A DNA stretch of 64,000 nucleotides from Actinomycetota bacterium (GTDB lineage: Bacteria > Actinomycetota > Actinomycetes > Actinomycetales > Dermatophilaceae). Position 1 is the stretch's first letter. Each line of letters opens with the position of its first letter. Positions 1 to 64,000 of this stretch are shown in pieces. The notes under the pieces are model-generated. The model saw only the letters and a list, made by a program, of their open reading frames with translations, ran no database searches and was not told the DNA's origin. The stretch covers positions 1 to 64,000 of the forward strand of contig JAIUNK010000001.1 of the NCBI GenBank assembly GCA_020161845.1, given 5' to 3'. The translations under genes and the position numbers were made by a program.

Positions 1-705
1 TGCCTCGAAGACAAAGACGGTGCGTTTGCGCGGCTCGACCGGCAAAGTCAGCCCTGCCAGAGACGATACTACACCTGCATTTGGCCCCGCCGCGTTGATG
101 ACCGTTCCGGCTCTCATTCGAGCGCCGCTTCTCAGCGTCACGCCTGTCACGCGAGCGCCATCGCGCTCGATTGCGGCAACTTCCCCCTGAATCAAATCGA
201 CATTGCGTGTCTTCAGCGCCCGGCGCATCAGGCCGAGAAGCGCGTGGGCGTCGAACCATCCCTCGCCCGAGCGTCCATACGCACCGCCGGCAATGCCTTC
301 GGCCGACAACCACGGAAACCGTCGTTCAAGCGCGGCCGCATCTTCGAGCACAATGTCGCCGCCTTCGGCAATCTGCGTTCGGTGATTGGCCTGCAGCACC
401 GGCATGCCGTCCTCGCTGGCAAGGATCAGGTAGCCGCCTTCGCGAAAGCCGATATCGGCGTCGTCACCAAATTCCTGCTTCAATCGCCGGAAAAGTCCAA
501 GCGTGAAGCGCGACAGACGGATGTTTTCGGCGATCGAGAATTGCTGCCGGATCGACGCCATCGACAGCGTGGTAGCGGCGTGGGCAAATTGCGGGTCACG
601 CTCAATCAGCGCAATAGACCCCGCAAAGCCTTCTTCCCGCAGATAATAGGCGACTGATGCGCCGACAATCGCGCCACCAACAATGACGATATCGTAGTTC
701 GCCAT
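1..705 (-). CDS. FAD-dependent oxidoreductase (DadA/glycine-oxidase type), 3' end beyond the window
   Basis: The 235 residues visible start with MANYDIVIVGGAIVGAS, a Rossmann dinucleotide-binding motif (GGAIVGAS is a GxGxxG variant) for FAD, and continue with the SIRQQF and GEGWFDAHALLGLMRRAL stretches typical of D-amino-acid dehydrogenase/sarcosine oxidase-like flavoenzymes. The likely role is oxidation of an amino or imino acid, with substrate unknown. The start ATG lies 19 bases after the stop of trcR, so the two are probably co-transcribed. The C-terminal catalytic half runs off the left edge. Codon use is milder in G+C than the actinobacterial part of the window, in keeping with the alphaproteobacterial origin inferred for 1-2490. 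Confidence 0.75.
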   Translation of the reverse strand, partial: MANYDIVIVGGAIVGASVAYYLREEGFAGSIALIERDPQFAHAATTLSMASIRQQFSIAENIRLSRFTLGLFRRLKQEFGDDADIGFREGGYLILASEDGMPVLQANHRTQIAEGGDIVLEDAAALERRFPWLSAEGIAGGAYGRSGEGWFDAHALLGLMRRALKTRNVDLIQGEVAAIERDGARVTGVTLRSGARMRAGTVINAAGPNAGVVSSLAGLTLPVEPRKRTVFVFEA

Positions 706-724
706 CGGAGCCTTCGCGGTGAAC

Positions 725-1420
725 TTACTCGTCGTCCGACTCGGGCTCCGCCCGCTTCAGTGTCGAGAGTTTTGCAAAAACTGCATCGGCGTCGAGTTCA
801 TCATCTTCGCCACGCGGCTTTGGCGCTGCGTCCGGCGACATGCGCTCGGTCAGCGCCGCCGGCAACAGCGTATCGCCAACTGGCGCGGCTGGTGCGCGGC
901 CGGACGAGGCGCGCTGCACCTCCAGATCAAGGTCGATCTGGCTCGCCAGGCCGAGTGTTACCGGATCCATCGGCGTCAAATTCTGCGAATTCCAGTGCGA
1001 ACGGTTGCGGATCTGCTCGATCGTCGACTTGGTGGTGCCAACCAGGCGCGAAATCTGCGCGTCCTTCAGTTCCGGATGGTTGCGAACCAGCCACAGGATC
1101 GCGTTTGGACGGTCCTGGCGCTTCGACACCGGCGTATAGCGGCCACCACGGCGCTTGGCTTCCGGCACACGCACCTTCGGCTCGTTGAGCTTGAGACGAT
1201 AGTTCGCGTCAGCCTCTCCGCGGGCAATCTCGTCACGCGTCAGCTGGCCGTTCATCACCGGGTCCATGCCCTTGATGCCCTGCGCTGCCTCACCATCGGC
1301 AATGGCGCGCACTTCCAGCGGGTGCAGATGGCAGAAGAATGCGATCTGGTCGAAGGACAGTGCCGTGTTGTCGACGAGCCAGACCGCCGTTGCCTTTGGC
1401 ATGAGGAGTTGAGTTGCCAT
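725..1420 (-). CDS. trcR: Cell-cycle transcriptional regulator TrcR (DUF1013)
   Basis: This 231-residue protein matches the DUF1013/TrcR family, which is known from alphaproteobacteria. Diagnostic stretches are the N-terminal MATQLLMPKATAVWLVDN and LSFDQIAFFCHLHPLEV, the central LVRNHPELKDAQISRLVGTT HTH-like region at about residues 120-140, and IEQIRNRSHWN. The tail after residue 165 is acidic and low complexity. The start ATG is preceded by GAGAGGAT. It lies between two metabolic oxidoreductase genes on the same strand. Its presence in an otherwise actinobacterial window is the strongest single sign that 1-2490 comes from another organism. Confidence 0.88.
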   Translation of the reverse strand: MATQLLMPKATAVWLVDNTALSFDQIAFFCHLHPLEVRAIADGEAAQGIKGMDPVMNGQLTRDEIARGEADANYRLKLNEPKVRVPEAKRRGGRYTPVSKRQDRPNAILWLVRNHPELKDAQISRLVGTTKSTIEQIRNRSHWNSQNLTPMDPVTLGLASQIDLDLEVQRASSGRAPAAPVGDTLLPAALTERMSPDAAPKPRGEDDELDADAVFAKLSTLKRAEPESDDE

Positions 1421-1566
1421 CAGATAAATCCTCTCGTTCGCCCGCGTCCCGGCGCGGGCGGTGGATAGACCACCAAAAATAGGGAAGAAGCATGGATATA
1501 GCTGTTGAGCGCATTCCGTGCAACTGCATTCACATCCGCAGACCTTGGGGCAGAAGACGGCTCTAA

Positions 1567-2490
1567 CTATCCGACATCAAGAACGATCTTGCCGATATGC
1601 TCGCCATCCTGCATGCGCTCATGCGCCCGCCAGGCCTCTTTCAGCGGAAAAATCATGTCCATGACAGGGGCAAGTCGACGCTCTGCCAGCAGCGGCCAGA
1701 CCTTGCGTTCAAGCTCACCCGCAATGCGGCCCTTGAAGTCGATCGGCCGTGGCCTGAGCGTCGATCCCGTATGGGTCAACCGCTTGACCATAAGCTTGGA
1801 AAAGTCTGCTTCTGCCTTTGCGCCGTTTAGTGTGGCGATTTGCACGATGCGCCCTTCGATCGCAGCCGCATCATAGTTGCGGGCAACATAGTCGCCACCC
1901 ACCATGTCCAGGATAACATTCGCCCCCTTGCCGTCAGTCACCTCTTTGACGACGCGAACGAAATCCTCTTCCCTGTAGTTCACCGCCCGGTCCGCACCGA
2001 GCTTCAGGCAGGCGTCGACTTTTTCAGCCGAACCGACAGTCGCGATGACATAGGCCCCGAAAGCCGATGCAAGCTGTATTGCCGTGGTCCCGATGCCCGA
2101 CGTGCCGCCATGGACCAGGAATGTGTCGCCCGGTCTGAGTTCACCGCGCTCGAACACATTGTGCCATACCGTGAAATAGGTTTCGGGGATTGCGGCCGCC
2201 TCCGTAAAAGTGAAACCATGAGGGATCGGCAGCGCGTTCGATTCATGCACAAGGCAGTATTCGGCATAGGCTCCGCCGGGCGTCAGAGCCGTCACCTCGT
2301 CGCCGACGCGCCAGCGCGCAACATTTTCGCCAGTTGCAGCTACTGTGCCTGCTGCTTCCAACCCCGGCAGATCAGATGCACCAGGTGGTGGCGGATAGGC
2401 TCCCATACGTTGGAAAACATCTGGCCGGTTGACGCCGGCCGCGCGCACTTTGATCAGGATTTCACCCGGACCCGGCTGCGGCAACAATCC
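1567..2490 (-). CDS. NAD(P)H:quinone oxidoreductase (zeta-crystallin/MDR family), 5' end missing at junction
   Basis: About 307 residues of a zinc-independent medium-chain reductase are readable. They start near PQPGPGEILIKVRAAGVNRP, which normally lies about 30 residues into these proteins, and run to IGKIVLDVG. The NAD(P)-binding motif GGTSGIGTTAIQLA is present, followed by GADRAVNYREEDF and a quinone-reductase C-terminal domain. The open frame continues upstream to 3465, but that extension is low-complexity read-through of actinobacterial DNA and carries no family signature. The true N-terminus and start codon are absent, so the gene is cut at the chimeric junction. The exact breakpoint could be up to ~25 bases to the left. 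Confidence 0.82.
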   Translation of the reverse strand, partial: GLLPQPGPGEILIKVRAAGVNRPDVFQRMGAYPPPPGASDLPGLEAAGTVAATGENVARWRVGDEVTALTPGGAYAEYCLVHESNALPIPHGFTFTEAAAIPETYFTVWHNVFERGELRPGDTFLVHGGTSGIGTTAIQLASAFGAYVIATVGSAEKVDACLKLGADRAVNYREEDFVRVVKEVTDGKGANVILDMVGGDYVARNYDAAAIEGRIVQIATLNGAKAEADFSKLMVKRLTHTGSTLRPRPIDFKGRIAGELERKVWPLLAERRLAPVMDMIFPLKEAWRAHERMQDGEHIGKIVLDVG

Positions 2491-2492
2491 CG
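2466..2492. other. Chimeric junction between alphaproteobacterial-like and actinobacterial DNA
   Basis: Within this interval the minus-strand quinone oxidoreductase loses its homology, and a plus-strand DUF4143 protein begins mid-domain. The G+C-rich stretch can be read meaningfully in both genes, so the breakpoint cannot be placed more exactly and a short shared sequence may have mediated the join. No transposase, integrase or tRNA is present here. A misassembled or contaminated contig explains two simultaneous truncations more simply than lateral transfer does. Confidence 0.7.
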
Positions 2493-2904
2493 CCTGCACC
2501 TGGCCGACCCCGCCCTCGCCTGCGCGGCTTTGGGGCTGAGCGCGGACGATCTGGCCGACCAGCCCGACCAGTATGCGGCCATCTTCACCGCCATGGCCGT
2601 CCACGACCTCCGCGTCTATCTCGAAGGCACTGGCGCCCGGCTGTGGCACTACCGGGACGAAACCGGGCTCGCCATCGACGCCATCATCGAATACCCCGAC
2701 CGAAGCTGGGCCGCCCTGCAAACCCGCCTGGGCGAACACCAGCTCCTCGACGCCGAAATCCAGCTCTACACGCTCGTCGACGACCGGCTCGACCTCAGCC
2801 AGGTCGGCCGTCCACGCTTCCTCGCCATCCTCACCGCCACCACCCAGGGCCACACCACCAGAAGCGGCACCCGAATCATCCCCCTCCCGACCCTGACCGC
2901 CTGA
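2476..2904 (+). pseudogene. 3' fragment of an AAA ATPase with DUF4143 domain
   Basis: About 142 residues match the C-terminal DUF4143 region of prokaryotic AAA/DUF4143 ATP-binding proteins: RLHLADPALACAALGLS, then FTAMAVHDLRVYLEG, WHYRDETGLAIDAIIEY (the remnant restriction-nuclease-like part) and RPRFLAILTATTQG. The whole N-terminal ATPase domain (Walker A and B) is missing because sequence of another origin begins upstream. One unusual point is that the expected EVKLG motif after the aspartate is replaced by QTRLG. The upstream continuous frame is antisense to the quinone oxidoreductase and not part of this protein. It is either a true pseudogene or an intact gene truncated by assembly. Confidence 0.65.
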
Positions 2905-3144
2905 ACCCCCATCACCACCGGGCAGGCCACCACCAGAGCCCCCAGGAACAACAAGCCAATGTCGGTCACACCCGGTGCAAATCGGCAGAGACCGACGTTC
3001 AATGCGACCGGGGCGGTCGGAGGCTCCCAGTTCGGTCGGTCGGGTCTGCGACGAACACGGGCCGGCATCAGGCAAACTCGCTACGCTGAACCCAGTCCAA
3101 GTGTCGAGGAGTGCCGAGATCCCCTTCGGCAGCGGAGGACCACG
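2905..3144. other. Intergenic stretch before the four-gene operon
   Basis: No convincing gene is seen in these 240 bases. A frame open from ATG 2959 joins the next gene, but its first 62 residues are arginine-rich and without recognisable features, and no ribosome-binding site precedes it. The only clear signal is GGAGGA at 3134-3139, five bases before GTG 3145. A promoter for the island operon should lie here, but I cannot point to a clear -35/-10 pair. Confidence 0.4.
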
Positions 3145-3534
3145 GTGGGGTTCGGTCTTGAAGACCTTGCGGGGTTGCTCAACATGGGCCCCCCCATTGG
3201 TGCGTGGTTCGCTCAGACCGAGGCGGTGGTGGGGTTCGCGTGCGGCAAGGGCAGTGCGAACCGGCCGGTCATCGTCCGCCACTGGCCGAGTTCCGGCGCG
3301 ACGGCCCACGTGTTCGCACGGACATCGAACCTCGACCGGATGGAGGTCCGGAACCCAGGGCACAACCATCGCAACGAATGGCCCCGATGCTGGCTCGGGG
3401 ATGAGGGCAACATCGTTGTTTCCCGCCCGCTGCCAGTCCCGAAGGACGCTCTGGACGAGGATCACCGCCTGTGCAGCGAGGACGACCCGGCCACCATCGA
3501 GGCGGTGAAGTCGGCGCGATGGCAGGCGAAGTAG
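3145..3534 (+). CDS. Small protein, possible PemK/MazF-like fold; first gene of four-gene operon
   Basis: The 129-residue product is unrecognised by name. GTG 3145 is chosen because GGAGGA sits five bases upstream and because recognisable protein-like sequence begins there (GFGLEDLAGLLNMG). The middle part, NRPVIVRHWPSSGATAHVFA followed by GNIVVSRPLPVPKDAL, resembles the barrel of PemK/MazF-like proteins (a conserved RPVIV strand, later strand pairs, then a C-terminal helix). This is a weak pattern-level inference. It overlaps the next gene by 16 bases, so translation is probably coupled. Context suggests the small component of an undescribed defence or regulatory module. Confidence 0.6.
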   Translation: MGFGLEDLAGLLNMGPPIGAWFAQTEAVVGFACGKGSANRPVIVRHWPSSGATAHVFARTSNLDRMEVRNPGHNHRNEWPRCWLGDEGNIVVSRPLPVPKDALDEDHRLCSEDDPATIEAVKSARWQAK

Positions 3535-4532
3535 TCCCTGGCGGCCCTCTCTCGGACTTTGACGACCCGATCGATCTTGAGGACGCCCGGCAGGGCGACC
3601 TCGAAGCCCTCATCGACGAGCACAAGCGAGACGGCTTGGGATCGCTGTGGTTCGGCGAGATTCGGACGGCGGCCGTTCGCGTTGCCCGCCGCTACCCGCC
3701 CGCGGTATACGCTCGCGCCTCGTCGTGGGACGAGGACGCAATCGGAGACCTCGTTCAAGACGTATGTGAGCGGATGATCACCAGAGGACAGATCGACTAC
3801 ATCTGCGACGTCGCGAACGATTTCGGGCATGCACGCGCGCTCATCTACCGTCAGGTGAAGATGACTCTGATCGACCGGCGGCAACGCACCGCCGTAGACA
3901 ATCTTTTCGATCGCGCCGTGCAGCGGCTCAGCGAGCCCCCCTTCGAGGTGGCAAGGCAGAATCCTCGATCGTGGCGCCTCTCCGGCCGAGCCGCGGCCAA
4001 GAGCGCGCCCACTCGACGTGTGACCATGGCTCTCGGTGCGCTTCCACGATTGCCTGGCAACGGCACCGAACGAGCGAGCGCGATCTGGACGGCCGACACT
4101 CTTGCAGACGCGCTCACACTCATCTGCGGGGCCGTTGGCGAAATCGAGGAGATCGATCTGAAGAGGATTCTCGAGGAAGCTTTGACAGTCTTTGCAACAG
4201 CGGAGGTTGTCTCTGATGAGGCCGGTGCCGAAGGCCGATCCGGAGAGCTCGACCCAGGCGACTTGGTCTTGGCCCAGGGCCTGGCCGGCAGACTCATCAC
4301 GGCGTTCACGACGGAGGAGGCGACGGTGCTGGCCGGCAAGTGGATGGGCGACTCGGACGGGGACATCGCGCGCCGCCTGGGCGTCAGCCGCCCAACCGCA
4401 GCCAAGTACAAGGAGACCGCTTACGAGAAGGTGCGCGACGAACTGGGGTCCCAAAGCGAGGCGGTCGTCGGATACGTCTTCGGACGTCTGCAGTCGCTCG
4501 TCATCGTCAAAGGAGGAGGGGACGCGCAATGA
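3519..4532 (+). CDS. Sigma-factor-like HTH protein
   Basis: The 337-residue protein (start ATG 3519, inside the end of the previous gene) has two regions reminiscent of sigma-70-type proteins. An N-terminal helical part at about residues 60-140 (IGDLVQDVCERMI, then HARALIYRQVKMTLIDRRQR) resembles region 2. A C-terminal HTH at about residues 285-315 (SDGDIARRLGVSRPTAAKYK) resembles region 4. The linker is long and unlike standard ECF factors. It could direct transcription of its own operon or act as the DNA-binding part of the module. Its stop overlaps the next start as ATGA. A well-formed AGGAGGAGGG ribosome-binding site for the downstream gene lies in its last codons. Confidence 0.6.
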   Translation: MAGEVVPGGPLSDFDDPIDLEDARQGDLEALIDEHKRDGLGSLWFGEIRTAAVRVARRYPPAVYARASSWDEDAIGDLVQDVCERMITRGQIDYICDVANDFGHARALIYRQVKMTLIDRRQRTAVDNLFDRAVQRLSEPPFEVARQNPRSWRLSGRAAAKSAPTRRVTMALGALPRLPGNGTERASAIWTADTLADALTLICGAVGEIEEIDLKRILEEALTVFATAEVVSDEAGAEGRSGELDPGDLVLAQGLAGRLITAFTTEEATVLAGKWMGDSDGDIARRLGVSRPTAAKYKETAYEKVRDELGSQSEAVVGYVFGRLQSLVIVKGGGDAQ

Positions 4533-5431
4533 GTGACATCGAGCTTGGCGACATCTACCGCTGTGTTCCGATGGACCCGGGGACCCCGGCAGCTCTCGTC
4601 CTCGTGACCGCCATCGACGAAGCGACCCAGTCCGTCGGTATCACGTTGCTCAGCCCCGACGTCGAATTCGGGACCAGTGCGGATCTCTTGCTCAGCAAAC
4701 AGGACACTGGCCTCGCCTACGCGCTCGTGGCTGAGTCAGACATCTTTGGATACGTGTGGATCGTCCAGCTCGATCGGAAGCTGGGACACGTCGATGGTCC
4801 GGTGCTGGACGCACTATCTGCGCTTCGCGAGGAAGAACCGGTTGACCATCCCATTGCTGGCCCTCCAGCCCTTCAGCGAAGCGACCCACGCTGGAGCTTC
4901 AAGTTGCAGGAGCTGAAGCGGCTGCAGAGCCTCACTGCACATTGCACTCGGGAACTGATCGACGGTGAACGTATCCCCTCTATCGATCCGAACGCGCTGC
5001 GCGCCCCGTCGACGGAGACTGAAGTCGCAGCTTTCGAGGAGTTCGTCGTCGAAGTGGTCGAGAGCGTCGAGCGCGGCGCTGCTCGAGTTCCAGGTTGGCT
5101 CGTCGACATCGCCCTCGACGACGAACTCGTCGCCGCTTACCGTTCCGTGGGCTTGTACAACTCGCTCCGTCTTCTGTGGAGGCTAGCCGACCTGAGAGAC
5201 ACACCAGCCGGGAAGCAACCGACTCATTCTTCTCTCGAATACTGCCAGTGGCTCCAAGTCGAGTTGACCGCTGGCCGTGGGTATTCGAGCCTCCGGCTGC
5301 TTGGGCGGTCGACGGACGTCAAGGGCCCGATCGAGGCGCGGCCCGCCCGCACTCGGGACGGACGCCTCATCCAGTTGAGCCTTGTCTCCACCGGCGCACT
5401 CGCCAACCAGCACCGAGAGGTCTATGCATGA
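4529..5431 (+). CDS. Uncharacterised protein with PemK-like N-terminal region
   Basis: The 300-residue protein is of unknown function. Residues 1-100 (ELGDIYRCVPMDPG, AALVLVTAIDE, ITLLSPDVEFGTSADLLL, FGYVWIVQLDRKLG) have the GDIYxC start and alternating hydrophobic strands seen in PemK/MazF-like barrels. The remaining 200 residues are helical, with an acidic segment around residues 165-185 and a second part around VDIALDDELVAAYRSVGLYN. No catalytic residues can be assigned. The start ATG overlaps the upstream stop by four bases, with AGGAGGAGGG about ten bases upstream, and its stop overlaps the ATPase start in the same way. The coupling suggests stoichiometric production with the ATPase. Confidence 0.6.
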   Translation: MSDIELGDIYRCVPMDPGTPAALVLVTAIDEATQSVGITLLSPDVEFGTSADLLLSKQDTGLAYALVAESDIFGYVWIVQLDRKLGHVDGPVLDALSALREEEPVDHPIAGPPALQRSDPRWSFKLQELKRLQSLTAHCTRELIDGERIPSIDPNALRAPSTETEVAAFEEFVVEVVESVERGAARVPGWLVDIALDDELVAAYRSVGLYNSLRLLWRLADLRDTPAGKQPTHSSLEYCQWLQVELTAGRGYSSLRLLGRSTDVKGPIEARPARTRDGRLIQLSLVSTGALANQHREVYA

Positions 5432-7269
5432 GTAACCCACTGATCGAGCGCCGCGCCTTCGGGATGCGTCGGGGCATCACGCTTCGCCGCTGGCGGCTAC
5501 AGAACTTCAAGTCCATCCGCGAAGCCGAGGTTGAGCTTCGCCCGCTGACAGTCGTCGTCGGCGCGAACAGCGCCGGGAAGAGCACGCTCCTCCAGAGCAT
5601 CCGGGCCGCGAGCCAAGCAACCGGCACGACCGGGTACCTCTACCCCCTCAACGGTCGCGGAGTACGTCTCGGCACGGTAGCCGAGGTGAAGTACCGCGGT
5701 CCCAACAGCGACGATGAAGAGCCGCTGATCATTGGCGCAGACTTCGAGATTCGGGCACCACGCGGTGCATACCGCACTGGGGAATCTGTGATCTTCCCAC
5801 AAGATGCACCTGTGCTCGCAACGCTGTCCTGGGAGGTAAAACTCGGCGAGTCCTCCCAGCAGAAAGGGATCGCAAAGATAGAGCGCCTGAACGTTGACCT
5901 GAAGCCCGAGGATCCGTACATGCTCCCCCGGGGCGTCCCTCGCGTCGACCGTGCGTGGGTGCTTGCCATCGCTGACGACGGTGCCGAGGAGTTGGTGCCT
6001 CTGAATGAGGACGACGACGTCTCAATCCCGCACTATTTCTCCGGAAGGTTCGCCGGGGCCAACGGCAACCTGTTCGAGATCGTCGATATCCTCGTCACTG
6101 GTGGGTTTCCGCTTGACGCATCAGTGATGCGCCCGCGCGCCGAGGTCCTGTTCGAGACGTGGCGCGACATGCTTCTCCGGCGATCAGTTCATGAGCGAGA
6201 GGAGATTGAGCTCGACCTCCTGTCGGAGCTCAGGGCGATCGAAGAGGTGAGCCGTGAGTTGCTTGCGGTCCATGCTGACGTGGCCGACGCGATGGCTGAG
6301 TACGCCGACGCGGTCCGCTTTGAACTAGGTTCCAGCGCTCCTGAGAACCGCTCAAAGATCGATCTCAACATCGCGTCTTCCGAGACGTTCAGTGACGCGG
6401 TGGTGGACGAGTTGACGAAGGGCGGGATCGAGGGGATGGTCCCCTTTCCCCATCGGTTGGACGACCTCGGCAGGTCGTCGGATCTCGCGTCCTCGTTCCT
6501 AGGATCGGGAATCCGGTACCTCGGCCCACTTCGCGACGAGCCCAGAGCGGCATACCCGGATTCGCCCGAAGGAGATGACACATACGTCGGCGCGAAGGGC
6601 GAGTTCACTGCCTCCGTGCTGCAGCGCCACGGTAGGCGAAGGGTCAGCGTCCCGACACCGGATGACTACGGGTCCATCAAGACGCCGCGTCGCCCAATCC
6701 AGCTCATGACAGCGGTAAACCGCTGGGCCAAGTACCTGGACATCGGTGAGAGCTTCTCGGTATCTGACCAAGGCCGTTTCGGCATTCAAATGCAGGTACG
6801 GCAGGACGATGTCGAGGGCGACCTGGACCTCACCAGCGTCGGTACAGGCGTCAGCCAGTTGCTGCCGGTCATCGTGATGTGTGTGCAGGCGCCTGTCGGC
6901 TCGCTGCTCCTAGTCGAACAGCCCGAGTTGCACCTCAACCCGCGGGTGCAGCAGCGCCTTGCTGACTTCCTACTGGTGATCGCGCAGAGCGGCCGCCACC
7001 TCATCGTCGAGACCCACAGCGAGTACCTCATCTCGCGCCTGCGCCGACGCGTTGCCGAGGACGAGGGGGATAGTCTCCAGGACACCATCGGCATCTATTT
7101 CGCGAAACGGGTAGCCGGTGCGACGACGTTCAACCTCGTGCAGCAGAACGAGTACGGCGGCATCGAGCGGTGGCCTGAGAACTTCTTCGACCAGGCCACG
7201 GAGGAGGAGCACGCGATTCTTTCGGCCGCAGTCAGGAAGCGTCGCGCGAAGGCCGCGAACCCCGAGTAA
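5428..7269 (+). CDS. AAA15-type ATPase with DUF3696 C-terminus
   Basis: This 613-residue SMC/OLD-like ATPase begins with the RWRLQNFKSIREAEVELRPL strand pair and Walker A GANSAGKS at residues 45-52. Walker B LLLVEQPELHLNP lies near residues 492-505 and the H-loop motif IVETHSEYL near 525. The C-terminus (about residues 550-600, with FNLVQQNEYGGIERWPENFF) matches DUF3696, which follows this kind of ATPase. No TOPRIM domain is visible, so it is not a classical OLD nuclease. ATPases of this group drive many phage-defence systems, usually with a separate effector. Here the effector would have to be one of the three upstream overlapping genes. It ends 89 bases before hsdM. Confidence 0.8.
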   Translation: MSNPLIERRAFGMRRGITLRRWRLQNFKSIREAEVELRPLTVVVGANSAGKSTLLQSIRAASQATGTTGYLYPLNGRGVRLGTVAEVKYRGPNSDDEEPLIIGADFEIRAPRGAYRTGESVIFPQDAPVLATLSWEVKLGESSQQKGIAKIERLNVDLKPEDPYMLPRGVPRVDRAWVLAIADDGAEELVPLNEDDDVSIPHYFSGRFAGANGNLFEIVDILVTGGFPLDASVMRPRAEVLFETWRDMLLRRSVHEREEIELDLLSELRAIEEVSRELLAVHADVADAMAEYADAVRFELGSSAPENRSKIDLNIASSETFSDAVVDELTKGGIEGMVPFPHRLDDLGRSSDLASSFLGSGIRYLGPLRDEPRAAYPDSPEGDDTYVGAKGEFTASVLQRHGRRRVSVPTPDDYGSIKTPRRPIQLMTAVNRWAKYLDIGESFSVSDQGRFGIQMQVRQDDVEGDLDLTSVGTGVSQLLPVIVMCVQAPVGSLLLVEQPELHLNPRVQQRLADFLLVIAQSGRHLIVETHSEYLISRLRRRVAEDEGDSLQDTIGIYFAKRVAGATTFNLVQQNEYGGIERWPENFFDQATEEEHAILSAAVRKRRAKAANPE

Positions 7270-7358
7270 CCAACACCGCTCACATCGGTCCGTCCAAGCC
7301 GGATTGGCATCGGTGTCGGGTTCAAAGGCAACGACGACAGCACGAAGGGAGGCGCCGT

Positions 7359-8933
7359 ATGGCACGAGTCGCACGCAAGATGGGGACCAAGACCCTCGAG
7401 CAGAAGCTGTGGGATGCCGCCGACGCCCTGCGGGGGAACCAGGAGCCGAGCGAGTACAAGCACGTCGTGCTCGGCCTGGTGTTCCTCAAGTACATCTCCG
7501 ACCGATTTGAGGGTCGACGCAAGGAGATCGAGGCGGAACTTGCCGCCGACGGTCTCAGGCCCGAGCAGATAGGGCGGCTAGCCGAGGACCGGGACGAGTA
7601 CACCAGCAACTCAGTCTTCTGGGTTCCTGCCGCCGCGCGGTGGGGCGTCATCCAGAGGGCGGCCAAGCAGCCGGAGATAGGTGAGTTCATCGACAATGCT
7701 ATGGACCTCATCGAGCGCGAGAATCCCAAGCTGCGCGGGGTGCTGCCGCGAAACTACGGCCGAGAAGACCTCGACAAGGGCCGGCTCGGCCAGCTCGTCG
7801 ACATAATCGGTTCCATCGGCTTCACCCCGTCTGACGATCATGGGTCCGACGACGTGCTCGGCCGGGTGTACGAGTACTTCCTTGGCCAGTTTGCCGGCAA
7901 GGAGACCGGCAAGGAGGCCGGCGCGTTCTACACTCCGCGTTCGGTCGTCAAGACGCTCGTCGAGATGCTTGAGCCTTACCGCGGCCGCGTCTACGACCCC
8001 GCCTGTGGATCGGGTGGCATGTTCGTTCAGTCTGCAGAGTTCGTCAAAGCGCACGGCGGCAGGCGAAATGACATCTCCGTCTACGGTCAGGAGTTCACCG
8101 CGACCACTTGGAAGCTCGCGAAGATGAACCTCGCTCTGCGGGGCATTGACGCTGACCTAGGCGACAGGTCTGCCGATTCCTTCACTCAGGACCTGCACCC
8201 CGATCTCCGAGCCGACTACGTGCTGGCCAACCCCCCTTTCAACGTGAGCGACTGGTGGAACGCGAAGCTTGCCGACGACCCCCGCTGGAAGTACGGCACT
8301 CCCCCCGAAGGTAATGCGAACTTCGCTTGGGTCCAGCACTTCATTTACCACCTCAGCCCTCGGGGCACCGCCGGCTTCGTCCTCGCCAACGGTTCCCTCA
8401 GTTCGAAGACCAACGGCGAGGGCGAAATCCGCCGAAGGCTCGTCGAGGCAGACCTTGTCGACTGCATCGTGGCGATGCCCGACAAGCTGTTCTTCAACAC
8501 CGGCATCCCGGTGAGTCTGTGGTTCGTCAGCCGCGACCGTGGCGGCAACGCCCAGCACCGGGCGCGCAAGGGCGAGGTGCTGTTCATCGACGCCCGCAAG
8601 CTCGGCACCCTGGTCAACCGACGCCTCCGCGAATTGTCCGACGACGACATCCAGCAGATCGCGGGTGCTTACCACACGTGGCGGAACTGGGAGGGCGACT
8701 ACCACGACTTAGCTGGCTTCGCGAAGGCTGCCTCCCTGGACGAGATCAATAGGCACGGGTTCGTCCTCACGCCGGGGCGCTTCGTCGGCACGGAGGTGGC
8801 CGAGGACGACGAGGAGCCCGTCGACGACAAGATCGAGCGCCTCACTGCGGAGCTCTTCGCGGAGTTCGAACGTGGCCGCGAACTCGAAGATGAGATCCGC
8901 GTGCGATTGAAGGCACTTTACCGTGGCAGGTGA
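7359..8933 (+). CDS. hsdM: Type I restriction-modification system methyltransferase HsdM
   Basis: The 524-residue N6-adenine DNA methyltransferase has an N-terminal HsdM helical domain (EYKHVVLGLVFLKYISDRFE), SAM-binding motif I DPACGSGGMFVQS at about residues 213-225, and catalytic motif IV NPPFNVSDWW at about 291-300. The C-terminal LFAEFERGRELEDEIR helix contacts the S subunit in this family. GAAGGGAGG precedes ATG 7359. It is the first gene of an hsdM-hsdS-(TIGR02391)-hsdR operon and overlaps hsdS by 11 bases. It methylates the system's bipartite site to protect host DNA. Confidence 0.95.
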   Translation: MARVARKMGTKTLEQKLWDAADALRGNQEPSEYKHVVLGLVFLKYISDRFEGRRKEIEAELAADGLRPEQIGRLAEDRDEYTSNSVFWVPAAARWGVIQRAAKQPEIGEFIDNAMDLIERENPKLRGVLPRNYGREDLDKGRLGQLVDIIGSIGFTPSDDHGSDDVLGRVYEYFLGQFAGKETGKEAGAFYTPRSVVKTLVEMLEPYRGRVYDPACGSGGMFVQSAEFVKAHGGRRNDISVYGQEFTATTWKLAKMNLALRGIDADLGDRSADSFTQDLHPDLRADYVLANPPFNVSDWWNAKLADDPRWKYGTPPEGNANFAWVQHFIYHLSPRGTAGFVLANGSLSSKTNGEGEIRRRLVEADLVDCIVAMPDKLFFNTGIPVSLWFVSRDRGGNAQHRARKGEVLFIDARKLGTLVNRRLRELSDDDIQQIAGAYHTWRNWEGDYHDLAGFAKAASLDEINRHGFVLTPGRFVGTEVAEDDEEPVDDKIERLTAELFAEFERGRELEDEIRVRLKALYRGR

Positions 8934-10119
8934 CGCGCCCTTTGATCACGATCCCGCGTGGCCGGTGGTACGACTCGCAGACGTCACGACCAAAATCGGC
9001 TCTGGAGCAACTCCTCGTGGTGGGTCGGAGTCTTATCTCCCGAGCCGTGAGACCTGGGCGTTCGTCCGCAGCCAGAACGTGTTCAGCCGCCGATTTGATT
9101 CCGACGCGTTGGCATTCATCAACGAGGAACAAGCGCGCGGTCTGCGTGGTGTGTCACTTGAACCTGGGGACGTGCTGCTGAACATCACAGGCGACGGGGT
9201 GACGTTCGGGCGAGCGGCAATGGTCGACCCGTCCGCGCTTCCAGCATGTGTGAACCAGCACGTTGCGATCGTGCGCGCCGACACCAACCGGGCGATCCCT
9301 GGTTATCTCTTGGCTTTCCTGACCCATCCTGACGTCAAGCCGTACATCGCATCCTTCAACTCGGGTGGTTCCCGGCGAGCTATCACGAAGGGGCACATCG
9401 AGTCGTTCCAGGTGCCCCTACCGCCGCTCGCTGAACAGCGGGCGATCGCATCGACTCTCGCCGCGTTCGATGAGAAGATCGAGTCCAATCGCCGCCTCGT
9501 GGACCTGATTCCGCAGCTGATCCGTTCGAAGGTTGACGCCGTCCTCGTCGGCGGGGACCAGGTGTCGGTGTCATCCCTCGCGCTGTTCATCAATGGCGGC
9601 GCGTACACGAAGGGTGCATCTGGCACGGGCCGTATGGTACTTCGCATCGCGGAATTGAACTCCGGGCCCGGAGGATCGACGGTGTACAACGATATCGACG
9701 TCCCTGACGACAAGACTGCACGCGCCGGGGACATCCTTATGTCGTGGTCGGGTTCCCTGGGGGTCTACCGATGGTTCCGTGACGAAGCGATCATCAACCA
9801 GCACATCTTCAAGGTGATCCCGACGGGGTACCCGGCTTGGATCGTATTTGACAGGCTTGATGCAGTAATGCCCGTGTTTCGCGGCGTCGCTCGAGACAAG
9901 GCCACAACGATGGGGCACATCCAGCGCGGTCATCTCGAGTCCACCTCGGTAATGGTCCCGTCGGCGTCATCGATCGCTCGGCTCGCCCACGCACTGGATC
10001 CTCTGTGGGAGCGCCTGCTGCTCGCTGAAAGGGAGAACATGGTTCTAGCTGTCACGCGGGATGCCCTTCTGCCCGAGCTGCTGTCTGGTCGCATGCGCGT
10101 GCAGGGACCGGTTGCATGA
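8923..10119 (+). CDS. hsdS: Type I restriction-modification specificity subunit HsdS
   Basis: The 398-residue protein has two target-recognition domains, each followed by a conserved spacer helix. The first half (residues ~10-170) ends in PLPPLAEQRAIASTLAAFDE, the usual end of TRD1, with the central spacer EKIESNRRLVDLI. The second TRD (about residues 205-340) is followed by the C-terminal helix RENMVLAVTRDALLPELLSG. The two TRDs define the two halves of the recognition sequence, which cannot be read from the protein. GTG 8923 lies within the end of hsdM, and the stop overlaps the next start (ATGA). Confidence 0.93.
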   Translation: MAGDAPFDHDPAWPVVRLADVTTKIGSGATPRGGSESYLPSRETWAFVRSQNVFSRRFDSDALAFINEEQARGLRGVSLEPGDVLLNITGDGVTFGRAAMVDPSALPACVNQHVAIVRADTNRAIPGYLLAFLTHPDVKPYIASFNSGGSRRAITKGHIESFQVPLPPLAEQRAIASTLAAFDEKIESNRRLVDLIPQLIRSKVDAVLVGGDQVSVSSLALFINGGAYTKGASGTGRMVLRIAELNSGPGGSTVYNDIDVPDDKTARAGDILMSWSGSLGVYRWFRDEAIINQHIFKVIPTGYPAWIVFDRLDAVMPVFRGVARDKATTMGHIQRGHLESTSVMVPSASSIARLAHALDPLWERLLLAERENMVLAVTRDALLPELLSGRMRVQGPVA

Positions 10120-10829
10120 GCACCCTCGACACTGCTTGGGCGATCCGAGAGCTCGCAGACTTCGTGTACGCGTCGGGGACGGACGGGATGTATCAGCGCG
10201 AGGATGACGAGGTGGTCGCGGAGAAGGCGCACGTTGTCGAACAGGTTCTCGACAGGGTCCTTCCAGGGTGGCGGGCTCGGGCCGACCAGCGGCCACAGAA
10301 GCTCCGCGAGTACGAGCCATGGGGGCATCTTCGAGATTGCGCGAGCCGCGGCATCGCTGCGCTCAAGCGCCAGGACGAACTGCGTGAGAAGCTGGGTGAT
10401 GACGCGCCATTGATCTCTGCCGCTCAGTTGCACCCCTGGGTGTGGGAGGGTGCTCGCTCGCTGTGGCAGTCGGGTCACTACCGATCCGCAGTCGAGGATG
10501 CCGCAAAGAAGCTCAACGCCGAGACGCAGAACAAGGTGGGCCGCCGCGACCTCAGCGAGACTGACCTCTTCAAGCAGGCGTTCACCATCGAGGCCGCCGT
10601 TGCGGGGAAGGCGCGGCTCCGTCGTCGGTCTCCCGACGGGAGCGATACGTACAAATCCGAGCAGCGGGGCGCGATGGCGTTAGCCGAAGGCATCTACGCA
10701 GGCATCCGAAACCCGTTCAACCACGAGGACCCGAAGGACATCGACGAGCAGACCGCGCTGGAGTATCTCGCGGCGCTGAGCGTGCTCGCCCGTTGGGTTG
10801 ATGACGCACAAGTCGAGAAGGGATCATGA
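10116..10829 (+). CDS. TIGR02391 (Ymh) family protein inside the RM operon
   Basis: The 237-residue protein matches the TIGR02391/Ymh family over its C-terminal half: HPWVWEGARSLWQSGHYRSA, then VGRRDLSETDLFKQAF, GAMALAEGIYAGIRNPFNHE and YLAALSVLARWVDDA. The N-terminal ~95 residues are helical with no known domain. The family has no established biochemical function but turns up in phage and restriction-related loci. Its position between hsdS and hsdR, with four-base overlaps on both sides, ties its expression to the restriction system. It may be a modulator of restriction, a separate abortive-infection protein, or a passenger. Confidence 0.8.
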   Translation: MSTLDTAWAIRELADFVYASGTDGMYQREDDEVVAEKAHVVEQVLDRVLPGWRARADQRPQKLREYEPWGHLRDCASRGIAALKRQDELREKLGDDAPLISAAQLHPWVWEGARSLWQSGHYRSAVEDAAKKLNAETQNKVGRRDLSETDLFKQAFTIEAAVAGKARLRRRSPDGSDTYKSEQRGAMALAEGIYAGIRNPFNHEDPKDIDEQTALEYLAALSVLARWVDDAQVEKGS

Positions 10830-13800
10830 GCAGCTTCAACGAGTCCGTCGTCGAGCAGGCCACGCTGGAGTGGCTCGCCGACCTCGGCTACCAGACCTTG
10901 CACGGGCCGGACATCTCGCCGGGCGGAGACGGCGGCCAACTGCGCGACTCATTCGCCGACGTCGTGCTGATCGATCGTCTGCTGCCCACCGTGCGTGGGC
11001 TGAACGCCGGCATCGAGAGCTCCGTCATCGACCAGGCGATCAGGCGGCTGCTGCGGCCGGAGTCGCAGAACCCGATCGACGAGAACTACCGCATCCACCA
11101 GTTCCTCATCGGTGGCATCCCCGTCGAGCACCGCGGCGCCGATGGGCATGCGCGCACGATCCGCGTGAAGCTGATCGACTTCGACACCCCGGTGATGAAC
11201 GACTGGTTGGCTGTCAACCAATTCACGGTGACGAAGGACGGCAAGAACCGCCGTCCCGACGTGGTCGTCTTCGTCAACGGCATGCCACTCGCGCTCTTCG
11301 AGCTGAAGAACCCGGCCGACGAGTACGCCAACATGAAGGGTGCTTGGAACCAGGTCCAGACATACCGCCACGACATCGCGCCGATCTTCGACTTCAACGC
11401 CGTCACGGTGATCTCCGACGGCGTCCCCAGCGCGGCGATGAGTTCCTTTACTGGAGCGTTCGAGCACTACGCCCCGTGGAAGACCATCGACGGCCGCGAC
11501 GTCATAACCGACCGTCCTGCTCTCGAAGTGCTCATCCGTGGCGTCTTTGAGCCGAAGCGGTTCCTCGACATCCTGCGCAACTTTGTGGTCTTCAGCGACG
11601 AGACGGTCACCGACAGGGCGACTGGCCAACTGATGCGCTCGCTCGTCAAGCGCGTCACGAAGTACCACCAGTACTGGGCTGTGAACACCGCCGTGGAGTC
11701 GACGGTCAAGGCGGCGAGCCCCGAGGGCGACAAGCGCGGAGGAGTCGTTTGGCACACCCAGGGCTCAGGCAAGAGCTTGGAGATGGTCTTCTACGCGGCC
11801 AAGATCATGCGCGACTCGCGCATGGAGAACCCGACGCTCGTCTTCATCACCGACCGCAACGACCTGGACGACCAACTCTTCGGCGAGACGTTTTCGCCCG
11901 CGACGATCTTGCCAGAGAAGCCCGTGCAGGCCGAGAACCGTACCCATCTGCGCGAGCTGCTTCAGCGGGCCTCGGGCGGCATCGTCTTCACCACACTCCA
12001 GAAGTTCGCCCCCGAAGAGCTCGGCGACACGAATCCCGTCCTCACCGATCGCCGCAACGTCATCATCGTCGCCGACGAGGCTCACCGCTCGCAATACGGC
12101 TTCGGCGAGACCCTCGACTCCCAGGGCCGCCTCAAGGCTGGCCTCGCCAAGCACATGCGCGACGCGCTCCCAGGAGCGACCTGCCTCGGGTTCACCGGCA
12201 CGCCGATCGAGACGACCGACAAGTCAACCCGCGCGGTGTTCGGCGACTACATCGACATCTACGACCTCACCCGCGCGGTCGAGGACGGCGCCACCGTCAA
12301 GATCTTCTACGAGCCAAGACTCGTGAAGGTCGGCCTCAGCGAGACCATCGGGGGCGAACTCGACGCCCTCGCCGACGAGATCACTGAGCAGGTCGAGGAG
12401 ACCGCGGCGTCGGTCGCGAAGTCGCGCTGGGCGCGCCTCGAAGCAATCGTCGGCGCCGAGGAGCGCCTCGACCTCGTCGCCGGCGAGATCGTCGAGCACT
12501 GGGAGAAGCGCCGCGAGTCGATGATCGGCAAGGGCATGATCGTCGCGATGAGTCGCCGCATCGCCGTCAAGCTCTACGAGAAGATCGTCGCACTCCGTCC
12601 TGACTGGCACACCGACGATCACAAGACCGGGAAGATCAAGGTGATCATGACCGGGTCGGCCTCCGACCCACAGGAATACCAGCCGCACCTCCACGACAAG
12701 GCCACCCGCAAAGAAATCCAGGTTCGCGCGAAGAACCCCGATGACGAACTGGAACTCGTCATCGTGCGCGACATGTGGCTCACCGGCTTCGACGCTCCCG
12801 CCATGCACACCATGTACGTCGACAAGACGATGCAGGGCGCTGGGCTCATGCAGGCGATCGCTCGCGTGAACCGGACGTTCCGCGACAAGCCCGGTGGACT
12901 CATCGTCGATCTTATCGGCGTGTATGCCAGCCTCCAGGAGGCACTCAAGGTCTACTCGCCGTCCGACCGCGATCAGGCTGGCGTGCCGATCGACGAGATG
13001 GTCGCCGTCATGCTGGAGAAGCACGACATCGTCACGTCCCTGCTGCACGGCGTCGCGTTCGACTCCTCGCCCGAGCTAGCGGCGGGCGACCGCCTCGCCC
13101 AGTACGCGAAGGTGCTGGACTTCGTGATGGCCGACCCCGACCGGACGAAGCGCTACAACGACCAGGTGCTCGCCCTCGCGAGGACGTTCGCGTTGTGCGG
13201 CGCACGCGACGAGGCCGCGGCCATCAGCAACGACGTGCGCCTCTTCGTCGACGTGCGTGCCGCGATCCTCAAGGTTGTAGACCCCGGCTCGGGACGGAGC
13301 GGTTCCGGTGCCGTCGACGTCGACACCGCCATCGGCCAACTCGTCAACGACGCCGTGGTGGGTGATCAGGTGATTGACATCTACCAGCTTGCCGGCATCG
13401 AGACACCCGAACTGTCAATCCTGTCCGATGAGTTCCTCGACGGGCTGGTCGACAAGGACAAGCCTAATCTCCAAATGGGGCTGCTGCGGCGCCTCCTCGA
13501 CGACCACATCCGCACGATCAGGCGCAGCAACATCGTGCAGACGCGCAAGTTCTCGGAGATGCTCGACGAGGCGATCAACCGGTACAACAACCGTTCACTG
13601 AGCTCGGCCGAGATCATCGCCGAACTCGTGAACCTCGCCAAAGCGATGCGGGTCGACATGCAGCGCAAGGCTGGACTCGGCTTACGCGAGGATGAGGTCG
13701 CCTTCTACGACGCTGTCGCCCTGAACGAGTCGGCAGTCACTGAGCTCGGCGACGAGACACTCAAGGCCATCGCCCGTGACCTGGTGCGCACAATCCGCGA

Positions 13801-13975
13801 CAACTGGACCATCGACTGGGACGTTAAGGAAAGCGTTCGAGCCAAGATGCGCTCTGCCGTCCGGCGCATACTCGTTCGTTACGACTATCCACCTGACGCG
13901 GAGGTGGAGGCAATCGCGCTCGTCATCGAACAGGCCGAGATCTTCGCGGCGAATGACGAGGAATTCGGGTTCTGA
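10826..13975 (+). CDS. hsdR: Type I restriction endonuclease subunit HsdR
   Basis: The 1049-residue motor/nuclease subunit has the N-terminal PD-(D/E)xK nuclease core RRPDVVVFVNGMPLALFELK at about residues 143-162. The SF2 translocase follows, with Walker A QGSGKSLEM at about 310-318, DEAH box VADEAHRSQYGFG near 416, and motif VI-like QAIARVNRTFRDKPGG near 675. The C-terminal ~250 residues are the helical HsdR C-domain. Length is normal for the family and no frame break is seen, so the enzyme should be active. It overlaps the TIGR02391 gene by four bases. Confidence 0.95.
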   Translation: MSSFNESVVEQATLEWLADLGYQTLHGPDISPGGDGGQLRDSFADVVLIDRLLPTVRGLNAGIESSVIDQAIRRLLRPESQNPIDENYRIHQFLIGGIPVEHRGADGHARTIRVKLIDFDTPVMNDWLAVNQFTVTKDGKNRRPDVVVFVNGMPLALFELKNPADEYANMKGAWNQVQTYRHDIAPIFDFNAVTVISDGVPSAAMSSFTGAFEHYAPWKTIDGRDVITDRPALEVLIRGVFEPKRFLDILRNFVVFSDETVTDRATGQLMRSLVKRVTKYHQYWAVNTAVESTVKAASPEGDKRGGVVWHTQGSGKSLEMVFYAAKIMRDSRMENPTLVFITDRNDLDDQLFGETFSPATILPEKPVQAENRTHLRELLQRASGGIVFTTLQKFAPEELGDTNPVLTDRRNVIIVADEAHRSQYGFGETLDSQGRLKAGLAKHMRDALPGATCLGFTGTPIETTDKSTRAVFGDYIDIYDLTRAVEDGATVKIFYEPRLVKVGLSETIGGELDALADEITEQVEETAASVAKSRWARLEAIVGAEERLDLVAGEIVEHWEKRRESMIGKGMIVAMSRRIAVKLYEKIVALRPDWHTDDHKTGKIKVIMTGSASDPQEYQPHLHDKATRKEIQVRAKNPDDELELVIVRDMWLTGFDAPAMHTMYVDKTMQGAGLMQAIARVNRTFRDKPGGLIVDLIGVYASLQEALKVYSPSDRDQAGVPIDEMVAVMLEKHDIVTSLLHGVAFDSSPELAAGDRLAQYAKVLDFVMADPDRTKRYNDQVLALARTFALCGARDEAAAISNDVRLFVDVRAAILKVVDPGSGRSGSGAVDVDTAIGQLVNDAVVGDQVIDIYQLAGIETPELSILSDEFLDGLVDKDKPNLQMGLLRRLLDDHIRTIRRSNIVQTRKFSEMLDEAINRYNNRSLSSAEIIAELVNLAKAMRVDMQRKAGLGLREDEVAFYDAVALNESAVTELGDETLKAIARDLVRTIRDNWTIDWDVKESVRAKMRSAVRRILVRYDYPPDAEVEAIALVIEQAEIFAANDEEFGF

Positions 13976-14034
13976 CGTTTACATCCTCCTGTTCAGGCCG
14001 GATTGATCAAGGTGATACAGGAAGGAGGTAGCCA

Positions 14035-15450
14035 ATGAACGAAATAAAGTGCCCGCACTGCGGGACGGTGTTCACAATCGACGAGGCTGAGTACGCCAGC
14101 CTTGTGCAGCAGGTGCGCACAGCGGAGTTCGAGAAGGAACTCCACTCTCGGCTCGCCGAGGCCGACAAGACCAAGAAGGCCGAGATTGCGCTTGCTGAGG
14201 CGAAGGTCGCCCAGCTGGCGCAGGAGGTTGCCGCGAAGAAGGATGCTGAGATCCAGCGGCTGGAGAGCGAGATCGAGGGCGCCGGCAAGTCCCAGTCCCT
14301 CGCGATCGCGAAGGCCGACCAGGAGGCGCAGAAGGCTCTTAGTGAGAAGGATGCTGAGATCCAGCGCCTCACGAGCGAGCTCGCGGGTGCTGGGAACGCC
14401 CAGCAGCTTGCCCTTGAGAAGGCCGCTGGCGAGGCGCTGCGGACGGCGGCTGAGAAGGATGTCGAGATCGAGCATCTTCGAAGCGAGCTCGACAAGGCTG
14501 GTACGAGCCAGGAGCTCGCCGTCACGAGGGCCGTGGCGGTGGTGCAGCAGAAGCTGGGCGAGGCCGAGAACAAGCTCGTAGTGCAGGCCGCCGAGCAGCA
14601 AGCCAAGGAGTCCTCGCTCAAGGAGTCACACTCGAAGGAGATCGCCCTGCTCCAGGAGCAGGTCGAGCAGTATCGTGACTTCAAGGCGAAGCAGTCGGTG
14701 AAACTCCTGGGTGAATCGCTCGAACAGCACTGCGAGACTGAGTTCAACCGCGTCCGTGCGATGGCGTTCCCGAATGCCAAGTTCGGCAAGGATAATGACG
14801 CATCCACCGGCACCAAGGGTGACTACATCCTCCGTGACTTCAGCGACGACGGCGTCGAGTACATCTCGATCATGTTCGACATGAAGAACGAGGCGGATAC
14901 GACGGCCACCAAGAAGAAGAACGGCGACTTCCTCGCGAAGCTCGACAAGGATCGCCGTGACAAGGGCTGTGAATACGCCATCCTCGTCTCGATGCTCGAA
15001 GAAGACTCCGAGCTGTACACGGGGATCACCGATGTCTCCCACGAGTACCCGAAGATGTTCGTCGTCCGTCCCCAGTTCTTCCTCGCGATCATCGCCTTGC
15101 TCCGCGGAGCTGCCCGGGAGACCATCCAGGTCAAGGCCGAGCTCGAACAGACAAAGAAGCAGAACATCGACATCACGAACTTCGAGTCGGACCTCGAAGA
15201 CTTCAAGTCGGCATTCGGCCGCAACTACGACCTCGCGAAGCGGAAGTTCGACACCGCTATCGAGGACATCGACAAGGCCATCGAGCGTCTCCAGAAGGTC
15301 AAGGAGGGGCTCCTTGGCTCTGAGAACAACCTGCGCCTCGCCAACGACAAGGCGACCGCCCTCACCGTCAAGAAGCTCACTCGGGGCAACGAGACGATGA
15401 AGCAGAAGTTCGGTGAACTCGAGCCCCCTCACGAGCCCGAGGCCGCCTGA
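14035..15450 (+). CDS. DUF2130 protein: zinc-ribbon start, coiled coil, nuclease-like domain
   Basis: The 471-residue protein starts with a half zinc ribbon (CPHCGTVF, residues 5-12). A coiled coil occupies about residues 25-230 and contains three ~36-37-residue repeats, each opening with [16 protein letters not shown] and KDVEIEHL; the DNA repeats have a 108-111-base period. The DUF2130 domain follows (residues ~240-380). Its [17 protein letters not shown] and IMFDMKNE segments resemble the D...(D/E)xK core of PD-(D/E)xK nucleases, so a nuclease activity is possible but inferred. GGAAGGAGG precedes ATG 14035. It lies 59 bases after hsdR, which makes it a candidate downstream member of the same operon. 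Confidence 0.82.
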
Positions 15451-15457
15451 CCTACAC

Positions 15458-15498
15458 ATGCGGTGCCCGCTCTCCCATGGTGACGAGGGGCACCGCAT
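15458..15498 (+). terminator. Strong hairpin between DUF2130 gene and TIR gene
   Basis: An 11-bp perfect inverted repeat (ATGCGGTGCCC at 15458-15468 and GGGCACCGCAT at 15488-15498) surrounds a 19-base loop. It starts seven bases after the DUF2130 stop and ends 29 bases before the TIR start. There is no U-tract, as is common in high-G+C actinobacterial terminators. It could end the restriction operon or act as an attenuator that limits TIR expression. Confidence 0.6.
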
Positions 15499-15526
15499 TG
15501 TCAGTATCAGCAAGAAGGATCTACCT

Positions 15527-16315
15527 ATGCAGCACGTGAAGTACGACCTTGGACAGGTCAGGCGCGGATCGACGGTCGTCGTTACGCTCGACAAACAGGC
15601 GAACGTCCAACTCATGGACAACGGCAACTACTCCAACTACATCGCCGGTCGTCAGTACCACTACTTCGGGGGCCTCATGAGAAAGTCCCCCGCCACCATT
15701 CCGGTGCCCCGAAACGGCCACTGGTTCGTTGCGATCGACCTCGGCGGCGGTTCCGGCCGAATCCGAAGCGGCGTGAGTGTGCAGCCTCCGCCGCGCGGGA
15801 ATCTCCCTGTGTACCAGGAGCCTGCCGTTCGCCCACTACGCGACGTGCTCGACGTTCGAGTGCCGCAACGTCCGAGCGACCCGGAGGTGCTTGACGGCCG
15901 CACGTGGGACGTCTTCATCTCGCACGCGAGTGAAGACAAGCTAGCTGTAGCCATTCCGCTGGCTGAGGCGCTCCAAGCACGCGGGGTGACCGCTTGGCTC
16001 GACAAGGCAGAATTGCGAATCGGCGAAAGCCTTCGGAGGCGTATAGACCAAGGGCTTGCGGCGAGCCGGTTCGCAGTTGTTGTGCTCAGCCCTGCCTACT
16101 TCGCTAAGGGCTGGCCGCAGTACGAGTTGGATGGCATCGTCACCCTGAGCGTCGCTGGCAAGCAGGATTTGCTCCCTATCTGGCACGACCTTAGCCAGGC
16201 CGATGTAATGGCGAGGAGCCCGAGCCTGGCCGACAAGCTCGCGCGTTCGACGGGCGATACCGACATCGAGACGATTGCGGACGAGATCGCCGAACTCGTG
16301 AGTGCTGCCCGGTAG
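15527..16315 (+). CDS. DUF1883-TIR domain protein (probable NADase effector)
   Basis: The 262-residue protein has an N-terminal DUF1883 domain (residues 1-85: VKYDLGQVRRGSTVVVTLD, ANVQLMDNGNYSNYIAGRQY, NGHWFVAIDLGG) joined by a proline-rich linker to a TIR domain from about residue 124 (WDVFISHASEDK, WLDKAELRIGESL, FAVVVLSPAYFAKGWPQYEL). Glu200 in QYELD is at the position of the catalytic glutamate of TIR NADases. Bacterial TIR proteins often deplete NAD+ on phage sensing. DUF1883 would then be the sensor or localisation part, by inference. ATG 15527 follows AAGAAGGAT; an upstream in-frame ATG at 15413 lies inside the DUF2130 gene and the hairpin and is rejected. Confidence 0.85.
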   Translation: MQHVKYDLGQVRRGSTVVVTLDKQANVQLMDNGNYSNYIAGRQYHYFGGLMRKSPATIPVPRNGHWFVAIDLGGGSGRIRSGVSVQPPPRGNLPVYQEPAVRPLRDVLDVRVPQRPSDPEVLDGRTWDVFISHASEDKLAVAIPLAEALQARGVTAWLDKAELRIGESLRRRIDQGLAASRFAVVVLSPAYFAKGWPQYELDGIVTLSVAGKQDLLPIWHDLSQADVMARSPSLADKLARSTGDTDIETIADEIAELVSAAR

Positions 16316-16896
<581 letters not shown>

Positions 16897-16949
16897 AACA
16901 GCCCTGACTGGGTCAGGGCCGAGTGGCAGTCTAGCCGAACTCCACCGCC

Positions 16950-17855
16950 TCAGCCATTCGGGCCAGGAGTGAGCGTGAGCAGGGTCACTTCGGGCGGGCA
17001 GGCGAACCGGTACGGGGCGAACGGGGAGGTCCCGACGCCCGCCGACACGTGCAGCCACGAGGTGTGGTCCCCGGCGTGGTAGCGGCTCAAGCCCTTGGCC
17101 TGGGCGGGCGGCAGGTCGCAGTTCGTGGTCAGCGCGCCCCACCAGGGCAGGCACACCTGGCCGCCGTGGGTGTGGCCGGCGAGCAGCAGGGGCAGGCCGT
17201 CCACCGCCATCGCGTCCAGCACCCTCGCGTACGGCGCGTGGGTCACGCCGATCGCCAGGTCGGTGCCCTTCGCCGGACGCCCGGCGACCTTCGCGTAGTC
17301 GTCGTGGTGCAGGTGTGGGTCGTCGGTGCCGCGGAACTCCAGCCGTACGCCGCGCACCTCGATGGTGGCCCGCTGCTCGTTGATGTCCTGCCAGGCGCCG
17401 GACGCCAGGGCCGCCCGCAACTCCTGGGTGGGCAGGTGCTCCCGGTCCTCGGGCAGGCCGTGGTGCGACGTCGAGCGCGCCAGGTACGACAGCGGGTTGG
17501 TGAACTTCGGGGCGGTGTAGTCGTTCGAGCCGAACACGAACACGCCCGGGACGTCGAGCAGGCGCCCGTAGGCCCGGAGCAGCGGCTCGAGCGCGTTGGC
17601 GTGGGCGATGTTGTCGCCGGTGTTCACCACGAGGTCCGGCTCCAGCCCAGCCAGCGCCGACACGAACCGGTGCTTCGCGTGCTGGCCCCGCGTCAGGTGG
17701 ATGTCGGAGACATGGAGCACCCGCAGCTTCTCCGACCCTGCCGGCAGCACCGGGACGCTGACCCGGCGGACGCGGAACGCCCGCGCCTCCGCGAAGCCGT
17801 ACGCGACGCAGGCCGCACCGGCCAGCGCGAGCCGGCCGGTGACCTTGCCGATCAC
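16950..17855 (-). CDS. Metallophosphoesterase (YkuE/calcineurin-like), membrane-anchored
   Basis: The 301-residue protein has an N-terminal hydrophobic anchor (LALAGAACVAYGFAEA) and metallophosphoesterase motifs DIHL (HVSDIHLTRGQ), GDN (VVNTGDNIAH), GSND (GVFVFGSNDY), GVTHAPY and GHTHGGQ. It would use two metal ions to hydrolyse a phosphoester, perhaps of a cell-wall or lipid intermediate. GTG 17855 overlaps the stop of the upstream penicillin-binding protein gene (GTGA), so the two are translationally coupled. The same pairing of class A PBP and metallophosphoesterase occurs as ponA2-Rv3683 in mycobacteria. Confidence 0.9.
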   Translation of the reverse strand: MIGKVTGRLALAGAACVAYGFAEARAFRVRRVSVPVLPAGSEKLRVLHVSDIHLTRGQHAKHRFVSALAGLEPDLVVNTGDNIAHANALEPLLRAYGRLLDVPGVFVFGSNDYTAPKFTNPLSYLARSTSHHGLPEDREHLPTQELRAALASGAWQDINEQRATIEVRGVRLEFRGTDDPHLHHDDYAKVAGRPAKGTDLAIGVTHAPYARVLDAMAVDGLPLLLAGHTHGGQVCLPWWGALTTNCDLPPAQAKGLSRYHAGDHTSWLHVSAGVGTSPFAPYRFACPPEVTLLTLTPGPNG

Positions 17856-20215
17856 GGCTTTCGTGGCTTCTTGGTCGGCGTGGAGGGGGTCGGCGTCGGC
17901 GTGGGATCCGGCAGCGGCTCGGGACCCTTCGACACCCGGATGCCGATCGCGCTGCCCTTCGGTGCGGAGCCCGATCGGGTGAGGCCGATCAGCCCGCCCT
18001 CGCCCACGATGTCGGAGTACTCCTTGGTCGTGTAGGTCGAGAAGCCGGCCTTCGCCAGCGTCAGGCTGCAGGCGGACGGGCCCATGCCCGAGCAGCTCGG
18101 CACGTCCACCGACTGGCCGTTGAGCACGGACGCGGGCGGATCGACGAACTTGGTGTTCTTGCCGATGTCGGCCAGGGCCTTCTGCATCGCCGGGCGCAGG
18201 ATGCGCTGGCCGGCGTCCGCGCCGAAGCCGGTGAGCGTGACGCCGGTCTTCAGCCGCAGGTAGCGCAGGAACCGCTGGCCCCGGTTCTTCCAGAACTTCT
18301 TGAACTTGGGGCCGTTGTCGAAGCTGATGCCGGCGGCGGCCACGAGGTCGGGGGTGTAGGCCACCGACCACTCCGCCTTGTTCAGCGGCACGGTGCCGGT
18401 CTTGCCCGCCATGTCGTAGCCCCAGATGCGCGCGCCGCGCAGCGTCCCGCTGTTGATCGGGCCCTGGAAGACCTTGTTCACCGCGTCCGCGACGTCGGCG
18501 TCGATCACGCGCTTGCAGCCGGCGCTGGGCACCGGCACCTTCGTGCCGTCCTTGGTCGCGATCGACTTGATGATGATCGGGTTGCAGCGCACGCCACGGT
18601 TGGCGAACGTGCCGTAGGCGGTGACCATCGACAGCGGCGTCACGTCGGCGGCGCCCAGCGTGAACGCGGGGAACGCCTCTGTGGTGAGGTCCTCACCGCT
18701 GGCCAGTTCCAGGCCCACCTTCTTGGCCATCTTCACCACCGGGCAGATGCCGACGGCCTGCTCCAGCGGTACGAAGTAGTTGTTGACCGACTGCGACGTG
18801 CCGCGCCACATGTCGTACATGCCCTTCTCGGGCCCGTCGACCACCCAGCGCTTGTTCACCTTCACGCTGCCGTTGCAGGACGGGAACACCTGGCCCTCGT
18901 AGTTCCTGCTGTAGGGCACCTTGAAGCTCGTCCGGACGCCGAAGCCGTTGTCGAGGGCCGCGGCGGCGACGTAGATCTTGAACGTCGACCCGCCCTGGAA
19001 CCCGTTGTAGCCGTTGTAGTCCTGGCCGACGTTGTAGTTGTAGAAGGTCTCGCCCTTCCACTTCTTGCCACCGTCGTTGTCGCCCATGGTCGGGCGGCTC
19101 TGCACCATCGCCCGGATCAGCCCGGTGCTCGGCTCCATCATCGTGATGACGCCGATCACGGGGTCCTTGGCCGCGACGCTCCGGCTGAGCACCTTCTGCG
19201 CGTTGCGCTGGGCCGCCGGGTCGATCTGCGTGGTGATGGTCAGGCCGCCGCGGTAGACGCGCTCGAGGCGCTCCTCCTCGGTGTTGCCCAGCGCGGTGGC
19301 CTGTTGCTTGAGCACCTCGAGGGCGTAGTCACAGACGAACGGGAACTCCGAGTTCGCGCAGCCCTTGAGCGACAGCTTCATCTTCTTCGGGTCGAACTTC
19401 TCCGCCTTCGCCGCTGCCGCCTCCTCCGGGGTGATCACCTCGAGGCTCGCCATGCGGGTGAGCACGTCGTTGCGGCGCTGGATGCCGAGCGCGGGGAACT
19501 TCACCGGGTTGGTCGCCACCGGGTTGCGCACCAGGCCGGCGAGCATGGCCGCCTGGGCCAGGTTGAGGTCCTTGGCGTGGACGCCGAAGTAGTGCATCGC
19601 CGCCGCCTCGACGCCGTAGGCGCCGTCACCGTAGTAGGCGATGTTCAGGTAGCGCTCAAGGATCTGGTCCTTGGTGAACTTCTTCTCCACGGCGATCGCG
19701 TAGCGCAGCTCGCGCACCTTGCGGGCCAGGGTGTTCTCGGTGGCCGCCGCGCGCGCGGCCGGGTCGTTGTTCTCCTCGGCGGTCTCCACAAGGACGAGGC
19801 GGACGTACTGCTGGGTGAGGCTCGAGCCACCCTGGGTGTTGCCCTGGCTGGTGGAGACGAGCGCGCGCAGCGTGCCGGTGAGGTCCATGGCGCCGTGCTC
19901 GTAGAAGCGGTGGTCCTCGATGGCCACCTGTGCCTTCTGCATGATGGGCGCGATCTCAGACAGCGGGCGGTAGACGCGGTTCTCGTCGTAGAAGTAGGCG
20001 AGCACCTTGCCGTCGACGGTCAGCAACCTCGACCGCTCCCACTGGTCCGGCGTGTCCAGCTCTGTGGGCAGGGTGTCGAGGCTGTTCAGGGCGTCCTTGC
20101 CCGTGGCCGCGGTCATGCCCACGACGGGCACGATCAGGCCCGCAGCGAGCAGCCCACCGAGGATCGCCACGACTCCGAGCATGACCAACGAGTAGAGCCG
20201 TTTCCCCATGCGCAT
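17852..20215 (-). CDS. ponA: Class A penicillin-binding protein (PonA2-like) with C-terminal PASTA-like region
   Basis: The 787-residue peptidoglycan polymerase/crosslinker has a membrane anchor at residues 8-33. The GT51 transglycosylase domain shows EDHRFYEHG near residue 98 and GGSSLTQQYVR near 140. The transpeptidase domain has SxxK as STFK near 410, SxN as SVN near 476 and KTGT near 604. After about residue 700 a PASTA-like segment is followed by a proline/lysine tail. It acts outside the membrane on lipid II. The start ATG is 170 bases from whiB, which is transcribed divergently. The order PBP-whiB corresponds to mycobacterial ponA2-whiB4. Confidence 0.93.
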   Translation of the reverse strand: MRMGKRLYSLVMLGVVAILGGLLAAGLIVPVVGMTAATGKDALNSLDTLPTELDTPDQWERSRLLTVDGKVLAYFYDENRVYRPLSEIAPIMQKAQVAIEDHRFYEHGAMDLTGTLRALVSTSQGNTQGGSSLTQQYVRLVLVETAEENNDPAARAAATENTLARKVRELRYAIAVEKKFTKDQILERYLNIAYYGDGAYGVEAAAMHYFGVHAKDLNLAQAAMLAGLVRNPVATNPVKFPALGIQRRNDVLTRMASLEVITPEEAAAAKAEKFDPKKMKLSLKGCANSEFPFVCDYALEVLKQQATALGNTEEERLERVYRGGLTITTQIDPAAQRNAQKVLSRSVAAKDPVIGVITMMEPSTGLIRAMVQSRPTMGDNDGGKKWKGETFYNYNVGQDYNGYNGFQGGSTFKIYVAAAALDNGFGVRTSFKVPYSRNYEGQVFPSCNGSVKVNKRWVVDGPEKGMYDMWRGTSQSVNNYFVPLEQAVGICPVVKMAKKVGLELASGEDLTTEAFPAFTLGAADVTPLSMVTAYGTFANRGVRCNPIIIKSIATKDGTKVPVPSAGCKRVIDADVADAVNKVFQGPINSGTLRGARIWGYDMAGKTGTVPLNKAEWSVAYTPDLVAAAGISFDNGPKFKKFWKNRGQRFLRYLRLKTGVTLTGFGADAGQRILRPAMQKALADIGKNTKFVDPPASVLNGQSVDVPSCSGMGPSACSLTLAKAGFSTYTTKEYSDIVGEGGLIGLTRSGSAPKGSAIGIRVSKGPEPLPDPTPTPTPSTPTKKPRKP

Positions 20216-20307
20216 GGGTTCAAGCGTACGTTACGCGCCCCAGCGGCCGCCCGAGCCGGGCCGCGCGCCGGTTCCCGGCCGGATCCCCCCTAGCCAACGG
20301 CAGCTTC

Positions 20308-20337
20308 TTGACATACCCTCACCCATACACCTAGCAA
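20308..20337 (+). promoter_or_regulatory. Possible whiB promoter
   Basis: TTGACA at 20308-20313 is followed, after 18 bases, by TAGCAA (20332-20337), a weak -10. It lies in the 160-base gap between divergent ponA and whiB, about 50 bases upstream of the whiB start. The -35 is a perfect sigma-70 consensus while the -10 is poor, which would fit an activator-dependent promoter. Confidence 0.4.
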
Positions 20338-20384
20338 TTGCGTATACCGCGAAGGCGGGGTGCCCCCGGGAAAGGATGAGAGCA

Positions 20385-20660
20385 ATGACGCTCGGAGTCG
20401 ACGACTGGACCCTCCAGGCGAAGTGCCGTGGCCTGCAGGACGAACTGTTCCCCGAGGGTGCCGACCAGAAGCGCGCACGATCGGTCTGTTTCACCTGCCC
20501 CGTGCGCAACGAGTGCCTGGCCGAAGCCCTGGACAACCGGATCGAGTGGGGCGTGTGGGGTGGCCTCACCGAGCGTGAGCGACGGCAGTTGCTGCGCCAG
20601 CGCACCGACATCACGTCGTGGACGTCGATCCTGTGCCCCAAGGCCCGCCGCTGCGACTGA
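20385..20660 (+). CDS. whiB: WhiB-family iron-sulfur transcription factor (WhiB4-like)
   Basis: The 91-residue protein carries the four-cysteine WhiB cluster: one Cys in AKCRGLQDELF and a CxxCxxxxxC in VCFTCPVRNECLAEAL. The G[VI]WGG turn (GVWGGLTERERR) and a basic C-terminus follow. It binds a 4Fe-4S cluster and works with the primary sigma factor in redox or developmental control. ATG 20385 is preferred over ATG 20376 because AAAGGA is correctly spaced for the former only. Assignment as WhiB4-like rests on neighbours (class A PBP and metallophosphoesterase behind, ridA and nth ahead). Confidence 0.92.
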   Translation: MTLGVDDWTLQAKCRGLQDELFPEGADQKRARSVCFTCPVRNECLAEALDNRIEWGVWGGLTERERRQLLRQRTDITSWTSILCPKARRCD

Positions 20661-20765
20661 CCGTCGTCGCCGGGCCACGGGCGGGGGTGGACGCGCCCGC
20701 GGGCGGGTGACCGGCGCCGGACGTCCCCGCTGCGCCGACCCTTCCGCATCACCGATACTGGGCCC

Positions 20766-20924
20766 ATGACCAAATGGGAGTACGTGACCGTCCCCGTGCT
20801 GGTGCACGCCACCAAGCAGATCCTCGACACCTGGGGAGCGGACGGCTGGGAGCTGGTGCAGGTGGTGCCGGGGCCGAACCCGCAGAACCTGGTGGCCTAC
20901 CTCAAGCGCCCGGTCGCCGAATGA
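20766..20924 (+). CDS. DUF4177-type small protein
   Basis: The 52-residue protein [20 protein letters not shown]...YLKRPVAE has the DUF4177 pattern: an opening WEY strand, a helix, and GWELVQVVP. Function is unknown. It lies between whiB and ridA, as the small gene Rv3678A does in M. tuberculosis. Its stop overlaps the ridA start (ATGA), so it is almost certainly translated together with ridA. Confidence 0.8.
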
Positions 20925-21412
20925 ACGAGGAACTCGCAGAAACCCCCGCCTCGGCCCGGCTGGCCGCGCAGGGTCTCGTCCTGCCCGCCGTGCCCACCCC
21001 GGTCGCGGCCTACCAGCCCGCGGTGGTCTCGGCCGGCCAGGTGTTCACCGCCGGCCAGCTGCCGTTCGTCGACGGGACGCTGCCCGAGCAGGGCAAGGTG
21101 GGCGCCCTGGTGACGCCCGAGCGGGCCTCGGAGCTGGCCCGGATCGCCGCGCTGAACGCCGTCGCCGCGGCCGCGTCCGTCACCGGCGGGGTGGACGGCA
21201 TCCGCCGGGTGGTGAAGATGGTGGTCTATGTCGCCAGCGACCCGTCCTTCACGGGCCAGCCCGCGGTCGCCAACGGTGCGTCCGAACTGTTGCGGGACGT
21301 GTTCGGTGCCCGTGGCGCCCATGCCCGCAGCGCCGTCGGCGTGGCGGTGCTGCCGCTGGACTCCCCGGTGGAGGTCGAGCTCGTCGTCGAGGCGAACGCC
21401 GCGTCGTTCTGA
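20921..21412 (+). CDS. ridA: RidA-family protein (YjgF/UK114)
   Basis: The 163-residue protein matches the RidA family's larger YjgF-like branch: [50 protein letters not shown] and [20 protein letters not shown]. RidA proteins hydrolyse reactive enamine/imine intermediates from PLP enzymes. The canonical catalytic arginine (usually in RxxVxVxxLP) appears here as [13 protein letters not shown], so activity is plausible. Starts and stops overlap both neighbours. Confidence 0.88.
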
Positions 21413-22113
21413 TGGTCCCGGGCGAATCGCGGACGGCGCTGGTGCGGCGGGCGCGCAGGATCAACGCAGAACTCGGCGAGCTGTACCCCGACGCGCACTG
21501 CGAGCTCGACCACGCCGATCCGCTGCAGTTGCTGGTCGCAACCGTCCTTTCGGCCCAGTCCACCGATCGCCGGGTGAACACCGTCACGCCGGTGCTGTTC
21601 GCCCGCTACCCGGACGCGGCGGCACTGGCCGCCGCCGACCGCGCGGAACTGGAGCAGCTGATCACGCCCACGGGCTTCTTCCGGGCCAAGACCGACGCGC
21701 TGCTCAAGCTCGGCGCGGCGCTCGTGGAGCGCTTCGGGGGCCAGGTGCCCGGACGGCTGGAGGACCTGGTGACGCTGCCCGGGGTCGGCCGCAAGACCGC
21801 CAACGTGGTGCTCACCGACGGCTTCGGGGTGCCCGGCATCACGACCGACACCCACTTGATCCGGCTCTCCCGCCGCTTCGGCTGGACCGACCAGGTCAAG
21901 CCGGAGGCGATCGAGGCCGAGGTCGGCGCGCTCTTCCCGAAGGCGGACTGGATCCGCCTCAACCACCGCGTGATCTGGCACGGGCGCCGGCGGTGCCACG
22001 CCCGGCGTCCGGCGTGCGGCGCCTGTCCGGTCGCCCGGCTGTGCCCGGCGTTCGGCGAGGGCCCGACCGACCCGGCGGTGGCGGCGAAGCTCGTCCGGGA
22101 GCCCCGCGAATGA
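21412..22113 (+). CDS. nth: Endonuclease III (DNA glycosylase/AP lyase)
   Basis: The 233-residue protein has the helix-hairpin-helix [13 protein letters not shown] with catalytic Lys128, catalytic Asp146 in TDTHLIRL, and the 4Fe-4S cluster motif C195-x6-C202-x2-C205-x5-C211. It removes oxidised pyrimidines and cleaves the abasic strand. The ATG shares its A with the ridA stop (TGATG). Length and motifs are normal for the family. Confidence 0.96.
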
Positions 22114-22781
22114 CCGCCTCCCGACGCCCCGCTCGCACCGCCCTGGGCGGGTGGCTGACCGTGGGCCTGCTGCTGTCGGGGTGCGCCGGCATGCTGCCCG
22201 GCGTGGGCGGGCAGCGTCCTCCCGCCGCCACGGTGACGCCGGTGGCGCCCGCGCCGGCCACGACCGCCGCCGCGCCCGAGCCGTCGCCCACCGCGTCTGA
22301 CCTGGTCGCCGCGCGCCGCGCGGCCGGCATCGAGGACTGCCCGCCGAGCAGCGACGCACCCGCCGTGCCGGGCGGCCTGCCCGACGTCACCCTGGAGTGC
22401 CTCGGCGGCGGCAGCAGCGTCCGGCTCGCCGGGCTGCGGGGCCCGCTGATGGTGAACCTGTGGGCCCAGTGGTGCGGCCCATGCCGCGCGGAGGCCGCCC
22501 ACCTGGCCGCGTTCGCCCGGATCCAGAAGTCCGTCCGCGTGCTCGGCATCGACCACTCCGACCCGCAGCCGGAACTCGCGATCGAGTTCGCGCAGCTGAC
22601 CGCCATGACCTACCCGCACCTGGCCGACGAGGAGCACGTGCTGAAGGCCCCGCTGGCGGTGGCCGGCATCCCGTACACGCTGCTGCTCGACAAGAGCGGA
22701 CGGATCGTCGCCCGCCACCCCGGCGCGTTCTCCTCGTTCGAGGAGGTCCAGCAGTGGGTGGAGCAGGGGCTGGGCGGATGA
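22110..22781 (+). CDS. TlpA/ResA-like thioredoxin lipoprotein
   Basis: The 223-residue exported protein has a lipobox (LLLSGC, Cys ~24) after a short signal sequence, then an Ala/Pro-rich linker to about residue 65. The thioredoxin fold contains the redox motif WCGPC and the cis-proline loop [11 protein letters not shown]. It probably reduces or exchanges disulfides in extracytoplasmic proteins, for instance during cytochrome maturation or cell-wall assembly. It overlaps nth and the following NUDIX gene by four bases each, the same order as Rv3674c-Rv3672c. Confidence 0.92.
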
Positions 22782-23431
22782 GCGCCCCCGTCCCCGAGGA
22801 ACTCAGGGACGCCCAGCGGCGCTTCGCGCGTCCGGACGCCCTCAGCTTCATCTCCGGTGCCCGCGAGCCCCGGGGGACGCGGCGCGCGGCCGTGCTCATC
22901 CTGCTCAGCCGGGCGGGGGACGACGGCTACGAGGTCGTGCTGATCGAGAAGCGCGCCGACCTGCGCTCCCACGCCGGCCAGGTCGCCTTCCCCGGCGGCT
23001 CGATCGAGTCGATCGACGTCGACCCGGTCGCGGCGGCTTTGCGCGAGGCCGACGAGGAGGTGGGGGTGAGTCCGGACGCCGTCGAGGTGCTCGGCGTCCT
23101 CCCGGCCGCCCACATCCCCCGCAGCGGCTTCGACGTCACCTCCGTCGTCGGGTGGTGGGGGAACCCGGTCCCGCTGGCGCCGGTGGACGTGCAGGAGGTG
23201 GCGGCGGTGCACCAGGTGCGGGTCGCGCACCTGCTCGACCCGGCCAACCGCAGTACCTGGGTACTGCCGGGCGGCTTCTCCGGGCCGGCCTTCGCCGTCG
23301 GCGAGCTGTACGTGTGGGGGTTCACCGCCTACCTGCTCGACGGCATGTTCGACCTGCTGGGCTGGACGCTGCCCTGGGACGCGTCGCGGACCACCGAGAT
23401 CCCTCCGCGGTTCTTCAGCGAGCGGCTGTGA
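22778..23431 (+). CDS. NUDIX hydrolase, CoA pyrophosphatase-like (NudL)
   Basis: The 217-residue protein has the UPF0035/CoA-type signature LRSHAGQVAFPGGSIE just before the Nudix box, whose catalytic part reads ALREADEEVGV. Proteins of this kind split CoA or related dinucleotides at the pyrophosphate. The C-terminal YVWGFTAYLLDGMFDLLGW is also typical of the family. The start overlaps the thioredoxin-like gene. The next gene starts 40 bases downstream, so read-through into the SDR/glycosyltransferase operon is possible. Confidence 0.9.
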   Translation: MSAPVPEELRDAQRRFARPDALSFISGAREPRGTRRAAVLILLSRAGDDGYEVVLIEKRADLRSHAGQVAFPGGSIESIDVDPVAAALREADEEVGVSPDAVEVLGVLPAAHIPRSGFDVTSVVGWWGNPVPLAPVDVQEVAAVHQVRVAHLLDPANRSTWVLPGGFSGPAFAVGELYVWGFTAYLLDGMFDLLGWTLPWDASRTTEIPPRFFSERL

Positions 23432-23471
23432 CCCTCCCGCCGCGCGTCCGGTCCGACTAGGCTCAACGGCC

Positions 23472-24425
23472 GTGCGGATCCTGCTCACCGGCAGCAACGG
23501 GTTCATCGGGCGCCGGGTCACCCTCGACGCGCTGGCCCGCGGCTGGGAGGTGGTCGGCCTCGGCCGGCAGGACGCGCCCACCGCCCCGGTGACCCGGTAC
23601 GTGCGCCACGACCTGGGCGAGCCGCTCGACCTCGACGAGGCCGTCGACGCCGTCGTGCACGCCGCCGGACTGGCGAGCCCGTGGGCGTCCCCGTCCGCCT
23701 ACCAGCGCGGGAACGTGCGCGCGACGGCCACCGTGCTGGCCTGGGCGCGCGAACACGGCCGCCCGCCGGTGCACTACGTCTCCTCGTCGTCTGTGTTCTA
23801 CCGGGACGCCGACCAGACGGCGCTGTCGGAGCGGTCGCCGATCCCGACCGATGCCGAGCAGATCAACACCTACTCGCGCACCAAGCTGGCCGGCGAGCGC
23901 CTGACGAGGGCCTATCCGGGGGAGTGGGCGGTGCTGCGGCCGCGCGCGGTGATCGGCGTCGGCGACACCGTCCTGCTGCCGCGGGTGCTGGAGGCGGCGC
24001 GCAAGGGCGTGCTGCCGCGCTTCACCCGGGCCGACGGACGGCGCGTCTGGGCCGACCTCACGCCGGTGGCCACCGTCTCGCACTACCTGCTGGAGTCCGT
24101 CGCGCAGCGGTTCACCGGGGAGCTCAACCTCTCCAACGGGGAGACCGTCGAACTCGACCCGTTCGTCGACGACGTGCTCGCCAGGCTCGGGCTCGACCCG
24201 CGGCGTCCCCGGGTGCCGGTGGCCGTCGCGATGGCGATGGCCGGTGCTGCCGAGCGGTACTCGGCCCGCTTCGGCGGCTGGGCCGAGCCGCCGATCACGC
24301 GGTACGGCGTGTCGATGTTCGCCCACTCCAAGACCTTCGACGCCACCCGGGTGCAGGCGGTCCTCGGGCCGCCGCCGGTGTCGGTCGGGCAGGCGGTGGA
24401 CGAACTGGTGGCGGCGGGCGGATGA
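23472..24425 (+). CDS. NAD-dependent epimerase/dehydratase-like SDR
   Basis: The 317-residue extended SDR starts VRILLTGSNGFIGRRVT (Rossmann TGxxGxxG). The active-site Ser is in VSSSSVFY and the YxxxK motif in YSRTKLAGE. The C-terminal substrate domain includes LNLSNGETVELDPF. It resembles OleD/3-beta-HSD-type and sugar-nucleotide SDRs, and the substrate cannot be decided. GTG 23472 opens a four-gene operon whose members overlap by four bases, followed by two glycosyltransferases, which suggests modification of a lipid or glycolipid. Confidence 0.85.
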   Translation: MRILLTGSNGFIGRRVTLDALARGWEVVGLGRQDAPTAPVTRYVRHDLGEPLDLDEAVDAVVHAAGLASPWASPSAYQRGNVRATATVLAWAREHGRPPVHYVSSSSVFYRDADQTALSERSPIPTDAEQINTYSRTKLAGERLTRAYPGEWAVLRPRAVIGVGDTVLLPRVLEAARKGVLPRFTRADGRRVWADLTPVATVSHYLLESVAQRFTGELNLSNGETVELDPFVDDVLARLGLDPRRPRVPVAVAMAMAGAAERYSARFGGWAEPPITRYGVSMFAHSKTFDATRVQAVLGPPPVSVGQAVDELVAAGG

Positions 24426-25546
24426 CGGCTGCCGGCTGGGCGCTGCTCGGCGCGTACGCGGTGCTCACCGTCCTCCGGCTGGTGCTGGCCGCGCGGGCCT
24501 GGCACCCGCCGGCGCCGGCGGGGGAGCCGGAGGTCACCGTCCTCCAGCCGATCCTCTCCGGCGACCCGCACCTGGCCGACGACCTGGCCGCCAACCTCGC
24601 GACGCACCCGTCGGCGCGCTTCCGGTGGCTGGTCGACGAGGCGGACGCCGAGGGCGTGCGGGTGGCGACCAGGCTCGCGTCCGCGCACCCGGGGCGGGTC
24701 GAGGTGCGGACGTTCGGTGCCGCACCGGCGACCAGCAACCCCAAGGTGTTCAAGCTGGCACGCGCCATCGACCCCGCCGACGACCTGGTGGCCCTGCTCG
24801 ACGACGACACCGTGCTGCCTCCCGGGACACTCTCCCGGGCCTGCGCCGCCCTCGCCGACGGCGACCTCGTCACCGGCCTGCCGTACTACAAGGAAGCACG
24901 CGGTGCCTGGGCGCGACTGGTGGCCGGGTTCGTCAACGGCTCCGCCCTCGTCACCTACCTGCCGTTGCTGGCTGCCGGCCCGCCGGTCAGCGTCAACGGC
25001 ATGTTCGTGCTCACCACGCGGGGCGCCCTCGAGCGCGCGGGCGGGCTGGGGGCCATCGAGGGCTTCGTCTGCGACGACTACGAGCTCGCCCTGGCCTACC
25101 GGCACACCGGGCAGCGGCTGGTGCAGGCCGCCCTGCCGGTGTGGGTGCGGACGACCGTGCCCGACGCCGCGTCCTACGGGCGACTGATGCGCCGCTGGAT
25201 GGTGTTCACCGGCCGGCTGGTGCGCGACGAGGTGGGACCGGCGATGCTGGGCCTGGTGCTGCTCCCCGCCGTCCTGCCCGCGCTCGCGCTGCTCACCGGA
25301 GTGCTCACGGCGTCGTGGCCGCTCGTCGCGGGGGTGGTCGTCGCGCTGCTCGGCAAGGCTGCCGCGATGGCCGCGCTGCGGCGCCGCCTAGTGGGCGCCA
25401 CAGAGGACGCCGCGGCGATCGCTGCCGAGGTGCTGGCCGACCTCCTCCAGCCCGTCCACGCGGCGGCAGCGCTCGCGTCCGGCGGGCGGATCATCTGGCG
25501 GGGGCGCCCGATGCGCCTGGACGCCGAGGGCAGGGTGCGGCCGTGA
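24422..25546 (+). CDS. GT2/GT21-like membrane glycosyltransferase
   Basis: The 374-residue protein has an N-terminal TM segment (WALLGAYAVLTVLRLVLAA) and a GT-A domain with the D1 motif in FRWLVDEAD, the DxD-type LLDDDTVLPPG and the acceptor motif VCDDYELALAYRHTG. The signature (Q/R)xxRW appears as RLMRRWMVF. Two or three TM segments follow. The layout matches ceramide glucosyltransferase-like GT21 and HpnI-type enzymes that transfer sugar to a membrane lipid. The acceptor here is unknown. ATG 24422 overlaps the SDR stop. Confidence 0.85.
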   Translation: MTAAGWALLGAYAVLTVLRLVLAARAWHPPAPAGEPEVTVLQPILSGDPHLADDLAANLATHPSARFRWLVDEADAEGVRVATRLASAHPGRVEVRTFGAAPATSNPKVFKLARAIDPADDLVALLDDDTVLPPGTLSRACAALADGDLVTGLPYYKEARGAWARLVAGFVNGSALVTYLPLLAAGPPVSVNGMFVLTTRGALERAGGLGAIEGFVCDDYELALAYRHTGQRLVQAALPVWVRTTVPDAASYGRLMRRWMVFTGRLVRDEVGPAMLGLVLLPAVLPALALLTGVLTASWPLVAGVVVALLGKAAAMAALRRRLVGATEDAAAIAAEVLADLLQPVHAAAALASGGRIIWRGRPMRLDAEGRVRP

Positions 25547-26190
25547 GCGTGGCGACGGTGGCCGCACGGTGGGGGGCGCGGGGAAGGGACGACCTCGCCG
25601 GCGGGTCCGGACCCGCCGTGCTTGCGGCGGTCGACGACCGCGTCGCCTGGCTGTCGGGCCGCAGCTCGCCCACGCGCACCGCGCTGTCGCCCGCGGAGGA
25701 CGCCCTGCTCGACGCCGCCGCCCGGCACGGGTTCGTGCCGCTGCGCAGCGGCTTCCCGTTCGCCGGGACGGGCCCGTGGGAGCCGGCGCCGCTGGCGCGG
25801 GCGTCGGTGCGCAACGCCCGCCAGTACTTCGCGCTGCGCCATGACCCGGCGACGCGCGCGCTGGTCGCGCCGCTGCTGCGTCCGCTGTTCGCCACGACGC
25901 GGAGCCGCCTGCTGGTGGTGTGCGGCTCGCTCGGCCTGGAGCTGCTCGCCGCGGGCCTGCCGGAGCCGGGCGATGCGCCGCGCCCGCGCCTGCGGGTGGT
26001 GGCACTGGGGCCGGTGGCCGGACGGGTGCCCGCGGGGCTGGACGTGTGGGTGGCGCAAGGCCGGCTCGACCCGATCTCCGCGCTCGGCTACCGCGGCGAG
26101 GTCCGGGTGCGTCCGTGGTGCGGGCACCTGGGCTACCGGGGGCCCGCCGTCGAGCGGCTCGTCGAGGACGCCTGCCGGAGCCCGTGGTGA
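25543..26190 (+). CDS. Uncharacterised protein with alpha/beta-hydrolase-like features
   Basis: The 215-residue protein is not confidently recognised. The second half looks like a degenerate alpha/beta-hydrolase: LLVVCGSLGLELLAAG (a G-S-L-G elbow), RLRVVALGPVA, then GYRGEVRVRPWCGHLGYRG with a late histidine. No clear acidic residue can be assigned, so catalysis is uncertain. The N-terminal 100 residues are rich in Ala/Arg and carry RNARQYFALRHDPATRALVAP. GTG 25543 overlaps the glycosyltransferase stop and the 3' end overlaps the next gene (GTGA), which places it firmly in the operon. Confidence 0.7.
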   Translation: MSVATVAARWGARGRDDLAGGSGPAVLAAVDDRVAWLSGRSSPTRTALSPAEDALLDAAARHGFVPLRSGFPFAGTGPWEPAPLARASVRNARQYFALRHDPATRALVAPLLRPLFATTRSRLLVVCGSLGLELLAAGLPEPGDAPRPRLRVVALGPVAGRVPAGLDVWVAQGRLDPISALGYRGEVRVRPWCGHLGYRGPAVERLVEDACRSPW

Positions 26191-27431
26191 GCCGCCTGCT
26201 GCTGGTGGCCCCGCCGTTCGCCGGGCACCTGTTCCCGCTGGTCGCGATCGGGAAGCGGCTGCGCGCGGCCGGCCACGAGGTGCGCTTCGCGTCCACGCCG
26301 GCGGCGATGGCATTGCTCGAGCGGCTCCGGTTCGACGCCGACGTGCTGCTGGCCGACGACCCGTCCGCCCTCGAACGGATCGCCGACACCGGCCGGGAGG
26401 TCGGCCACAACCCGCTGCGGCTGGTCGGCCAGCTGCGGCAGAACCTGGCCGTGCTGCCCCGCGCCCGCGCCGAGCTCGACGCGCTCATCGCCCGCCACCG
26501 CCCCGCGGCCGTGGTCGCCGATTTCACCGCCCCGGTGGCCGGCTGGGCCGCTCGCGACGCCGGGGTCGGCTGGATCACCACCATCCCGACGCCGTTCGCG
26601 ATCGAGACCCGCACCGGCACCCCCAGCTACTGCGGCGGCTGGTCGCCGCCGACCCGTCCGTGGCACCGGGCGCGGGATGCCGCGGGCCGGCTCGCCGTCC
26701 GCGGGTTCAAGCGGACGGTCGGCGCCGTGTTCGCCGACGAGCTGCGGGCGCTCGGCACCGGCGTCTACCGGCCCGACGGCACCGAGGCGGTCTACTCCCC
26801 GACCCGCATCCTCGGCCTCGGGCTGGCAGAGCTCGAGTTCGCCCGGGACTGGCCCACCGGGTTCCGGCTCGTCGGGCCGGTCACCGAGTCGCCGGAGCCG
26901 CGCGCGCTGCCGCCGGAGCTCGCCCGGCCGGGACGCCGCGTGCTGGTCACCCTCGGCACCCACCTCGGCTGGGCCAGGGACGACCTGCCCGCAGCGGTGA
27001 CCCGGCTGGCCGCCCGGTTCACCGACCACGAGTTCGTGATCTCCCGCGGCGATCCGGCCGGCAGCGGGCTGCATCGGGTGTCGGAGCGGGTCTGGGAGTG
27101 CGCCTACCTGCCCTACGACCAGGTGTTGCCCGGCTTCGAGGCGGTGATCCACCACGGCGGCGCCGGCGTGGCCTACAGCACCCTCCGGGCGGGCCTGCCC
27201 GCGCTGGTGTGGCCGCACGACTACGACCAGCCCGACTATGCCGCCCGGCTCGTCGCCCGGGGAGCCGCGCTGCGCGTCCGCGACCTCACCTCCCGGCGGT
27301 CGGCCGACGCGCTCGCCCGCGTCCTGCGCGGGCTGCCCGGCGTCCCTGCGCTGCGGGACGCGGTGCGTCGCAGCGACCCGTTCGCCGCAGCCCTCGACGC
27401 GGTGGCCGAGGTCACCGCCACGACCGGCTGA
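26187..27431 (+). CDS. UGT-like (GT1) glycosyltransferase
   Basis: The 414-residue GT-B enzyme has the N-terminal LLLVAPPFAGHLFPLVAIGK with the acceptor-domain His after APPFAGH, and a C-terminal donor domain. The UGT/MGT signature is present as YDQVLPGFEAVIHHGGAG with VWPHDYDQPDYAARL following (HGGxG plus a D-Q pair that contacts the nucleotide sugar). Relatives glycosylate lipids, carotenoids, macrolides and sterols. GTG 26187 overlaps the upstream stop. The 3' end overlaps by 20 bases the 3' end of the convergent adenylating-enzyme gene, so antisense interference between the two operons is possible. Confidence 0.88.
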   Translation: MSRLLLVAPPFAGHLFPLVAIGKRLRAAGHEVRFASTPAAMALLERLRFDADVLLADDPSALERIADTGREVGHNPLRLVGQLRQNLAVLPRARAELDALIARHRPAAVVADFTAPVAGWAARDAGVGWITTIPTPFAIETRTGTPSYCGGWSPPTRPWHRARDAAGRLAVRGFKRTVGAVFADELRALGTGVYRPDGTEAVYSPTRILGLGLAELEFARDWPTGFRLVGPVTESPEPRALPPELARPGRRVLVTLGTHLGWARDDLPAAVTRLAARFTDHEFVISRGDPAGSGLHRVSERVWECAYLPYDQVLPGFEAVIHHGGAGVAYSTLRAGLPALVWPHDYDQPDYAARLVARGAALRVRDLTSRRSADALARVLRGLPGVPALRDAVRRSDPFAAALDAVAEVTATTG

Positions 27432-28686
27432 CGCGACGCCGCTTGCCGGTCGCCTCCGGCGGGCTGAACGGCGCGGCGACGATGCTCGGCGCGGCAAACC
27501 CCGCCCGCGCGAGCGCTCCGGCGAGGGCGGCCGAGGCCGCGGGGAACGACGCCTCCGGGCTGACCGCGAGGCGCAGCCGGTCGGGGGCGTCCTGGTCGAG
27601 CCGGAAGTCGGCGACGCCGTCGGCGCCCAGCACCGCGCCGCGGACGAGGTCGGCGAAGCAGGGCGCGGGCGGGCCGTCGGCGCGGGCCAGCAGCAGGACG
27701 TCGTCCGCGCGGCCCTCGATGGCGTCGATCGCGCGCAACGGCGACCCGCAGGCGCACGCTCGGGCCGAGGGACGCAGCACGTCGCCCATCCGGTACCGCA
27801 CGATCGCCTGGGTGCGCCGGAACAGGTCGGTGACGACCGGCACCATCCGGCCGTCGCCGAGCTGCTCGGCCTCCACGACGAGCAGGTCCTCGTTGAGGTG
27901 CAGCGTGCGGTGGGCGCAGGTGATCCCGAGGAAGCCCTCTGTCGCCTGGTAGACCTGGCCGGGCGCGACCCCGAAGCCCTCCTCGATCCGCTCCGCCACG
28001 TCGGGGTCGAGCACGTCTGCGATCGAGAACACCGCGGACGGCGCACACGCCGGACGCCCCGCCCTGGCCTCGGCGGCCAGCTGCTCGAGCAGCACCGGCG
28101 GTGCCGCGAGGACCGTCGGAGCGAACGCGGCCAGCTCCGCCCGCTGGCGCTCCGGGGAGGCGTAGAGGTCGACGAACCGGAAGCTCACCCGCCCGTTGCC
28201 GACCGCCGAGTACAGGGGCCCGCCGGCCCGCAGCACGAGGGCCACCCGCGCGCCGGCCCGCAGGCCGCCCGGGAGGGCCTTGGCCAGCACCGTGCCGGCC
28301 CAGCGGGCGCGTTCCGCCGGGCTGGTGAGGAAGGCGCCCTGGCGTCCGGACGTGCCGGTGGACAGGCCGACCGAGACGCCGCGCAGCCGCGTGTCGAACC
28401 GCCGCTCGGCCTCCTCGGCCCGCGCGGTCGCCAGGCACTCGGCCAGGCCGAGGCCGCGGTCGTTGAAGCCGTCGAAGCCGTCCAGCCAGGCGTCCTTGTC
28501 GACCACGGGGAAGGCCGACAGCTCGTCTGCGGCGACCCCTGCGTAGGCGGGGAACCGCGTCCGCGCCCGGTGCAGCGCGCGACGCAGCCGCGGCGCCTGC
28601 CAGGCCTCGAGGGCGGCACGGTCGGCGAACCGCCGGTGCCGGGTGGTGAGGTAGGCGGCCAGCACCGCCGCCTTTCCCGGGGCCAC
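27412..28686 (-). CDS. PaaK/CapK-type adenylate-forming enzyme (F390-synthetase-related)
   Basis: The 424-residue protein has the phosphate-binding SVGLSTGTSGRQGAF loop (about residues 105-120), the middle motif YQATEGFLGITC and DLFRRTQAIVRYRMGDVL with the adenine-binding RYRMGD. GRADDVLLL precedes a small C-terminal lid. These are the motifs of phenylacetate-CoA-ligase-like enzymes, and the closest annotation style is F390-synthetase-related. It would activate a carboxylate as AMP-ester or thioester. It starts with GTG 28686, three bases after the MBL gene. The C-terminus is rich in arginine (KRRRVSRSWR). Confidence 0.82.
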   Translation of the reverse strand: MAPGKAAVLAAYLTTRHRRFADRAALEAWQAPRLRRALHRARTRFPAYAGVAADELSAFPVVDKDAWLDGFDGFNDRGLGLAECLATARAEEAERRFDTRLRGVSVGLSTGTSGRQGAFLTSPAERARWAGTVLAKALPGGLRAGARVALVLRAGGPLYSAVGNGRVSFRFVDLYASPERQRAELAAFAPTVLAAPPVLLEQLAAEARAGRPACAPSAVFSIADVLDPDVAERIEEGFGVAPGQVYQATEGFLGITCAHRTLHLNEDLLVVEAEQLGDGRMVPVVTDLFRRTQAIVRYRMGDVLRPSARACACGSPLRAIDAIEGRADDVLLLARADGPPAPCFADLVRGAVLGADGVADFRLDQDAPDRLRLAVSPEASFPAASAALAGALARAGFAAPSIVAAPFSPPEATGKRRRVSRSWR

Positions 28687-28689
28687 GGG

Positions 28690-29547
28690 TCAGCCCAGCG
28701 CTTCCTGCGCTGCCGCCACCGACGCCGCGCAGTGCGAGGGCACCACCAGCACGTCCGGGCGGCTGCGGGCGAGGGCGGCCAGCCGCTCGACGGTCGCGGC
28801 GGAGGCGGCCGGCTCGCCGAGCATCGCCAGGACCGGACGCGGCGGCAGGTCGCCGGAGAGGAACGCCTCGCGGTGCCAGCAGGCGTCCCCGACGAGGAAC
28901 ACCGGCCGGCCCTGCGTCCGCGGCAGCCACAACCCCAGGTGCCCCGGCGCGTGCCCGGGCAGCGGGACGAGGACGGCCCGTCCGTCGCCGAAGAGGTCGT
29001 GGCCGGCGCCGAACCCCGGCAGCCCGGTCGCCACCATCGGCAGGGCGGCGGCGTCGGTGGAGCGTGCGACGAGGTCGGGAGGCAGGAGTTCGGGCAGGAA
29101 GCCGTGCCGGGTGGTCCGCAGGGCGACCCGTGCCCGGGGACGGGCGCCCGGCTCCACCTCCGGGGGCAGGGCCGGTCCCGCCCGGACGATCCGGGCGGCC
29201 GGGAAGTCGCGCAGGCCGGCGATGTGGTCGCCGTGCAGGTGCGAGAGCACGACGGTGCCGACGGCGTCCGGCGGCACGCCGAGCGCCCCCAGCTGGGCCG
29301 TCGCCGCCTCGGCGGGCGAGAACGCCACGGGCAGCAGGAGGCGGTAGAGCCGCTGCGGGAACGGGCCGGTCGCGCAGAAGAAGCGGGCGGAGTACCCGGT
29401 GTCGAACAGCACGGGCGCCTGCCCGGGAACCTCGAGGAGCGCGAACGTCGCCGGGAACCGGACGCGGCGCAGCCCGCCGCTGCGGCGGGAGAACCACTCG
29501 GCCTGGAGGCTGTGGCCCGCCACCAGCAGCCGGACGCGGACGCTCAT
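28690..29547 (-). CDS. MBL-fold metallo-hydrolase
   Basis: The 285-residue metallo-beta-lactamase-fold protein has metal motif HLHGDH (VVLSHLHGDHIAG), later ligands in PLPGHAPGHLGLW and VFLVGDACWHREAF, and a terminal PSHC. The group includes lactonases and thioesterase-like enzymes. In this cluster a hydrolase for an acyl thioester or lactone would fit. ATG 29547 overlaps the stop of the upstream KAS III-like gene by four bases. Confidence 0.87.
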   Translation of the reverse strand: MSVRVRLLVAGHSLQAEWFSRRSGGLRRVRFPATFALLEVPGQAPVLFDTGYSARFFCATGPFPQRLYRLLLPVAFSPAEAATAQLGALGVPPDAVGTVVLSHLHGDHIAGLRDFPAARIVRAGPALPPEVEPGARPRARVALRTTRHGFLPELLPPDLVARSTDAAALPMVATGLPGFGAGHDLFGDGRAVLVPLPGHAPGHLGLWLPRTQGRPVFLVGDACWHREAFLSGDLPPRPVLAMLGEPAASAATVERLAALARSRPDVLVVPSHCAASVAAAQEALG

Positions 29548-30557
29548 CCGAACCTCACCACGGCGGCGCTGAGCGACAGCCCCGCCCCGGTGCCGAGCAG
29601 GAGCGCGGTCCGTCCCGGCCCGAGCCGCCCCGCGCGCACGGCGTGATCCAGCGCGGTGGGCAGCGACGCCGACACCTGGTTGCCGTGGTCGCGGAGGATG
29701 TCGACCACCGCTCCGGCCGGCGCGCCGAGGCGCTCGCGCAGGTAGCGCAACCCCAGGCCGCTGGCCTGGTGCGGCACCACCACGTCGACCTCGTCGAGGC
29801 CGACCCCCGCGTCCTCCAGCACGCCAGCGACGAAGCCCGGCAGGTGCCGCGCCGCGAGCCGCATCACCCCCAGGCCGTCCATCCGGAACAGGTAGGCCGC
29901 CGGGTCGGGCGGCGGGACGGTGGCGTTCCACCGGGTGCCGCCGGCCGCGATCTCGCACAGGCGCGCCCCGTCCGGGTAGGTGCCGGAGCGACTCGCCAGG
30001 ATGGCCGCCGGCCCGTCGCCGGCTGCCTCCAGGACACAGGCGGCGGCACCGTCGCCGAACAGCGCGCTCGACTCCAGGTCGGCGTGGTTCAGCCCGGGGG
30101 AGGCGATGTCGACCGCGGCCACAGCCACCCGGCGCCAGCGCCCCGCGGCGATCGCCAGCCCGGAGAGGTCGAGCGCGGTCAGGAAGCCCAGGCAGCTGGT
30201 GTTTACCTCGAACGCGGTCACGCCGCCGTCCGCGCGCCCCAGGCGCTGCGTGACCAGGGCTGCGGTGGTGGGCATCGGCTGTTCGGGCAGGACGGATGCG
30301 ACGATCACCGCGTCCAGGTCGCCGGCGTCCCACCCGGCCGCAGACAGCGCCTTCTCCACGGCCCGGGTGGCCAGCAGCGACGAGGTCTCGCCGGGGCCGG
30401 CCCAGGTGCGGCTCGCGACGCCCGAACGGGCTTCGGTGGTGCCGGGCGGACGGCCGTGGCGCTCGTCGAGCTCAGCGGAGGTCACCACGACGGAGCCGGT
30501 CACCGATCCCGTTCCCCGGATCGCCACCGGCACCCCGCCACCCGTGCGCCCGGACAT
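29544..30557 (-). CDS. 3-oxoacyl-ACP synthase III-like condensing enzyme
   Basis: The 337-residue thiolase-fold enzyme has a complete KAS III triad: Cys122 in VNTSCLGFLTAL, His263 in VPHQASGLGLRY and Asn293 in DHGNQVSASLP. The ending TALLLGTGAGLSLSAAVVRF is family-typical. It may condense an acyl-CoA or acyl-ACP with a second acyl unit, as FabH or OleA relatives do. It is the first gene of a coupled minus-strand operon with the MBL and adenylating enzymes and starts 103 bases from the divergent GH13 gene. ATG 30557 begins a sequence with no upstream homology, so the start is reasonable. Confidence 0.88.
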   Translation of the reverse strand: MSGRTGGGVPVAIRGTGSVTGSVVVTSAELDERHGRPPGTTEARSGVASRTWAGPGETSSLLATRAVEKALSAAGWDAGDLDAVIVASVLPEQPMPTTAALVTQRLGRADGGVTAFEVNTSCLGFLTALDLSGLAIAAGRWRRVAVAAVDIASPGLNHADLESSALFGDGAAACVLEAAGDGPAAILASRSGTYPDGARLCEIAAGGTRWNATVPPPDPAAYLFRMDGLGVMRLAARHLPGFVAGVLEDAGVGLDEVDVVVPHQASGLGLRYLRERLGAPAGAVVDILRDHGNQVSASLPTALDHAVRAGRLGPGRTALLLGTGAGLSLSAAVVRFG

Positions 30558-30660
30558 CGGCGTCACTCTAGTGGCCGGGCACCGCCGCGACACGGGATCG
30601 GCGTCCGTCGTTCTCGCCACGGGGTGCCCCGCGGGGTGGCCGGTGGGCAAGGATGGGCCC

Positions 30661-32346
30661 ATGACGTGGTGGCACAGCGCAGTGGTGTACCAGATCTACC
30701 CGCGCTCGTTCGCGGACAGCAACGGGGACGGCGTGGGCGACCTGCGCGGCATCATCGGCCACCTCGACCACCTCGAGGCCCTCGGCGTCGACGTGGTGTG
30801 GCTGTCGCCGGTGTACCGCTCGCCGATGGAGGACAACGGCTACGACATCTCCGACTACACCGACGTGGACCCCCTCTTCGGCACCCTCGACGACCTGGAC
30901 GCGCTGATCGCCGGGCTGCACGAGCGCGGCATGAAGCTGGTGATGGACCTCGTGGTGAACCACACCTCCGACCAGCACCCGTGGTTCGTCGAGTCGCGCG
31001 ACCGCACCTCGACCAAGCGCGACTGGTACATCTGGCGTCCGGCGAGGGAGGGCTTCGAGCCGGGCACGCCCGGCGCCGAGCCCACCAACTGGGGCTCGTT
31101 CTTCTCCGGTCCCGGGTGGCAGTACGACCCGGCGTCGCACCAGTACTACCTGCACCTGTTCGCGGCGTCCCAGCCCGACCTGAACTGGGAGAACCCGGCG
31201 GTGCGCCGGGAGATCCACCAGATGATGCGCTGGTGGGTCGATCGCGGGGTGGACGGCTTCCGCATGGACGTGATCAACCTGATCTCCAAGACCTACCCGC
31301 TGGCCGACGGCCCGGCGAACGGGCCCGGCGGGCTCTGCTACGACCCGTCGCTGGTGGTCGAGGGCCCCCGGCTGCACGAGTTCCTCCAGGAGATGAACCG
31401 CGAGGTCGGGCTCGTCGACAAGCAGCTGTTCAGCGTCGGCGAGATGATCCTGGTGGACGTCGACGCCGCCCGTTCCCACACCGACCCCGCCGCCGGCGAG
31501 CTGGGCATGGTGTTCACCTTCGAGCACATGAGCATCGACTCCGCGCCCGGCGGGTCGAAGTGGGACGTGGTGCCGCTGCGGCTCCCCGCGCTGAAGGCGA
31601 ACCTCGCGCACTGGCAGGACGGCCTTGCCGACGTCGGCTGGAACTCGCTGTACTTCGAGAACCACGACCAGCCGCGCTCGGTGTCGCGGTTCGGTGACGA
31701 CAGCCCGGAGTTCCGGGTGCCGTCGGCCAAGACGCTGGCCACCACCCTGCACCTGCTGAAGGGGACGCCCTACGTCTACCAGGGCCAGGAACTCGGGATG
31801 ACGAACGCCGGGTTCACCACCATCGCGCAGTACAACGACCTGGAGTCGACCCGCTTCTACGCCGAGGCGGTGGCGGCCGGTGCCGACCCGGCACGGGTGC
31901 TCGACGTGATCGGGTTCAAGAGCCGCGACAACGCCCGCACGCCGATGCAGTGGGACGCGTCCCCGCACGCCGGGTTCACCGACGGGACACCGTGGCTGCC
32001 GGTGACGCCCAACCACGGCGAGGTCAACGCCGCGACCGCGCTCGCCGACCCCGACTCGGTGTTCCACCACTACCGCCGGCTGATCGCGCTGCGGCACGAG
32101 CGGGAGGTGGTCCGGCACGGGCGCTTCGCGCTGCTGCTGCCCGAAGACGAGCGCCTGTTCTGCTACACCCGCACGCTCGGTGAGGAGGTGCTGCTGGTGG
32201 TGGCGAACTGGTCCTCCGGGCCGGTCGCCCTGCCGGCGTCCCTGCCGTCGAGGGACGGGGCGGAGCTCCTGCTGGGCACCCACGCCTCGACCGCCGACGA
32301 CCTCGCCGGCTGGGAGTCGCGGGTCTACCTGCTCGCGCAGGGCTGA
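30661..32346 (+). CDS. GH13 alpha-glucosidase / oligo-1,6-glucosidase
   Basis: The 561-residue (beta/alpha)8 enzyme has the four GH13 regions: DLVVNHTSDQHPW, nucleophile Asp203 in GFRMDVIN, acid/base Glu261 in SVGEMIL, and Asp336 in ENHDQPR. The opening WWHSAVVYQIYPRSFADSNG and the 520-561 beta-sandwich fit MalL/TreC-like glucosidases acting on short oligosaccharides. No signal peptide is present, so it is cytoplasmic. It converges on the holin-like gene, with 19 bases between the stops. Confidence 0.92.
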   Translation: MTWWHSAVVYQIYPRSFADSNGDGVGDLRGIIGHLDHLEALGVDVVWLSPVYRSPMEDNGYDISDYTDVDPLFGTLDDLDALIAGLHERGMKLVMDLVVNHTSDQHPWFVESRDRTSTKRDWYIWRPAREGFEPGTPGAEPTNWGSFFSGPGWQYDPASHQYYLHLFAASQPDLNWENPAVRREIHQMMRWWVDRGVDGFRMDVINLISKTYPLADGPANGPGGLCYDPSLVVEGPRLHEFLQEMNREVGLVDKQLFSVGEMILVDVDAARSHTDPAAGELGMVFTFEHMSIDSAPGGSKWDVVPLRLPALKANLAHWQDGLADVGWNSLYFENHDQPRSVSRFGDDSPEFRVPSAKTLATTLHLLKGTPYVYQGQELGMTNAGFTTIAQYNDLESTRFYAEAVAAGADPARVLDVIGFKSRDNARTPMQWDASPHAGFTDGTPWLPVTPNHGEVNAATALADPDSVFHHYRRLIALRHEREVVRHGRFALLLPEDERLFCYTRTLGEEVLLVVANWSSGPVALPASLPSRDGAELLLGTHASTADDLAGWESRVYLLAQG

Positions 32347-32365
32347 GGCCGGCGGGCGGTCGCGC

Positions 32366-32833
32366 TCAGGCCTCGAGCTCGGGACGCCGTCCCGTGATCG
32401 ACATCGCCGCGACGTCCTGCTGGCCCTTCTCGACCGCGTCCTTGACCGCGGTGACCGCGGCCTCCGTGCTGGCCTTGGTGGCCTCGACGCCGGTGAAGTT
32501 CATCCGCGACTTCCCGATCAGGGCGAGCACGCCGGCGACGAGGAAGAAGACCACGGCCATCACGGCGAACCCCCAGGCCAGCGCGCCGAGAAGGTCGAGG
32601 CCGAACCACGACTGGAAGCCGAGCGACAGCCAGAAGGTGAGCCCGAGCAGCAGCAGCGTGAGGCCGGTGATGCCGAGGAAGGCCGCGCCGCCGAACAGGC
32701 CGGCTCCGATGCCCGCTGCCTTCGCCTGCGGCAGGAGCTCGGCCTTGGCGAGCTCGAGCTCGCCCTTGACGATGGTGGTGACGTCGGCCTGGATGTTCTT
32801 GATCACCTCGGCGATGTCGGACTGCTCGGCCAT
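32366..32833 (-). CDS. Phage-holin-family / DUF1469-like membrane protein
   Basis: The 155-residue protein has a helical N-terminus (DIAEVIKNIQADVTTIVKGE) and two TM segments (GLFGGAAFLGITGLTLLLLG and WGFAVMAVVFFLVAGVLALI). A C-terminal helix follows. This is the actinobacterial holin-superfamily III/DUF1469 pattern, found as a housekeeping membrane protein rather than a lysis gene. ATG 32833 follows GGAGGGGG; the longer frame upstream is arginine-rich and rejected. It is downstream of, and on the same strand as, the methyltransferase gene. Confidence 0.8.
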   Translation of the reverse strand: MAEQSDIAEVIKNIQADVTTIVKGELELAKAELLPQAKAAGIGAGLFGGAAFLGITGLTLLLLGLTFWLSLGFQSWFGLDLLGALAWGFAVMAVVFFLVAGVLALIGKSRMNFTGVEATKASTEAAVTAVKDAVEKGQQDVAAMSITGRRPELEA

Positions 32834-32962
32834 GCCCCCTCCTTCGGCGCGCTCTGACGCCAGCCTAAACCGTCCCGCCGACCAGCGGTGCCGCGTGCCG
32901 TCGCCCGGTCGTCCTCCTGCCCGAACGTGCCCGCGCCGCGGGACCGGCAAACCTGCGGCGGG

Positions 32963-33721
32963 TCACAACGTGATCTGGAGGCCGTCCTCGGGCGGACGCA
33001 GCGCGGCGGTGAGCTCGCTGTGGTCGACAGTGGCCCGCCAGCACAGCACCGAGTAGGGCAGGAGAAGGGGCTCGGGCTGCCGGGCGGACGTGTCGTACAG
33101 CCCGCCCACCTCGTCGAGCAGGCGGTCGGCGTCCGCGGGGTCGAGGGCGGCGATGCGCGGGGCGTTGGCCACCATCTCCAGCATCCCGTCCCTGGTGATG
33201 GGCACCCACAGCCGGAACGCGCGGTGCTCCACGACGGGGAAGTGCGACGACGCGGCGACGGCCGCGACGGAGTACAGCTCCTCGCCCTCGGTCATCGCGT
33301 CGGGGTCGTAGGTGCGCAGGATCGCGGCCAGCCGTCGCACCCAGGGCACGGAGTCGTCGCGCACCGTGTAGAGCACGGTCAGGCGTCCGCCCGGGGCGAG
33401 CACGCGGGCGAACTCGTCCAGGGCGAGCCCGGGCGGGAGCAGGTGCATGCCTTGCGCCACGAGGACCTGGTCGAAGCGGCAGGGCGCGAACGGCAGGGCG
33501 TCTGCCGCCGCCCCGACCGCGCGCAGGCCCGGGTAGCGGTGGTGGGCGGCCCGGACGGCGGAGGCCGACCGGTCGGCGATGACGACCTGGTGGCCCAGGC
33601 CGGCGAGCCTGCTCGCCATCGCCGTCGAGGCGCGGCCGATCGCGAGCACGCGTCCGGGACGCTCGGGGGCGACCCAGTCGAGCGCCGCGGCGGGGAAGGA
33701 CCCGGTGGTCCGGGAGGTCAT
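32963..33721 (-). CDS. Class I SAM-dependent methyltransferase
   Basis: The 252-residue protein carries a Methyltransf_11-like core: LAIGRASTAMASRLAGLGHQ (motif I), VVIADRSASAV, AAADALPFAPCRFDQVLVA and LDEFARVLAPGGRLTVLYT. The usual GxGxG is loosened to GRAST, which may weaken SAM binding. The substrate is unknown. It is transcribed away from the Tad operon, with a 154-base gap between the two starts that holds DnaA-box-like sequences. Confidence 0.78.
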   Translation of the reverse strand: MTSRTTGSFPAAALDWVAPERPGRVLAIGRASTAMASRLAGLGHQVVIADRSASAVRAAHHRYPGLRAVGAAADALPFAPCRFDQVLVAQGMHLLPPGLALDEFARVLAPGGRLTVLYTVRDDSVPWVRRLAAILRTYDPDAMTEGEELYSVAAVAASSHFPVVEHRAFRLWVPITRDGMLEMVANAPRIAALDPADADRLLDEVGGLYDTSARQPEPLLLPYSVLCWRATVDHSELTAALRPPEDGLQITL

Positions 33722-33782
33722 GTCCGCATGCTAGGTGACGCGGGCGGACGCGTCCGGCTGCCCCTCCGGGGCGGGGGCCGGC

Positions 33783-33822
33783 TTGTGGACAACCGGTGGC
33801 GGACGCACGGGGTTCATCCACA
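33783..33822. promoter_or_regulatory. Two DnaA-box-like sites before the Tad operon
   Basis: TTGTGGACAA at 33783-33792 contains, on the minus strand, the 9-mer TTGTCCACA, a perfect actinobacterial DnaA box. TCATCCACA at 33814-33822 differs from TTATCCACA by one base. Both lie in the divergent gap between the methyltransferase and the CpaE-like gene. They may bind DnaA or another factor with the same GTCCACA core. Confidence 0.4.
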
Positions 33823-33875
33823 GGACGCGACGGGCCGTGACCGCCGCGCGGCGGGCCCGGCGGAAGGTGTCGGGC

Positions 33876-34922
33876 GTGGGGGTACCGGACAGGCGCAGGG
33901 ACGTGCTGGTGGTGGCGCGCGCGGGAGAGACCCAGGACGTCATCCTCTCTGCGGTCGCCGCGCAGGAGCTCGACGCGGAGGTGGTGGCCGACCTCGAGGC
34001 GGTCGCCGGCCACTGGAGGTCCGCGGGCACAGTGGTGGTGGCCGACGACCAGGCCGAGCGGCTCGTCGCGCGGGCGCTGCCGCACCGGGAGGCGGTGTTC
34101 CTCGTGGGGCCGGACCGGGACCGGCTGTCGACCTGGTCCGCGCCGCTGTCCGCGCAGGTGATCCCGCTGCCCGAGGGCGGGGCCTGGCTGGGCTCCGTGC
34201 TCGCCGAGGGCGCCGGCCGGGTGCGGGCGCCGGTGGTGGCGGTGGTCGGCGGCTCGGGGGGCGTGGGGGCGTCCACCCTCGCCGCCGCCATCGCCCAGCT
34301 CGCGGGCGAGCGTCCCGGCGGGTCGGCGCTGGTGGACGTCGACCCGCTCGGCGGGGGCATCGACCTCCTGCTCGGCGCCGAGCGCACCGAGGGCTGGCGC
34401 TGGCCCCGCCTGAACGCCGCCGAGGGCAACCTCGGCGACCTGCGCCGCTACCTTCCCGTGGTCGACGGGGTGACGGTGGTGGCGATGGCGCGCGGGCCGG
34501 CGCCCGACCTGGCGCGGGAGCCGCTGGCCGCCATCGTCGCGTCGCTGCGCGCCTGGCACGGGCTGGTCGTGCTCGACCCGGGCCGCTCGCTCGCGCCGGC
34601 CGCACGGGAGGCCGCCCGGCTGGCGTCCCGCCAGCTGGTGCTGGTGGCGCCGGGGGTGCGGGGTGCCGCCGCGGCCCGGCAGACGGTGTCCGCGCTGGAC
34701 CTGGATCGTGCAGAGCTGGTGCTGCGCGGTCGCCGGGCTTCGCTACCTGCCGACCTGGTGGCCGAGGCCGTCGGACGGCCGGTGGTCGCCAGGGTGGCCG
34801 ACGAGCCGGGGCTGGCGGACGCCGCCGAGCGGGGGGAACCGCCCGCGCGAGGGGCCCGTCGCCGCTACCGCAGGGACGTCGCCGCGCTCGTGGGGCGACT
34901 GGTGGGGGCCCCGCATGGCTGA
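33876..34922 (+). CDS. CpaE-like/Ssd P-loop protein of the Tad system
   Basis: The ~348-residue protein has an N-terminal receiver-like part (RDVLVVARAGETQDVILSAV) without a clear phospho-acceptor. A MinD/ParA-type ATPase follows, with deviant Walker A GGSGGVGASTLAAA in which the second lysine of the P-loop is replaced by Ala/Ser, and LVDVDPLGGGIDLLLGAE. It corresponds to Rv3660c (septum site-determining protein Ssd) at the head of the mycobacterial tad cluster. It may position the secretion machine. GTG 33876 has AAGG at a good distance; GTG 33867 is the alternative. It overlaps tadA by eight bases. Confidence 0.85.
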   Translation: MGVPDRRRDVLVVARAGETQDVILSAVAAQELDAEVVADLEAVAGHWRSAGTVVVADDQAERLVARALPHREAVFLVGPDRDRLSTWSAPLSAQVIPLPEGGAWLGSVLAEGAGRVRAPVVAVVGGSGGVGASTLAAAIAQLAGERPGGSALVDVDPLGGGIDLLLGAERTEGWRWPRLNAAEGNLGDLRRYLPVVDGVTVVAMARGPAPDLAREPLAAIVASLRAWHGLVVLDPGRSLAPAAREAARLASRQLVLVAPGVRGAAAARQTVSALDLDRAELVLRGRRASLPADLVAEAVGRPVVARVADEPGLADAAERGEPPARGARRRYRRDVAALVGRLVGAPHG

Positions 34923-36060
34923 GGTGGAGCTGGAGGCGGTCCGTGCCGTCCTCGGCCGCAGGGGCCAGGAACCGGGCCCGGTGGAGGTCGGCACGGCGCT
35001 GCGCTCGCTGGGCGTGCTGGTGACCGACGCCGTCGTCCGCCAGACCGTCGCCGCGCTGCGCCGGGAGAGCGTGGGCGCGGGCGTCCTCGACCCGTTGCTG
35101 CGCGAGCCCGGCGTCACCGACGTGCTCGTGAACGCGCCCGACCAGGTGTTCGTCGACCGGGGTCGCGGCCTTGAGCCGGCGGGGGTCCGCTTCGCCGGGG
35201 AGGAGGAGGTCCGTCGGCTCGCGGTGCGCCTGGCGGCGTCCGTCGGTCGCCGGCTCGACGACGGCTCGCCCTTCGTCGATGCCCGGCTCGCCGGCGGGGT
35301 GCGCGTGCACGCGGTGCTGCCCTGCGTGGCCGACTCGGGCACCTGCCTGTCGCTGCGGGTGCCGAACCGGCACCGGCTGAGCCTGGACGACTGGGTCGCC
35401 GGGGGCAGCCTGGATGCCCGTGGCGCCGGGCTGCTCGCCGGCCTGGTGGCCGCGCGCCGGGCCTTCCTCATCTCCGGGGGCACGGGTTCGGGGAAGACCA
35501 CCCTGCTGGGCGCGATGCTCGGCCTGGTGCCACCGCGGGAGCGGATCGTCATCGCGGAGGACTCCCGCGAGCTCCAGCCCGACCACCCGCACTGCGTCCG
35601 GCTGGAGGCACGACCGGCGAACGCGGAGGGGGCGGGCGCGGTCACCCTGACCGACCTCGTCCGGCAGGCGCTGCGGATGCGGCCGGACCGCCTGGTCGTG
35701 GGCGAGGTGCGCGGCGCGGAACTCGCCGACCTGCTGAGTGCGCTGAACACCGGGCACGAGGGCGGGTGCGGCACCGTCCACGCCAACTCCGCCGCCGACG
35801 TCCCCGCCCGGCTGGAGGCCCTCGCCGCGCTGGGCGGCCTGGGCAGGGCGGCCCTGCACGCGCAGCTTGCCGCGGCCCTCCAGGTGCTGGTGCACGTGCG
35901 CCGGCTGCCCGACGGCCGCCGGTGGGTCGACGAGCTTCGGGTGGTGCGCCCCGACCCGGACGGTGGCCACTGTCGCACCGTGCCGGCCATCCTCTTCCGT
36001 GCCGACGGGCACCGGGTCGCAGAGGGCTACCCCGATCTCGAGCGGTTGGTGGAGCAGTGA
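34915..36060 (+). CDS. tadA: TadA-like type II/IV secretion ATPase
   Basis: The 381-residue ATPase has an N-terminal docking domain, LLREPGVTDVLVNAPDQVFV, Walker A SGGTGSGKTT at about residues 187-196, the Asp box VIAEDSRELQP, Walker B RLVVGEVRG near 260 and the His box GTVHANSAADVPARLEAL. It powers pilus assembly. It is shorter than CpaF of Gram-negatives, as in other actinobacterial tad loci (Rv3659c type). ATG 34915 lies within the end of the CpaE-like gene. Confidence 0.93.
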   Translation: MAEVELEAVRAVLGRRGQEPGPVEVGTALRSLGVLVTDAVVRQTVAALRRESVGAGVLDPLLREPGVTDVLVNAPDQVFVDRGRGLEPAGVRFAGEEEVRRLAVRLAASVGRRLDDGSPFVDARLAGGVRVHAVLPCVADSGTCLSLRVPNRHRLSLDDWVAGGSLDARGAGLLAGLVAARRAFLISGGTGSGKTTLLGAMLGLVPPRERIVIAEDSRELQPDHPHCVRLEARPANAEGAGAVTLTDLVRQALRMRPDRLVVGEVRGAELADLLSALNTGHEGGCGTVHANSAADVPARLEALAALGGLGRAALHAQLAAALQVLVHVRRLPDGRRWVDELRVVRPDPDGGHCRTVPAILFRADGHRVAEGYPDLERLVEQ

Positions 36061-36085
36061 AGCGGCGGGGCGGGGAGTCCGCCCG

Positions 36086-36880
36086 ATGATCCTGCTGGCG
36101 GCGGTCGCGGCCGGACTCGCATGGTTCCTCTGGGCGGGGCCGCCCGCCGCCCGCCGGCTGATCGCGTCCGCCCGCCCGCGCGACCGGCTGCGGGCCGTGG
36201 GGGCGCGGGTGCTCCCGGTGGCCGCCGTGGGAGTGTCCGCGGGTGCCGGTGCGGTGGCCGGCGGGGGAGCGGGTGCCGCGATCGGGTTGTCGGCCGGGCT
36301 GGCCGCCCTTACCGCGGGGGTGGTGCTGCGGGCACACCGGCGACGGTCCGCCGCCGCCGCCCGTGCCGCGGAAGTGGCCGATGCCTGCCAGCTGCTGGCC
36401 GGACTGCTGCGTGTCGGTCACGTCCCTGCCGGCGCCTTGCGCGTGGCCGCGCGGGATGCGCCGGTGCTCGCAGAGGCCGCGGCGATGCTCCGCGTCGGCG
36501 GCGAGGTGCCGCCGGTCCTCCGGTCGCTGGCTCGCGTGCCGGGACGGGCTGGCCTCGCCGAACTCGCCGCTGCCTGGGAGGTCGCCGCCGCGACGGGCGC
36601 CTCGCTCACCGCCACCCTCGACGCGCTGGCCGACCGGTTGGCATCCCGCCAGGGGGTGTCGCGGGTGGTGGCGGCCGAACTGTCGGCTCCCCGGGCCACC
36701 GGACGGCTGCTCGCCGTGCTGCCCGTGGCCGGGCTCGCCCTGGGGTACGCGCTCGGGGGTGACCCGCTGTCGTTCCTGACCGGTTCCTGGCCGGGTCGCG
36801 CCAGCCTCGTGGCGGGGGTGGCCCTGGGCTGCGCGGGCGTGGTGTGGACCGAACGCATCGCCGACACGGAGGAGGGCTGA
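36086..36880 (+). CDS. tadB: TadB-like type II secretion F-domain protein
   Basis: The 264-residue membrane protein has N-terminal TM segments (MILLAAVAAGLAWFLWAG, and a second within residues 45-85) and the T2SSF cytoplasmic domain (ACQLLAGLLRVGHVPAGALR, SLTATLDALADRLASRQGVS). TM segments lie at the C-terminus. It forms the inner-membrane platform with TadC. The start is 25 bases after tadA, and the gene ends one base before the tadC start. Confidence 0.88.
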   Translation: MILLAAVAAGLAWFLWAGPPAARRLIASARPRDRLRAVGARVLPVAAVGVSAGAGAVAGGGAGAAIGLSAGLAALTAGVVLRAHRRRSAAAARAAEVADACQLLAGLLRVGHVPAGALRVAARDAPVLAEAAAMLRVGGEVPPVLRSLARVPGRAGLAELAAAWEVAAATGASLTATLDALADRLASRQGVSRVVAAELSAPRATGRLLAVLPVAGLALGYALGGDPLSFLTGSWPGRASLVAGVALGCAGVVWTERIADTEEG

Positions 36881-36881
36881 G

Positions 36882-37610
36882 ATGACCTGGGCCGTGGTGG
36901 CGGCTCTCGCCGCCGGAGCGGCGGTGCTCGCCTGGCGCGGTGCCCCGGGCGACCGCCTGCGTCCGCGGTCGGTGCGTGCCAGGGGCCGCCCGTGGACGAC
37001 CGGGGCAGGACGGGACCGCTGGCTCGTGCCGGTGGCGGCGTCCGCGAGCGGCCTGCTGCTGGTCGTCGGGCTCGGCTGGTGGGGCTTGGCTGCGGCGATC
37101 GGGCTCGGCGTCGCCAGCGCGGTCGCACTGGAACGCCGGGAGGCTGACCGGGCAGGGCGGCGCCGGGCGCGCCTTGAAGCCCAGCTGCCGCAGGCCTGCG
37201 ACCTGCTCGCCGTCTGCCTCGAGGCCGGGCAGCCGCTGCGCCGGGCGACCGAGGTGATCGCGGGAGCGGTGGAGTCACCGCTGTCCGAGGTGCTGGCCGA
37301 GCTCTGCGCGGTGGTGGCCCTCGGGGCTGATGAGGACCGGGCCTGGCGGGAGGCCGGGCGTGCCGAGCCCGCGCTCGCCACGCTGGCCCGGGAGGTCGGC
37401 CGGGCCGTGAACTCCGGGGTGGCGCTGTCCCTGGCGCTGCGATCGCTCGGCGTGGAGGCGCGGCGCGTCGCGGCGTCGGCGGCGGAGGTGCGTGCCCGCC
37501 GGGTGGGCGTGCGCAGCGTGCTGCCGCTGATGCTGTGCTTCCTGCCCGCCTTCCTCCTCCTCGGCGTCGTGCCGATCATCGGGGGCGTCGCCCGGCACCT
37601 CCTCCCGTGA
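36882..37610 (+). CDS. tadC: TadC-like type II secretion F-domain protein
   Basis: The 242-residue second platform protein has T2SSF residues QACDLLAVCLEAGQPLRRAT and NSGVALSLALRSLG, with a C-terminal TM segment VLPLMLCFLPAFLLLGVVPI. The N-terminus contains two TM segments. It lies directly after tadB, as in Rv3658c-Rv3657c. The following 140 bases to the pilin gene hold further GTCCACA-type sites, which suggests the pilin can be expressed from its own promoter. Confidence 0.88.
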   Translation: MTWAVVAALAAGAAVLAWRGAPGDRLRPRSVRARGRPWTTGAGRDRWLVPVAASASGLLLVVGLGWWGLAAAIGLGVASAVALERREADRAGRRRARLEAQLPQACDLLAVCLEAGQPLRRATEVIAGAVESPLSEVLAELCAVVALGADEDRAWREAGRAEPALATLAREVGRAVNSGVALSLALRSLGVEARRVAASAAEVRARRVGVRSVLPLMLCFLPAFLLLGVVPIIGGVARHLLP

Positions 37611-37625
37611 TGCGTTCCGGCGGCG

Positions 37626-37664
37626 TCGTCCACAACCGGGAAGCGTCCCGGAGCACTGTCCACA
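37626..37664. promoter_or_regulatory. Second pair of DnaA-box-like sites before the pilin gene
   Basis: TCGTCCACA at 37626-37634 and CTGTCCACA at 37656-37664 are each close to TTGTCCACA and lie in the only sizeable gap inside the tad operon, upstream of the Flp pilin. The pairing mirrors that at 33783-33822. No clear -35/-10 could be picked between them and the pilin start. Confidence 0.35.
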
Positions 37665-37750
37665 GGCGGCGGGTCGGCGTGACCGGCGAGGGCTGTCTCG
37701 TCCGGAAGGTGAGGGTGCGTCCGAACGGGCGCCGAGGGAAGGAGTCAGGC

Positions 37751-37954
37751 ATGGCAGGTGGATTGGTGAAGGCCGCGCGCGTCCGCGACCAGAGGGGCAT
37801 GACCACCGCGGAGTACGCGGTCGGCACGGTGGCGACGGTGAGCTTCGTCGGCATCATCATCGCGATCATCAACAACCCGGAGTTCCAGAAGGCGATGTGG
37901 GAGGTCCTGGCGGCGATCATCAAGGCCGTGATCCAGGCGATGGGCGTCGCGTGA
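37751..37954 (+). CDS. Flp/DUF4244-type pilin
   Basis: The 67-residue prepilin has a basic leader ending in RVRDQRG, then MTTAEYAVGTVATVSFVGIIIAII, the pilin hydrophobic helix with a Glu five residues after the cleavage-type Gly (G|MTTAEYA). This is the DUF4244 pattern of actinobacterial Flp pilins (Rv3656c type). GAAGGAGTC stands before ATG 37751. It should be cleaved by a prepilin peptidase, none of which is encoded in the window, and assembled into a thin fibre. Confidence 0.9.
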   Translation: MAGGLVKAARVRDQRGMTTAEYAVGTVATVSFVGIIIAIINNPEFQKAMWEVLAAIIKAVIQAMGVA

Positions 37955-38385
37955 GCCGAGGCCCGTACAAGCCGGCCGGCCGGGTCAACCCCGGCCGGCC
38001 GGTGGCCCCCCGCGCCGCGGAGGGTGGACGCTGCCGGCCGTCGGTGCCACCGCGGGCCGAGCAGGGGATGGTCACCGTCGAGATCGCCTTCGGGGCCCTC
38101 GCCGCTGCGCTGGCGTGCATCGCGCTCGCCTGGGTGCTCTCGGTGCTGGGCCTGGCCGTGCGGTGCCAGGACACGGCTGCGGAGGTGGCGCGCCAGGAGG
38201 CGCGCACCGACCGGTCGGCGGTGGCCCGGGCGATCGCCGACCGGCCGAAGGGGGCGACCGTCAGCGTCAGGGGGGACGCAGAGCAGGTCACCGTGACGGT
38301 CGAACTGATCGCGCGGCCCTGGGCGTCGTGGCTGCCGGCGATCCCGGTGAGCGCCCGGGCCGTGGTGCTCAGGGAGCCGGCGTGA
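37951..38385 (+). CDS. TadE-like pseudopilin
   Basis: The 144-residue protein has a ~45-residue basic N-terminus and then EQGMVTVEIAFGALAAALAC, the TadE motif with the conserved Glu after the cleavage Gly. Its TM helix is followed by an extracytoplasmic domain (QDTAAEVARQEARTDR). GTG 37951 overlaps the pilin stop; a start nearer the TM helix is possible. It is probably a minor pilin. Confidence 0.82.
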   Translation: MSRGPYKPAGRVNPGRPVAPRAAEGGRCRPSVPPRAEQGMVTVEIAFGALAAALACIALAWVLSVLGLAVRCQDTAAEVARQEARTDRSAVARAIADRPKGATVSVRGDAEQVTVTVELIARPWASWLPAIPVSARAVVLREPA

Positions 38386-38774
38386 ACAGGCGCCGGGCCG
38401 GTGGCTGGCGGCGCGACGAACGGGGGGCGGGCACCGTGCTGATGGTCGCGGCCGTGCTCGTCGCCGCGGTCCTCGCCGGACTCGTGCTCGTGGTACAGGG
38501 TTACGTCGCCGCGGTGCACCACGCGCGCTCCGCCGCCGACCTCGTCGCCGTGTCGGCAGCAGCACGCCAGTCGCGGGGACACGACGCCTGCCGGGCGGCC
38601 GCGGCCGTGGCGGAGGCCAACGCCGTCCGCCTCAGGGCCTGCCGCGTGCGTGGCGACAGCTTCGACTTCGTGGTGTCGGTCACCGTTGAGCAACCGGTAC
38701 GGGCTCCGGCGCCGATGCTGCCGGCCGTGGTGCCCGCCACGGCCCATGCGGGCCGGATCGGACTCCTGCCGTGA
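38382..38774 (+). CDS. Rv3654c-like TadE-family protein (TIGR03816)
   Basis: The 130-residue protein has RDERGAGTVLMVAAVLVAAV, a TadE-type segment in which the conserved Glu is replaced by the GAGTVL form seen in the Flp-helicase-neighbourhood TadE-like family. The extracytoplasmic part begins HHARSAADLVAVSAAARQ and carries three cysteines. GTG 38382 overlaps the previous stop. The downstream convergent helicase is the expected neighbour of this family. Confidence 0.82.
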   Translation: MNRRRAGGWRRDERGAGTVLMVAAVLVAAVLAGLVLVVQGYVAAVHHARSAADLVAVSAAARQSRGHDACRAAAAVAEANAVRLRACRVRGDSFDFVVSVTVEQPVRAPAPMLPAVVPATAHAGRIGLLP

Positions 38775-38848
38775 CGGACGTCGGGCGGGCGGCACCCGGC
38801 CGTGCCGGACCGGAGCACTGGGGCGGGCCGCTGCGCCGCTGGTGGGCC

Positions 38849-41107
38849 TCAGTCGCCGCCGAGGAACCGCGAGACCAGGAGGGCGGCCGCGTCCTTGGCG
38901 AGGGGCTGGTTGCCGTTCCCGCACTTGGGGGAGACGACGCACGACGGGCACCCGGCGGCGCAGGAGCAGGTGCGCAGCCGGTCGAGCGTCGCCGACCACC
39001 AGGCCTCGGCCAGCTCGAAGCCGCGCTCGGCGAACCCGGCCCCGCCCGGGTGGCCGTCGTGGACGAAGATCGTGAGCTCCCCGGTGTCGGGATGCAGGGT
39101 GGTGGACAGTCCGCCGATGTCCCACCGGTCGCACGGCGCGAACATCGGCAGCAGGCCGATGGCGCAGTGCTCGGCAGCGTGGGCGGCACCGGCGAGGTCC
39201 CTCTGCGCGATCCCGCCCAGCAGGACGGCGGGCACCGTCACCCAGACCGACTGCGTGCGCAGCACGCGTCGGGGCAGGTCGAGGGGATGGCTGTCCCACA
39301 CCTTGCCACTGGCTTCGTCGCGGCGCAGGAAGCCGGTGACCTGGCTGGTGAGCTCGACGGTGCCCAGGCACACGCGTGTCGCGCCGAACGGACGCTCGCG
39401 CAGCCCCTCGACCACGCGCACGTCGGACTCCCCGAGGGGCTGGGTGAAGTAGCCCGGGCGGTCCGGGGCGGCGAGCGCCGCTCCCGCCTCCCGGTCGTAG
39501 GTGAGCACGCGCCACTGCTCGCCCTGGTGCAGGTAGACCGCGCCCTCGTGCACGGTCCGGTCGGCGGAGGCGGCGTCGACCTGCCCGATGACCCGGCCGG
39601 TCGCGTCCTCCACGACCTCCACCGAGCGGCCGCCGGCCGAGCGCAGGTCGATGGCGTCGACCGCGCGGTCCGGCCGCGTCCAGAACCACCCGGACGCGCG
39701 CCGGCGCAGGTGGCCGGCCCGGGCCAGGCCGTCGGCGAGCGCGGGGAGGGTGTCACCGAAGTACCGCACGTCCTCGAGGGTGAGGGGGAGCTCCTGGGCG
39801 GCGGCGGCGAGGTGCGGAGCAAGAACGTGCGGGTTGGCGGGGTGCAGCACCGTCCGCTCGACGGGGCGGTCGAAGACCAGGTCGGGGTGCTCGCACAGGA
39901 ACGCGTCCAGCGGGTCGGGACGGGCCAGCAGGATCCCGAGGGCGTCGCGGCCGGCGCGGCCCGCGCGGCCGGCCTGCTGCCACAAGGCAGCGAGGGTGCC
40001 GGGGAAGCCGCAGGTGATCACGGCGTCCACGCCGGAGATGTCGACACCCAGCTCCAGAGCGTTGGTGCAGGCGACGCCGGCGAGGCGCCGCGACTGCAGC
40101 CCCGCCTCCAGCAGGCGCCGGTCCTCGGCCAGGTAGCCGCCGCGGTAGGACGCGACCCGCGAGGGGTCGGCCACCTGGCGCTGGGCCCGCAGCGCGACGA
40201 GTTCCGCCTGCACCCGGGACGTGGTGAACGCCAGCGTCTGGCGCCCCTCGCCGACCAGCCGGGCGAGCATGTCCGCGGCCTCGTGGTGCGGGTCGCCCTC
40301 CGGCTGCCACAGCAGGTAGTCGAGGGCGGGACGGGCGGAGGTGTCGGACGCGACCTCGACCACGTCCTCCACTCCGGCGAGCCGGGTGAGCAGGTCGCCG
40401 GCGCCGCTGACCGTGGCGGAGGCGGAGAGGAAGACGGGGTCGGCGCCGTAGTGGTTGGCGAGCCGGCGCAGGCGGCGCAGCACGGCAGAGACGTGGGCGC
40501 CGAACACGCCGCGGTAGCGGTGCGCCTCGTCCACGACGACGTACCGCAGGGTGGACAGGAGGCGGGTCCAGTTCTGGTGGCGGGGAAGCACCGAGCGGTG
40601 CAGCATGTCCGGGTTCGTGAGCACGAGACGGCCGAAGTCGCGGGCGTACCGCCGTTCCACCGCGTCGGAGTCGCCGTCGAGGGTGCACCCCCGCGCCCGG
40701 GTGAGCTCCAGCCCGTTGACCACCCGCAGCTGGTCGTGGGCGAGCGCCTTGGTGGGGGCGAGGTACAGCGCGCTGTGCCCGCGGCCCAGCTCGAGCGGTC
40801 CCCGCCGCGCGACCTCGAACCCGACCTCGTCGTCGACGACGGCGGCCAGCACGGGAAGCAGGTAGCCGAGCGTCTTGCCCGACGCGGTGCCGGTGGCCAG
40901 CGCCACGTGGCGCCCGGCGTGGGCTGCGTCGGCCGCGACGACTTGGTGCTGCCACAGTTCGGCGACCCCGGACCGCTGGACGGCGGCGCGCACATCGCCC
41001 CCCACCCAGCCGGGGAACGGGGCCGTGACCCCGGCGACCGCCGGCCGATGGTAGTGGTGGCGCACCCGAGGATCCGCCGTCAGCCAGTCCGGTACCGCCA
41101 CGCGCAC
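38849..41107 (-). CDS. DEAH-box helicase of the Tad neighbourhood (TIGR03817), DUF1998 C-terminus
   Basis: The ~752-residue SF2 helicase has the Q-motif region ELWQHQVVAADAA, Walker A GTASGKTLGYLLP, DEAH in VVVDEAHRYRGVFG, motif III SASATVSG and motif VI QQAGRAGRAGRDALG. It has a DUF1998-type C-terminal zinc cluster CSCAAGCPSCVVSPKC. Rv3649 is the mycobacterial counterpart. The role is probably in DNA repair, and no link to pili is known beyond co-location. Starts GTG 41107 or 41101 are likely because the long upstream frame is antisense to the next gene. Confidence 0.92.
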   Translation of the reverse strand: MRVAVPDWLTADPRVRHHYHRPAVAGVTAPFPGWVGGDVRAAVQRSGVAELWQHQVVAADAAHAGRHVALATGTASGKTLGYLLPVLAAVVDDEVGFEVARRGPLELGRGHSALYLAPTKALAHDQLRVVNGLELTRARGCTLDGDSDAVERRYARDFGRLVLTNPDMLHRSVLPRHQNWTRLLSTLRYVVVDEAHRYRGVFGAHVSAVLRRLRRLANHYGADPVFLSASATVSGAGDLLTRLAGVEDVVEVASDTSARPALDYLLWQPEGDPHHEAADMLARLVGEGRQTLAFTTSRVQAELVALRAQRQVADPSRVASYRGGYLAEDRRLLEAGLQSRRLAGVACTNALELGVDISGVDAVITCGFPGTLAALWQQAGRAGRAGRDALGILLARPDPLDAFLCEHPDLVFDRPVERTVLHPANPHVLAPHLAAAAQELPLTLEDVRYFGDTLPALADGLARAGHLRRRASGWFWTRPDRAVDAIDLRSAGGRSVEVVEDATGRVIGQVDAASADRTVHEGAVYLHQGEQWRVLTYDREAGAALAAPDRPGYFTQPLGESDVRVVEGLRERPFGATRVCLGTVELTSQVTGFLRRDEASGKVWDSHPLDLPRRVLRTQSVWVTVPAVLLGGIAQRDLAGAAHAAEHCAIGLLPMFAPCDRWDIGGLSTTLHPDTGELTIFVHDGHPGGAGFAERGFELAEAWWSATLDRLRTCSCAAGCPSCVVSPKCGNGNQPLAKDAAALLVSRFLGGD

Positions 41108-41189
41108 AGCCTGCCACCTGCCGGGGACAGCGGCGCACGGCCCCGGACCGGGCCCCGGGCGGGGACGGGCCGTGTGCAAGGCTGGGTCC

Positions 41190-42644
41190 ATGCTCGAACC
41201 GGCCGATATCGACCACTTGCGCGACGACCTGCTCGCGGCGGACTTCACGCTCGACGCGGTGTCCGCGAGGCTGGGCGAGGCGGGACTCGCCGGGCTGGCG
41301 CGGAACTCCACCGTGCCCGCCTCCCGGGCGCTCGGAGATGCCGACGACCCCCAGGCCGACGCGATCCGCCTGTGGCTCCTCCAGCAGCCGGTGCCAGGAC
41401 GCCGGCTGGCGTCCTGGTCGAGCCTCCCGGCCCTCCGGTCCGCCGGCCTGGTCGCCGGTGGTGACCAGGTGGGTGCGACCGTGGAGCTGAAGCCGCACGG
41501 CTCGGAACGGCGGCAGGGCTGGATCTGCTCCGACCAGACCCCGCTCGACGGCCGCGTCACCCGGCCTCGCACCGACTTCGTGCTCGGCGCCTCCCCGGCG
41601 TCCACCACCCTCACCCAGCTCGTGCCGCCGGGCCCGTTCGGGCGGGCCCTGGACCTCGGCACCGGGTGCGGCATCCAGGCCCTGCACCTGGACGCGGGAG
41701 AGGTCGTCGCCACCGACCTCAACCCGCGCGCCCTGGAACTGGCACGGATCAGCCTGGGCCTGTCGGGGGTGGACGCCGACCTCAGGCTGGGCTCGCTCTA
41801 CGAGCCGGTCGCCGGCGAGCGCTTCGACCTGGTCGTGACCAACCCGCCGTACGTGATCAGCCCGCCCACACCGGACCGCCTCGTCTACCGCGACGGCGGC
41901 TTCGGCGGCGACGACCTGATGCGCGAGGTCGTCACCGGCGCCCCGCGCCACCTCGCCGACGGTGGCGTGCTGGTCGTCCTCGGCAACTGGGCGATCACCG
42001 CCGAGCCGTGGGACGAGCGGCTTGCGGGGTGGCTGCGTCCCACCGGCAGCGATGCCCTCGTGCTCCAGCGGGAGGTCCTCGACCCCTTCGAGTACGTCGA
42101 GCTGTGGCTGGCGGACGCCGGGCTGGCGGGCGCCCCGGAGTACCACCGGCGCTACGCCGAGTGGCTGGACTACTTCGACGCCGCCGGCATCCGGGGCGTC
42201 GGGATGGGCTGGCTCGCGCTGCGCGCGGCCGGTCGCGGCGAGCCGGTGGTGCGGATCGAGGAGTGGCCGCACGCGGTCCACCAGCCGGTCGGCGCCGCGT
42301 TCGCCGACTTCTTCGCCGCCGTCCCGGCCTCCCGGCTGCCGGACGCGGACGTGCTCGCCCGCTCCTGGCGGCTCCACCCCGGCGTGGTGCAGGAGACCAT
42401 CGGCAGGCCGGGCGCGGCCGACCCCCAGCACATCGTGCTGCGCCAGCAGTTCGGCTTCGGCCGGGCCGTCGAGGCGGGGACGGCCCTCGCCGCCGTCGTC
42501 GGTGCCTGCGACGGCGACCTGCCGCTGGGCGTGCTGGTCGGGGCGGTCGCGGGACTGCTGGACGTTGGCCCCGACGATCTCGCCGCCGACGTCCTTCCGC
42601 AGGTTCGTAGGCTGGTGGAAGAGGGCTACCTCCTGGACGGGTGA
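41190..42644 (+). CDS. SAM-dependent methyltransferase with NPPY motif (DUF7059-like N-terminus)
   Basis: The 484-residue protein has an N-terminal ~130-residue helical domain (LARNSTVPASRALGD). The methyltransferase core reads ALDLGTGCGIQALHL (motif I), VVATDLNPRALELAR and LVVTNPPYVISPP, the NPPY of N-methyltransferases of PrmC type. The C-terminal 220 residues include DFFAAVPASRLPDADVLAR and a winged-helix-like end. It may methylate a glutamine or adenine in a translation factor or nucleic acid, with target unknown. It is divergent from the helicase by 82 bases. Confidence 0.85.
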   Translation: MLEPADIDHLRDDLLAADFTLDAVSARLGEAGLAGLARNSTVPASRALGDADDPQADAIRLWLLQQPVPGRRLASWSSLPALRSAGLVAGGDQVGATVELKPHGSERRQGWICSDQTPLDGRVTRPRTDFVLGASPASTTLTQLVPPGPFGRALDLGTGCGIQALHLDAGEVVATDLNPRALELARISLGLSGVDADLRLGSLYEPVAGERFDLVVTNPPYVISPPTPDRLVYRDGGFGGDDLMREVVTGAPRHLADGGVLVVLGNWAITAEPWDERLAGWLRPTGSDALVLQREVLDPFEYVELWLADAGLAGAPEYHRRYAEWLDYFDAAGIRGVGMGWLALRAAGRGEPVVRIEEWPHAVHQPVGAAFADFFAAVPASRLPDADVLARSWRLHPGVVQETIGRPGAADPQHIVLRQQFGFGRAVEAGTALAAVVGACDGDLPLGVLVGAVAGLLDVGPDDLAADVLPQVRRLVEEGYLLDG

Positions 42645-42733
42645 CGTTCACAGGAACTCACAGGAACCGAACAGCCTCCCCATGGGCTGGGTGCCTTGAC
42701 TGGGAGCCAGTCCAGATCACACAGGAGTCAGAC

Positions 42734-44446
42734 ATGGCCGAGAACGACGAAGGGCGTCCCTGGGACGCGACCGGCGACCAGGCCGCCAACGAGCCCACCC
42801 AGGCACTTCCCACGGCCGGAGACGACGCGACCGGGGTGCTCCCGCCGCCCGACCGTCCCGAGCCCACGCAGGTCATCGGGGCTGCCGCCCCGGAACCCAC
42901 GCTCCCGCTGCCGACCGACGGCTGGGCCCGTCCCGCCGACCTCGGCGCGGCGTCCGGCGCCACCCCGGGGGCGCGGTACCCGGGCCCCCTGACCGGCCCG
43001 CAGGGAGGCGCCCCGCAGGCCTACGGCGCCCAGCCGTGGAGTTCCCCCGCGTATTCACCGGCACAGGGCTTGCCGGCACAGGGTGCGCCGACGCAGGGTT
43101 CGCCGTCGTACGGCCCGCAGGCCGCGCACACGGCCCCGTCCTACGGCCAGCAGCCCTACGGTCAGCCTCATCCCTACGGCCAGCCCACGCCGTCCGCCTA
43201 CGGCCAGCAGCCCTACGGCGGGCAGCCCTACGGCCAGCAGTACCAGCCCTACGGCCCGGCGGGCCAGGGCTATCCGCAGCACCCCGGCTACTACGCCCCG
43301 AGCCAGTACTACTACCCGCCGCAGCCGGTGGAGACGAAGAAGCGCTGGCCGCTCGCCCTGGTGGCGATGCTGGTCGCGCTCGTCCTCGGCGGCTCTGGCT
43401 TCCTCTGGGCGGCCAACGCGCTCACCGGGGCGCTGCCCCAGTCGGCCCAGACCACCCAGCCGCAGGCCGACCCGGGCCAGGGCGGGCAGGGCGACCCCCA
43501 GCAGGGCGGCGCCGGCCCCGGCAGCCAGGGCGGCACCACCACCGGTAGCGCCGTCACCTCGGCGCAGTCCGCCGGTGTGGTGCTCATCGCCGCGAAGACC
43601 TCCTCGGGCACCGCCGCGGGCACCGGCATGGTGCTGAGCCCCGACGGAAAGGTGCTCACCAACTACCACGTGGTGGCCGGATCGGAGTCCGTCGCGGTCA
43701 CGATCGCCGACAGCGGCGACACCTATACCGCCACCGTCCTCGGCTTCGACCAGACCAGGGACGTCGCGCTGCTCCAGCTCACGGACGCCCGCGACCTCAC
43801 CACGGTGAAGACCGACACGGTCGTCCCGTCCACGGGGACGGCGGTCGCCGCGGTGGGCAACGCCGAGGGTGGCGGCGAGCTGGTGAAGGCGGCCGGGACC
43901 GTCACGGCCACCGACCAGAGCCTCACGGTCTCCTCCGACTCCCCCTGGGGCAGTTCCGAGGACCTCTCCGGCCTGATCGAGACCAACGCGCGCGCCGTCC
44001 CCGGTGACTCCGGCGGCCCGATGTTCGACGCCGACAACGAGGTGGTCGGCATGACCACCGCCGGCTCCACCCGCGAGCGCACCAGCTACGCGGTGCCGAT
44101 CGCGACCGCGCTCGCCGTCGTCCAGCAGGTCGAGTCCGGGCAGGACGCGGGCACGGTGCGGGTCGGCCCGGCGGGCTACCTCGGCATCAAGGTGGCCGAC
44201 GCCGACCAGACCTCCACAGGCAAGACCATCACCGCCGTCGTCGCCGGCAGCCCGGCCGACAAGGCCGGCGTGGTCGCCGGCAGCCGCCTCACCAGGGTGG
44301 GCGACACCACCATCAGGGCCACGACGAACCTGGCCACCGTGATCCGTGCGCTCGAGCCCGGCCAGCAGGTGACGATCCAGTGGACGGCGCCCAACGGCAC
44401 CCACAAGCAGGCCACGGTCACGCTGGGCAGCAGCCCCGTCAACTGA
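42734..44446 (+). CDS. HtrA-like S1C serine protease with PDZ domain
   Basis: The 570-residue protein starts with a ~200-residue cytoplasmic Pro/Gln/Tyr-rich tail containing YGQQPYG-type repeats. One TM helix follows (WPLALVAMLVALVLGGSGFL, about residues 205-225), then an extracytoplasmic trypsin domain with triad His312 (TNYHVVAG), Asp343 (TRDVALLQL) and Ser426 (PGDSGGP). A C-terminal PDZ domain ends the protein (GYLGIKVAD, GSPADKAGVVAGS). It is a membrane-anchored quality-control protease. ATG 42734 follows CACAGGAGTC. A terminator hairpin stands after the gene. Confidence 0.92.
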   Translation: MAENDEGRPWDATGDQAANEPTQALPTAGDDATGVLPPPDRPEPTQVIGAAAPEPTLPLPTDGWARPADLGAASGATPGARYPGPLTGPQGGAPQAYGAQPWSSPAYSPAQGLPAQGAPTQGSPSYGPQAAHTAPSYGQQPYGQPHPYGQPTPSAYGQQPYGGQPYGQQYQPYGPAGQGYPQHPGYYAPSQYYYPPQPVETKKRWPLALVAMLVALVLGGSGFLWAANALTGALPQSAQTTQPQADPGQGGQGDPQQGGAGPGSQGGTTTGSAVTSAQSAGVVLIAAKTSSGTAAGTGMVLSPDGKVLTNYHVVAGSESVAVTIADSGDTYTATVLGFDQTRDVALLQLTDARDLTTVKTDTVVPSTGTAVAAVGNAEGGGELVKAAGTVTATDQSLTVSSDSPWGSSEDLSGLIETNARAVPGDSGGPMFDADNEVVGMTTAGSTRERTSYAVPIATALAVVQQVESGQDAGTVRVGPAGYLGIKVADADQTSTGKTITAVVAGSPADKAGVVAGSRLTRVGDTTIRATTNLATVIRALEPGQQVTIQWTAPNGTHKQATVTLGSSPVN

Positions 44447-44483
44447 CCGCGTCCCCCAGCCGCCGGGTTCGCCACCGGCGCCC

Positions 44484-44519
44484 CGTGCCCCGCACCCGTC
44501 CTCGCTGGTGCGGGGCACG
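44484..44519 (+). terminator. Rho-independent-type hairpin after the protease gene
   Basis: A 13-bp perfect stem (44484-44496 with 44507-44519, CGTGCCCCGCACC and its complement) with a 10-base loop lies 38 bases after the protease stop and 140 bases before topA. There is no U-run, but the stem is strong enough to end transcription in a high-G+C host. Confidence 0.7.
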
Positions 44520-44660
44520 TTGCCGCCCCCGGGAGCTGTCCGCCGCGGCGGCGCCGCGCCCGGGCCGTTCCCACCCGTGGTGGACAATGGGCGCCTCACC
44601 CTGCCCGGCGACGGCGCTAGAGTGAGCGACCGATCGTCCCCGACGCCAGGAAGAAGCCCC

Positions 44661-47339
44661 GTGGCCACAGCTAGCAAACGCCGGCTCGTCATCGTCGAGT
44701 CCCCGACGAAGGCGGTCAGCCTGGCCAAGTTCCTCGGCGCCGGCTACGTCGTGGAGTCGAGCCGGGGCCACGTGCGCGACCTGCCGACCGGTGCCGCGGA
44801 GGTGCCCGCCAAGTACAAGGGCGAGAAGTGGGCCCGCACCGGGGTGAACATCGAGGCCGACTTCGAGCCGCTCTACGTAGTGGCCGCGGACAAGAAGGCC
44901 ACCATCCGCGACCTCAAGGCGAAGCTGAAGGACGTGGACGAGCTCCTGCTCGCCACTGATGAGGACCGCGAGGGCGAGGCCATCGCGTGGCACCTGCTGG
45001 ACGAGCTGAAGCCCAAGGTTCCGGTCAAGCGGATGGTCTTCCACGAGATCACCCCCGAGGCGATCCTCGAAGCCGTCCAGAACACCCGTGAGCTCGACAC
45101 CGACCTCGTGGACGCCCAGGAGACCCGACGCATCCTCGACCGGCTGTACGGCTACGAGGTCTCGCCGGTGCTGTGGAAGAAGGTCATGCCGAAACTGTCG
45201 GCCGGCCGCGTGCAGTCGGTGGCCACGCGGCTGGTCGTCGACAGGGAGCGGGAGCGGATCGCGTTCCGCGCCGCCGCCTACGCCGACATCGAGGCCGTGC
45301 TGGACGCCGGTGAGGACGCCGAGCCGCGCACCTTCACCGCCCGGCTCACCACCTTCGACAGCCGTCGCATCGCCTCCGGCCGCGACTTCGACGCCACCGG
45401 CGGCCTGACCGGCAAGGACCTCCTCCAGCTCAGCCTCGAGTCCGCCCAGTCGCTGGCCGACCTGCTCGACGGCGCCTCCTACGCCGTCGGCTCTGTGGAG
45501 GCGAAGGGCTACACCCGGCGTCCCTACCCGCCGTTCCGCACGACCACGCTCCAGCAGGAGGCGGGCCGCAAGCTCGGCTTCTCGGCCCAGCGCACGATGA
45601 GCGTGGCGCAGGACCTCTACGAGCGCGGCTTCATCACCTACATGCGAACCGACTCGGTCACGCTGTCGACGACCGCCATCGCCGCGGCGCGCGACCAGGT
45701 GAAGCAGCTGTTCGGCGGCCAGTTCCTCCCGGCGCAGCCGCGCGTCTACACCTCGAAGGTGAAGAACGCGCAGGAGGCGCACGAGGCCATCCGCCCGGCC
45801 GGCGAGCACTTCCGGACCCCGCAGCAGACCGGCCTGCACGGCGACCACCTGCGGCTGTACGAGCTGGTGTGGAAGCGCACGATCGCCTCGCAGATGAAGG
45901 ACGCAGAGGGCGAGACCGTCAGCGTCCGCATCGGCGCGACGCTGCCCGAGCGGGCGTCGGTGACCGACGTCGCGACCGGAGAGGTCGTGGAGTCGGGGCG
46001 CGCCACCTTCTCCGCGTCCGGCCGGACGATCACCTTCCTCGGCTTCCTCAAGGCCTACGTGGAGAGCGTGGACGACGACGAGTCCTCCGACGACGCGCAG
46101 GCACGGCTGCCGCAGCTGGCCAGTGGCCAGCGCGTGGACGCGGAGCGGCTGACCGCCCTCGCCCACGAGACCCGTCCGCCGGCCCGCTACACCGAGCCGT
46201 CGCTGGTGGCCAAGCTCGAGGAGCTCGAGATCGGCCGCCCGTCCACCTACGCGGCGATCATCCGCACGATCACCTCGCGCGACTACGTGTTCAAGAAGGG
46301 TTCGGCCTTGGTGCCGACCTGGCTGGCGTTCGCGGTGACCCGGCTGCTGGAGGAGCACTTCAGCAAGCTCGTCGACTACAAGTTCACCGCGGAGATGGAG
46401 GAGACCCTCGACGAGATCGCCAGCGGCGACGTGGCGCGGGTCGGGGTGCTCAGGGACTTCTACTTCGGCCCGGACGGCGCGCCGCACGAGGGCCTGGAGC
46501 GGCTGGTCAACGAACTCGGCGAGATCGACGCGCGCGCCCTGTCCACCTTCCCCCTGGGGGACGGCATCGACGTGCGGGTGGGCCGCTACGGCACCTACAT
46601 CGAGGACACGGAGGGCCGCCGCGCCAACGTCGACCCGGAGCTGCCGCCGGACGAGCTCACGCTGGAACACGCGCGCGAGCTGCTGTCCCGCCCGGCCGCA
46701 GAGGAGCGCGAGGTCGGCACCGACCCGGGCACCGGGCTGGCCATCGTCGCCAAGGCGGGCCGGTACGGGCCCTATGTCACCGAGGTGCTTCCGGACGACG
46801 CTCCCAAGTCGGCCAAGCCGCGCACCGGCTCGCTGTTCGCGTCCATGAGCATCGACACGCTCACCCTCGAGGACGCGCTGAAGCTGCTCAGCCTGCCCCG
46901 CGTGGTCGGCACGGCCGCGGACGGTGAGGAGATCACCGCCCAGAACGGGCGCTACGGTCCCTACCTGAAGAAGGGCACCGATTCCCGGTCCCTGGCCGGC
47001 GAGGACCAGATCTTCGACATCACGCTGGCGGAGGCGGAGGCGATCTACGCCCAGCCGAAGACCCGGGGACGCGCAGCCGCGGCGTCCGCCGGCCCGCTGC
47101 GGGAGCTGGGCGCCGATCCGGCCAACGGCAAGCCGGTGGTGATCAAGGACGGACGCTTCGGCCCGTACGTCACCGACGGCGAGACCAACGCCACGCTGCG
47201 CCGGACCGACTCGGTGGAGGCCATGACGCTGGAGCGGGCCGCCGAGCTGCTCGCGGAGAAGCGCGCGAAGGGCCCCGCGCCCAAGCGCACCACCCGTCGC
47301 ACCACCGCGACGAAGAAGACCACCACCCGCAAGAAGTAG
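44661..47339 (+). CDS. topA: DNA topoisomerase I
   Basis: The 892-residue type IA topoisomerase begins with a TOPRIM domain (RRLVIVESPTKAVSLAKFL, ATDEDREGEAIAWHL). Its active-site Tyr327 is in GFITYMRTDS and KLSAGRVQSVATRLV is present. The C-terminus has several GRYGPYV/GRFGPYV repeats instead of zinc fingers and a lysine/arginine tail, as in actinobacterial TopA. It relaxes negative supercoils. GTG 44661 with AGGAAGAAG upstream is the start; the longer frame from 44508 overlaps the terminator. tmk follows nine bases downstream. Confidence 0.96.
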   Translation: MATASKRRLVIVESPTKAVSLAKFLGAGYVVESSRGHVRDLPTGAAEVPAKYKGEKWARTGVNIEADFEPLYVVAADKKATIRDLKAKLKDVDELLLATDEDREGEAIAWHLLDELKPKVPVKRMVFHEITPEAILEAVQNTRELDTDLVDAQETRRILDRLYGYEVSPVLWKKVMPKLSAGRVQSVATRLVVDRERERIAFRAAAYADIEAVLDAGEDAEPRTFTARLTTFDSRRIASGRDFDATGGLTGKDLLQLSLESAQSLADLLDGASYAVGSVEAKGYTRRPYPPFRTTTLQQEAGRKLGFSAQRTMSVAQDLYERGFITYMRTDSVTLSTTAIAAARDQVKQLFGGQFLPAQPRVYTSKVKNAQEAHEAIRPAGEHFRTPQQTGLHGDHLRLYELVWKRTIASQMKDAEGETVSVRIGATLPERASVTDVATGEVVESGRATFSASGRTITFLGFLKAYVESVDDDESSDDAQARLPQLASGQRVDAERLTALAHETRPPARYTEPSLVAKLEELEIGRPSTYAAIIRTITSRDYVFKKGSALVPTWLAFAVTRLLEEHFSKLVDYKFTAEMEETLDEIASGDVARVGVLRDFYFGPDGAPHEGLERLVNELGEIDARALSTFPLGDGIDVRVGRYGTYIEDTEGRRANVDPELPPDELTLEHARELLSRPAAEEREVGTDPGTGLAIVAKAGRYGPYVTEVLPDDAPKSAKPRTGSLFASMSIDTLTLEDALKLLSLPRVVGTAADGEEITAQNGRYGPYLKKGTDSRSLAGEDQIFDITLAEAEAIYAQPKTRGRAAAASAGPLRELGADPANGKPVVIKDGRFGPYVTDGETNATLRRTDSVEAMTLERAAELLAEKRAKGPAPKRTTRRTTATKKTTTRKK

Positions 47340-47347
47340 GCCCGACG

Positions 47348-48013
47348 ATGCCACCGGTCCCACCGCAGAACCCGGCCCCCGACGGCGTCTTCATCGTGTT
47401 CGAGGGCGGGGACGGCGTGGGCAAGTCCACCCAGGCCCGCCGGCTCGCCGACTGGGCGCGCCAGCAGGGACGCGAGGTCGTGCTCACCTTCCAGCCCGGC
47501 GACACCGCGATCGGCGCCACGCTGCGCGACCTCGTGCTGAACCCGGCCTGGGGCGACGTCTCCCCGAGGGCCGAGGCGCTGATGTACGCCGCGGACAAGG
47601 CCCAGCACATCCACGAGGTGGTGATGCCGGCCCTGCGACGCGGTGCCGTGGTGATCTCCGACCGGTACGTCGACTCGATGCTGGCCTACCAGGGTGCCGG
47701 CCGGGTGCTCGACCCCGACCGGGTCGAGCAGATCGCCCGCTGGGCGACCGAGGACCTGCTGCCGGACCTGACCGTCCTGCTCGACCTCGATCCGGACCGG
47801 GGCCTGGCGACCATCCGGGACAAGGACCGCCTCGAGGACGCCGGGGCCGACCTGCACCTGCGCGCGCGCCAGTTCTTCCTCGACCTGGCCGCCCGCGACC
47901 CCGAGCACTACCTGGTGCTGCCGGCCCGGACCGGCGTCCGGAAGCTGGCGGAACTGGTTCGTGCGCGGGTGGCCCCGCTGCTGTCGGTGCCCGGTGGCAC
48001 AGTGGCACCGTGA
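47348..48013 (+). CDS. tmk: Thymidylate kinase
   Basis: The 221-residue dTMP kinase has P-loop FEGGDGVGKSTQARRL at about residues 18-33, the DRY-like substrate motif ISDRYVDSMLAYQGAGR and a LID region near DKDRLEDAG. It makes dTDP for DNA synthesis. It starts nine bases after topA and its stop overlaps the holB start, so the three replication genes form one unit. Confidence 0.95.
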   Translation: MPPVPPQNPAPDGVFIVFEGGDGVGKSTQARRLADWARQQGREVVLTFQPGDTAIGATLRDLVLNPAWGDVSPRAEALMYAADKAQHIHEVVMPALRRGAVVISDRYVDSMLAYQGAGRVLDPDRVEQIARWATEDLLPDLTVLLDLDPDRGLATIRDKDRLEDAGADLHLRARQFFLDLAARDPEHYLVLPARTGVRKLAELVRARVAPLLSVPGGTVAP

Positions 48014-49185
48014 CGACGACCGCGGGAACCACGGGGGTCTGGGCCGACCTGATCGGCCAGGACCGGGTGGTGGAAACCCTCCAGCGCGCGGTGCGCGCCG
48101 CGGGGGCCGGCGGCAACCGGCACGCGATGAGCCACGCGTGGCTGCTCACCGGCCCGCCGGGGTCGGGCCGCTCGAACGCCGCGCGAGCCTTCGCCGCCGC
48201 ACTGCAGTGCGCGGTGGGCGGCTGCGGGGAGTGCAACACCTGCACCACGTCCCTCAGCGGCGCCCATCCGGACGTCACCCTGGTGCGCACCGAGGCGCTG
48301 AGCATCGGCGTGGACGAGGTGCGCGAGCTCGTCCGCAGGGCGGCGATGGCGCCCACCATGGGCCGCTACCAGGCGCTGGTCGTCGAGGACGCCGACCGCA
48401 TCACCGAGCGCGGCGCGGACGCGCTGCTGAAGAGCATCGAGGAGCCGGCCGCGCGGACCGTGTGGCTGCTGTGCGCACCCACGGCGGAGGACGTGGTAGC
48501 GACGATCCGCTCCCGGTGCCGACGGGTGGAACTGAGCACCCCCAGCACGGCCGCGATCACCGAGCTCCTGCGGCGGCGGGACGGGGTCGAGCCCGAACTC
48601 GCGGCGTTCGCGGCACGGGTGGCACAGGGTCACATCGGACGGGCCCGCGCGCTGGCCCGCAACCCCTCGGTGCGCGAGCGCCGCCAGGAGGTGCTGCGGC
48701 TTCCCGGCCGCCTCCGCTCGCTCGGCACCTGCCTGGACGCCGCCGCGACGCTGGTCGAGGCGGCCACGCAGGAGGCGACCGTGCTCACCGCCGAGCTGGA
48801 CGCGCGGGAGCGGACGGAGCTCTCCGAGGCCCTCGGCCTCACCACCCGCGGCGTCCGTCCGCGCAACGCCCAGGCTGCGCTGCGCGAGCTCGAGGACCAG
48901 CAGAAGGCCCGGGCCAAGAGGATCCAGCGGGACGCACTGGACCGCGTGCTCACCGAACTCACCTCGTTCTACCGCGACGTGCTGGCGCTCCAGACCGGGG
49001 CCGGGGCGGAACCGATCAACGCCGAGTTCGCCGACGACATCGCCGAACTGGCCCGGCGCACCACGCCCGAGGCGACCGTCGGCAAGCTGGACGCGATCCT
49101 CGCCTGCCGCACGGCCCTGGAGACCAACGTCGCGCCCCTGCTGGCCATGGAGTCGCTGATGCTGACCCTCGGCGGGCCGGGCTGA
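48010..49185 (+). CDS. holB: DNA polymerase III subunit delta'
   Basis: The 391-residue clamp-loader subunit has the opening DLIGQDRVVETLQRAV, Walker A degenerated to GPPGSGRSN (Arg for the catalytic Lys, usual for delta'), a zinc module CAVGGCGECNTC, and the box VVEDADRITERGADALLKSI. It is a non-hydrolysing partner of DnaX. GTG 48010 overlaps the tmk stop (GTGA). A small hairpin CACGGC-TTC-GCCGTG (49193-49207) follows the gene. Confidence 0.93.
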   Translation: MTTTAGTTGVWADLIGQDRVVETLQRAVRAAGAGGNRHAMSHAWLLTGPPGSGRSNAARAFAAALQCAVGGCGECNTCTTSLSGAHPDVTLVRTEALSIGVDEVRELVRRAAMAPTMGRYQALVVEDADRITERGADALLKSIEEPAARTVWLLCAPTAEDVVATIRSRCRRVELSTPSTAAITELLRRRDGVEPELAAFAARVAQGHIGRARALARNPSVRERRQEVLRLPGRLRSLGTCLDAAATLVEAATQEATVLTAELDARERTELSEALGLTTRGVRPRNAQAALRELEDQQKARAKRIQRDALDRVLTELTSFYRDVLALQTGAGAEPINAEFADDIAELARRTTPEATVGKLDAILACRTALETNVAPLLAMESLMLTLGGPG

Positions 49186-49192
49186 CGCGAGG

Positions 49193-49207
49193 CACGGCTT
49201 CGCCGTG
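49193..49207 (+). terminator. Short hairpin after holB
   Basis: CACGGC TTC GCCGTG forms a compact 6-bp stem seven bases after the holB stop. It is probably the end of the topA-tmk-holB transcript, though a stem this short may only slow the polymerase. Confidence 0.4.
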
Positions 49208-49245
49208 TCGCTGAGAGGGTAAGCCTGTCGCGGATGCCAGCATGG

Positions 49246-49257
49246 ACTGACGTCAGT
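49246..49257. promoter_or_regulatory. 12-bp palindrome upstream of the DoxX gene
   Basis: ACTGACGTCAGT is a perfect 12-bp palindrome ending 22 bases before GTG 49280, where an operator or an overlapping promoter element would lie. The regulator is unknown. Confidence 0.4.
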
Positions 49258-49279
49258 GTGCATCGAGAGGACTTCCCCC

Positions 49280-50518
49280 GTGACCGAGCCGCGCGAACCC
49301 GAACAGCTGGACGACCCGCCCAGGCCCGACACCGGGAACTGGTACCCCGTCACGCCCGCCCCCGCCGAGGACACCGTCGCGCTCACTCCGCCGGCCGCCT
49401 CGCCGTCCGAGGAGGCCACCCAGGTCCTCCAGACACCTGCGCCGGTGGTGGACGAGCCGACCGAGGAGGCCACAGAGCCGGCAGAGGCGGACGTGGTGCC
49501 CGTCGCAGAGGAGCGCACCGACCCCGTCGCGGCGCCGATCGAGGGCGCGGAGGCGTACGCACCGGTCGAGGAGCCTGCGCCGTCCGAGGTTCCGGAAGCG
49601 GTCGCACCGGCCGAGGAGCCTGCGGCGTCCGAGGTTCCGGAAGCGGACGAACCGGTCGAGGATGTCGCGCCGGCAGAGGCTCCGGAAGCGGACGAGGAGC
49701 CCGCTCCGGTCGAGGCCCCGGAGTCGGTCGAAACGCCCGCACCATCGTCATCGTCCGGCCCCACCTACTTCAGCGCGTACCCGGAGGAGCCCACGGTCGC
49801 CCCCGAGACCGCAGAGACCCAGCGCCTGGTGATCGCGGACGAGCCGGTGCCCGCCCCCAGCCCCGCGCCGGCGGACGCGATCTTCCGGCCGCCGACCCCG
49901 ACGTCGGGCCCGAGCCCCGAGCCCACCCGCCTGGAGCCGCTGTCGGAGGAGGAGCAGAAGCTGGCCGCCGAGCGCGCCGCGCGTCGGGACGCCCGCGTCG
50001 CGGCCCTGGCCGCCCCGGCCCCGATGCCGGTGGTCGCCCCGGCCCCGGTGGTGGTGCACAAGCGCACCAACGACAAGTTCTTGGGGGCCCTGGGGCTGTT
50101 CCTGCTGCGCCTCGTGCTGGCGGGGATCTTCGCCGTCCGCGGCCTGAACATCCTCACCGACATCCCTGCGGCCCAGGCCCAGTTCGCGACGACGATCATC
50201 CCCGAGCCGGGGATCATGGCGATCGTCACCGGGGTGGCGTGCGAACTCATCGCGCTCGCCCTGCTGCTCGGACTGCTCACCCGCGTGGCCGGCCTGGGCA
50301 TCGCGCTGATCGCCGGCGGCGCCCTCGCCTTCGTCTACTGGGGAACCTGGAGCGTCTTCGTACCGGGCCGCCCCGGCTTCCTCGGCGAGTACGAGCTGCT
50401 GCTGGCCACCGTCGGCCTCCTGCTGCTGCTGATCGGGGGCGGCGGCTGGAGCCTCGACCGGGCCTTCCGTGCCGGTCGTGAGCGTGACAAGCGCGAACGG
50501 GCCGCCACCGCCCAGTGA
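49280..50518 (+). CDS. DoxX-family membrane protein with long acidic N-terminal tail
   Basis: The 412-residue protein has a ~260-residue Pro/Glu/Ala-rich tail that includes tandem 15-residue units (EEPAPSEVPEAVAPA and relatives; 45-base DNA repeats at 49565-49699), then a DoxX domain with four TM helices (LGLFLLRLVLAGIFAVRGLN through LLLATVGLLLLLIGGGGW). DoxX proteins are linked to redox and thiosulfate metabolism, but the function here is open. GTG 49280 has GAGAGGA eight bases upstream; GTG 49256 is an alternative. It lies downstream of holB and is followed by a hairpin. Confidence 0.82.
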   Translation: MTEPREPEQLDDPPRPDTGNWYPVTPAPAEDTVALTPPAASPSEEATQVLQTPAPVVDEPTEEATEPAEADVVPVAEERTDPVAAPIEGAEAYAPVEEPAPSEVPEAVAPAEEPAASEVPEADEPVEDVAPAEAPEADEEPAPVEAPESVETPAPSSSSGPTYFSAYPEEPTVAPETAETQRLVIADEPVPAPSPAPADAIFRPPTPTSGPSPEPTRLEPLSEEEQKLAAERAARRDARVAALAAPAPMPVVAPAPVVVHKRTNDKFLGALGLFLLRLVLAGIFAVRGLNILTDIPAAQAQFATTIIPEPGIMAIVTGVACELIALALLLGLLTRVAGLGIALIAGGALAFVYWGTWSVFVPGRPGFLGEYELLLATVGLLLLLIGGGGWSLDRAFRAGRERDKRERAATAQ

Positions 50519-50525
50519 GCGTCGC

Positions 50526-50555
50526 GGAACCCCGGCGCCGCCGCCCGGGGCTTCC
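50526..50555 (+). terminator. Hairpin after the DoxX gene
   Basis: GGAACCCCGG and CCCGGGGCTTCC pair as a ~10-bp stem with one bulge. It starts eight bases after the DoxX stop, and CTTTGG follows. It sits before ricT and is a likely terminator. Confidence 0.55.
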
Positions 50556-50606
50556 GCTTTGGCTTCACCGTCACGCCGCGGGACCGGCGTCCCCTAGAGT
50601 GCCTTC

Positions 50607-51491
50607 ATGCCCCGGGTGATGGCCGTGTCGTTCGAGCCCCTGGGCCGGCTCTACTACGTCGACCCCGGTGCGGCCGACTACGCCTACGGCCAGGCGGTGG
50701 TCGTCGCCACCGGCGAGGGCGCGGAGGTCGCCCGCTGCGTGTGGGGCCCCGCGGAGGTCGAGTGGGCCGGAGCCCTGCTGGAGTGCCTCGGCCCCGCCGG
50801 GGACCACCACCGCAAGAGGGACGCGGACAACCGCCGGCGTCGGGCGGAGATCGCCGCGGTCGCGCGGCGCCTGATCGCCCGCCACGACCTGCCCATGCGG
50901 GTGGTCGGGGTCGACTTCGTCGACCAGAGCGACCACTTCGACCAGCAGGCGGTGGTCTACTTCGAGGCGCCCGGACGCGTCGACTTCCGCGGGCTGCTCA
51001 CCGACCTCGCCCGGGCGCTGCAGGCCCGCATCGACCTCCGCCAGGTCGGCACGCGTGACGCCGCGGCGATCCTGGGCGGCTTCGGGCCCTGCGGGCGCGA
51101 GTGCTGCTGCGCGGTGATGGGGCCGCCGCGCGAGTCTGTCCCGCCGCGGCTGGCACGCGAGCAGGCGCTGCCCAACAACCCGTCCCAGCTGCAGGGCACC
51201 TGCGGACGGCTGATGTGCTGCCTGACCTACGAGAACCCGCTCTACGTCGACTTCAAGAAGCGGGCCCCCGGCCTGGGCACCCGCGTCGACACCGACCAGG
51301 GCCAGGGCGTGGTGGTGGCGCACAGCGTTCCCCAGGACGCCGTGGTGGTGCAGCTCGAGCAGGAGCGCCTGACCTGTCCTCTCGCCCGCGTCCACCCGTC
51401 GCGCCCCACCGGGTCACCCGAGCCGCGCCCCACCGGGTCACCCGAGCCGCGCCCCACCGGGGCGCCCGAGCCCACGGCACCGCGTCCCTGA
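50607..51491 (+). CDS. PSP1-domain protein (RicT family)
   Basis: The 294-residue protein has the PSP1 C-terminal domain: FVDQSDHFDQQAVVYFEAPG, RIDLRQVGTRDAAAILGGFG and the cysteine-rich PCGRECCCAVMG...GRLMCCLTYE signature of RicT/YaaT. In Bacillus, RicT works in an iron-sulfur complex that affects RNase Y. The tail is (RPTGSPEP)n, encoded by three 24-base repeats at 51401-51472. ATG 50607 is 88 bases from the DoxX gene. The array of 20-base repeats starts 14 bases after the stop. Confidence 0.88.
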   Translation: MPRVMAVSFEPLGRLYYVDPGAADYAYGQAVVVATGEGAEVARCVWGPAEVEWAGALLECLGPAGDHHRKRDADNRRRRAEIAAVARRLIARHDLPMRVVGVDFVDQSDHFDQQAVVYFEAPGRVDFRGLLTDLARALQARIDLRQVGTRDAAAILGGFGPCGRECCCAVMGPPRESVPPRLAREQALPNNPSQLQGTCGRLMCCLTYENPLYVDFKKRAPGLGTRVDTDQGQGVVVAHSVPQDAVVVQLEQERLTCPLARVHPSRPTGSPEPRPTGSPEPRPTGAPEPTAPRP

Positions 51492-51505
51492 GCACCGCCG
51501 TCCAG

Positions 51506-51667
51506 CCTCCCCCGCCGAGGGCCAGCCTCCCCCGCCGAGGGCCAGCCTCCCCCGCCGAGGGCCAGCCTCTACCGCCCAGGGCCAGCCTTCCGCGCCGAGG
51601 GCCAGCGTTACGGCCGAGGGCCAGCCCCGGTGCACGAGCCCTCGACCGGAAGGCTGGCCCTCGATGC
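51506..51667. repeat. Array of ~20-bp repeats, with one inverted copy (locus 1)
   Basis: Six head-to-tail units of 19-20 bases run from 51506 to 51624, three of them identical (CCTCCCCCGCCGAGGGCCAG). The next three diverge in the left half but keep GAGGGCCAG or CAGGGCCAG. After a 23-base spacer an inverted copy follows (GGAAGGCTGGCCCTCGATGC, 51648-51667), allowing a stem with any direct unit. It lies between ricT and the S33 peptidase gene, 101 bases before the latter. The same family recurs at 61974-62408. Confidence 0.85.
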
Positions 51668-51768
51668 GGGGCGCACGGACCGTCCGCGACGCAGGGCCGG
51701 CTGAGGTGTGACGCCGTGACCGGCGTGACGCGACGGCACGAGGGCGGCACCGGAGGAGCAACTAGGCT

Positions 51769-53325
51769 GTGCGCGTGCACTCGGGCGTCCGCAGCGGTCT
51801 GGCAGCGATCGTCGCCGGGCTGACGCTGGCCGCGTGCGTCCCCGCGGCCAACCCCGATGCGGCGCAGATCCGCATCTCCTCGGTGCCCGGCCCGGCGGTC
51901 GACCGTCCGGTGCTGCCGCCCGTGGAGCCGGCCGTCGAGGGCCTCGTGCCCGGCCTCGAAGGGGACGACCTGGGCGTGTACCTCGCCCAGAAGGTGTCCT
52001 GGGACAACTGCGGCGGGGGCACCGAATGCGCGGACGTGCTCGCCCCGCTCGACTACGCGAACCCCGGCCGGCGGGCGGTGACGCTGTCGATGCGGCGCGT
52101 GCCCGCGACCAGGGAGCCACGGCTGGGCACCCTGTTCGTGAACCCCGGCGGCCCCGGCGCCTCCGGCAAGGAGCTCGCCGCACGGTTCGAGCGCATCGGA
52201 CTCGAGCAGTACGACATCGTGGGCTGGGACCCGCGCGGCACGGGGGATTCGACGCCCGTGGTCTGCTACGGGCCCGCGGAGACCGATGCTCTGAACAACC
52301 TCGACTCCTCGCCCGACGACGCAGCGGAGCGGGCGGCGCTGATCCGCGGCTACTACGCGTTCGGCGCGTCCTGCTGGGAGCACAGCGGGGAACTGCTGGA
52401 GCACATCTCCACGACCGAGACGGTCCGCGACCTCGACCTGCTGCGGCAGCTGGTGGGGGACGCGAAGCTGCACTACCTGGGCTACTCGTACGGGACGCAG
52501 ATCGGCGCGACCTACGCGGAGTTGTTCGGCCCGAACACCGGCCGGCTGGTGCTGGACGCCGCGGTCGACATCACCGACGACAGCGAGGTGATCCAGGCGA
52601 TGGGCTTCGACCTGGCCCTCGGCAACTACGCGCAGTGGTGCGCGCAGCGCAGCTGCGCGCTGGGCGACACGAAGCAGGACGTGCTGGACGCCGTCACCGG
52701 CCTGCTCGACCGGCTGGACCGCGGCGCGCTCCCGGTCGGCCAGCGGGCGCTCACCCAGAGCCTCGCGGTGACCGGCGTGGCCGCGATGCTGTACGGCGGG
52801 ACGCAGGCGTGGCCCACCCTGACCGCGATGGTCGCTGCGGCCGACAACGGCAGCGGCCAGCCGCTGCTGGCGGCCGCGGACTCCCTGAACGACAGGAACG
52901 GCAAGGGCGCCTACGGCACGATGTTCTACGCCTTCCCCGCGATCGGCTGCCTCGACACCGACCAGGACAAGGGCATCCTCGACGCGGACGCCACCTGGGC
53001 GAAGGACCAGCGCAAGGCTCCCATCTTCGGCCGCTACTTCGGCCCGGACTACCACTGCGCGCTGTGGCCGGTGCGCCCGGCCGCGCCCCTGACGATCCGA
53101 GGCGCCGCGGCCGCGCCGCTGCTGGTGATCGGCGGGACGGGCGACAACGCGACGCCCTACCAGCAGGCGGTCGACATGGCCGAACAGCTCGAGTCGGGCG
53201 TGCTGGTCACGTACGAGGGCGAGGGCCACGGGTCCTACGGCGGCAAGTCGTCATGCGTGGACGAGATCGTCATCGACTACCTGGTGGAGGGCGCCGTGCC
53301 CGCGGACGGCGTCCGTTGCCGGTGA
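51769..53325 (+). CDS. S33-family alpha/beta-hydrolase peptidase lipoprotein (TAP-like)
   Basis: The 518-residue exported protein has a signal peptide and lipobox (AGLTLAAC, Cys ~23) and an alpha/beta-hydrolase fold. The triad is Ser240 (GYSYGT), Asp459 (GGTGDNATP) and His487 (GEGHGSY). The oxyanion region NPGGPGASG and the TAP-like C-terminal domain point to tripeptidyl aminopeptidases/S33 peptidases. It would hydrolyse peptides or esters at the cell surface. GTG 51769 or 51775 are possible starts. tRNA-Thr follows 69 bases downstream. Confidence 0.88.
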   Translation: MRVHSGVRSGLAAIVAGLTLAACVPAANPDAAQIRISSVPGPAVDRPVLPPVEPAVEGLVPGLEGDDLGVYLAQKVSWDNCGGGTECADVLAPLDYANPGRRAVTLSMRRVPATREPRLGTLFVNPGGPGASGKELAARFERIGLEQYDIVGWDPRGTGDSTPVVCYGPAETDALNNLDSSPDDAAERAALIRGYYAFGASCWEHSGELLEHISTTETVRDLDLLRQLVGDAKLHYLGYSYGTQIGATYAELFGPNTGRLVLDAAVDITDDSEVIQAMGFDLALGNYAQWCAQRSCALGDTKQDVLDAVTGLLDRLDRGALPVGQRALTQSLAVTGVAAMLYGGTQAWPTLTAMVAAADNGSGQPLLAAADSLNDRNGKGAYGTMFYAFPAIGCLDTDQDKGILDADATWAKDQRKAPIFGRYFGPDYHCALWPVRPAAPLTIRGAAAAPLLVIGGTGDNATPYQQAVDMAEQLESGVLVTYEGEGHGSYGGKSSCVDEIVIDYLVEGAVPADGVRCR

Positions 53326-53363
53326 GCGGCGGGCCCGAGTGAGTACCGGGCGCCCGGACCCCC

Positions 53364-53369
53364 TATAGT
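53364..53369 (+). promoter_or_regulatory. -10 element of tRNA-Thr
   Basis: TATAGT, one base from consensus, lies 25 bases upstream of the mature tRNA 5' end. The region 17 bases further upstream lacks a clear -35. Confidence 0.4.
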
Positions 53370-53394
53370 TGTGCCTCGGCCGGTCGACGGCCGC

Positions 53395-53467
53395 GCCGCC
53401 TTAGCTCAGTCGGTAGAGCGACGCTCTCGTAAAGCGTAGGTCTGGGGTTCGATTCCCCAAGGCGGCT
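53395..53467 (+). tRNA. tRNA-Thr(CGU)
   Basis: The gene begins GCCGCCTTAGCTCAGTCGGT and closes the acceptor stem with AGGCGGC plus discriminator T. The anticodon arm ACGCT-CTCGTAA-AGCGT gives anticodon CGT. The T-arm GGGGTTCGATTCCCC is perfect. CCA is not encoded, unlike the tRNA-Pro of this window. The convergent ABC permease gene ends 11 bases away. Confidence 0.96.
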
Positions 53468-53478
53468 CCGATGCCGGA

Positions 53479-54342
53479 TCAGCTGGTGATGTCCTTGCTC
53501 CGGAACCACAGCCAGGCCGCGCAGAAGAAGACTGCAGCGTAGGCGGCGTCCACCCAGAGCCCGGTGAGGATCCGGTCGGGGAAGACCGGGTCCCGCAACA
53601 GGTCGACGAAGGCGGGCCAGCGGTCGACGAGCAGCCAGGGGTGCAACCAGTCGAGCTGGGGGACGGCGTCCAGGATCCACAGCACCGTGCTCGCCATCGC
53701 CGTCGCCACGGTGGCCGCGATCGGCTGCTCGGTGAGCGTGGAGATGAACAGTCCGATCATGCCCAGCGCGGCCAGGCCCGCGGCGACGTACAGGGTCGCC
53801 AGCAGCAGCCGCAGCAGGCCGTCGGCGACGCTGATCCGGCTGCCGGACAGGGTCACCAGCGGCCCGGCGCCGAACAGCGCCGTCCCCACCAGCACCCCGG
53901 TCACCGCCACCAGCGCGGCCCCGGTGAGCGCCCCGACGGCGAGGGACGCCGCCTTCACGCCGAGCAGCCGCAGCCGTCCGACGGGGGCGGCCAGCAGGTA
54001 GCGCAGCGTCCCGAGGTTGGCCTCACCGGCGATCGCGTCCCCGGCCAGCACCGACACCGCCAGCGGCAGGAACAGGGCGATCTCGATGGTGAGGCCGGCG
54101 AAGCCGAGGTACACGCCGTTGCCCGCCACGGCAGACATGAGGTCGCCGCCCCGCTCTCCCGGATGGCGCAACGAGGACGCCTTCAGCGCCACTCCGAGCA
54201 TCACCACGAGCCCGGCGAGGACCGCCAGGCCGATCTGGTTGCGACGCCGCCCGAAGACAAGCCCGAGCTCGGACGCGAACAGGCGCGCCCACGCCCCGCG
54301 CCGGCGCGGACGGATCGTCGCGCCCGCCTCAGCCACTGACAT
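53479..54342 (-). CDS. ABC-2-type exporter permease
   Basis: The 287-residue integral membrane protein has six predicted TM segments (from QIGLAVLAGLVVMLGVALKA to AAYAAVFFCAAWLWFR) and the ABC-2 loop GDAIAGEANLGTLRYLLAAP, which contacts the ATPase. It pairs with the ATPase gene just upstream, the two overlapping by 14 bases. The substrate is unknown. Similar pairs export peptides or confer bacteriocin resistance. Confidence 0.88.
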   Translation of the reverse strand: MSVAEAGATIRPRRRGAWARLFASELGLVFGRRRNQIGLAVLAGLVVMLGVALKASSLRHPGERGGDLMSAVAGNGVYLGFAGLTIEIALFLPLAVSVLAGDAIAGEANLGTLRYLLAAPVGRLRLLGVKAASLAVGALTGAALVAVTGVLVGTALFGAGPLVTLSGSRISVADGLLRLLLATLYVAAGLAALGMIGLFISTLTEQPIAATVATAMASTVLWILDAVPQLDWLHPWLLVDRWPAFVDLLRDPVFPDRILTGLWVDAAYAAVFFCAAWLWFRSKDITS

Positions 54343-55267
54343 CGAAGCCCTCCCCGGTGAGTTCGACGAACGCCTCCTCGAGCGTCGGGCGCACGGGCGC
54401 GAACGAGCGGACGGCGACGCCGTCGCCCACCAACTCCGCCACGATCCGGGACGGTTCCAGCTCGCCGAGGCTGCCGACGATGCCGTCCACGCCCTCGACG
54501 GCGTCGGCGACCCCCAGGCGCTTGAGCACGAGGTGGGCCGCCGCGGTGTCGGCGGTCTGCAGCCGGAACCGGCGGGCCCGCAGCCCGCCGAGCTCGTCCA
54601 TCCGTCCCTGCGCCACCAGCCGGCCCTCGCGCATGACGCCGACGTGGTCGCACAGCTGCTCGACCTCGGAGAGCAGGTGGCTGGAGACGAAGATCGTCCG
54701 GCCCTCCGCGGCGAGGTCCGCGACGAGGTGGCGCACCTCGCGGGTGCCCTGCGGGTCGAGGCCGTTGGTGGGCTCGTCGAGCACCAGCAGGTCGCGGGGC
54801 TGGAGCAGTGCCGCGGCGATCGCCAGGCGCTGGCGCATGCCGAGGGAGTAGGCGCGATAGCGCTTGTTGGCGGCCGCGATCAGGCCCACGCGGTCGAGCG
54901 CCGCGCCCACCCGGGAACGCGCGGTGGCGGGGTCACTGGTGGCGTCCGCCGCGTCCACGCGCAGCAGGTTCGCCAGGCCGGAGAGGTACGGGTGGAAGGC
55001 CGGGCCCTCGACGAGGGCGCCGACCCTGGGCAGGACGGCGGCCGCGGCGACCGGCATCGGTTCGCCCAGCAGCGCGCACGTCCCCGCGTCCGGACGCACC
55101 ATGCCCAGCAGCATCCGGATCGTGGTGGTCTTGCCCGAGCCGTTCGGCCCGATGAAGCCGTAGCAGGAGCCGCGGGGGACGTCGAGGGCGAGGTCGGCCA
55201 CGACCTGCTGGCGGCCGAACCGCTTGGCCAGCCCCGTGGACGAGATGGCGGGCGAGTCGGGGCTCAC
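54329..55267 (-). CDS. ABC transporter ATP-binding protein
   Basis: The 312-residue CcmA/BcrA-type ATPase has Walker A GPNGSGKTTTIRML (residues ~40-53), Q-loop region PRVGALVEGPAF, signature SLGMRQRLA, Walker B LLVLDEPTNGLDPQG and the H-loop FVSSHLLSEVEQL. The C-terminal ~90 residues resemble DUF4162-like regulatory extensions. GTG 55267 overlaps the stop of the LolA-like gene, which links the three genes in one unit. Confidence 0.92.
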   Translation of the reverse strand: MSPDSPAISSTGLAKRFGRQQVVADLALDVPRGSCYGFIGPNGSGKTTTIRMLLGMVRPDAGTCALLGEPMPVAAAAVLPRVGALVEGPAFHPYLSGLANLLRVDAADATSDPATARSRVGAALDRVGLIAAANKRYRAYSLGMRQRLAIAAALLQPRDLLVLDEPTNGLDPQGTREVRHLVADLAAEGRTIFVSSHLLSEVEQLCDHVGVMREGRLVAQGRMDELGGLRARRFRLQTADTAAAHLVLKRLGVADAVEGVDGIVGSLGELEPSRIVAELVGDGVAVRSFAPVRPTLEEAFVELTGEGFDVSG

Positions 55268-56328
55268 CTCTTCGCCAGCGCGGCGTACACCCGGTCCGGG
55301 GTGACGGCCCCGGCGCCCACCCGGCCGTCGTCGGTGATCACCACGGTGAGCAGGGTCGTGCTCACCAGCCGGCCGCGTCCCCAGCTGCCCGACACCTCGG
55401 GCAGGGACTCCAGCACGGTGGACGTGGCCTTGTCCGGGGTGCCGGCGACCGTGGTCACCGCGACGGCCGTCCAGCCGGACCCGACGACGGTGGGCTTCTT
55501 CTCCTGCCCTGCTGTCGGGGTGCCGGTCGGTCGCTCGGGAGCGGTGAGCTCGGTGACCTCCGCGCCCGGCGGTGGGGTGAAGGCGAAGATCGAGGCGTCC
55601 GGGCGGGTGTACTCCACCGACGTGGCCGCCACGCTCACCGCGTCGCTGCCGTCATCCGCGATCACCCGCAGGCCGAGCGGCACGAAGGTCTCCGCATCGA
55701 CGGACAGCCGCACCTGGCCGACCAGGCTGGCGTCGTCGGTGGGGCTCAGCACGAGCTGGTACACCGCGCGTCCCGCGACGTAGCCGGTGCCCGAGGTCGC
55801 GATGTCGGTGCTCGGCCCGATCGCGTCGAGGAAGCGCTGCACCGCCTCGCTCGGCGAGACCGGGGTGGCCGAGGGCTCCGGCTTCTCGCCCGGGCTGATG
55901 GTGGCGTGGCCGGCGCGCTGCTTCTCGCTCGACCAGGTCCACAGCTGGTCGCCGTTGCGGATCACGGAGGTCTCCGTCGCGCCGTCGACGAGCGCGACCT
56001 TCGCGCGGTCGGGCCCGTCGAGCCAGACCCGGGCGGTGTGGTCGCCGGTGAGCATCGCCAGCGCCGACTGCACGGCATCGCCGTCCGGCAGGGAGCCGGT
56101 GGGCAGCGCGGGCAGGCCGAGGTCGCTGCGCTGCTCGAAGGTGGCCGACAGGGCGTCGACCTTCGCCGTGGCGACCTTCGTCAGCAGCTCGGACGGGGTC
56201 AGCGGCGGCAGGACGGGGTCCGCGACGGCTCCGCGGGCGAGGAAGCCGGTGATCCCGGCCACCGTCAGCACTCCCGCGAGGAGCATCCACAGGGTCCGGC
56301 GTCCGGACGCGGCACGCGTTGTGCTCAT
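55264..56328 (-). CDS. LolA-like secreted or membrane-anchored protein
   Basis: The 354-residue protein has a signal anchor (TLWMLLAGVLTVAGITGFLA). Its body is of LolA/RseB-like half-barrel type: LLTKVATAKVDALSATFEQR, DHTARVWLDGPDRAKVALV, RNGDQLWTWSSEKQ, GYVAGRAVYQLVL and VDAETFVPLGLRV. The C-terminal part (TVITDDGRVGAGAVTPDRVY) is also found in actinobacterial members. It may carry a lipid or sense the envelope. Coupling to an ABC exporter suggests the two act on the same substrate. ATG 56328 is the only plausible start. Confidence 0.82.
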   Translation of the reverse strand: MSTTRAASGRRTLWMLLAGVLTVAGITGFLARGAVADPVLPPLTPSELLTKVATAKVDALSATFEQRSDLGLPALPTGSLPDGDAVQSALAMLTGDHTARVWLDGPDRAKVALVDGATETSVIRNGDQLWTWSSEKQRAGHATISPGEKPEPSATPVSPSEAVQRFLDAIGPSTDIATSGTGYVAGRAVYQLVLSPTDDASLVGQVRLSVDAETFVPLGLRVIADDGSDAVSVAATSVEYTRPDASIFAFTPPPGAEVTELTAPERPTGTPTAGQEKKPTVVGSGWTAVAVTTVAGTPDKATSTVLESLPEVSGSWGRGRLVSTTLLTVVITDDGRVGAGAVTPDRVYAALAKR

Positions 56329-56420
56329 GCCCCCATCATGCCCCTTCGGGGCAACCCCGGCGGTGTCGTGGACGGCGGCGCGAACCCGTCGGGGACGCGT
56401 CGCCCTCGGCGCCGGCGACC

Positions 56421-57578
56421 TCAGGCGCGGGCGTGGATGCCGGCCAGCTGGGCGGCCCCGACGATCTCGGCGCGACGCCCCAGGCCCGCAGACATGACCT
56501 GCACCGCGCCGGAGGTGGCCGGCTGGGCGAAACGGTTGACCGAGGCGCGGACGCCGTCGATCAGCGGCTTGCCCGAGGAACCCAGCTCGCCGCCGATGAT
56601 CAGGGCCGTCGGGTTGAACAGGTCGCACAGCCCGGCGAGGACGGCGCCGAGCGAGCGACCCGCCTCGTTGAGGATGCGGGCAGAGATCGGGTCGTCGAGG
56701 GTGGCCAGGTCGATCGTCTCCGGATCGAGGTGGGGATGGGTGTGGCTGAGCTGCTCGCGGACGGACGGCACGGAGATGACGGCCTCGAGGCAACCGCGGT
56801 TGCCGCAGCGACACAGCTCGGGGCGCCCGGCGATGATGATGTGGCCGATCTCTCCGGCGAACCCCGACCCGCCCTGGTAGAGCTGGCCGTTCACGACCAG
56901 GCCGGCGCCGATCCCGTGGGACGCCTTGATGTAGAGGAAGTCGCGGTGCCCGCGTCCGGCCCCCCGGTGCAGCTCGCCGAGGGCGCCGACGCTCGCGTCG
57001 TTGCCCACGACGGCGGGCACGCCCAGTCGCCGCTCGAGCTCCTGCACCGGGAACATGCCGGCCCAGTTGGACAGCGTCGTGGTCGAGCAGACCAGGCCGG
57101 TGGCGTCCTCGATCGGGCCGGGGACGCCGGCGGCGACGCACGACAGCGACGTGACGCCGTTGCGGGCGCACAGTTCTTCCAGCAGCCGGACGGACTCGTC
57201 CAGGCCGCGGGTGGGGGAGAGGTCGACGTTCACGGGGATCGTGATCTGGTCGACCAGCGCGCCGGTGTCGTCGCCCAGCCCGACGGTGAGGTGGCGGTGG
57301 CCGAAGTCGATCGCGCCGGTGCGGGTACCGGTCGGCACGGCGTTGAGGATCGAGCCGGGACGCCCGCTGCCCGATCCCCGGCCCTTCGCCACGAGGGCCG
57401 ACTCGGAGATCCGTCCCTCGGTCAGCAGCCGGGCCACCGCGTGGCCAACGGTGCTGCTGGGGAGGCCGGTGAGCTCGACCAGCGCCGAGCGGGTGAGGTC
57501 GCGGTGGTCGCGGATGAGGGCAAAGACCTCATCCCGGGTTCGATCCCGCAGCGAGGTGCGGCCCGTCGACGGCGACAT
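56421..57578 (-). CDS. ROK-family transcriptional repressor
   Basis: The 385-residue protein joins an N-terminal winged HTH (residues ~12-65, LTRSALVELTGLPSSTVGHA) to a ROK sugar-kinase-like domain with GIGAGLVVNGQLYQGG, GFAGEIGHIIIA and the zinc motif CRCGNRGCLE. This is the NagC/XylR type: a repressor released by a sugar or sugar phosphate. It is transcribed away from the mmsA-mmsB-chvE sugar importer across a 226-base gap, so it very probably controls the importer and itself. Confidence 0.92.
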   Translation of the reverse strand: MSPSTGRTSLRDRTRDEVFALIRDHRDLTRSALVELTGLPSSTVGHAVARLLTEGRISESALVAKGRGSGSGRPGSILNAVPTGTRTGAIDFGHRHLTVGLGDDTGALVDQITIPVNVDLSPTRGLDESVRLLEELCARNGVTSLSCVAAGVPGPIEDATGLVCSTTTLSNWAGMFPVQELERRLGVPAVVGNDASVGALGELHRGAGRGHRDFLYIKASHGIGAGLVVNGQLYQGGSGFAGEIGHIIIAGRPELCRCGNRGCLEAVISVPSVREQLSHTHPHLDPETIDLATLDDPISARILNEAGRSLGAVLAGLCDLFNPTALIIGGELGSSGKPLIDGVRASVNRFAQPATSGAVQVMSAGLGRRAEIVGAAQLAGIHARA

Positions 57579-57642
57579 AGGGGGAGCATAGGCCCCGTCG
57601 TCGTGCGATTCAACGCCTCTGGGCGGCTGATTTGACCGATCA

Positions 57643-57732
57643 TGGAATGAAAACGATTCGATAACGAGGCGGAAACGACCGTTGACAGGGATAAAGAGGG
57701 TTCATAGTCTGCGGAAAGAGCGGTTCATTCCA
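57643..57732 (+). promoter_or_regulatory. Promoter of the sugar importer flanked by a 9-bp inverted repeat
   Basis: TTGACA (57682-57687) and TAGTCT (57705-57710) are 17 bases apart, a good sigma-70 promoter with start near 57717. TGGAATGAA at 57643-57651 and its exact reverse complement TTCATTCCA at 57724-57732 flank it, one half upstream of -35 and one just downstream of the start. Each half also sits in similar wider context. A ROK dimer or tetramer could bind both and loop or block the promoter. Confidence 0.65.
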
Positions 57733-57804
57733 CGTGGGTGGGCCCTCCGTCCGAACAGCGTCGTCGACCGGTGGTCCAGTCCGCCACCAGAACCGGAGGA
57801 ACCG

Positions 57805-59364
57805 TTGGCCAACGAGTCCGACCTGATCCTGGAGATGCGGGACATCTCCAAGGAGTTCCCCGGCGTCAAGGCCCTCGACGGCGTCTCGCTGAGGGTCCAC
57901 AGGGGTGAGATCCACGCCATCTGTGGCGAGAACGGTGCCGGCAAGTCGACCCTGATGAAGGTCCTCTCCGGCGTCCACCCGCACGGCACCTACACCGGCG
58001 AGATCTTCTACAACGGGCATCTCGCCACCTTCAACAACATCCGCAGCAGCGAGCACGCGGGCATCGTGATCATCCACCAGGAGCTCGCGCTGATCCCGGA
58101 GCTGTCGATCACCGAGAACATCTTCCTCGGCAACGAGGTCCGTGGCCGCTTCGGGGTCGACTGGGTCGCGGCGCGCCAGCGCGCGCGCGAGCTGATGGAG
58201 CGGGTCGGCCTCCAGGACGACCCCGACACCCAGATCAAGAGCATCGGTGTCGGCAAGCAGCAGCTGGTCGAGATTGCCAAGGCCATCAGCAAGGACGTGA
58301 AGCTGCTCATCCTCGACGAGCCCACGGCCGCGCTCAACGAGACCGACTCGGCCCACCTGCTCGACCTGATCCGCGAGTTCAAGAGCCACGGCATGACCTG
58401 CATCATGATCAGCCACAAGCTGAACGAGATCGCCGCCATCGCCGACTCGATCACCATCATCCGCGACGGCCGGAGCGTCGAGACCATCGACGTGCCCCCG
58501 GGGGAGCGGGTCGACGAGGACCGCATCATCCGGGGCATGGTGGGCCGCGAGCTCACGTCCCGCTACCCCGAGCACACCTCGCACGCCGGTGAGGTCATGT
58601 TCGAGGTCAAGGACTGGACGATCCGGCACCCGGAGGTGACCGAGCGGCTGGTCTGCAAGGGCTCGAACTTCTTCCTCCGGCGCGGCGAGATCGTCGGCTT
58701 CGCCGGCCTGATGGGCGCCGGACGCACCGAGCTGGCCCGCTCGCTGTTCGGTCGCTCCTACGGCACCTACGTCAAGGGCCAGATCTTCCTCGACGGCAAG
58801 GAGATCTCGCCGAAGACCGTCGAGCAGGCCATCGAGCTGGGCCTGGCCTACGTCACCGAGGACCGCAAGGTGCTCGGGCTGAACCTCCTGGATGACATCC
58901 GCACCACCGTGGTGTCGGCGGAGCTGCACCAGATCTCGCCGAACGGGGTGGTCGACCGCAACGCCGAGTTCATGGCCGCGGAGAAGTACCGCAAGGAACT
59001 GCGGATCAAGACGCCGAACGTCAACGAGGGCGTCGTGAAGCTCTCCGGCGGGAACCAGCAGAAGGTCGTCGTGGCGAAGTGGCTGTTCACCGAGCCCGAG
59101 GTGCTGATCCTCGACGAGCCCACCCGCGGCATCGACGTGGGGGCCAAGTACGAGATGTACGGGATCATGAACGCCCTCGCCGACCAGGGCAAGGCGATCA
59201 TGATGATCTCCTCCGAGCTGCCCGAACTGCTGGGCACGTGTGACCGCATCTACACGGTCAGCCAGGGTGCCATCACCGGGTGCCTGGACGTGGCCGAGGC
59301 CACCCAGGAGGACCTGATGCGGCTGATGACCCTCATCCCGAACACCACCAAGAGCGCAGCCTGA
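57805..59364 (+). CDS. mmsA: Multiple-monosaccharide ABC importer, ATP-binding protein (MmsA/GguA)
   Basis: The 519-residue tandem ABC ATPase has a first domain with Walker A GENGAGKSTLMKVLSG and LLILDEPTAAL. The second domain has GFAGLMGAGRTELARSLFG in place of a normal P-loop, signature LSGGNQQKVVVAKWL and LILDEPTRGIDVG. This is the XylG/MglA architecture of CUT2 importers. I choose TTG 57805 as start: GGAGGA is six bases upstream, and the codon at 57682 that opens the longer frame is the -35 box itself. The gene is followed by the permease after 19 bases. Confidence 0.93.
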   Translation: MANESDLILEMRDISKEFPGVKALDGVSLRVHRGEIHAICGENGAGKSTLMKVLSGVHPHGTYTGEIFYNGHLATFNNIRSSEHAGIVIIHQELALIPELSITENIFLGNEVRGRFGVDWVAARQRARELMERVGLQDDPDTQIKSIGVGKQQLVEIAKAISKDVKLLILDEPTAALNETDSAHLLDLIREFKSHGMTCIMISHKLNEIAAIADSITIIRDGRSVETIDVPPGERVDEDRIIRGMVGRELTSRYPEHTSHAGEVMFEVKDWTIRHPEVTERLVCKGSNFFLRRGEIVGFAGLMGAGRTELARSLFGRSYGTYVKGQIFLDGKEISPKTVEQAIELGLAYVTEDRKVLGLNLLDDIRTTVVSAELHQISPNGVVDRNAEFMAAEKYRKELRIKTPNVNEGVVKLSGGNQQKVVVAKWLFTEPEVLILDEPTRGIDVGAKYEMYGIMNALADQGKAIMMISSELPELLGTCDRIYTVSQGAITGCLDVAEATQEDLMRLMTLIPNTTKSAA

Positions 59365-59383
59365 GCTGCGGGGAGAGACAACG

Positions 59384-60661
59384 ATGGAAGCTCTGAAGAA
59401 ACTGTTCGGTGGCAGCCTGCGCCAGTTCGGCATGCTGTTCGTCCTGGTCGCGCTGGCGATCTTCTTCCACCTCATGACCGGCGGCCTGGTCATCACGCCG
59501 ACCAACCTCATGAACCTCATCAACGGCAACAGCTACGTGCTGGTGCTGGCCATCGGCATGGTGATGGTCATCGTCATCGGCCACATCGACCTGGCCGTCG
59601 GCTCCGTGGCGGCCTTCGTCGGCATCGTCGTGGCGATCGCAATGCGCGACTGGGGCATCCCGTGGTGGGCAGGCGTCCTGCTCGGCCTCGCCATCGGTGC
59701 GCTGTGTGGCGCCTGGCAGGGCTTCTGGGTGGCCTACATGGGCATCCCCGGCTTCATCGTGACCCTGGCCGGCTACATGTTCTTCCGTGGCGCCAACCAG
59801 TTCATCGGCAAGTCGCTGACCGTGCCGGTGCCCAAGGACTTCCAGTACCTGGGCGCGGGCTACCTGCCGGAGTGGGGCCCGAACACCGGCATGAACAACT
59901 CCACGCTGCTGCTGGGCCTGATCACGATCGCCGTCCTGGTGTGGATGCAGCTGCGGAACCGCCGTGCGCTGATCAAGGTGAACGCCGAGGTCCCGCCGTT
60001 CTGGGTGACCATCGTCCGGATCGCGCTGCTGGCCGTCGTGGTCGGCTGGCTGACCTGGATGTTCGGCTCCGGCCGTCCGGGCACCTCCTTCCCCGTCCCC
60101 GGCCTGATCCTGGCCGCGCTGGTGATCCTCTACACGTTCGTCACCCAGCGCACCGTCACCGGTCGCCACATCTACGCCGTCGGTGGCAACCGCCTCGCGG
60201 CGGAGCTCTCCGGCGTCAACACCCGGCGCACGTACTTCCTGGTCATGCTGAACATGTCCGTGCTGGCGGCGTTCGCCGGCATCATGTTCGTCGGCCGCTC
60301 CACCGCGTCCGGCCCGTTCGACGGCGTGGGCTGGGAGCTGGACGCCATCGCCGCCGTGTTCATCGGTGGCGCGGCGGTCTCCGGCGGCGTGGGCACGGTG
60401 ATCGGGTCGATCATCGGTGGCCTGGTGATGGCCGTGCTCAACAACGGCCTGCAGCTGATGAGCGCCGGTTCCGACGTCACCCAGATGATCAAGGGCCTGG
60501 TCCTGCTGGCCGCCGTCGCCCTCGACGTGTGGCAGAAGCGCCAGGGCAAGGCGTCCATCACCGGGATGTTCGCCCGCAACAAGGAGGCCGCGACCACCAC
60601 GCCGGCCGAGGCCGGCCTGCTCGAGGAGCAGGCGGGCGCCAACCCGACCGAGATGCGCTGA
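59384..60661 (+). CDS. mmsB: Multiple-monosaccharide ABC importer permease (MmsB/GguB)
   Basis: The 425-residue CUT2 permease has about ten TM segments, the family motif GHIDLAVGSVAAFVG and the EAA-like GGNRLAAELSGVNTRR loop. GGAAVSGGVGTVIGSIIGG is present near the C-terminus. The last 45 residues are a hydrophilic tail. GGGGAGAG precedes ATG 59384. It forms the membrane channel for aldose sugars such as glucose, galactose, arabinose or xylose (range by family, not proven here). Confidence 0.92.
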   Translation: MEALKKLFGGSLRQFGMLFVLVALAIFFHLMTGGLVITPTNLMNLINGNSYVLVLAIGMVMVIVIGHIDLAVGSVAAFVGIVVAIAMRDWGIPWWAGVLLGLAIGALCGAWQGFWVAYMGIPGFIVTLAGYMFFRGANQFIGKSLTVPVPKDFQYLGAGYLPEWGPNTGMNNSTLLLGLITIAVLVWMQLRNRRALIKVNAEVPPFWVTIVRIALLAVVVGWLTWMFGSGRPGTSFPVPGLILAALVILYTFVTQRTVTGRHIYAVGGNRLAAELSGVNTRRTYFLVMLNMSVLAAFAGIMFVGRSTASGPFDGVGWELDAIAAVFIGGAAVSGGVGTVIGSIIGGLVMAVLNNGLQLMSAGSDVTQMIKGLVLLAAVALDVWQKRQGKASITGMFARNKEAATTTPAEAGLLEEQAGANPTEMR

Positions 60662-60682
60662 GCAGACGGTCACGCAAGACTT

Positions 60683-60706
60683 CCCGGCCACGCAGGGGTG
60701 GCCGGG
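60683..60706 (+). promoter_or_regulatory. Hairpin between permease and binding-protein genes
   Basis: CCCGGCCAC (60683-60691) and GTGGCCGGG (60698-60706) form a 9-bp stem with a 6-base loop inside the 93-base gap. Such stems between importer genes commonly protect or raise the separate transcript of the binding protein, which is needed in excess. Confidence 0.5.
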
Positions 60707-60754
60707 TGGAACCGGGAGAGCCAAGTCGGCTGCCGGAAGAAGAAAGAGGTAGGG

Positions 60755-61864
60755 ATGAAGAAGTTCGCTAAGGCTGCGGTTGTGCTCGCGGCCGCGGGCG
60801 CTTTGGCTCTGACCGGCTGTGGCGGGGGTCGCACCGAGACCCCGGCCGCCAGTGGCAGTGCATCGGGTGCAGCAGCCGGGTTCGCCAAGGACGCCGTCAT
60901 CGGCGTGGCGATGCCGCAGAAGACCTCCGAGAACTGGGTCCTCGCGGAGAAGCTGTTCAACGACGGCCTCACCACCGCCGGGTTCAAGGGCACGGTGCAG
61001 TTCGCCAACGGCGGCGTGACCGAGCAGCAGAACCAGATCACCGCGATGATCGAGAAGGGCGCGAAGGTCCTGATCGTGGGCGCCATCGACGGCTCCCAGC
61101 TGGGCACCCAGCTCGCCGCGGCGAAGCAGGCCGGCATCACCGTGATCGCCTACGACCGCCTGCTCACCAACACCCCGGACGTCGACTACTACGTCGCGTT
61201 CGACAACTACAAGGTCGGCGTGCTCCAGGGCACCGCGCTGCTCGATGGCCTCAAGGCTCGCAAGGGCGACAAGACCAAGTGGAACGTCGAACTGATGGCC
61301 GGCTCGCCGGACGACAACAACGCCAAGGTCTTCTTCGACGGCGCCATGAGCGTCCTTCAGCCGAAGATCGACGACGGCACGCTGACCGTCCTGTCGAAGC
61401 AGACCACCTTCGAGCAGGTCGTCACCCAGGGCTGGAAGGCCGAGAACGCGCAGAAGCGCTTCGACACCGTGCTCTCCGGCTTCTACCAGAAGGCCGACCT
61501 CGACGGCATCCTCTCCCCGAACGACACCCTGGCCCGCGCGGCCATGGCTTCGGTGGACGCCGCCGGCAAGCCGCTGCCCGTCGTGACCGGCCAGGACTCC
61601 GAGGTGGAGTCGGTCAAGTCGATCATGGCCGGCAAGCAGTACTCGACCATCTTCAAGGACACCAACCTCCTCGTCGCCCAGTCCATCAAGATGGTCCAGG
61701 CGCTGCAGGCCGGTGGCACCCCTGAGGTCAACGACACCAAGTCCTACGACAACGGTGTCAAGGTCGTCCCGTCCTACCTGATCGCCCCGGTGATCGTGAC
61801 CAAGGACAACGCTGCTGAGGTCTACGCCAACGACGCCACCCTCGGTCCGCTGACCAAGGGCTGA
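60755..61864 (+). CDS. chvE: Sugar-binding lipoprotein of the importer (ChvE-like)
   Basis: The 369-residue protein has a lipoprotein signal (VLAAAGALALTGC, Cys 23) and a periplasmic-binding type I fold (IGVAMPQKTSENWVLAEKLF, LIVGAIDGSQLGTQLAAAKQ, VIAYDRLLTN). The ChvE-like stretches VELMAGSPDDNNAKVFFDGA and VTGQDSEVESVKSIMAGKQY are also present. ATG 60755 is preceded by AGAGGTAGGG. It captures the sugar at the outer face of the membrane. A UUCG hairpin follows 15 bases after the stop. Confidence 0.93.
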   Translation: MKKFAKAAVVLAAAGALALTGCGGGRTETPAASGSASGAAAGFAKDAVIGVAMPQKTSENWVLAEKLFNDGLTTAGFKGTVQFANGGVTEQQNQITAMIEKGAKVLIVGAIDGSQLGTQLAAAKQAGITVIAYDRLLTNTPDVDYYVAFDNYKVGVLQGTALLDGLKARKGDKTKWNVELMAGSPDDNNAKVFFDGAMSVLQPKIDDGTLTVLSKQTTFEQVVTQGWKAENAQKRFDTVLSGFYQKADLDGILSPNDTLARAAMASVDAAGKPLPVVTGQDSEVESVKSIMAGKQYSTIFKDTNLLVAQSIKMVQALQAGGTPEVNDTKSYDNGVKVVPSYLIAPVIVTKDNAAEVYANDATLGPLTKG

Positions 61865-61879
61865 TCGTCCCGCACGCAC

Positions 61880-61909
61880 GGTGCCGGGTCCCTTCGGGGG
61901 CCCGGCACC
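61880..61909 (+). terminator. Terminator hairpin of the sugar importer operon
   Basis: GGTGCCGGG and CCCGGCACC pair with an inner CCC/GGG extension around TTCG, giving a ~12-bp stem with a stable tetraloop. It lies 15 bases downstream of the last operon gene. Confidence 0.75.
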
Positions 61910-61973
61910 TGCCGTTTCCGGGCTCTGTCGCCCGCGTCCGTGGGTCGGGCGCAGCTCCCGCCGTCGCCGGCGA

Positions 61974-62151
61974 GCCTGGACCGCCGAGCGCACGCCTCCG
62001 ACGTCCAGGGCCCGCCTGCCCCGCCGAGCGCCCAGCCTCCGGAGTCGAGGGCCAGCCTCCGGTGTCGAGTGCCCGCCTCCGGTGTCGAGGGCCAGCCTTG
62101 ATGCCGAGGGCCAGTGCACCGGTGCTGGCCCTCGGCCGTAACGCTGGCCCT
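61974..62151. repeat. Array of ~20-bp repeats ending in a palindrome (locus 2a)
   Basis: Seven direct units of 19-21 bases begin with GCCT and end in GAGGGCCA, GAGTGCCC or similar (for example GCCTCCGGAGTCGAGGGCCA at 62035-62054). They are followed by inverted copies (GCTGGCCCTCGG and ACGCTGGCCC). The turn GAGGGCCAG...CTGGCCCTC at 62104-62133 makes a hairpin around GCACCGGTGC. Units clearly belong to the same family as 51506-51667 but are more diverged. Confidence 0.8.
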
Positions 62152-62254
62152 GGGGGGTGACGGACCGGGCGACGACGGCGGACGCACGCAGGTCGTGGAC
62201 GGCGGCGGTCCGTCCATCTGATGGAGGTCCTGATCCGCCGGTACGCGTCATTCG

Positions 62255-62408
62255 GCATCGAGGGCCAGCCTTGATGCCGAGGGCCAGTGCGCAGGTGCTG
62301 GCCCTCGGCCTTAGCGCTGGCCTTCGGCGGGGAAGGCTGGCCTCGACGTAACGCTGGCCCTCGGCCTTAACGCTGGCCCTCGGCGGCGAAGGCTGGCCTT
62401 CGACGGGG
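62255..62408. repeat. Second cluster of the same repeat family, mainly inverted (locus 2b)
   Basis: After ~100 bases of ordinary sequence two direct units (GCATCGAGGGCCAGCCT and GATGCCGAGGGCCAG) are followed by six inverted units, each starting CTGGCC(C/T)TCG and ending in either TAACG/TAGCG or GAAGG. The first ~55 bases nearly duplicate 62083-62137. No gene is present in 61865-62443; these arrays and the terminator are all it holds. Confidence 0.8.
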
Positions 62409-62443
62409 CGGACGCGCGGCGACAGGGCGGGACGAGGACCGCC

Positions 62444-62932
62444 TCAGCGGGCGACGCCACACGCGGCGGCGGCGTCCACCAGGGACTGCTTCAGGGCGGC
62501 GCGCTGGGCGTCGGTGAGGCGTCCGAAGGGACGGGTGAGCTCCGTGCCGGCGAGGCACTGCTGCTGCTCGACGCTCAGGGACGCCCAGCCGAAGCCCAGG
62601 CGGTCGCGCCCGGCGAGCTTGTCGGGAAGTTCGACCCCGCACTCCTTCAGCGCGGCGCGCACCTGGCCGGCGAGCTCGGTGCGCTGGGCATCGCTCAGCG
62701 CGCCCTTGGGACGCTGGAGTCCCGCGTCGGCGAGGCACCGGCGCTGGTCAACGGTCAGGGCACGGTAGAACCAGGCCACGCCCGCGCCCCGGGACGCCGC
62801 CGTGCCCGCGGCCGTGGACGCGGTGGGCGACGGTGTCGGCGTGGACGGGTCCGCTGCGGCCTGGCCGGCGTACAGGACGCCTCCGGCGACCACGACGGCG
62901 GCGCCCGCGACGATGGACCTGACGAACCTCAT
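62444..62932 (-). CDS. Small secreted protein with two internal repeats
   Basis: The 162-residue protein is not recognised by name. It has a signal peptide (SIVAGAAVVVAGGVLYAGQA) and a Pro/Thr/Ser linker. Two ~48-residue repeats follow: LTVDQRRCLADAGLQRPKG with LSDAQRTELAGQVRAALKEC, and LSVEQQQCLAGTELTRPFG with LTDAQRAALKQSLVDAAAAC. Each repeat holds two cysteines in equivalent places, so one disulfide per repeat is likely. ATG 62932 follows GGGAGGGGAAG. It is divergent from a two-component system by 136 bases. Confidence 0.75.
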   Translation of the reverse strand: MRFVRSIVAGAAVVVAGGVLYAGQAAADPSTPTPSPTASTAAGTAASRGAGVAWFYRALTVDQRRCLADAGLQRPKGALSDAQRTELAGQVRAALKECGVELPDKLAGRDRLGFGWASLSVEQQQCLAGTELTRPFGRLTDAQRAALKQSLVDAAAACGVAR

Positions 62933-63068
62933 GACTTCCCCTCCCGGTGTGCTTTCGTGACGAGCCTGGCGGCCCCGGCTGGAGTCGGCGTCAAGGAAAG
63001 CTGGAGATCTGCTGGAAGCCGGTGCGGGTCGGCTCGTCCGCGGTGGCGCTTGCTGGCATCTTGTACCC

Positions 63069-63755
63069 GTGGAGACAGCCGGCCCCCGCGTGCTCGTGGT
63101 TGACGACGAGGAGAACATCTCGTTCCTCGTCGGCGCAGCCCTGCGGCTCCAGGGCTGCACGGTGGAGTCCGCCGCCACCGGAGCGGCGGCGCTGGCCGCG
63201 GCCGCCACGCTCGACCCGCAGGTCGTCGTGCTCGACATCCAGCTGCCCGACCTCGACGGCTACGAGGTGCTGCGCCGGCTGCGCGCTACGGGCAGCCAGG
63301 CGGCGGTGATCTTCCTGACCGCGCGCGGGACGACGTCCGACCGCGTACGCGGGCTGACCTCCGGCGGCGACGACTACGTGGTGAAGCCCTTCGCGCTGGA
63401 GGAGCTGGTCGCGCGCGTCCAGGTGGCGCTGCGACGCCGCGGCGGCCAGCCGGAGCCGTCCCGCTGGCAGGTGGCCGACCTGGTGCTGGACGCCGACGCC
63501 CACCGGGTCTGGCGGGGCGGGCGCGAGCTCACGCTGTCCGCCACCGAGTTCAAGCTGCTCGCCTGCCTGATGGCCAACGCCGGACGCGTGGTGACCCGCG
63601 GCCAGATCCTCGACCAGGTCTGGCAGTACGACTTCGGTGGCGAGTCGGCGATCATCGAGTCCTTCATCTCCAGCCTGCGCAAGAAGGTGGACGCCCAGGA
63701 GCCGCGGCTGATCCACACGGTGCGCGGCATCGGGTACGCCGTCCGGGAGTCGTGA
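63069..63755 (+). CDS. OmpR-family response regulator
   Basis: The 228-residue regulator has a receiver domain (RVLVVDDEENISFLV, phospho-acceptor Asp56 in VVVLDIQLPDLDGYE, Thr in FLTARG, Lys in VVKPFALEEL) and a C-terminal winged helix (LSATEFKLLACLMANAGRVV, SFISSLRKKVD, IHTVRGIGYAVRE). GTG 63069 is the start. The stop overlaps the kinase start (TGATG). The signal is unknown, and the divergent secreted two-repeat protein is a possible target. Confidence 0.95.
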   Translation: METAGPRVLVVDDEENISFLVGAALRLQGCTVESAATGAAALAAAATLDPQVVVLDIQLPDLDGYEVLRRLRATGSQAAVIFLTARGTTSDRVRGLTSGGDDYVVKPFALEELVARVQVALRRRGGQPEPSRWQVADLVLDADAHRVWRGGRELTLSATEFKLLACLMANAGRVVTRGQILDQVWQYDFGGESAIIESFISSLRKKVDAQEPRLIHTVRGIGYAVRES

Positions 63756-64000
63756 TGACCCTGCGCCGCCGGCTCGTCGTGGCGATCAGCACGCTGCTGG
63801 TCGTCGTCGCGCTGGCGTTCGCCGGCGTGGCCCTCGTGCAGCGGTCGTACCTCGTCTCGCAGGTGGACGAGCGCCTCCGCGTCCTCTCGGCGAACACGAA
63901 GGCGCTGGTCGCGGTCTCCACCCGGGCGGAGGCAGGGACGGGCGCCGCAGCAGACCTGCTCACCGACGTCTACGTCGGCATCCACAAGCTGAACGGGACG
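63755..64000 (+). CDS. Sensor histidine kinase, N-terminal part only
   Basis: The 82 residues visible consist of a basic start (MTLRRRL), one TM helix (VVAISTLLVVVALAFAGVAL) and the start of an extracytoplasmic sensor region (RSYLVSQVDERLRVLSANTK). HAMP, dimerisation and ATPase domains lie beyond the right edge. Partnership with the upstream regulator follows from the one-base stop-start overlap. Confidence 0.85.
   Translation, partial: MTLRRRLVVAISTLLVVVALAFAGVALVQRSYLVSQVDERLRVLSANTKALVAVSTRAEAGTGAAADLLTDVYVGIHKLNGT

Follow-up and report, generated by a model that had tools for sequence, protein, structure and literature searches.

What are four overlapping genes of no named system doing directly before a type I restriction operon? 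The genes lie at positions 3145-7269 of the window, by which we mean the whole 64,000-nucleotide stretch of actinomycete DNA that was analyzed, and a preliminary description had cast their sigma-like protein as a DNA-binding sensor or a self-activator within a toxin system. Phage immunity is costly, and the way in which immune operons are turned on is therefore an open question. The relatives of the locus suggest a module that controls defense operons instead. In the reading that we prefer, and to which we would give something close to an even chance, genes 1 to 4 form a controller of sigma/anti-sigma type for the immune operon next to them, with the ATPase acting as sensor or effector.

Gene layout

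All four open reading frames lie on the plus strand, neighbors overlapping by 16, 4, and 4 bp, and the hsdM-hsdS-ymh-hsdR genes follow next on the same strand (Table 1); the overlapping arrangement and the adjoining restriction system given in the preliminary description thus both hold. The island looks mobile, its GC content by gene being 0.61 to 0.67, versus mostly 0.71 to 0.79 beyond about 20 kb. A distant bacterium (G591) carries the same four-gene order, and since its genes 2, 3, and 4 are 31, 30, and 35% identical to those of the window by BLASTP, with the order kept, we regard these three as real genes.

Table 1. Positions of the four-gene module and the operon that follows it in the window
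Feature	Position	Strand	Remarks
gene 1	3145..3534	+	129 aa, GTG start; 0 families matched
gene 2	3519..4532	+	337 aa, sigma-factor-like; TIGR02937 and PDB profile matches
gene 3	4529..5431	+	300 aa, MazF/PemK fold at residues 1 to ~100, by profiles
gene 4	5428..7269	+	613 aa, OLD-type ABC ATPase with C-terminal DUF3696
gap before hsdM	7270..7358	.	89 bp; may hold a promoter
type I restriction system (hsdM, hsdS, Hypoth_Ymh, hsdR)	7359..13975	+	candidate controlled operon
Hypoth_Ymh gene	10116-10829	+	between hsdS and hsdR

Gene 1 is only weakly conserved. Its third-position GC content is 0.83 in its own reading frame and lower, at 0.67 and 0.50, in the alternative frames, and the G591 gene of matching place and size aligns to it with a BLASTP E value of 0.14 and 26% identity in a global alignment. 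The two share the motif C-x3-D-x-G-x-I ... C-x-E-x-D, and near the N terminus LEDL is aligned with LEEL; this global alignment mildly favors the start at 3145. Gene 1 had been thought PemK-like, a view that found no support: domain and family searches returned no family, comparison with the MazF/PemK profile gave 0.2%, and a PDB profile search gave no match. A pooled gene 1 search recovered its own four members and one further place at an E value of 0.056, which we count as no evidence.

The sigma-factor-like gene and its MazF-type neighbor

Gene 2 is sigma factor-like, with a clear region 4 and a weak region 2. TIGR02937 matches residues 55 to 309 with an E value of 2.1e-4, its 21 bits falling short of the cut-off of 42.9, and taken by itself the window protein reaches no Pfam cut-off. 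The same model scores E values of 9.6e-7, 2.2e-7, and 3.7e-5 on the relatives of gene 2, and Sigma70_r4_2 is above its cut-off in one of them (G765). Coverage of the sigma70-ECF model is nearly end to end for the proteins of the window and G591, and runs from model position 46 to 57 onward in two further genomes, G954 and G765. In a PDB profile search the top match was region 4 of the ECF factor SigL (E = 3.6e-5), the region 2 part contributing 3.8 bits. The sigma-like character first proposed for this protein is thus borne out by TIGR02937, by the scores of the relatives, and by the SigL match alike.

For gene 3, the five best PDB matches of the N-terminal domain are MazF9 or "mRNA interferase" chains (E = 0.005 to 0.009), and an hhalign comparison with 14 PemK proteins gave 92% and a pairwise E value of 7.6e-7, versus 0.1% for sigma controls. 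The gene 3 profile also recovers a true PemK in another genome, G908, with an E value of 5.5e-5 (1.2e-24 with the Pfam PemK model); that match is an ordinary PemK and was set aside. The Pfam PemK model itself found no gene 3 match in any of four genomes and detected none of three gene 3 domains tested alone. An arginine of MazF/PemK proteins is conserved and catalytic; it is nearly invariant across the 14 PemK proteins, and alanine stands at the corresponding position of gene 3. The N-terminal domain thus seems to have the MazF/PemK fold, as judged from profiles, and appears to lack RNase activity, in keeping with the barrel-type, possibly inactive protein that had been suggested.

An HX3CX2C zinc motif is defining for the ZAS class of anti-sigma factors. 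It is present at the start of gene 3 in G765 and G954 and absent from the copies in the window and G591. The zf-HC2 family matches the G765 protein below its cut-off (E = 0.004) and does not match that of G954. We propose that gene 3 is an anti-sigma-like partner of gene 2.

The ATPase

Gene 4 matches OLD-type ATPases and carries a C-terminal DUF3696, so that the AAA15/DUF3696 assignment made earlier is supported by domain match. A Walker A pattern is present, as is LLLVEQPELHL, and from the Pfam match and this reading of the sequence the ATPase is probably intact. Its best matches among defense proteins are NsnB (PADLOC, E = 1.1e-65), HEC-03B, and PDC-M55A. At 1e-30 the gene matched its own genome and one other (G037) among 296 genomes of the class. 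Homologues of the ATPase mostly occur without genes 1 to 3: 59 plasmid records match gene 4, none matches gene 1 or 2, and two, both Mycobacterium plasmids, match gene 3.

Related loci

Downstream of the module in G591, past an 86-bp gap, lie brxA, a gene resembling brxB, and brxC. Genes 2 and 3 of G765 and G954, together with a small gene, adjoin multiubiquitin/ThiF-like genes, and no ATPase of the gene 4 family is adjacent to them; an M78 peptidase that matches CapP (3.7e-24) follows gene 3 in G954 and overlaps it. The small genes of these two genomes, in the position of gene 1, are weakly MazF-like (86% to the profile). The Mycobacterium plasmids carry a stand-alone gene 3 domain with no adjacent sigma gene, and a 370-aa gene on one of them showed no kinship with gene 2. 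Among the five independent loci that contain the gene 3 domain, four have genes 2 and 3 side by side, and at the same four a small gene overlaps the beginning of gene 2. The idea that the genes travel together therefore holds for genes 2 and 3, but all four are found together at only two of the five.

Relatives of genes 2 and 3 were absent from both the phage and the viral contig collections, and those of gene 1 from the viral contigs; plasmids searched with genes 1 and 2 and with the G591 and G954 proteins gave no match. At 1e-5 the sigma profile matched at 30 places, spread over 29 of the 271 genomes (a listing from which G765 is absent, presumably as lying outside the sample); 28 of these places cover only model positions 135 to 310 of 319 and were taken, as a group, to be ordinary HTH proteins. 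Weak gene 2 matches in G103 and G214 lay, by eye, in long proteins that carry a LuxR-type HTH at one end, and gene 3 matches at three places in G110 and G450 had internal stops and, by eye, no sensible open reading frame.

Discussion

We suspect that genes 1 to 4 are a portable module for transcription control, joined here to a DNA modification defense operon. Gene 2 would be an ECF-like sigma factor and gene 3, its RNase activity apparently lost, would hold it inactive in the manner of an anti-sigma factor, with gene 1 as an accessory subunit. The gene 4 ATPase would sense infection or DNA damage and relieve the inhibition of gene 2, which, once freed, would drive transcription of its own operon and of the downstream restriction genes. 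That gene 3 binds gene 2, that a release step follows, that the ATPase is the sensor, and that there is a promoter are all inferred. What the analysis does establish is the family assignment of genes 2, 3, and 4 (that of gene 3 coming from profiles only), the conserved order, and its placement beside three kinds of defense operon: type I restriction in the window, BrxA/BrxC in G591, and multiubiquitin/ThiF-like genes in G765 and G954. This placement favors a controller, as do the adjacency of genes 2 and 3 with their overlapping small gene and the zinc motif of the G765 and G954 proteins. By analogy, so do CapW, CapH+CapP, and CapK+CapS, established controllers of adjacent immune operons in the sections available of PMC13373217. 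Against it stand the window and G591 copies of gene 3, which lack the zinc motif; the escape of gene 3 from the Pfam PemK model and the subthreshold sigma match in the window; and the small-gene profile of G765 and G954, which matches neither gene 3 (1%) nor window gene 1 (0.1%, no detectable relationship). An ATPase retained in the module would also be unusual for a mere regulator, and only four module loci are known, two of them within one family, with the Mycobacterium gene 3 domain standing apart from any sigma gene.

The main rival, which we consider unlikely but still a serious contender, is independent abortive infection: the OLD-type ATPase would sense phage and activate an effector made by gene 1, gene 3, or both (gene 3 being either an RNase with the MazF fold or a pseudo-RNase serving to release gene 1), gene 2 would merely autoregulate, and the proximity to restriction or BREX genes would reflect the clustering of defense genes. 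The defense ATPases that gene 4 most resembles fit this, as does the four-gene order kept in the window and G591, and OLD-ABC ATPases with diverse nucleases serve as backup effectors in BREX loci, according to the portion consulted of PMC12839542. Yet family searches found no nuclease family in genes 1 to 3, gene 3 has lost the conserved arginine, and genes 2 and 3 with the small gene do without a neighboring ATPase of this family in G765 and G954. Genes 1 to 4 might instead be accessory subunits of the type I restriction and BREX systems next to them, for example with the ATPase guarding against anti-restriction proteins and gene 2 binding DNA but no longer working with RNA polymerase. They do stand directly before hsdM and brxA, and OLD ATPases of the PARIS type act as sensors of the anti-restriction protein Ocr (PMC12839542, same portion). 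Against this, genes 2 and 3 also adjoin operons of the multiubiquitin-like kind, where no restriction system is involved, and we find this account improbable. Quite improbable, in our judgment, is a toxin-antitoxin-like addiction module with a MazF-type toxin and the sigma-like protein or gene 3 as antitoxin and regulator. The MazF fold, seen in gene 3 and weakly in the G765 and G954 small genes, and the mobile-looking island would suit it, but family searches turned up no antitoxin family, gene 2 is long and sigma-like, unlike a small antitoxin, the arginine is missing from gene 3, and the ATPase is left without a role.

Our literature search found no description of such a module. Pairs of an ECF sigma factor and a zinc anti-sigma factor are a known arrangement, and the present loci resemble them in having a sigma-like gene followed, in two relatives, by one with HX3CX2C; they differ in the MazF-based gene 3, in its lack of the zinc motif in the window, and in the long stretch between the two sigma regions of gene 2. 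Gene 3 shares its N-terminal fold, by profile, with MazF/PemK toxins but departs from them in the replaced arginine, in falling below Pfam detection, in its fusion to a C-terminal half, and in its pairing with a sigma-like gene. Despite the NsnB match of gene 4, membership in Menshen (NsnABC) was rejected, as the partners NsnA and NsnC are absent from genes 1 to 3, which also gave no DUF262 or TOPRIM match. Genes 1 to 4 differ from OLD, Gabija, and PARIS systems in that the family search found no TOPRIM nuclease domain or partner in them. As for BREX, BrxA and BrxC occur only beside the G591 copy, no brx core gene being found among those that follow the window operon. In the available text of PMC13373217, the Cap controllers are likewise small regulatory genes beside diverse immune operons (BREX, CBASS, Bub), and the CapP-like peptidase of G954 is a further likeness; those controllers, however, are WYL, HTH-plus-peptidase, or kinase-plus-STAS proteins, whereas here a sigma-like factor has a MazF-fold partner and, at two loci, a DUF3696 ATPase.

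That the same four-gene layout precedes a different defense system in a distant bacterium suggests that the module may serve immunity as a portable on-switch or sensor. More speculatively, and at rather less than even odds, the loci may represent immune controllers of a new family, with an anti-sigma factor derived from a dead MazF toxin holding a dedicated sigma factor until an OLD-type ATPase or a CapP-like protease frees the sigma factor to turn on the neighboring immune operon, be it type I restriction, BREX, or multiubiquitin/Bub-like. The named Cap controllers are repressor based and DNA damage responsive (PMC13373217, as far as the available text goes). Positive control is not in itself new; SiwR is reported to be a WYL activator of defense-linked genes (PMC10693628). 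If our reading is correct, restriction, BREX, and ubiquitin-like systems would share a sigma/anti-sigma switch, a route that differs from the Cap controllers in being positive; inactive MazF folds would gain a use, and the switch would be amenable to simple reporters. No shared promoter was evident by eye when the gap sequences were compared, which counts against a controller. The gaps themselves are alike in size, with 89 bp before hsdM in the window and 86 bp before the brxA open reading frame in G591.

Results

The four plus-strand ORFs and their overlaps of 16, 4 and 4 bp (genes 1/2, 2/3 and 3/4) were confirmed, as placed by the preliminary description. They open a stretch of lower GC content (0.61 to 0.67 by gene) that ends at about 16.3 kb; past about 20 kb, the GC content of the window is mostly 0.71 to 0.79. 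Downstream of gene 4, across a gap of 89 bp, the same strand carries hsdM, hsdS, a Hypoth_Ymh gene and hsdR, followed by genes with DUF2130 and with TIR/DUF1883. The Hypoth_Ymh gene, which lies between hsdS and hsdR, matched Aga_HEPN and PD-Lambda-3_B weakly in PADLOC, and the overlapping DUF2130 and TIR/DUF1883 genes immediately after hsdR are possibly a further defence unit. A second record, JAIUOT010000014.1 (L003), has gene 3 at 100% identity in an identical ORF layout and may not be an independent assembly.

Features of the window and of related loci
Feature	Location	Strand	Comment
TrcR gene	725-1420		PF06242, E = 1.1e-66
Gene 1	3145-3534	+	ORF
Gene 2	3519-4532	+	ORF
Gene 3	4529-5431	+	ORF
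Gene 4	5428-7269	+	ORF
Hypoth_Ymh gene	10116-10829	+
DUF2130 gene	14035-15450	+
TIR domain and DUF1883 protein gene	15413-16315	+
Multiubiquitin-like and ThiF genes	L024:8617-12893		near sigma module
Multiubiquitin-like and ThiF genes	L035:11627-14049		near sigma module
Stand-alone gene 3 N-domain relative	L004:12001-12450		Mycobacterium intracellulare plasmid, 63% identity

At E values up to 1, comparison with the Pfam, PADLOC, NCBIfam and PHROG families gave no match for gene 1 or gene 3. When a profile of four gene 3 N-domains was compared with the PDB, five chains (three MazF9 and two mRNA interferase) matched at E values of 0.005 to 0.009, the sixth match being RNase R (E = 1). Profile-profile comparison of five gene 3 domains with 14 PemK sequences gave 92% (pairwise E = 7.6e-7, 94 columns), while two control comparisons with the sigma alignment gave 0.1%. 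The N-domain profile also found, in genome G908, a protein (5.5e-5) that Pfam assigns to PemK (1.2e-24). Counting against such a fold, the Pfam PemK model itself matched gene 3 in none of four genomes at E values up to 0.05, and none of three gene 3 domains taken singly at up to 10. By profile, gene 3 is predicted to carry a MazF fold. It has Ala in place of an Arg that is nearly invariant in the PemK set and that we take to be catalytic. In genomes G765 and G954, gene 3 starts with HX3CX2C, the zinc-binding motif of anti-sigma factors; zf-HC2 matched the G765 copy below its cut-off (0.0041) and not that of G954.

Residues 55 to 309 of gene 2 matched the sigma70-ECF superfamily below its cut-off (E = 2.1e-4; 21 bits versus 42.9). 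Its relatives matched better (9.6e-7, 2.2e-7 and 3.7e-5), nearly end to end in genome G591 and from model positions 57 and 46 in G765 and G954. The best PDB match of a three-sequence gene 2 profile was the ECF sigma factor SigL (3.6e-5), with region 4 clear and region 2, in the correct order, at only 3.8 bits. A scan of 271 phylum genomes with the sigma profile gave, at 1e-5, 30 places distributed over 29 genomes, of which only the window and G591 covered the full model.

Gene 4 has AAA_15/AAA_21 and DUF3696 domains and no TOPRIM domain by Pfam; its best PADLOC matches were Menshen NsnB, HEC-03B and PDC-M55A. This family is common without genes 1 to 3: 59 plasmid records matched, and genes resembling 1 to 3 were absent from the annotation of all five neighbourhoods viewed.

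The gene 1 counterpart in G591 has a similar place and size and shares a C-x3-D-x-G-x-I ... C-x-E-x-D pattern (BLASTP E = 0.14 only); together, the two gave 0.2% against MazF by profile and no PDB match. The small genes at this position in G765 and G954 are weakly MazF-like (86%; best PDB matches MazF3, 0.03 to 0.04) and in profile comparison matched neither window gene 1 (0.1%) nor gene 3 (1%). The position of gene 1 is thus conserved across loci, but a single gene 1 family is unsupported.

Searches with gene 3 (counts include the window's own genome wherever drawn) found the own genome alone among 97 genomes; the own genome, G591 and G765 among 396 of the phylum; G591 alone among 27 of its class; and G765, G954 and the G908 PemK among 199 of the class of G765. 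Among 394 class genomes, the own genome matched along with two others, which were dismissed as noise. In 72,556 plasmid records, genes 1 and 2 had no match, and the gene 3 domain stood alone, without genes 1 or 2 alongside, on two Mycobacterium intracellulare plasmids. This copy is nearer to window gene 3 than any operon copy found, which suggests domain exchange. Counting the two plasmids as one, genes 2 and 3, preceded by a small gene, occur together in four of five loci, and the four-gene order in two.

The successive overlaps between the four G591 genes are 4 bp, 8 bp and, taking 4689 as the start of gene 4, about 10 bp. The module is followed after 86 bp, given the BrxA start chosen, by ORFs for BrxA (2.9e-31), a BrxB-like protein (matched at 0.0079 by Pfam, short of the cut-off, and not matched by PADLOC) and BrxC (1.4e-59), of which the contig end leaves only the beginning. 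Between the small gene and gene 2 there is an overlap of 4 bp in G765 and 8 bp in G954, and gene 3 begins 9 and 6 bp, respectively, after gene 2. ThiF genes lie in the vicinity of both modules, as do multiubiquitin-like genes, whose matches (E = 4.6e-5 and 0.004) fall below the cut-off. In G954, an M78 peptidase gene (CapP match, 3.7e-24) overlaps the end of gene 3 by 4 bp. A protein with a HEMAH motif is encoded just upstream of the small gene in G765.

Discussion

PMC13373217 describes CapW/BrxR, CapH with CapP, and CapK with CapS among the controllers known to act on neighbouring immune operons; CapP, a protease activated by ssDNA, cuts the repressor CapH, and CapW or CapH with CapP is present in 219 of 544 Bub operons. 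Our module occupies a similar place beside immune operons, and its G954 copy adjoins a CapP relative. For these reasons, a sigma/anti-sigma-type controller seems to us the likeliest reading, one that we hold tentatively. We infer that such a controller would involve binding of gene 3 to gene 2, a release step and a promoter, and the gene 4 ATPase would hold the place taken by the M78 protease in G954. That genes 1 to 4 instead form an independent defence system appears less likely; we retain this reading because stand-alone defence systems share the gene 4 ATPase family and because PMC12839542 reports OLD ATPases that serve BREX loci as backup effectors. The module is undescribed in the literature searched, which covered few subscription papers and took in passages of PMC10952713, PMC12839542 and PMC13373217.

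Since L003 begins only at window position 2784, the contig end (window 1 to 2784) may be chimeric or foreign. This end carries, near the window start, the gene for TrcR, an alphaproteobacterial protein, together with a zinc-type alcohol dehydrogenase/quinone oxidoreductase gene; a DUF4143 fragment comes after both.
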